18,965 bases of DNA from Promethearchaeota archaeon (GTDB lineage Archaea > Asgardarchaeota > Lokiarchaeia > Sigynarchaeales > SOKP01). The stretch is taken from contig DAOUUT010000034.1 in the NCBI GenBank assembly GCA_030668025.1, positions 1-18,965 on the forward strand, given 5' to 3'. The position numbers and the translations under genes are program-made. The notes beneath the pieces were generated by a model that saw only the letters and a program-made list of their open reading frames with translations, ran no database searches and was not told the origin of the DNA. Positions 1-18,965 of this stretch are shown here, in pieces (the stretch's first letter is position 1; every line of letters starts with the position of its first letter).

Positions 1-748
1 ACGGGACGATGGAGCGTGTTTCTGCATCTTCTATGTGATTTAGTTGATTTATAAGATATGATCGGACTAATATAATAGTAAATACCGTGATAAAGATAGT
101 TAAAGTTATCCATGGAAGAACTAAATGATACAGATAGTCAGTAAGTAAATACCATTGTCCAGAAAGCAATGAATCAATAGCTCGAAAACCAGTCACTAGT
201 GGTGGATCGGGTAGAGTAACGCTTTTATACCCAGTTACAGGAAATATGGGAAATACATAACCAAGAAAGAATTGAAACAACATGGCAAGCAAGAAAATGG
301 GAAATGCAAAACCTATAAGAGAAAGAACTTGAATGGATCTATTTCCTATTTTCGATCTGGTTTTTACTGAAAAATTTCCGAGTATCAATCCTAAAAACAA
401 TCCAATAATTAATGGCAAGATTATCAGATCCAGAGTACGAGGTAAGGTTACCGATATCAATGACTGCACAGGAAGGCCCCTAGCAAGAGAAAAAGATAAC
501 CCCCAATCACCCGAAAGCATTCTAAAAACAAAAAGGAAAAATTGTATTATTAAAGGCTGATTTAATCCTAATTGTTCCTTCATAGCTTCATATTCGTTCC
601 AATCAATCCTTCCCTCAGGAAGGTAAGATAAAACGGGATCACCTGGTAGAAATCGTGATATGTAAAATGAAATAACTATTGCTAGAATAAGAAGCACTAA
701 AGCGATTATGAGAGTAAAAATTAAATTTTTGTAGATTTTTTGCATCAT
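1..748 (-). CDS. DppB/OppB-type ABC transporter permease, 5' part (cut by left window edge)
   Basis: Reading the minus strand from the ATG at 748 gives 249 open codons running off the left edge, so the C-terminus is missing. This is a membrane permease subunit of the peptide/oligopeptide/nickel ABC importer family. What shows this: a first membrane helix at residues 9-30 followed by the family signature RFLPGDPV; then a periplasmic-type helix with EQLGLNQPL; the GDWGLSFS stretch; a conserved segment around TLPRTLDL; and three further hydrophobic helices at about 110-130, 145-175 and 215-235. The cytoplasmic EAA loop that contacts the ATPase begins at the edge. A tandem ATG (748 and 745) gives two possible starts. 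The substrate cannot be told from this subunit. Partner genes (DppC, ATPases, binding protein) would be expected downstream, outside the window. Confidence 0.9.
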   Translation of the reverse strand, partial: MMQKIYKNLIFTLIIALVLLILAIVISFYISRFLPGDPVLSYLPEGRIDWNEYEAMKEQLGLNQPLIIQFFLFVFRMLSGDWGLSFSLARGLPVQSLISVTLPRTLDLIILPLIIGLFLGLILGNFSVKTRSKIGNRSIQVLSLIGFAFPIFLLAMLFQFFLGYVFPIFPVTGYKSVTLPDPPLVTGFRAIDSLLSGQWYLLTDYLYHLVLPWITLTIFITVFTIILVRSYLINQLNHIEDAETRSIVP

Positions 749-767
749 TAAATTGCCTACTAAAATT

Positions 768-789
768 TTAGATTTGGAATTAAATCTAA
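768..789. promoter_or_regulatory. Perfect 8-bp inverted repeat in the permease promoter (operator candidate)
   Basis: The arms TTAGATTT (768-775) and AAATCTAA (782-789) are exact inverted complements around a 6-base spacer. On the minus strand the repeat directly follows an A/T-rich TATA-like stretch (about 786-797) and ends 20 bases before the permease ATG at 748. It would therefore cover the expected transcription start, a common site for archaeal repressors. That it is an operator is inference; the symmetry is directly visible. Confidence 0.45.
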
Positions 790-810
790 TATTATTTTAA
801 GAAAACGCAA

Positions 811-936
811 TTAATAAATATTTTCAATATAGAAAATTCCAGTTATGACTACTAATTTATTTCTAGGAATTACAACATCTATGTTTTTTAAGTTGTTTTG
901 CCTAGCTCCTTTTATAATTAGAGAATCTACAATCAT
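811..936 (-). pseudogene. uvrA: Truncated uvrA: first 33 codons only, then unrelated sequence and a stop
   Basis: An ATG at 936 is preceded by a good Shine-Dalgarno GGAG (942-945, 5-base spacing) and starts 54 bases after the uvrB stop. The frame encodes 41 residues. The first 33 match the UvrA N-terminus almost position for position: [15 protein letters not shown], then [11 protein letters not shown]. In every UvrA the next residues are LSGSGKS, completing the first Walker A. Here homology ends exactly after ITG (base 838), followed by eight unrelated residues and TAA (811-813). No frame downstream continues the match, so a simple frameshift does not explain it. UvrA is the roughly 940-residue damage-recognition ATPase that loads UvrB, and uvrB-uvrA is a common operon order. 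The rest of uvrA has been deleted or moved, or the assembly joins two unrelated pieces here. The fragment cannot encode a working UvrA. Confidence 0.85.
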
Positions 937-990
937 GGTTGCTCCTATTAACCTTCAATTCATAATAAAAGAAAAGTTTCACGCTTATAC

Positions 991-2985
991 TTAATAATCT
1001 TCCTTTATTGCTTTTATTTTATCTCTTAAAAACGCTGCGTCTTCAAACCTAAGTTCTTTAGCTGCCAAGAACATTTTGTTTTCAAGATAATGAATAATCA
1101 AATCTTTATCTCCTTCTTTTTCTAACTCTTCAATCTTATCCTTAATCTTTCTCTTTAGTTTGGTTGTTTCTTTCTCCTTGAATTCCTTATCTTCTGCAAG
1201 TGAGTTTAAAATGCTTTTCTTTATCGTTTGAGGCGTAATATTATTTTTTTGGTTATAATCATTTTGTTTCTTTCTTCTCCTGTTAGTTTCTTCTATTGCC
1301 GCCTTCATCGCTGAAGTAATTTTCCCTGCGTATAAAATTGCTCTTCCATCTATGTTTCGCGAAGCTCTTCCAATAGTTTGAATTAGCGATTTTGTATCTC
1401 TCAGAAACCCTAATTTATCTGCATCTAAAATAGCAACTAGTTTTACTTCAGGTAAATCTAATCCTTCTCTTAGGAGATTAATCCCAACTAAAACATCATA
1501 AGTTCCATCCCTTAGAGATCTTAATATTTCAAATCTTTCTACTGTGCCTATTTCAGAATGTAAGTAAGCAATCTTTAAACCAAGTTCAGCGTAATATTCC
1601 GCTATATCTTCTGACATTCGTTTCGTAAGAGTTGTTACTAAAATTCTCCCTTTGTTTTTAATTACTTTTCTAATTTCGTCTAACAGATCATCAATCTGAT
1701 TTTTTGCAGGACGAACCTCCACTTCAGGATCAACTAAGCCAGTCGGTCTAATTATCTGTTCTGCGGAAATGCCAATACTCTTTTCTAACTCCCAATTTCC
1801 CGGAGTTGCACTCATAAAAATTATATACTTTATCTTTGATTCCCATTCTTCGAATTTTAAAGGTCTGTTATCGTATGCCGATGGTAATCTCCACCCAAAG
1901 TCCACGAGATTCTTTTTTCTCGATCTATCTCCACCTATCATTCCATGAATTTGCGGAATCGTGATATGACTCTCATCAACAACGATTAAAAAGTCTTCTG
2001 GAAAGTAATCGATTAAGCACATTGGAGGACTACCGGGAGGCCTTCCATCTAAGTGTCTCGAATAGTTTTCTACTCCTTTGCACCATCCCATTTCCCTCAT
2101 CATTTCGAGATCAAATTTTGTTCTTTTCTCTATCCACTGTGCCTCTGCGTATTTTTTGTCCTTCATGAATTTTGCTATCTGGATTTCTAACTCTTCCTCT
2201 ATTGAAACCAAGGCTTTTGCTTTATTTTCTTCTGGTATAATAAAATGAGTTGCGGGAAAAATTCTGCAATTAGATATATTTTTTATTATACTATTTGAAA
2301 CGTGATGAATTTCTTGAATAGATTCGATTTCATCTCCAAATAAGGATATACGAATAGCAGTATTTAAATAAGCTGGAAAGATATCTATTATGTCTCCTCT
2401 GACTCTTAGGACCCCGGGTTTAAATTCGACATCTTTTCTCTCATAATTCATTAATATTAATCTTTTGATGATGTCACTTCTCTTAATATTTTGACCCACT
2501 TCGAGGTTTATAGATACGGCCGTCCATACTTTTGGGTCTCCAATTCCATAAATGCAAGAAACTGTTGCGACTATTATGACATCATTACGGGTTCTAATTG
2601 CGTGGGTGGCAGCTAATCTTAACCTTTCAATCTCTTCATTTACGCTAAAATCTTTCTCAATGTACAGTCCTGTCACCGGAAGGTATGCTTCTGGTTGGTA
2701 GTAATCGTAATATGAAACAAAATAATGGACGGTATTATGGGGGAATAATTCTTTTAGTTCGTTATATAACTGCGCAGCCAAAGTTTTGTTAGGTGCCATT
2801 ACTAACGTAGGTTTTTGGATTTTTTGTATGACTTGTGCAATAGAAAATGTTTTACCGGTACCTGTTGCACCTAAAAGAGTTTGAAACTTTTTTCCGCTTT
2901 TTATGTTTGCGGCTAAATTTTTTATCGCCTTAGGTTGGTCTCCGGAAGGTTTAAACTCAGATTCAATTTTGAAATTAGTAATCAT
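991..2985 (-). CDS. uvrB: UvrB, excinuclease ABC subunit B (nucleotide excision repair helicase)
   Basis: UvrB is the damage-verification helicase of nucleotide excision repair; UvrA loads it and UvrC cuts with it. The 664 residues are full length for the family. Visible motifs: Walker A GATGTGKT at 39-46; the beta-hairpin inserted between the strands, with the aromatic run YYDYYQPEAYLP at 92-103; Walker B DESH at 337-340; helicase motifs V and VI (GINLLREGLDLP and QTIGRASRN); and the C-terminal UVR coiled coil at about 625-660 that binds UvrC. The ATG at 2985 has a GGTGG ribosome site 8 bases upstream. The family is bacterial in origin and found in mesophilic archaea, presumably by transfer; codon use here looks like the neighbours, so the transfer is old. 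It is followed by the broken uvrA, so a working pathway needs uvrA and uvrC elsewhere in the genome. Confidence 0.97.
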   Translation of the reverse strand: MITNFKIESEFKPSGDQPKAIKNLAANIKSGKKFQTLLGATGTGKTFSIAQVIQKIQKPTLVMAPNKTLAAQLYNELKELFPHNTVHYFVSYYDYYQPEAYLPVTGLYIEKDFSVNEEIERLRLAATHAIRTRNDVIIVATVSCIYGIGDPKVWTAVSINLEVGQNIKRSDIIKRLILMNYERKDVEFKPGVLRVRGDIIDIFPAYLNTAIRISLFGDEIESIQEIHHVSNSIIKNISNCRIFPATHFIIPEENKAKALVSIEEELEIQIAKFMKDKKYAEAQWIEKRTKFDLEMMREMGWCKGVENYSRHLDGRPPGSPPMCLIDYFPEDFLIVVDESHITIPQIHGMIGGDRSRKKNLVDFGWRLPSAYDNRPLKFEEWESKIKYIIFMSATPGNWELEKSIGISAEQIIRPTGLVDPEVEVRPAKNQIDDLLDEIRKVIKNKGRILVTTLTKRMSEDIAEYYAELGLKIAYLHSEIGTVERFEILRSLRDGTYDVLVGINLLREGLDLPEVKLVAILDADKLGFLRDTKSLIQTIGRASRNIDGRAILYAGKITSAMKAAIEETNRRRKKQNDYNQKNNITPQTIKKSILNSLAEDKEFKEKETTKLKRKIKDKIEELEKEGDKDLIIHYLENKMFLAAKELRFEDAAFLRDKIKAIKEDY

Positions 2986-2987
2986 AA

Positions 2988-3054
2988 GTTAACCACCAAA
3001 TTTTGAAGTTAATTAAGATGAGGTTGAATATAATTTATAGACGATAGGTCTATA
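2988..3054 (-). promoter_or_regulatory. uvrB promoter with perfect inverted repeat beside the TATA element
   Basis: Reading the minus strand toward uvrB: a 7-bp perfect inverted repeat (arms 3036-3042 TATAGAC and 3048-3054 GTCTATA, 5-base spacer) runs into a TATA-like element (TATAAATTATA, about 3028-3038). A start of transcription would be expected near 3006-3008. The leader then carries GGTGG at about 2989-2994 before the ATG at 2985. The repeat overlaps where TBP/TFB would bind, so it is a plausible operator for repression of uvrB. The symmetry and spacing are seen; the regulatory role is inferred. Confidence 0.5.
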
Positions 3055-3088
3055 GATTTATTAATCAAACATAACTTATGATTTTTTC

Positions 3089-3111
3089 TAAAAAATATAA
3101 ATAAAAAAAAA
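3089..3111 (-). terminator. Poly-T terminator after STT3/aglB
   Basis: Directly after the aglB stop the minus strand carries a run of nine T, then an A/T-rich stretch and a second run of six T, without a stem. This is the usual stem-free archaeal terminator. It separates aglB from the uvrB promoter. Confidence 0.6.
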
Positions 3112-6100
3112 TTAAGAGACTACAGTTTCTTCGTGGATATCTTCTGCTCCTTCTTTGGTTCGAACTAATATTTTTAAAATGTCTCCAGAATTAACGGTAC
3201 CAATTATACTTTCTAAATCATTCATGCTAATTGTTAGTTGAATTGAATTTCCTACTCCAATTTCATAAATATCCTCAGTAAAACTATCCAAGGGGATAAA
3301 TATGTCATTAATATAAACTGAATGCACTGTAACACTGGATACTCCATTATTTTCTATTGATATTATTACTTTTTGATAATCTGATGCTACTGTTCCAGCA
3401 TCGTTAATATCTATATCGTAAAGGGATGAATCTACAGATGCAGAGAAATCCATGGAAACTTGAGTAGTAGTGTTAGTTGTTATATTGACATTAACGATAT
3501 TAGACGCATTTATCATCAACCCGGCAATATTAAAAGAGACTAAAGCACATTCTTGAACATCTAGATATTTATCTCCATATTCAAAATTTACATCGCTATC
3601 AAATGATAACATAGTTGTGGTATCTAAATATAATTTATCTAAAGTTATTGACTCGTCTCCAGTGTTTTTGATTAAGATTTTACCTGTCTCGTTAGCGGCA
3701 ATATAAGATATAGTTTGATTTTCGACATTTTCGATAATTTGTATATCTGGTTTGTTGTTTATTGTATGCACAAATCCAATATCAGAAGCTTTAGTTTCGC
3801 TATTAAAACTTGTTGTGACTAAAATTCCGAGCTCGTCGTTTACTTGGATAACACCTATTTCATCAGGAACTACTACGCTTACGCTTGTCTCTTGACCAGA
3901 CAACAAATTAGGAATTGGTTCTGTAACAACAGATGTCCAATTACTACTAGACGATTTAAGATATATTGATTCAAGTCCTAATGTCATGTCTCCAGTGTTT
4001 TTAATTTTAATATTAACTATAGTAGTTCCGTCATCGTAAGTATATGCGTAAGTATTGTTTAAATTAATTGGAATATGTCCCCTATAATCGCTGTGAGTAG
4101 CAATTAAGGCTTCAGGTGAAGCAATTCTACTTTCATTTACAATTGAAATTTTGAAATATTCATAATTTGAGGTAAATAATAGCTCATCTTTGATGTTATT
4201 TGGAGTAATAACACCTATTTTATGTTCAGTTCCTAAAGGATAAAACGGAACTAGTGAATTTGTTATATTAACATAAGCTTTTTGACCAGGATCTAATATG
4301 GGGGAACCAGATATATATTGTTCATCAAGGAGTGTATTATTTTCGTTATCTACATAAAAATCTTTCAAGATCACGGTTGCATCTCCAGTATTCTCAACTT
4401 CGAGATATATCTCACTATGAGTCGCATTGATTTGGATAACTTTACTATTGGGTTTATTAATTTTTATGTCTCCTTCCCGGGCTTCTTCAACAAAGAAATT
4501 ATCCGTACTATTTGTAAAGATATAAGGTTTATTATCCAAGGCTACTGATACAGCATCTACTGTAACTTTTACGACATCGTTAGTTTGCAATGTTTTATTG
4601 CTTGATTTCATATCAACCCAAACCAAGTCATTTTCGCGAGCATTGACTACATGTGTACCACTACCTTTACCCAAATCGAATTCATAACTCTCGTCATTTA
4701 TTCTGACACTGGAAATAGTTAAATTTTTCGAACCTGTGTTTTTTATCTTGAAAGTTGCATAACCGGTATCGAATACTTCGGGGTTTTCTATTTGAAAACT
4801 TGAATCTAAAGCAGTATAATCAAGACTAAATAGTTTAACCATCCCGTTTGTAGAGAAATATAATTCTCTAAATACATCAAAATTGTATTGGCCATCGTTT
4901 GGTATGTGTGTAGCATATAGATTCCCTGCGTCATCTGTTCTCGAGTGAATCTGTCCTCGATAATATTCCTCAAAGGTTGCGATGTTGCTTGGGTTTGGTG
5001 GAGGGTCAGTTTCAATTCCAGAAAACATTAATTTTACTAGAGTACTATCGAACCATTTTGTTGTTGGCATCGAAAGAGTACTGTTAAAATATTCGCTTTC
5101 ATCAAACACAGAATTTGGAGCCCAATTATCCTCCTCCATGCCAAAATTTTTATAGCTTTGGTAATTATCGTTACAAATCCTTACCATCCACGGCCATTTA
5201 CCTTCATCACCGCCTAAATTCGGATAGAGCATTCCAAAATAGACTAAGACATAATCTGCTTGTAGTGCTTTAAAAACTTTGGCGCTATATATCTCATTTG
5301 TTTGCATTAGTGCCATTCCTGTCATTCCTATCCGCGTTTGATTTATTGTTCCATTATCGTTAACCGTAGTCATGTTTCCTATTGGAGTGATCCAATAACC
5401 GTAGTCCCACCACGACACGACAACACTCGTTCCAGGAAGGTTTGTTTTCATCCAGGTTAGCGTTTCTTCCCAATCATGAAGGTCTCCTGGTGAGATTTGA
5501 CTTTGTGACAATTGAACAGTAGCCATATTAGAGGCATGGATTACTTGGGTAAAGCACATTATTCCAACAATAAAGTAAACCATGCCAATTTCAGATTTCC
5601 CTACCATTCTTTTAACTTGGCGTTTTCGTTTCCTACTGATTCCCGTTCTTTGTTCTCCAAAAAAACTGCCAAAAATTTTCAAAACGCTAACTAATCCATA
5701 GGCACCTACCAAGCATGCAGCAGGAGCAAATAATAATATTATTCGTATCATACTACCTGTGAAGTAAAAGAGCAAAATCATAAAAGTTATTAATAAAAAA
5801 TCCGCAGAGTTACCTCTTTTGAACATGAAGAACAACCCAAGGGGTAAAAGCATTAGGGGGATTAAAGTATTATAGTAGAATACGCTCCAAGAACTTGGCA
5901 TGTGCTCGGCTACAGACGAAGCAAGATTCAAACCATCTCGAAGCATAGGACTTAGAATGCTCGTTATTCTACCACCAAATCCAAATGGAATTAAATCAGG
6001 TGCCACCCATATAATTATGCCTCCTACTACAACAAGCGGTATTAAGGCCCATTTTAATACATCTAATAATCCGTTATAAAATCGAGGATAATCAACTTTA

Positions 6101-6984
6101 TTTATATGAATCAAATGAAAAATGATTAGTAATATTGTAAAAAGAAAAATCCCAAATAATTCCAAACTATTGAAAAAGTTAGCATAATTGAAAGTAAAAT
6201 TATATGAAAAAATTAATAATCCTAGACCTTCGACTCCTGCATACGCTACTAAGACATTTGAGTCGTACTTTTTGAGTAAGACTAAAATACCACATACTAA
6301 GGGTAGAATTAAATATACAAAACTATATCCACCCCAACTCAAGGATAAATATCCTAAAAATAAACCACCCAAAAAGGAATCGAGGATTTTACCTGTTCGT
6401 AAAGTTTTAACAAAGAAATATAATGTCATGAGAGTTGCAAATACACCAATCGTTTCATTATCAAAAAAACCCGCCATTGTTCTTTGCATAAATCCCGGAT
6501 TAAACGCCAAAAAGAACGCAGCCATTAGCCCGCATCTTCGGTCTAGCGTTTCTTTTCCCAATAGGTAGATCGCTAAAACAGAAGCTCCGCCCATAAAAGC
6601 GGGAAAATAGAAACAAACATCATAAAGGGATATTGGAATCCCAACGGAATTAATTATTTGGAATATGGTTACTACTGTGAATGTTAGCCCAGGTCTAAGA
6701 TTTCCACGAGTGTATCCCTCTGGATACCAACTTTTATAATCAACCCAATTAAAATAGTCGAAAACAGAGTGTGTTGATAAGTATTCGGCGTTGTAATATT
6801 GTATCCAAGGGTCAAAAGCTTTAATTAAGAAATTCCCCGAAGCAACTGGAGAAAGTCGAATTAATACTGTTAAGATTAAAACTAATGACAATGCGATGAA
6901 AAACAAAACATTAGTTGTTTTTATTGTAATACTTGCTCTTAAACGATCTCGTGAGTTTTTTAATGATGAATAAATTTTGGACAT
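3112..6984 (-). CDS. aglB: STT3/AglB oligosaccharyltransferase with five-repeat extracellular tail
   Basis: This membrane enzyme transfers a lipid-linked glycan to Asn in Asn-X-Ser/Thr sequons on the outer face of the cytoplasmic membrane. At 1290 residues it is longer than typical AglB (roughly 800-1000). The first helix is at 25-43; the metal-binding acid D58 lies in FDPW; the second acidic motif DNE is at 175-177; about a dozen hydrophobic helices follow to about 485. The catalytic signature WWDYG is at 525-529, and a DK-type motif (D593, K596, W599, M600 in GDEGKWPWM) resembles eukaryotic STT3, as does the TTVNDNGT segment. From about 740 the protein becomes a series of five beta-rich repeats, each with a core like IKNTGD followed by a TLxxxYxxD-type strand, near residues 744, 860, 992, 1103 and 1208. 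These look like CARDB/Ig-type domains. The tail holds over ten N-X-S/T sequons, so self-glycosylation is possible. It has its own promoter and terminator. Confidence 0.95.
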   Translation of the reverse strand: MSKIYSSLKNSRDRLRASITIKTTNVLFFIALSLVLILTVLIRLSPVASGNFLIKAFDPWIQYYNAEYLSTHSVFDYFNWVDYKSWYPEGYTRGNLRPGLTFTVVTIFQIINSVGIPISLYDVCFYFPAFMGGASVLAIYLLGKETLDRRCGLMAAFFLAFNPGFMQRTMAGFFDNETIGVFATLMTLYFFVKTLRTGKILDSFLGGLFLGYLSLSWGGYSFVYLILPLVCGILVLLKKYDSNVLVAYAGVEGLGLLIFSYNFTFNYANFFNSLELFGIFLFTILLIIFHLIHINKVDYPRFYNGLLDVLKWALIPLVVVGGIIIWVAPDLIPFGFGGRITSILSPMLRDGLNLASSVAEHMPSSWSVFYYNTLIPLMLLPLGLFFMFKRGNSADFLLITFMILLFYFTGSMIRIILLFAPAACLVGAYGLVSVLKIFGSFFGEQRTGISRKRKRQVKRMVGKSEIGMVYFIVGIMCFTQVIHASNMATVQLSQSQISPGDLHDWEETLTWMKTNLPGTSVVVSWWDYGYWITPIGNMTTVNDNGTINQTRIGMTGMALMQTNEIYSAKVFKALQADYVLVYFGMLYPNLGGDEGKWPWMVRICNDNYQSYKNFGMEEDNWAPNSVFDESEYFNSTLSMPTTKWFDSTLVKLMFSGIETDPPPNPSNIATFEEYYRGQIHSRTDDAGNLYATHIPNDGQYNFDVFRELYFSTNGMVKLFSLDYTALDSSFQIENPEVFDTGYATFKIKNTGSKNLTISSVRINDESYEFDLGKGSGTHVVNARENDLVWVDMKSSNKTLQTNDVVKVTVDAVSVALDNKPYIFTNSTDNFFVEEAREGDIKINKPNSKVIQINATHSEIYLEVENTGDATVILKDFYVDNENNTLLDEQYISGSPILDPGQKAYVNITNSLVPFYPLGTEHKIGVITPNNIKDELLFTSNYEYFKISIVNESRIASPEALIATHSDYRGHIPINLNNTYAYTYDDGTTIVNIKIKNTGDMTLGLESIYLKSSSSNWTSVVTEPIPNLLSGQETSVSVVVPDEIGVIQVNDELGILVTTSFNSETKASDIGFVHTINNKPDIQIIENVENQTISYIAANETGKILIKNTGDESITLDKLYLDTTTMLSFDSDVNFEYGDKYLDVQECALVSFNIAGLMINASNIVNVNITTNTTTQVSMDFSASVDSSLYDIDINDAGTVASDYQKVIISIENNGVSSVTVHSVYINDIFIPLDSFTEDIYEIGVGNSIQLTISMNDLESIIGTVNSGDILKILVRTKEGAEDIHEETVVS

Positions 6985-7004
6985 ATTTTCTCTCTAAACG
7001 CTTT

Positions 7005-7018
7005 TAATATAAATATAC
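7005..7018 (-). promoter_or_regulatory. TATA element of aglB (probably leaderless transcript)
   Basis: On the minus strand a TATA-like sequence (GTATATTTATATT) is centred about 27 bases before the aglB ATG at 6984. The spacing fits a transcript starting at or next to the start codon. No clear Shine-Dalgarno sequence lies in front of the ATG, in agreement. The rest of the gap to 7168 is A/T-rich and shows no gene. Confidence 0.45.
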
Positions 7019-7168
7019 TGAAATTATCATATGAAATTTAAAAATATAAAACGTTAAATTAAATTAAAAGCTTCTTTTTTGATAAATTAATTAATCTCAA
7101 TATTATAACATGAGTTTATTTTATTAGAAAATTCCGATTTCATACATAAAATTAAAATAATTTTAAAG

Positions 7169-8029
7169 ATGAAATTATTAGGAATGGAAAAAACAAGATA
7201 TCTCTTTAAATTTTATTACATAGGAGCGGAGGAATATTTCGGTTCTCAACGACAACCCAATTATTTAACTATTGAAGACTGCTTACTAACAGCTTTACAA
7301 GAAAAGAACTATATCCATGATTCTAAGAAATCAGATTTTGAGGTAGCAAGTAGAACAGATAAGTTTGTTTCTGCTCGAGGATCTACATTTTCTTTTCTTA
7401 CAGAAAAAATACCCATATTGATGGAGATAAATTCTGCTTTGCCAAAAAATATTGGCATCTGGGCTTATTCGAAAGTTCCAACTGACTTTTTTTCAAGATA
7501 TAACGCACAGTTTAGGCATTATAAATATATTATACCATATCCAAAAGCTATCCTTAAACAGGACTCCATAGTTAATTTTAAGGCAATGAAAAAGGTATGT
7601 AAGGCTCTAGAGGGACGACATAACTTTAAAAATTTTTCTAAATCAGGAAAAGAAGAAGTAAAAAATATTAGAGATATGATTTCGACATCAATTAATATAG
7701 AAGGGAATTTTATTATTTTCGATTTTAAAAGCAGAGCTTTTCTAAGACAACAAATAAGACGAATAGTAGCTAAGATTTTAGAAGTGGGATTTGGTAAAAT
7801 CAGTTATGAAGAATTTATAGATTTATTTGACCCATCTAAAGATATCTCTTATCAACCTGCTGATCCTTTTGGATTGATCTTGTGGGATATCAACTATGGT
7901 AATAATGTAAGTTTCCTAATCGATAATAAATCAAAAGAGAGAATGGAGAACTATTTTAGAGAGCAAGAGCAAAAATTCGCTTTAAAAAAAAAGTTATTTA
8001 ATTTCATGCAACATAACAATATTGGCTAA
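7169..8029 (+). CDS. truA: tRNA pseudouridine synthase, TruA family
   Basis: TruA/Pus3-type enzymes turn uridines of the tRNA anticodon stem-loop (positions 38-40) into pseudouridine. The 286 residues match the family. The catalytic aspartate is D64 in ASRTDKFVSARGS, equivalent to the SRTDxGVSA motif of archaeal TruA. The N-terminal strand and FGSQRQP resemble the usual YxGxQxQ start. The C-terminal half shows GRHNFKNF and the conserved FLRQQIRRIVAKIL helix. The typical Gly after SRTD is Phe here, a mild deviation. The start is uncertain: M1 at 7169 and M6 at 7184 are both possible, and the conserved region begins just after M6. No strong ribosome site supports either. The last 36 bases overlap the end of the convergent RFC gene. 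Confidence 0.92.
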   Translation: MKLLGMEKTRYLFKFYYIGAEEYFGSQRQPNYLTIEDCLLTALQEKNYIHDSKKSDFEVASRTDKFVSARGSTFSFLTEKIPILMEINSALPKNIGIWAYSKVPTDFFSRYNAQFRHYKYIIPYPKAILKQDSIVNFKAMKKVCKALEGRHNFKNFSKSGKEEVKNIRDMISTSINIEGNFIIFDFKSRAFLRQQIRRIVAKILEVGFGKISYEEFIDLFDPSKDISYQPADPFGLILWDINYGNNVSFLIDNKSKERMENYFREQEQKFALKKKLFNFMQHNNIG

Positions 8030-8965
8030 TAACGCTTGTAATTGAATCTCTTCCGTACCTCCTTGGCTTAATCGATATTCAGATTCAGCTAAGAGTTTAG
8101 AAAGCTCAATTTTCAGGTCTTCTGAGATTTGTAAGTCGTAAATCTCTCGATGTATATTTTTAATAATATTGATCCCCGACAAACCGTATTCTCTTATGAT
8201 ATCATTAAGTAATTTCAAGGAAAATTGTAATTGCCCTTCAATTGCAGTTTTTAAAATTTCTCTTATTTTATCTGATGGTACTTCGCCAGCAACACGAAAA
8301 ACTATATCTTGATCTATTTTTTTTGAAATTGTACTACAAGATTGCAAGTAATTTATAGCTCTACGACAATCTCCCTTCGATACATCTACTAAAGCAATTA
8401 ACCCATCTGGAGTTAGGCTCATTTGTTCTTGATTAGCGATAAATTTTATCCTCTCTTTAATGTCCTCTTTATTCAAAGAAGAAAATCTAAAAACAACGCA
8501 TCTAGATTGGATTGGGGGGATAATTTTATTAGAATAGTTACAAATTAAAACCATCCTACAATTTTTAGTGTATTTTTCCATTGTTCTCCTTAGTGCTTGC
8601 TGAGCTGGCGCCGTCATATTGTCCGCCTCGTCTAAGATTAAAATTTTGAACGGTATATCAGACGGAGGTTTTGCTTTTGCAAAATCCTTAATGTAAGTTC
8701 TAATAACATTAATACCTCTTGCATCACTTGCATTTAATTCTAAAAAAGTAGTATTAGTCGCCATTTTTCTCCCATACAGGCCCCTAACCATTGCTAGAGC
8801 AGAAGTTGTTTTCCCTGTACCTGCTGGACCAGCAAATATAAGGTGGGGCATCGATTTATCTTTAATAAATTGTTGTAAACGCTTTATTATCCCCTTTTGA
8901 TTAACAACATCACCTAAAAGGCGAGGTCTATACTTTTCTACCCAAGGTTTGTTATCCGTTGTCAT
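7994..8965 (-). CDS. rfcS: Replication factor C small subunit (clamp loader ATPase)
   Basis: RfcS subunits join one large subunit to load the PCNA sliding clamp onto primed DNA. The 323 residues are normal for the family. Motifs: the N-terminal PWVEKYRPRLL (RFC box II); Walker A GPAGTGKT at 46-53; box with ELNASDARGI at 76-85; Walker B LILDEAD with D112-D115; sensor 1 near CNYSNKI at 142-148; the SRC arginine-finger motif at 154-156 (RFC box VII); and a C-terminal helical collar from about 230. The ATG at 8965 follows an A/T-rich divergent promoter region shared with enolase. A TATA-like stretch around 8997-9010 on the minus strand would give a short leader of about 10 bases. The large subunit is not in the window. 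Confidence 0.97.
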   Translation of the reverse strand: MTTDNKPWVEKYRPRLLGDVVNQKGIIKRLQQFIKDKSMPHLIFAGPAGTGKTTSALAMVRGLYGRKMATNTTFLELNASDARGINVIRTYIKDFAKAKPPSDIPFKILILDEADNMTAPAQQALRRTMEKYTKNCRMVLICNYSNKIIPPIQSRCVVFRFSSLNKEDIKERIKFIANQEQMSLTPDGLIALVDVSKGDCRRAINYLQSCSTISKKIDQDIVFRVAGEVPSDKIREILKTAIEGQLQFSLKLLNDIIREYGLSGINIIKNIHREIYDLQISEDLKIELSKLLAESEYRLSQGGTEEIQLQALLANIVMLHEIK

Positions 8966-9079
8966 TTAAACACTAAATTCTAATAAAGGCTTATAATAAT
9001 ATATAAAAAGATATTATTAAGAATTAAACTTTCTTTATTTTATTTCAGAACTATAATAAACAGAGTAGGAAATTTTAAA
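8966..9079. promoter_or_regulatory. Divergent promoter region between rfcS and enolase
   Basis: This 114-base A/T-rich gap serves two outward genes. For rfcS, a TATATAA-like run lies at 8997-9010. For enolase, CTATAATAAAC at 9051-9061 is centred about 25 bases before the ATG, fitting a leaderless or nearly leaderless transcript. An AGGA (9067-9070) also lies 9 bases before that ATG. No gene is seen in the gap. Confidence 0.4.
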
Positions 9080-10384
9080 ATGACAGACTTTAAAATTACA
9101 AAAATTAGGTCTCGTTGGATTTTAGATTCGCGTGGAAATCCGACGGTTGAAACCGATGTTTATGTAGGTAAGATTTATGCAAGAGCGGCTGTTCCTTCAG
9201 GTGCATCAACAGGCGTTTTAGAGGCTCTCGAATTGAGGGACGGGGGAACTGCTTTCTTGGGTAAACATGTAACTAAAGCAGTATCAAATGTTAACAATAT
9301 TTTAGGGGAAAAATTAAAAGGATTTGATGTGAGGGAACAAGAAAAGTTAGATAAAGAAATGCTTTCAATTGATGGAACTGAAAATAAAAGTAAATTGGGA
9401 GCAAATGCTATATTGTCGGTTTCTTTAGCTGTCGCGAAACTAGCTGCGCTATTAGACGAAAAACCATTATTTGTTCATCTCCATGAATTAGCATATCATA
9501 AGACTCGAAAAGATTTCTTATTACCATTACCATGTTGCAATATTATAAATGGGGGGGAACATGCGGGCAATAATTTATCGATACAAGAATTTATGATCTT
9601 ACCCGTAGGAGCACCAAACTTCGCTCAAGCAATCCAAAACGTCTCAGAGGTGTATCAAACATTAAAGAAGTTATTAGCCAAAAAACATGGCCCCTCAGCA
9701 ACTAATGTGGGTGATGAGGGTGGCTTCGCTCCAAATTTATCTTTAACTAAAGATGCTGTAGAGATTATTATAGAAGCAATTGAGGAAGCGGGCTTTTCAA
9801 TGAGAACAGATTTTTTCTTAGGTATGGATGCGGCTGCGAGTGAATTTTTTGAGGATGGTACATACAATATTGACGGTAATAAGTTAACTGAAGGGGAATT
9901 GTTGCAGTACTATCTTGACTTAATTAATGATTATCCATTCAAGTCAATAGAAGATCCATTTGACGAAAAAGCGTTTAGTGGTTTTACCAATTTAACTGCA
10001 AAAGTCGATAAATCAATACAAATTGTCGATGATGACCTTACAGTTACTAATATAAAAATACTTGAAAAAGCAATTAAAGAAAAAGCGGGAAATGCGTTGT
10101 TATTAAAAGTAAATCAGATTGGTTCGCTAACTGAGGCAATAAATGCTGCAAAAATGTCTTTCAAAAATGGATTTAATGTCATGGTCTCCCATCGTTCGGG
10201 CGAAACTGAAGATCCCTTCATAGCAGATTTAGCAGTTGGACTTTGTACAGGACAATTAAAAACGGGCGCAACGGCAAGATCTGATCGAAATTGTAAATAT
10301 AACCAGTTGTTAAGAATTGAAGAATTCTTAGGGCCAAATGCTAATTATCCTAAACAATTAGATTCTTGGAAAAAATTTCAATAA
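9080..10384 (+). CDS. eno: Enolase (phosphopyruvate hydratase)
   Basis: Enolase interconverts 2-phosphoglycerate and phosphoenolpyruvate in glycolysis and gluconeogenesis, in the cytoplasm. The 434 residues are full length. The active site is complete: the mobile loop SGASTG at 40-45; H161 in GGEHAGNN; the catalytic acid E213 in GDEGG; metal ligands D250, E291 (in EDPF) and an Asp in the DDD at 317-319; the catalytic base K343 in LLKVNQIG; and SHRSGETED at 370-378. The N-terminal domain has the standard LDSRGNPTVE start. It stands alone as a plus-strand gene, running into a poly-T run beyond its stop, and is convergent with the methyltransferase gene 15 bases away. Confidence 0.98.
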   Translation: MTDFKITKIRSRWILDSRGNPTVETDVYVGKIYARAAVPSGASTGVLEALELRDGGTAFLGKHVTKAVSNVNNILGEKLKGFDVREQEKLDKEMLSIDGTENKSKLGANAILSVSLAVAKLAALLDEKPLFVHLHELAYHKTRKDFLLPLPCCNIINGGEHAGNNLSIQEFMILPVGAPNFAQAIQNVSEVYQTLKKLLAKKHGPSATNVGDEGGFAPNLSLTKDAVEIIIEAIEEAGFSMRTDFFLGMDAAASEFFEDGTYNIDGNKLTEGELLQYYLDLINDYPFKSIEDPFDEKAFSGFTNLTAKVDKSIQIVDDDLTVTNIKILEKAIKEKAGNALLLKVNQIGSLTEAINAAKMSFKNGFNVMVSHRSGETEDPFIADLAVGLCTGQLKTGATARSDRNCKYNQLLRIEEFLGPNANYPKQLDSWKKFQ

Positions 10385-10390
10385 GTAAGT

Positions 10391-10408
10391 CTATTTTTTT
10401 TAATTTTT
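10391..10408 (+). terminator. Poly-T terminator after enolase
   Basis: A run of eight T (10394-10401) and a second of five T (10404-10408) begin about ten bases after the enolase stop. There is no stem, as is usual in archaea. The run overlaps the last codons of the convergent methyltransferase gene. Confidence 0.5.
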
Positions 10409-11044
10409 AATAAATCTATAAACATTTACAGCAACTTTTTTTGTCTTTTTTGTATGGAACGGAAAAGACCTTTCTAAAACTAAATTAAAAGGTAATACAT
10501 AATTAATACTCCAGTTTTTAGAGCTTACAAATTTAGATATAAAATTATGAACTTTTTCATTAGCTAAATGAATCGAATAAACTACATCCGAGAAAGAAAA
10601 GGCTTTTTGTAAAAAAAATCTATCAGCGGTTTTTTTTTGCACTCCAAAAGGAGGGTTCATAATTGTCGTGATATTTAACTCTTTAGGAAATAATTGTGCT
10701 GAGATTTCAAACCTATTAATGTCAGCGCACACAGGTAAAATTGCAGCTTCAAGATCCAAATTTTTTACGTTTCCTTTTAAAACCTTTATTGCATCCAAAT
10801 CTATATCAATGCTTAAAACATACTTAGCTTGAAGGTACGCACAAGAAATCGATAATCTGCCCGTTCCTGCGCCAAGATCGAGTATTAATCGGTTTTTAAT
10901 GTCGTTAAATTCAACTCCCGCAAAAAATATGATGTCTACTGCACTATTCGCATCAGTGCAATATTGCTCTAACTCTATTTTGGGATTGGTAAATACTTCT
11001 GTTTGTTGAACTAACGATATTAAATCTTTTTTATTAATCTCAAT
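10400..11044 (-). CDS. METTL5-like rRNA adenine N6-methyltransferase (apparent AUU start)
   Basis: This is a Rossmann-fold SAM-dependent methyltransferase related to METTL5, which makes N6-methyladenosine in small-subunit rRNA. Motif I is DLGAGTGR (56-63), motif II has SIDID near 79-82, and the adenine-methylase signature NPPF is at 130-133, followed by GVQKKTADRFF as in METTL5. The N-terminal FTNPKIELEQYCT matches the family start. The coding frame continues well upstream of the TTG at 10798, the first conventional alternative start: motif I lies before it, so that start would remove the SAM site. An in-frame TAG sits at 11048-11050, and between it and the conserved region there is no ATG, GTG or TTG. 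The best start is the ATT at 11044 (214 residues). A weak AGG lies 3-6 bases upstream. A sequencing error is the main alternative. Confidence 0.85.
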   Translation of the reverse strand: MEINKKDLISLVQQTEVFTNPKIELEQYCTDANSAVDIIFFAGVEFNDIKNRLILDLGAGTGRLSISCAYLQAKYVLSIDIDLDAIKVLKGNVKNLDLEAAILPVCADINRFEISAQLFPKELNITTIMNPPFGVQKKTADRFFLQKAFSFSDVVYSIHLANEKVHNFISKFVSSKNWSINYVLPFNLVLERSFPFHTKKTKKVAVNVYRFIKN

Positions 11045-11153
11045 CGCCTAAAATATCCACGCTATAATTTTATTAATGAAAATTTATGAAAAAACTTAAT
11101 TGTTTTAATTAATTATAATTTAATAGAGAAATTAAAAGGTTTTTGTTAAAATT
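11045..11153. promoter_or_regulatory. Divergent gap between METTL5-like gene and csl4
   Basis: This A/T-rich 109-base gap lies between outward genes. A TATA-like ATTATAATTTAA at about 11109-11120 would start a csl4 transcript near 11140, with a leader of about 15 bases. The purine-rich AAAAGG at 11132-11138 is too far from the ATG to be a convincing ribosome site. No gene is seen. Confidence 0.3.
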
Positions 11154-11750
11154 ATGAAAGAATCAGCGAAAAATAAAGAAATCGTTCTTACGGGTCAATA
11201 TTTAGGTGTTGTAGAAGAATTTCTACCCGATAAACAATCTACTTATGTAAAAGATGGTCAAATTATTGCATCTAAAACGGGAATAATCAATATTGATACG
11301 AATAAAAGATTAATAGAAGTAAGAGATCATCAAGAAGAAAATCGAAAAACAGTAAAAATTGGAGATCCCGTAATCGGGACGGCACTGTTTTTAAGGCAGT
11401 ATTCTGTGGGCCTTAATTTTCATACAATCAATAACAAAATTCATTTTAATAGCTCATATTTTGGTAATATTCATGTTTCTCAGATATCAAAAAAATATAT
11501 CGAGAGGATCTCAGATGCTTTTCAAACTACCGATATTATTCGAGCAAAAGTAATCGAGCAGAATTATAACGAATATAAATTAAGCACCTCTGGAAAAAAT
11601 TTTGGAGTTATTCATGCTGATTGCTTAATATGTGGAACACATCTTAAGAAGATAGGGATAGATAGATTAAGATGTCCCAGATGTGGAAGTCTTGAAAGCA
11701 GAAAATTAGCCGACGATTACGGAAATGTAACTGAAAACTTAAGATATTAA
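11154..11750 (+). CDS. csl4: Exosome cap subunit Csl4
   Basis: Csl4 is a cap subunit of the archaeal RNA exosome and helps bring RNA substrates and DnaG to the Rrp41/Rrp42 ring. The 198 residues match archaeal Csl4. The order is an N-terminal barrel domain (LTGQYLGVVEEFLPD, residues 11-60); a central S1 RNA-binding domain at about 70-146; and a C-terminal zinc ribbon with C157, C160, C174 and C177 (CLIC and CPRC). It begins a plus-strand run that includes rpoL, a pairing common in archaea, where exosome and polymerase genes often cluster. The METTL5-like gene that often sits beside csl4 is here too, but in divergent orientation. Confidence 0.94.
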   Translation: MKESAKNKEIVLTGQYLGVVEEFLPDKQSTYVKDGQIIASKTGIINIDTNKRLIEVRDHQEENRKTVKIGDPVIGTALFLRQYSVGLNFHTINNKIHFNSSYFGNIHVSQISKKYIERISDAFQTTDIIRAKVIEQNYNEYKLSTSGKNFGVIHADCLICGTHLKKIGIDRLRCPRCGSLESRKLADDYGNVTENLRY

Positions 11751-11779
11751 AAATTAACTAATTTTTAAGGGTTTTATTC

Positions 11780-12001
11780 TTGGGTAGCCGTGGTGGAAGA
11801 AAAGTAATACACTTCTATAATTCAAATGGGGAGTTGAATAATACTATTAAATTTCTTGAAGAAGTTCAAAAAAAAATAAATTATCTTACCCTAAACTGTA
11901 CAGTTGATGGCAATTCGATAAAAATCTCATTATTTGGCCCGAAAGACCTCCAATATTTAGCAACTGAAAGATTAAAAGAGTTAGCTAATCGATATTTATA
12001 A
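11780..12001 (+). CDS. Small protein of unknown function between csl4 and rpoL
   Basis: The 73-residue frame starts at a TTG (11780); an in-frame stop at 11759-11761 leaves no other conventional start, and AAGGG lies 8-12 bases upstream. I do not recognise the family. The predicted order is strand (KVIHFY, 8-13), helix (ELNNTIKFLEEVQKKI, 18-33), strand (YLTLNCTVDG, 35-44), strand (SIKISLFGP, 46-54), helix (DLQYLATERLKELANRYL, 56-73). This looks like a compact beta-alpha-beta-beta-alpha unit, as in small RNA- or protein-binding folds. The basic, glycine-rich start GSRGGRK would suit nucleic-acid contact. It sits 29 bases after csl4 and 91 before rpoL, so a role in RNA metabolism is plausible but unproven. 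Coding is supported by clean length, position and the amphipathic helices. Confidence 0.7.
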   Translation: MGSRGGRKVIHFYNSNGELNNTIKFLEEVQKKINYLTLNCTVDGNSIKISLFGPKDLQYLATERLKELANRYL

Positions 12002-12092
12002 AATTGCTTATCTTATTAGTGTTTTAAAACCAAAAAACATTTATTTAATTCTAAATTAGAGAAATTAGATTCACAGATTTTGGTAGAATATA

Positions 12093-12590
12093 TTGGCAAA
12101 AAAAAAAATTGTACCTAAGGAAGAAGATAAAGACAATGAAGAAGATTTATTTGACAAGGAAGATATAGATAGCCATTATCCCGTTGTATCAGATGGATCT
12201 GTGAAAAAAGACGAGCCACCTATTGCAGAAACAACTGAGCAGACTGAAAAAGCTGAATCGGAAGAAGAAGAAGAAGTAGAACAAGCTCCAGAACTACCAG
12301 AATACACGATATTAGAATTAAATCTTATAAGTGGTCCAGGGGACAACGATTATACTTTAACCCTTAAAGGCCAATCGCATGGTTTTTGTAATATCTTAGT
12401 AAAACATTTGTTAACGATCGAAGGAGTTATAGCTGCGGCTTATAAAATTACGGAAAAAGCCTTATCACCACCTCAAATTTTTGTTAGACTCGAAGACGGA
12501 TACAAATTAAAAGAAATCTTTTTCAAAGGAGTCGACGCGTTGAGAAATGAAGTTGCTGAAACCCAGAAATTATTTAAAAAACTTATGTAA
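12093..12590 (+). CDS. rpoL: RNA polymerase subunit L (Rpb11 homologue) with long acidic N-terminal extension
   Basis: RpoL pairs with RpoD (Rpb3) to form the assembly platform of archaeal RNA polymerase. Residues 72-162 form the Rpb11-type domain: ILELNLISG; the helix after GQSHGFCNILVKHLL (equivalent to the HTLxNLL motif, with T and L replaced); GVIAAAYK; and a long C-terminal helix. Typical archaeal RpoL is about 90-100 residues; this one has 165. The extra 70 N-terminal residues are low complexity, with 26 Asp/Glu including a run of five Glu near 57-61, and are probably disordered. The start is a TTG at 12093, with a weak GGT-containing site upstream and a TATA-like CATTTATTTAAT at 12039-12050. 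The extension is in the same frame without a stop, and no conventional start lies close to the domain, so it is probably made. Confidence 0.85.
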   Translation: MAKKKIVPKEEDKDNEEDLFDKEDIDSHYPVVSDGSVKKDEPPIAETTEQTEKAESEEEEEVEQAPELPEYTILELNLISGPGDNDYTLTLKGQSHGFCNILVKHLLTIEGVIAAAYKITEKALSPPQIFVRLEDGYKLKEIFFKGVDALRNEVAETQKLFKKLM

Positions 12591-12596
12591 TGAATC

Positions 12597-12604
12597 TTTT
12601 TTTT
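12597..12604 (+). terminator. Poly-T terminator after rpoL
   Basis: A run of eight T begins six bases after the rpoL stop and lies before the next gene's BRE/TATA promoter, so transcription probably ends and restarts here. Confidence 0.5.
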
Positions 12605-12613
12605 CAGTTTTAT

Positions 12614-12627
12614 GAAAAGTTTATAAG
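12614..12627 (+). promoter_or_regulatory. BRE/TATA promoter of the RNase III-fold gene (leaderless)
   Basis: GAAAAG (12614-12619) followed directly by TTTATAAG (12620-12627) is a close match to the archaeal BRE plus TATA pair. The TATA centre is about 27 bases before the ATG at 12651, which puts the transcription start at the start codon. No Shine-Dalgarno sequence is present, in agreement with a leaderless message. This is the clearest promoter in the window. Confidence 0.6.
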
Positions 12628-12650
12628 AAATTACTGATCATCTATTCTTA

Positions 12651-13103
12651 ATGGCATATAATTTTTTATTAAAAGATTTAAACCTTAATCTAACCCAAAG
12701 ATCCATAGGAACTGATAAGGGGTTAGCAAAAATAGGAGATGGTATTGTTAATCTTACTTACTCGGTTGCTAAATCCATGTATTTAACGCGTAATAACAAA
12801 AATAATAAAATTATTCGAACGGGTAAGAAAGTAAGTAAAACAATTTTAGCAGAAGCTTTAAAAGACGCAAACATGAAAAGTTTTTCCAAAAGCAGAGCAA
12901 ACGCTCACGATCTCGCAGACACCGTTGAAGCTATTATTGCCTACATCTGGTTTAGTGAAAAAATGGCGATAAAGGAAATTATAAATTTTCTCACAGATTC
13001 TCTTACAGGAGATTTATACATAAGGCATATCGAAATAGAAAACGCCAAGATTGCGTTCACAAAGCTCTTAAATCACATTAAAAAATTCTTACCTGAAAAT
13101 TAA
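12651..13103 (+). CDS. RNase III-fold protein without dsRNA-binding domain, one catalytic acid missing
   Basis: The 150 residues form a single RNase III domain without the C-terminal dsRNA-binding domain, similar in build to bacterial Mini-III. The signature helix is GLAKIGDGIVNLTYSVAKS (24-42), aligned with the LEFLGDAVL motif; the second catalytic helix is DLADTVEAIIAYIW (87-100), aligned with LADxxEAxxGAIY. Three of the four metal-binding acids are present (D30, D90, E93). The first Glu of LEFLGD is Ala (A26), which in well-studied RNase III enzymes would weaken or change metal binding. The protein may still cut RNA with altered metal use, or act as a binding protein. It has its own leaderless promoter, and its stop lies two bases before the DUF99 gene, so the two are co-transcribed. 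Confidence 0.8.
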   Translation: MAYNFLLKDLNLNLTQRSIGTDKGLAKIGDGIVNLTYSVAKSMYLTRNNKNNKIIRTGKKVSKTILAEALKDANMKSFSKSRANAHDLADTVEAIIAYIWFSEKMAIKEIINFLTDSLTGDLYIRHIEIENAKIAFTKLLNHIKKFLPEN

Positions 13104-13105
13104 GC

Positions 13106-13666
13106 ATGAAGGATTTTCCAATAACAATTGGATTTGACGACGCAAGATTTAACCTCAATTCACATTCTAAAACTACTGATTTAATAGGGATCGTCTGTCA
13201 AGGTGTTAGGATGGTAAGTATGGTTAAAAAAAAAATTACAATTGATGGAAGCGACGCTACAGAAGTTTTGATCGAACTCGCTAAGCGAAACGAAAAACAT
13301 ATTCAATACATTTTAACTGACACAATTACTTTTGGCGGATTTAACATAATTGATTTAGAGGAGATTTACGAGCGAATAGACAAACCAATAGTAGCTATAA
13401 CCGAAAAAAAAGTCGATCTTATGGCTGTCAAAAAAGCGATTGTTAAGAATTTTCCTAACCGCTATAAAGAAAAACTTCAAAACATAGTTAACGCAGGTAA
13501 TTTATATGAAACTTCTGTTGAAACGGCTGGTGGAATCTCCAAAATTTATTTTCATTCTAAAGGGATGCAGTTTTCTGAAGTAGAATCCTTGCTAAAAAAA
13601 ATATGCGTTGATTCCAAAATACCTGAGCCTGTTCGACTAGCCCACATAATAGGAAATACCTTATAA
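13106..13666 (+). CDS. DUF99 family protein (endonuclease V-like fold)
   Basis: The 186 residues match DUF99 (UPF0215), an archaeal family related to endonuclease V, which acts on inosine in nucleic acids. The start shows IGFDDARF (8-14) with the paired Asp typical of the family; the central DTITFGGFNIIDL (72-84) matches the conserved GGFN element; then KPIVAITEKK; and the C-terminal EPVRLAHIIG. The exact substrate of DUF99 is not established. The start lies two bases after the RNase III-fold gene, so translation may be coupled, and both may act on RNA. It ends 16 bases before the convergent GTPase gene. Confidence 0.85.
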   Translation: MKDFPITIGFDDARFNLNSHSKTTDLIGIVCQGVRMVSMVKKKITIDGSDATEVLIELAKRNEKHIQYILTDTITFGGFNIIDLEEIYERIDKPIVAITEKKVDLMAVKKAIVKNFPNRYKEKLQNIVNAGNLYETSVETAGGISKIYFHSKGMQFSEVESLLKKICVDSKIPEPVRLAHIIGNTL

Positions 13667-13682
13667 AGCTTTCTGTAGAAAA

Positions 13683-14159
13683 TTAAAAGGTGGCAATCTC
13701 GTATTCCAAAATTTCTTTCATTCTTTCGCGCAATTCAGGTCGAATAGCCGACATTCCATAAGTTTTTAACCCACCTAACCTCTTCTGAACGTCTTTAGCA
13801 CTTAACCTACCAGGTAAGTCTTGTTTATTCGCGATGGCAATGATTTTGGTCCCCAAAGTACGTTCAAACCTTTTATAAATCTCTTTAGTTTGATTTACAT
13901 TTTTCTCGGTTGAATCGCATACAATAACTGCCAAACCAGCACCTTTCAAGAAATCCTGCCACATGAACTTAAACCTTTTCTGTCCTCCTAAATCCCATAT
14001 TGAGCATTTTTTACCGCTCAAAATGGAGTCTTCTACCTCTAATCCCACCGTAGGGACTCTTTCCTCTTGAACTTCCCTTCCCTGCAATAAGGAGAGCAGT
14101 GATGATTTACCTACGTTCTGTTCTCCAATAAAACAAATTTTTTTCTTTGTAGAAAACAA
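13683..14159 (-). CDS. Arf-family small GTPase
   Basis: This is a single-domain Ras-like GTPase of 158 residues. G1 is GEQNVGKS (12-19), G2 is T37 in PTVG, G3 is WDLGGQ (55-60), G4 is NKQD (111-114) and G5 is SA (137-138). WDxGGQ and NKQD are hallmarks of the Arf/Arl/Sar group, and PTVGLEVE resembles the Arf switch I. Such GTPases are abundant in Asgard archaea and eukaryotes. The N-terminus lacks the Arf myristoylation glycine and the long amphipathic helix (only about seven residues precede strand 1), and there is no C-terminal cysteine, so direct lipid anchoring is unlikely. The start is a TTG at 14159; an upstream in-frame TAG excludes a longer form, and TTAGGA lies about 12 bases upstream. 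It is co-oriented with EF-1A, 169 bases downstream of it. Confidence 0.92.
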   Translation of the reverse strand: MFSTKKKICFIGEQNVGKSSLLSLLQGREVQEERVPTVGLEVEDSILSGKKCSIWDLGGQKRFKFMWQDFLKGAGLAVIVCDSTEKNVNQTKEIYKRFERTLGTKIIAIANKQDLPGRLSAKDVQKRLGGLKTYGMSAIRPELRERMKEILEYEIATF

Positions 14160-14328
14160 AATTAACCATTCCTAATCAAAAATTACCTTAATTAGAAAAA
14201 GCAATCAATTGTTCAAAAAAGAAAATAATATTCACATAATATGAAATTTTATAATCAGTTTAATTAGAAAAAATGAAAAAATAAATAAAATTAGATATAA
14301 ATAAAAAAATCAAAAAAAGGCTAAATCT
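14160..14328. other. A/T-rich gap between EF-1A and the GTPase gene
   Basis: No gene is seen in these 169 bases. They hold the EF-1A terminator at one end and the GTPase ribosome-site region (AGGA at about 14170-14174, minus strand) at the other. A 13-base direct repeat (TTAATTAGAAAAA) occurs at 14188-14200 and 14260-14272. No convincing TATA element stands out. Confidence 0.35.
14302..14318 (-). terminator. Double poly-T terminator after EF-1A
   Basis: On the minus strand, ten bases after the EF-1A stop, two runs of seven T are separated by GA. No stem is present. The signal suggests that the GTPase gene downstream is transcribed separately from EF-1A. Confidence 0.55.
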
Positions 14329-15639
14329 TTATTCCTCTGCTTCCCCTGGCACTAGGTCTCTTACAATCCCAACGCAGGCTGTTCTACCCATATCCCTTAC
14401 CGCAAACCTTCCAAGTTCAGGGAACTCTTCGTATTTTTCAATACAAAGCTTTTTAATCGGTTGCAGTTTGACGATCGCGGATTCGTTTCTTTTGAGGAAT
14501 TTCGGATTGTCTTCGATCACAGCACCAGTCTTCTGATCTAACTTTTTAATCAGTTCGGTGAACCTAGCAGCTACTTGAGCCGTATGAGCGTGTACAACGG
14601 GGGTATATCCTTGAGCAATTACAGTTGGATGCCATATAACAATTATTTGTCCGGTCCAATTCCCTTTTGGTGTAATTACCGTTGGAACATTGGTTGGATG
14701 ACCCATAACATCGCCACGACCCACATCCGCCATAGTAATTCCTCTAATGCTAAAACCGATATTATCACCGGGTTCTGCTTGAGGTTGTTCCTCGTGGTGC
14801 ATTTCGATGCTTCTAATTTCTCCTTGAAAACCAGTTGGCATTATAACAATTTTATCATTCTGTTTTAATACACCAGTTTCTACTCTTCCAACAGGAACGA
14901 CTCCTGTACCCTTAATTGAATAAGCGTCCTGGATAGGAACTCTTAAGGGTTTGTTAGTAGGTTTAGCAGGTATTTCAAAGTTGTCGATTGCGTCAAGTAA
15001 GGTTGGACCGTCGTACCAAGAGAGTTTATCGGTTTTCTCCGTTAAATTCTCGGCTTTTATACCTGAAACGGGAACGAATGGAATCTTCTTGACGGGGAAA
15101 CCAATGCTTTTCAAAAGTTCAGAGGTCGCGTCTTTTACTTCGTTATAACGTGCTTCGCTATATTCGTAGACATCTGCTTTATTGACAGCAACAACTAATT
15201 GTTTAACACCTAGAGTCTGTGCTAAATAAGCGTGTTCTCGAGTTTGACCATTTGCAGCAATACCAACTTCCATTTCACCTTTTTTTCCAGAAACTACTAA
15301 GATGGCGGCATCCGCCTGAGAAGCTCCCGTAATCATGTTCTTTACGAAATCTGCGTGTCCAGGTGCGTCAATTATGGTAAAATATTTTGAATTTGTTTCA
15401 AACTTTCGAAACGCTAAATCAATGGTAATACCACGTTGTCTTTCCTCTTTCAATCGGTCAAACACGTAAGCGTACGACCAAGATTCTCTATCGAATTCTT
15501 TTGCTAATTTCTCTAGTTCCCGCGCCTCTCTGTCTGAAACGGCACCGCTTTTAATGAGCATAGCGCCCATCAAAGTCGATTTTCCGTGATCTATGTGCCC
15601 AATTACGACTAAATTCAAATGTTTTTTATCTGTAGGCAT
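14329..15639 (-). CDS. tuf: Translation elongation factor EF-1A (aEF1A)
   Basis: aEF1A carries aminoacyl-tRNA to the ribosomal A site at the cost of GTP. The 436 residues are full length. G1 is GHIDHGKST (14-22), the effector loop ends in RGITID (69-74), G3 is DAPGH (91-95), G4 is NKAD (153-156) and the G5-like segment VPVSG follows. Two beta-barrel domains complete it, with the HPTVIAQGYTPVVHAHT region of domain 3. G4 is usually NKMD in archaeal EF-1A; the Ala is at the variable position, so function should hold. The ATG at 15639 is preceded by AGGA 11 bases upstream. In many archaea EF-1A is followed by ribosomal protein S10 (rpsJ); here an Arf-like GTPase follows, and the other str-operon genes are absent. 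Confidence 0.98.
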   Translation of the reverse strand: MPTDKKHLNLVVIGHIDHGKSTLMGAMLIKSGAVSDREARELEKLAKEFDRESWSYAYVFDRLKEERQRGITIDLAFRKFETNSKYFTIIDAPGHADFVKNMITGASQADAAILVVSGKKGEMEVGIAANGQTREHAYLAQTLGVKQLVVAVNKADVYEYSEARYNEVKDATSELLKSIGFPVKKIPFVPVSGIKAENLTEKTDKLSWYDGPTLLDAIDNFEIPAKPTNKPLRVPIQDAYSIKGTGVVPVGRVETGVLKQNDKIVIMPTGFQGEIRSIEMHHEEQPQAEPGDNIGFSIRGITMADVGRGDVMGHPTNVPTVITPKGNWTGQIIVIWHPTVIAQGYTPVVHAHTAQVAARFTELIKKLDQKTGAVIEDNPKFLKRNESAIVKLQPIKKLCIEKYEEFPELGRFAVRDMGRTACVGIVRDLVPGEAEE

Positions 15640-15804
15640 TTTTAATCAATTTCCTAATGTTTTTTTTTAAGAATTAATTTTGAATTGTACATTTTTAGAT
15701 TGAATGATAACTACCTTAATGATATCGAATATTTATTTTTTACTATAAATTAAAGTTATATTTCTGAAGGAAGCACTTGGTTAAAGTACTATGTCATAAA
15801 TTCA
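15640..15804. promoter_or_regulatory. EF-1A upstream region
   Basis: This 165-base A/T-rich gap holds the EF-1A promoter region on the minus strand, with an AGGA ribosome site at about 15651-15654 and a run of nine A upstream of it. No single TATA element is convincing. No gene or RNA is seen. Confidence 0.3.
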
Positions 15805-16242
15805 TTATTCCTTTTTATTATCTAACCTTGTTAGGTATTCCCCTCTTAGATCTGAATATAATTCTCTTTTATTTTTATTTAAAAGATCGAAAATTTGGTG
15901 AATTTCGTTTTGGAAATTGATTTCTTTCCCTTTTTTATTTACTATGTGAGTTTTAACTTTTTCTTGTAGGAATTTATTAAAAATCAGGTCAATATTGTAA
16001 ATATCAAAGCGAGTTTCTCTAAAATAATCTAACAGGTGATGTAAGTAAAAAGCTTTTACATACAAGTTCTTATCACTATATTTTTTCTCTAAATCTTTTT
16101 GATGAAAGAACTTTAGTTGTTTGACGATAACGCTTTCTTCGTCGTTGTTATGATCGTTATTATTCAAATTAAATGCCCAAGTAGTCCCGTAATCGATGTT
16201 CCTATCGACGACATTCGCGATTAATTCGTCTATTCCCGCCAT
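15805..16242 (-). CDS. Hypothetical protein, 145 residues, between EF-1A and aIF2-alpha
   Basis: I do not recognise this family. The ATG at 16242 follows GTGGG with 6-base spacing. The N-terminus (MAGIDELIANVVDRNIDYGTT) is probably helical, then comes an Asn/Asp-rich loop at about 27-36, and from about 38 the protein looks mainly alpha-helical and strongly charged. The most distinctive element is YLHHLLDYFRETRFD (66-80). Its clustered His-His, Asp and Glu might bind metal, but that is a guess. There is no signal peptide or membrane segment, so a cytoplasmic protein is expected. It is co-oriented with EF-1A but 165 bases away, and divergent from aIF2-alpha across a 203-base promoter region. 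Base composition is like the neighbours. Confidence 0.75.
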   Translation of the reverse strand: MAGIDELIANVVDRNIDYGTTWAFNLNNNDHNNDEESVIVKQLKFFHQKDLEKKYSDKNLYVKAFYLHHLLDYFRETRFDIYNIDLIFNKFLQEKVKTHIVNKKGKEINFQNEIHQIFDLLNKNKRELYSDLRGEYLTRLDNKKE

Positions 16243-16445
16243 TTTTGCCCACTTATTATGAACGATCCAGTTAGGTATTTTTAGATCACTTAAGGAACAG
16301 TTTTAAATTATATTTATGATATAATTGAAAAGATAAGATAAAAAATAATCTTTTTTATCGTATGAGATAATAAAAGTAAAAAGTCATAGTTTGTTAATTA
16401 ACTATTATAAATCAAAATAATATTCAAAAAATCTGATAGATATTT
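16243..16445. promoter_or_regulatory. Divergent promoter region before aIF2-alpha
   Basis: No gene is seen in these 203 bases, the longest gap apart from the uvrA-fragment region. Toward aIF2-alpha, CTATTATAAATC (16402-16413) is a TATA candidate that would start a transcript about 13 bases before the ATG. Just upstream lies the perfect 10-base palindrome GTTAATTAAC (16393-16402). Further left, AAAAGAT (16328-16334) and ATCTTTT (16348-16354) are inverted arms with a 13-base loop; in such A/T-rich DNA this may be chance. Confidence 0.35.
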
Positions 16446-17270
16446 ATGGTAAAGAATAGACACCCGTTTCCTAGAGAAGGAGCTTTTCTTATGGGTCGTG
16501 TTGTTGACATTCAAAACCAGTACATTTACGTGGATTTACCTGATTACGATGGCTTACCTTCGGAAGAATGTGCAAGAGGAATGATACATATTAGTGAGAT
16601 TTCGAGTAGATGGGTTAAAAATGTTAGGAGCATAGTGAGAATAAACCAAAGAATCGTATTAAGAGTTGTAAAAGTTGTTCCTGATAAAGGACAGATTGAT
16701 TTATCTTTAAGACGCGTAAATTCTGCCCAAAAAGCTTTGATAGTAAAAGAACATAAATACGCAAACAAATACGAAAATTTACTACAGTTTTTAACGGAAA
16801 CAGAGGGTATTGATATAAGTATGGAGGGAGCATACGAATTCATTGGCTGGCCTATAAAAGAACAGTTTGATTTTTACCAAGAAGCTGTTGAAGCTCTTAA
16901 AGAAGAAGGGAAAGAGATTTTGGATGATCTTGAAAATGTTACCGAAGATGTCAAAGCAGCGTTCTTGAAAATTGTTGATGAGAACGTTGAGGTCTCCACA
17001 GTAAGTATAATTGGAAAATTAAAACTTGTTAACACAAGTGGAGATGGCATAGACAAAATTAAAGATACATTGAACGAAGTTATAAACGTAATTAAAGCTC
17101 CAATGGATACGAGAAAGTTAACTTTATCTTATATCGGAACACCGTTTTATAGATTAGAAATAGTCTCTAAAGATTATCTAGATGCAGAAAATATCCTTTC
17201 AGATACACTTGAGGTTCTTGAGAACATAACACTACAAAATAACGGAAAATTTGAGTTTATACGAGATTAA
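16446..17270 (+). CDS. Translation initiation factor aIF2 subunit alpha
   Basis: This is the alpha subunit of the heterotrimeric factor that delivers initiator tRNA to the small ribosomal subunit. The 274 residues match the archaeal family. The S1 domain at about 8-92 contains GRVVDIQNQYIYVDL, GMIHISEIS and DKGQIDLSLRRV; a helical domain runs from about 95 to 175; and the C-terminal alpha-beta domain from about 180 (VSIIGKLKLV, TRKLTLSYIGTPFYRLEI) contacts the gamma subunit. S53 in ISEIS aligns with Ser51 of eukaryotic eIF2-alpha by the shared SExS context, though the following residues differ. The gene is followed 29 bases later by nop10, the usual archaeal pair. The ribosomal protein genes L44e and S27e, which commonly precede it, are absent here. 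Confidence 0.96.
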   Translation: MVKNRHPFPREGAFLMGRVVDIQNQYIYVDLPDYDGLPSEECARGMIHISEISSRWVKNVRSIVRINQRIVLRVVKVVPDKGQIDLSLRRVNSAQKALIVKEHKYANKYENLLQFLTETEGIDISMEGAYEFIGWPIKEQFDFYQEAVEALKEEGKEILDDLENVTEDVKAAFLKIVDENVEVSTVSIIGKLKLVNTSGDGIDKIKDTLNEVINVIKAPMDTRKLTLSYIGTPFYRLEIVSKDYLDAENILSDTLEVLENITLQNNGKFEFIRD

Positions 17271-17299
17271 TACTTAATAAACAGAGATTTGTAATTAAG

Positions 17300-17491
17300 A
17301 TGACAAAATACCTCCAAAAATGTAGTAATTGCAGCAGATATGGATTGATTAATCCAGAATCTAAATGTAAATATTGCGGTGGAAAATTGATTAACCCTAA
17401 ACCGCCTAAATTTTCATTAATTGATAAGTATGCGGAATATCGTATTTTATATTTTAAAGAAGAATTTAAGAAAAGGTTTGAAAAAAACTAA
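17300..17491 (+). CDS. nop10: Nop10, H/ACA RNP subunit
   Basis: Nop10 is a small scaffold of the H/ACA ribonucleoprotein, which guides pseudouridylation of rRNA with Cbf5, L7Ae and Gar1. The 63 residues are typical. The N-terminal zinc ribbon has C8, C11, C23 and C26 (CSNC and CKYC), followed by the conserved linker PKPPKFS (33-39) and the helix DKYAEYRILYFKEEF (42-56) that packs on Cbf5. The TATA-like TTAATAAAC at 17273-17281 could give a leaderless transcript of its own, but co-transcription with aIF2-alpha is equally likely. Its last four bases overlap the end of the convergent GINS gene. Confidence 0.93.
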   Translation: MTKYLQKCSNCSRYGLINPESKCKYCGGKLINPKPPKFSLIDKYAEYRILYFKEEFKKRFEKN

Positions 17492-18183
17492 ATTATATCT
17501 ATTTTTTCTGCGAATTTCTCATAAATAAGAATTTTCGCATTTTTGTATGGTAAATTAACAATATCGTTTTCCTGAAAAGGTCCATAATTAATTCCATCGA
17601 TTCCAACTAGGGGAGGGGAATGGGTGGTAAATCGAATAACAGTGTATTTATATTCAGCTACTTGTTTAGTTTGAATTGCTTTTGATTTTTCTGAAACTTC
17701 ATCAATAGGAATTATCATTTTTTCTTCATCTTTGACTTTCTCTACTGGTGTAGACTCAACTATGACATTTTCTATATTAAAAATTTCTTCTAATTCAATT
17801 GACTCGTTATCGTCGTATAAAGAGATTTTCTTAAGCTTTTTAAACCCTTTAATGGAGCTAATTAAATTTTGATAGAATAGTTTTTCTGCTTCTATAACGT
17901 CGTTAAAATCAATCTCCTGAAGTGCTAATGCTGCATTTAATATTTTTAACTCTCGAACTTTTAAGAAATCAGTAAATAAAAAATTGAAATTTTCTTTGTA
18001 TGAATTTAATAATTGAATTTTAACTTCTTGTTTATCTTCTAACTCAAATTTCTTGATATAATTGACAGTTTTACTAAAATAATTAAAATTCTCTTGAGAT
18101 AAGTGTGTTAAGGCAGTTTGTTCAAATTCCTTAAGCCAATGTTGATAAAGTCTCTTGTAATCCGATTTTAAATTCATGAACAT
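17488..18183 (-). CDS. GINS complex subunit, Gins51 (Sld5/Psf1) type
   Basis: GINS joins MCM and GAN/Cdc45 in the archaeal replicative helicase complex. The roughly 231 residues have the A-then-B order of the Sld5/Psf1-like Gins51: an alpha-helical A domain in the first 125 or so (LKVRELKILNAALA is the recognisable helix), an acidic linker at about 125-175, then the small beta-rich B domain at the end (YTVIRFTT, PLVGIDGINYGPF, DIVNLPYKNAKILI). Start choice: a TTG at 18186 and ATGs at 18183 and 18177 are in frame. A TATA element (CATTATATAATA, 18199-18210) lies 22-28 bases upstream, so a leaderless start at one of the ATGs is most likely. The gene follows the primase small subunit gene on the same strand, 50-odd bases away. 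Confidence 0.88.
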   Translation of the reverse strand: MFMNLKSDYKRLYQHWLKEFEQTALTHLSQENFNYFSKTVNYIKKFELEDKQEVKIQLLNSYKENFNFLFTDFLKVRELKILNAALALQEIDFNDVIEAEKLFYQNLISSIKGFKKLKKISLYDDNESIELEEIFNIENVIVESTPVEKVKDEEKMIIPIDEVSEKSKAIQTKQVAEYKYTVIRFTTHSPPLVGIDGINYGPFQENDIVNLPYKNAKILIYEKFAEKIDII

Positions 18184-18198
18184 CAAAATTTTTAAATC

Positions 18199-18210
18199 TA
18201 TTATATAATG
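18199..18210 (-). promoter_or_regulatory. TATA element of the GINS gene
   Basis: On the minus strand CATTATATAATA lies between the priS stop (18238) and the GINS ATGs (18183 and 18177), at the spacing for a leaderless message. GINS could thus be transcribed apart from priS as well as with it. Confidence 0.45.
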
Positions 18211-18237
18211 AAGGATATTACCTAATAATATTTTAAC

Positions 18238-18965
18238 TTAAATAGTTTTAGCAACTTCTTTACATAATAAAAATACTGCGACATGATGAGGGACTTCAAT
18301 TTTTTCTCCTTGTACATAGGGACCAAACGATTCGCCCTTGATTTTTGTGATTGGTAAAACACGTTCCACAATTTCGAGCTTTTGAGTGATATTTTTACTA
18401 TGAAAAACGATTGGATCTAATTTCTCATTAGATTCATCTAAAGGGTTAAAACCGTCAAGTTCATTTAATTCAATTTCTTGAACTTTAAATCCTGTTTTTC
18501 CATGTAACGATCCAGGGTATCGTATAAGTCTATGAATGTCTATCGATACAGGCTCATCTAGTTCGATCCCAATTAGTTTGACAATTCCTCTTAGGAATTT
18601 TTTCCAGTTAGTTAAACCAAAGCCTTCAATAGCCCAAACATTTCTTTCCCCTTTAGAAATGAGCTCTAAGAAATCATTTTTATAGTTTAAGAAGCTGTTT
18701 ACCAAATTTGGATTGAAACCAAACATATTTTTATCTAAAAGCATATTTTCTATTACATTTTTAGGCTGATTTAATACTTCAATTATTTTTTTCATAATTT
18801 TTTGAGACCAACCAATGTTTTCTTTTGATAATCCGTGAATCATAAGAGATTTTTCTCCCAAACCTAAAGTTTCAAAAGAAATATTGTCTCCAGTAAGGTA
18901 ATCTACAATTTCTCGTCTTTCGTCGCTATTTAATGTCCTTAAATCTTCGCTTTCAACTTTTAAAT
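18238..18965 (-). CDS. priS: DNA primase small subunit PriS, C-terminal part (cut by right window edge)
   Basis: PriS is the catalytic subunit of archaeal/eukaryotic-type primase and makes RNA (and DNA) primers at the fork. The frame is open to the right edge, beyond the TTG at 18861, so the N-terminus with the catalytic DxD pair lies outside the window; 241 residues are visible. The family is shown by SDERREIVDYLTGDN near the edge and the conserved motif III region VSIDIHRLIRYPGSLHGKTG, whose His and Arg bind the nucleotide. FGPYVQGEKIEVPHHVAVFLL forms the C-terminus. It lies directly upstream of the GINS gene on the same strand, a replication pair also seen in other archaea. Confidence 0.93.
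   Translation of the reverse strand, partial: LKVESEDLRTLNSDERREIVDYLTGDNISFETLGLGEKSLMIHGLSKENIGWSQKIMKKIIEVLNQPKNVIENMLLDKNMFGFNPNLVNSFLNYKNDFLELISKGERNVWAIEGFGLTNWKKFLRGIVKLIGIELDEPVSIDIHRLIRYPGSLHGKTGFKVQEIELNELDGFNPLDESNEKLDPIVFHSKNITQKLEIVERVLPITKIKGESFGPYVQGEKIEVPHHVAVFLLCKEVAKTI

Follow-up and report, generated by a model that had tools for sequence, protein, structure and literature searches.

Whether an organism has lost UvrA is the question raised by a short remnant of uvrA lying next to an intact uvrB. Such a remnant is found in an 18,965-nucleotide stretch of DNA from a Promethearchaeota archaeon (contig DAOUUT010000034.1, positions 1 to 18,965), the whole of which is referred to here as the window. 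The uvrB gene (991..2985, minus strand) is an intact open reading frame of 664 amino acids (aa) with UvrB_inter, UvrB, UVR, and helicase Pfam matches over the cut-off. As described in a first-pass annotation made from the sequence alone, it is followed on the minus strand by a GGAG resembling a ribosome site (942..945) and by the ATG of uvrA at position 936. Alignment to uninterrupted relatives assigned codons 1 to 34 of native uvrA to positions 835..936 (minus strand). The annotation had placed the end of the residues ITG at base 838, which is correct, and had ended the match at the same base; the match in fact reaches base 835, in codon 34. The open frame of this stump (811..936, minus strand) continues into a non-uvrA tail, FYIENIY, and a stop codon that ends at position 811. 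The join between stump and foreign DNA lies at 834..835 (minus strand), where a few bases could belong to either side. Beyond it, as the annotation had also indicated, the DNA leads into an ABC transporter permease frame (2..748, minus strand; PF00528, 30.5 bits with a cut-off of 26.4) that runs off the contig end. The stump runs straight into the permease block, and uvrB has indeed been parted from its operon partner. No tRNA was detected at the site in 11 loci or anywhere in the window, and an Rfam scan of the window gave no match. The gene content of the window is archaeal. Elsewhere in it, we noted a 158-aa Arf/Ras-like small GTPase (13683-14159, minus strand) and two frames that gave no Pfam match, one of 132 aa (10400-10798) and one of 145 aa (15805-16242), both on the minus strand.

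The closest genome compared was G001, with which 22% of the window's sampled 31-letter words are common. Five relatives match the DNA of uvrB plus stump at 93 to 95%, and the stump is therefore not a chance match. Past the stump point, the relatives read on as GISGSGKSSLAMDTLYAEGQ. Only 4 of the 34 stump codons differ from those of G001, 3 of them silently; judged by this divergence, the break looks recent, one of the two readings that the annotation had offered. Uninterrupted sites, in which uvrA lies intact directly after uvrB and is followed by infB, occur in G001, G005, and G023. The annotation had held that a related contig with intact uvrA would expose the break as an assembly artefact. 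Such contigs exist, but they are the uninterrupted sites of other species and do not prove an artefact.

We consider an assembly or read chimera at the 835/834 join very unlikely. It is true that this exact join was found in no other genome compared and that the contig ends 834 bases further on, at a point common to G012. The window's positions 1..141 match the opening 141 bases of contig C70 of G012 exactly and both contigs end there, from which we infer an assembly-graph fork at k=141. However, the bases shared at the join are too few for a k-mer-based false join, a scar of the same type, with different bases at the join, is present in at least seven other genomes, and three others carry the permease block after uvrB.

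The recurrence of the scar was assessed in a family sample of 65 genomes around G001, using a 36-residue uvrA-start query and counting as stumps open frames of up to 63 aa with at least 73% identity. At least 7 of the 65 genomes carry a stump (G011, G015, G016, G064, G069, G072, and G075; frames of 41 to 63 aa, identity of 73 to 100%), making eight with the window. An order-level search of 79 genomes, including the 65, gave no extra stump by the same criterion among the matches listed. By eye, we spotted a shorter stump of about 20 codons in G082, which we read as the product of a later deletion because the first cargo gene is the same as that of G075. In 41 of the 65 family genomes, uvrB and uvrA lie on one contig and strand; the two genes are within 150 bp of each other in 25 of these and separated by 193 bp to 20.65 kb in the other 16. 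The remaining 24 genomes comprise 6 with the genes on different contigs, 10 in which one gene was found, and 8 in which neither was. uvrB and uvrA lie on different contigs in G011 and G075, so a rearrangement is possible in these two.

By alignment and by eye, all eight stumps end at about codons 33 to 40, in the Walker A stretch GISGSGKS, with the ends in G064, G072, and G075 uncertain by some bases owing to decay. If breaks fell evenly over codons 33 to 56, the chance of finding eight of eight in codons 33 to 40 would be 1.5e-4, a figure that assumes independent breaks and is to be read in the knowledge that shorter stumps are harder to find. The stump of G072 is itself of a foreign type, with a leader, which points to a second insertion on a re-made uvrA.

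Several other uvrA-like sequences were seen in the course of these searches. Matches of lower identity or in longer frames, such as those in G060 C5 (128 aa, 71%) and G025 C289 (175 aa), were left out of the stump set and are probably UvrA paralogues. UvrA-like frames of 1623 to 1656 aa, about twice a UvrA-type unit, are present in G008 C83, G020 C148, G022 C190, G025 C289, and G036 C168, and four of these five adjoin a frame of about 835 to 850 aa. Five loci on viral contigs have a uvrA start at 44 to 63% identity. We also considered G031 as an excision scar, its codons 37 to 50 being 98% identical to those of G071; this reading is weak and was set aside, G071 being the nearest match to G031 over nucleotides (nt) 200 to 900 as well (0.88).

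The annotation had proposed that UvrA must come from elsewhere or that UvrB works without it. Loss of UvrA, or a UvrB that works without it, is not supported by the relatives: at least six of the seven stump-bearing genomes have a complete uvrA frame of 957 to 968 aa among the matches listed. The exception is G069 (93% complete), which has a stump and no complete uvrA among the matches listed, as would be expected if UvrA could really be lost. G017, in which the same permease block follows uvrB, argues in the opposite direction, since it has a uvrA with a foreign start. We regard true loss of UvrA in the window's organism as very improbable, and the organism presumably carries a complete uvrA. 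The search for uvrC that the annotation had recommended found the gene in 8 of the 10 relatives searched; the misses were G017 (79% complete) and G072 (76% complete).

We next compared the surviving uvrA genes with those of uninterrupted sister genomes. The uvrA genes of G011 and G015 are 96% identical to that of their sister G023 over nt 300 to 2700, whereas at the start of the gene the same pairs are only 57 to 82% identical in 40-nt steps. The dense mismatch ends at nt 168 in G011, nt 150 in G015, nt 153 in G017 (compared with G014), and nt 153 in G064 (compared with G027). Thus, each of the four interrupted genomes that could be set against an uninterrupted sister retains a uvrA with a native body and a foreign segment covering its first 50 to 56 codons. 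Two control comparisons of uninterrupted sisters did not show such a step. The foreign starts read MN[ED][FY]I..KGAR, and SSLVINTL replaces SSLAMDTL in G011, G015, and G017, as it does in G071 and G073, which belong to another genus. In a tree of codons 3 to 50, G011, G015, and G017 cluster with G071, G072, G073, and G082 of that other genus, whereas in a tree of codons 70 to 940 each genome stays in its own genus; both trees are without support values. The noncoding leader upstream of the foreign starts is also related between genomes: G017 compared with G073, G075, and G082 scored z values of 15 to 19 over shuffles, and weaker scores were obtained for G011 (9.9), G015 (5.9), and G071 (4.2). 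The leader of G064 (z of 2.7) has no clear kinship to the others. As judged from these comparisons of sequence, we conclude that the 5′ ends of uvrA move horizontally.

The foreign start is neither fixed in extent nor universal. By eye, G075 and G070 turn to the native type earlier, at about codons 9 and 24, so the right switch point is not fixed. In G016, which also bears a stump, the complete uvrA starts in the native form, with a copied uvrB tail ahead of it; hence, a foreign start is not found in every case. In G008, G009, and G010, a second copy of the stretch from the end of uvrB to the start of uvrA precedes uvrA. Although its site is uninterrupted, G005 shows a patch of silent-site differences at the Walker A codons (0.75 to 0.78 over nt 80 to 120 compared with G001 and G023), and such patches therefore need not mean insertion. 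This tempers the reading of G015, whose last stump bases (nt 102 to 117) differ from G023 only at silent sites, a pattern that hints, from base differences, at a foreign stump that came with the cargo.

The block at positions 1..836 of the window (minus strand), which comprises the upstream region and start of the ABC permease gene, is present at high identity right after uvrB in 3 of 58 relatives, at 97% in G017, 95% in G012, and 92 to 93% in G010. The neighboring uvrB genes are only 73 to 79% identical, and we conclude from this difference that the permease block moves horizontally; two species of one sample probably share it. In G012, another open frame lies between uvrB and the block. Sequence resembling the 3′ tail of uvrB precedes the block in G010, G012, and G017 (loci L036, L037, and L038). 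We observed further copies of this tail-like sequence, about 30 bases long, at insert edges in the same three genomes.

Across genomes, different cargo occupies this one locus between conserved genes. The insert of G082 encodes two glycyl-radical enzymes, an oligopeptide transporter, an enoyl-CoA hydratase, and a TetR protein; that of G073, a ClC channel; that of G064, a leucine-rich repeat (LRR) protein and a HEPN match below the cut-off; and that of G069, TPR and WD40 proteins. The two arms in G011, found on separate contigs and perhaps parts of a single insert, encode DSR1-like, Fic, HerA-like, and LAGLIDADG proteins. Directly after the stump of G069 (L080:811-9634), we noted TPR/WD40/LRR repeat proteins of 301, 639, and 1928 aa, and in the insert of G015 an 84-aa frame which, on visual inspection, resembles part of a transposase. 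The flanks that follow the stumps were unlike in 27 of 28 pairs, with only the pair G016/G075 exceeding a z of 2.5. The score of that pair was reached by 13 of 2000 shuffles, and it was not used as a shared left end of the inserts.

Breaks clustered near one site, a re-supplied gene start, and insertions that stack would also be expected of an integrase-borne chromosomal island with the Walker A part of uvrA as its attachment site and with the 5′ end of the gene on board, most copies having decayed and lost the integrase. Streptococcal islands are known at repair genes: SpyCI sits in mutL, and SpnCI and SmiCI target uvrA at its 5′ end or promoter, according to the portion of the source available (PMC4129442). 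The scars described here resemble SpnCI and SmiCI, as presented there, in that entry is at the 5′ end of a repair gene (the stumps end at about codons 33 to 40) and can uncouple an operon. However, the islands in that part of PMC4129442 have a conserved integrase and a fixed attachment site, whereas we found no PF00589 (tyrosine recombinase) match between uvrB and uvrA in any of 16 closed inserts and no PF00239 (resolvase family) match at the locus in 15 genomes. The PF00589 count covers closed inserts, those of G011, G075, G069, and G017 being open. In G011, PF00589 matches on contigs C22 and C78 and a PF00239 match on C50 could lie in the unseen middle of the insert. Separately, the contig that carries uvrB also has a PF00589 gene in G011 (C82:124060) and in G035 (C6:27026), in both cases about 25 kb away on the far side of uvrB. 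The joints also fail to coincide, again unlike those of the streptococcal islands so far as that portion of the source describes them: the left joint is at about codons 33 to 40 and the right at codons 50 to 56 in G011, G015, and G064, where a conservative exchange needs coincidence, although later conversion could have blurred the match. Nor is the cargo related between genomes. We consider such an island unlikely.

A nuclease that cuts the Walker A codons of uvrA, followed by repair from an incoming, differently coded start, would account for the clustering of the left breaks and for a foreign segment that passes the break up to the first well conserved DNA. In its favor, several foreign starts have AGT rather than TCN for the serine after GSGK; against it, the foreign start of G011 itself has TCG. 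In G011, a LAGLIDADG domain is encoded some 2.5 kb upstream of the complete uvrA, the only one near uvrA among the inserts scanned; it is possibly an intein, sitting as it does in a 1469-aa protein (L055:6053-10462, minus strand; LAGLIDADG_3, 26.1 bits with a cut-off of 22.5). The inserts examined have no nuclease gene in common, and homing of this kind is, in our estimation, very unlikely. A related idea is that islands without an integrase break uvrA at Walker A and bring a differently coded start and leader, acting as a natural cut-and-rescue cassette; we rate this as a long shot. With about the same reserve, such a cassette would keep the repair gene working, uncouple it from uvrB, and re-create the target so that insertions can stack.

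We favor, with rather better than even confidence, the explanation that the uvrB/uvrA junction is a cargo-insertion hotspot that often re-supplies the start of uvrA and is spread by homologous recombination. Cargo DNA, of which the ABC-permease block is the part visible in the window, would enter where uvrA begins. Its left side would be marked by a stump of native uvrA, about 33 to 40 codons long, remaining next to uvrB. On the right, the incoming DNA would bring a leader and a uvrA 5′ end of its own and recombine with the native gene. The switch within uvrA, at codons 50 to 56 in the four measured cases, shows recombination on this side. The outcome would be a complete, chimeric uvrA downstream of the cargo. 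Homologous recombination at the flanks may afterward carry insertion alleles and their cargo from one species to another. For the left joint and the chronology, our preferred route is that recombination at both flanks spreads alleles derived from older breaks at Walker A, with turnover of cargo; plain recombination gives no explanation for the clustering at Walker A.

Hotspots without an integrase, maintained by recombination at flanking core genes, have been described for bacterial species (PMC5635113, in the portion available). As in that account, variable cargo lies between two core genes and a flanking gene is mosaic: uvrA is chimeric in G011, G015, G017, and G064, and the two trees differ. 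The locus described here differs from the hotspots in that portion of the source: transfer runs between archaeal species and genera, remnants of the gene are left behind, and gene starts are supplied anew. Homology-facilitated illegitimate recombination has been proposed for gene displacement in Vibrio (PMC5361080, in the part available). As far as the available parts of PMC5361080 and PMC3240628 describe it, it pairs a homologous joint with one that lacks visible homology and leaves displaced remnants; the present locus may resemble it, with a homologous joint on the right and left flanks unlike each other. The present breaks differ in clustering near Walker A, and the stump of G015 hints at homology on the left. 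Among archaea, the Heimdallarchaeal elements HeimM2 and HeimV2 and the aloposons occupy a site between 16S rRNA and tRNA-Arg (PMC8813620, in the portion available). They too are archaeal elements at one recurrent site, and HeimM2 has a homing-endonuclease-like gene; the site there is an rRNA-tRNA site, and "uvrA" has 0 occurrences in the available portion of the PMC8813620 text. Among the literature records listed in our searches, we recognized no report of a uvrA insertion in these archaea.

What had appeared to be a gene loss thus becomes a repeatable insertion scar. For annotation, the scar warns against taking a short uvrA remnant next to uvrB to mean that UvrA is missing. For the biology of these archaea, the junction offers a test case for cargo exchange at a core locus in which our scans detected no integrase, and another for whether the separation of uvrB from uvrA alters repair.
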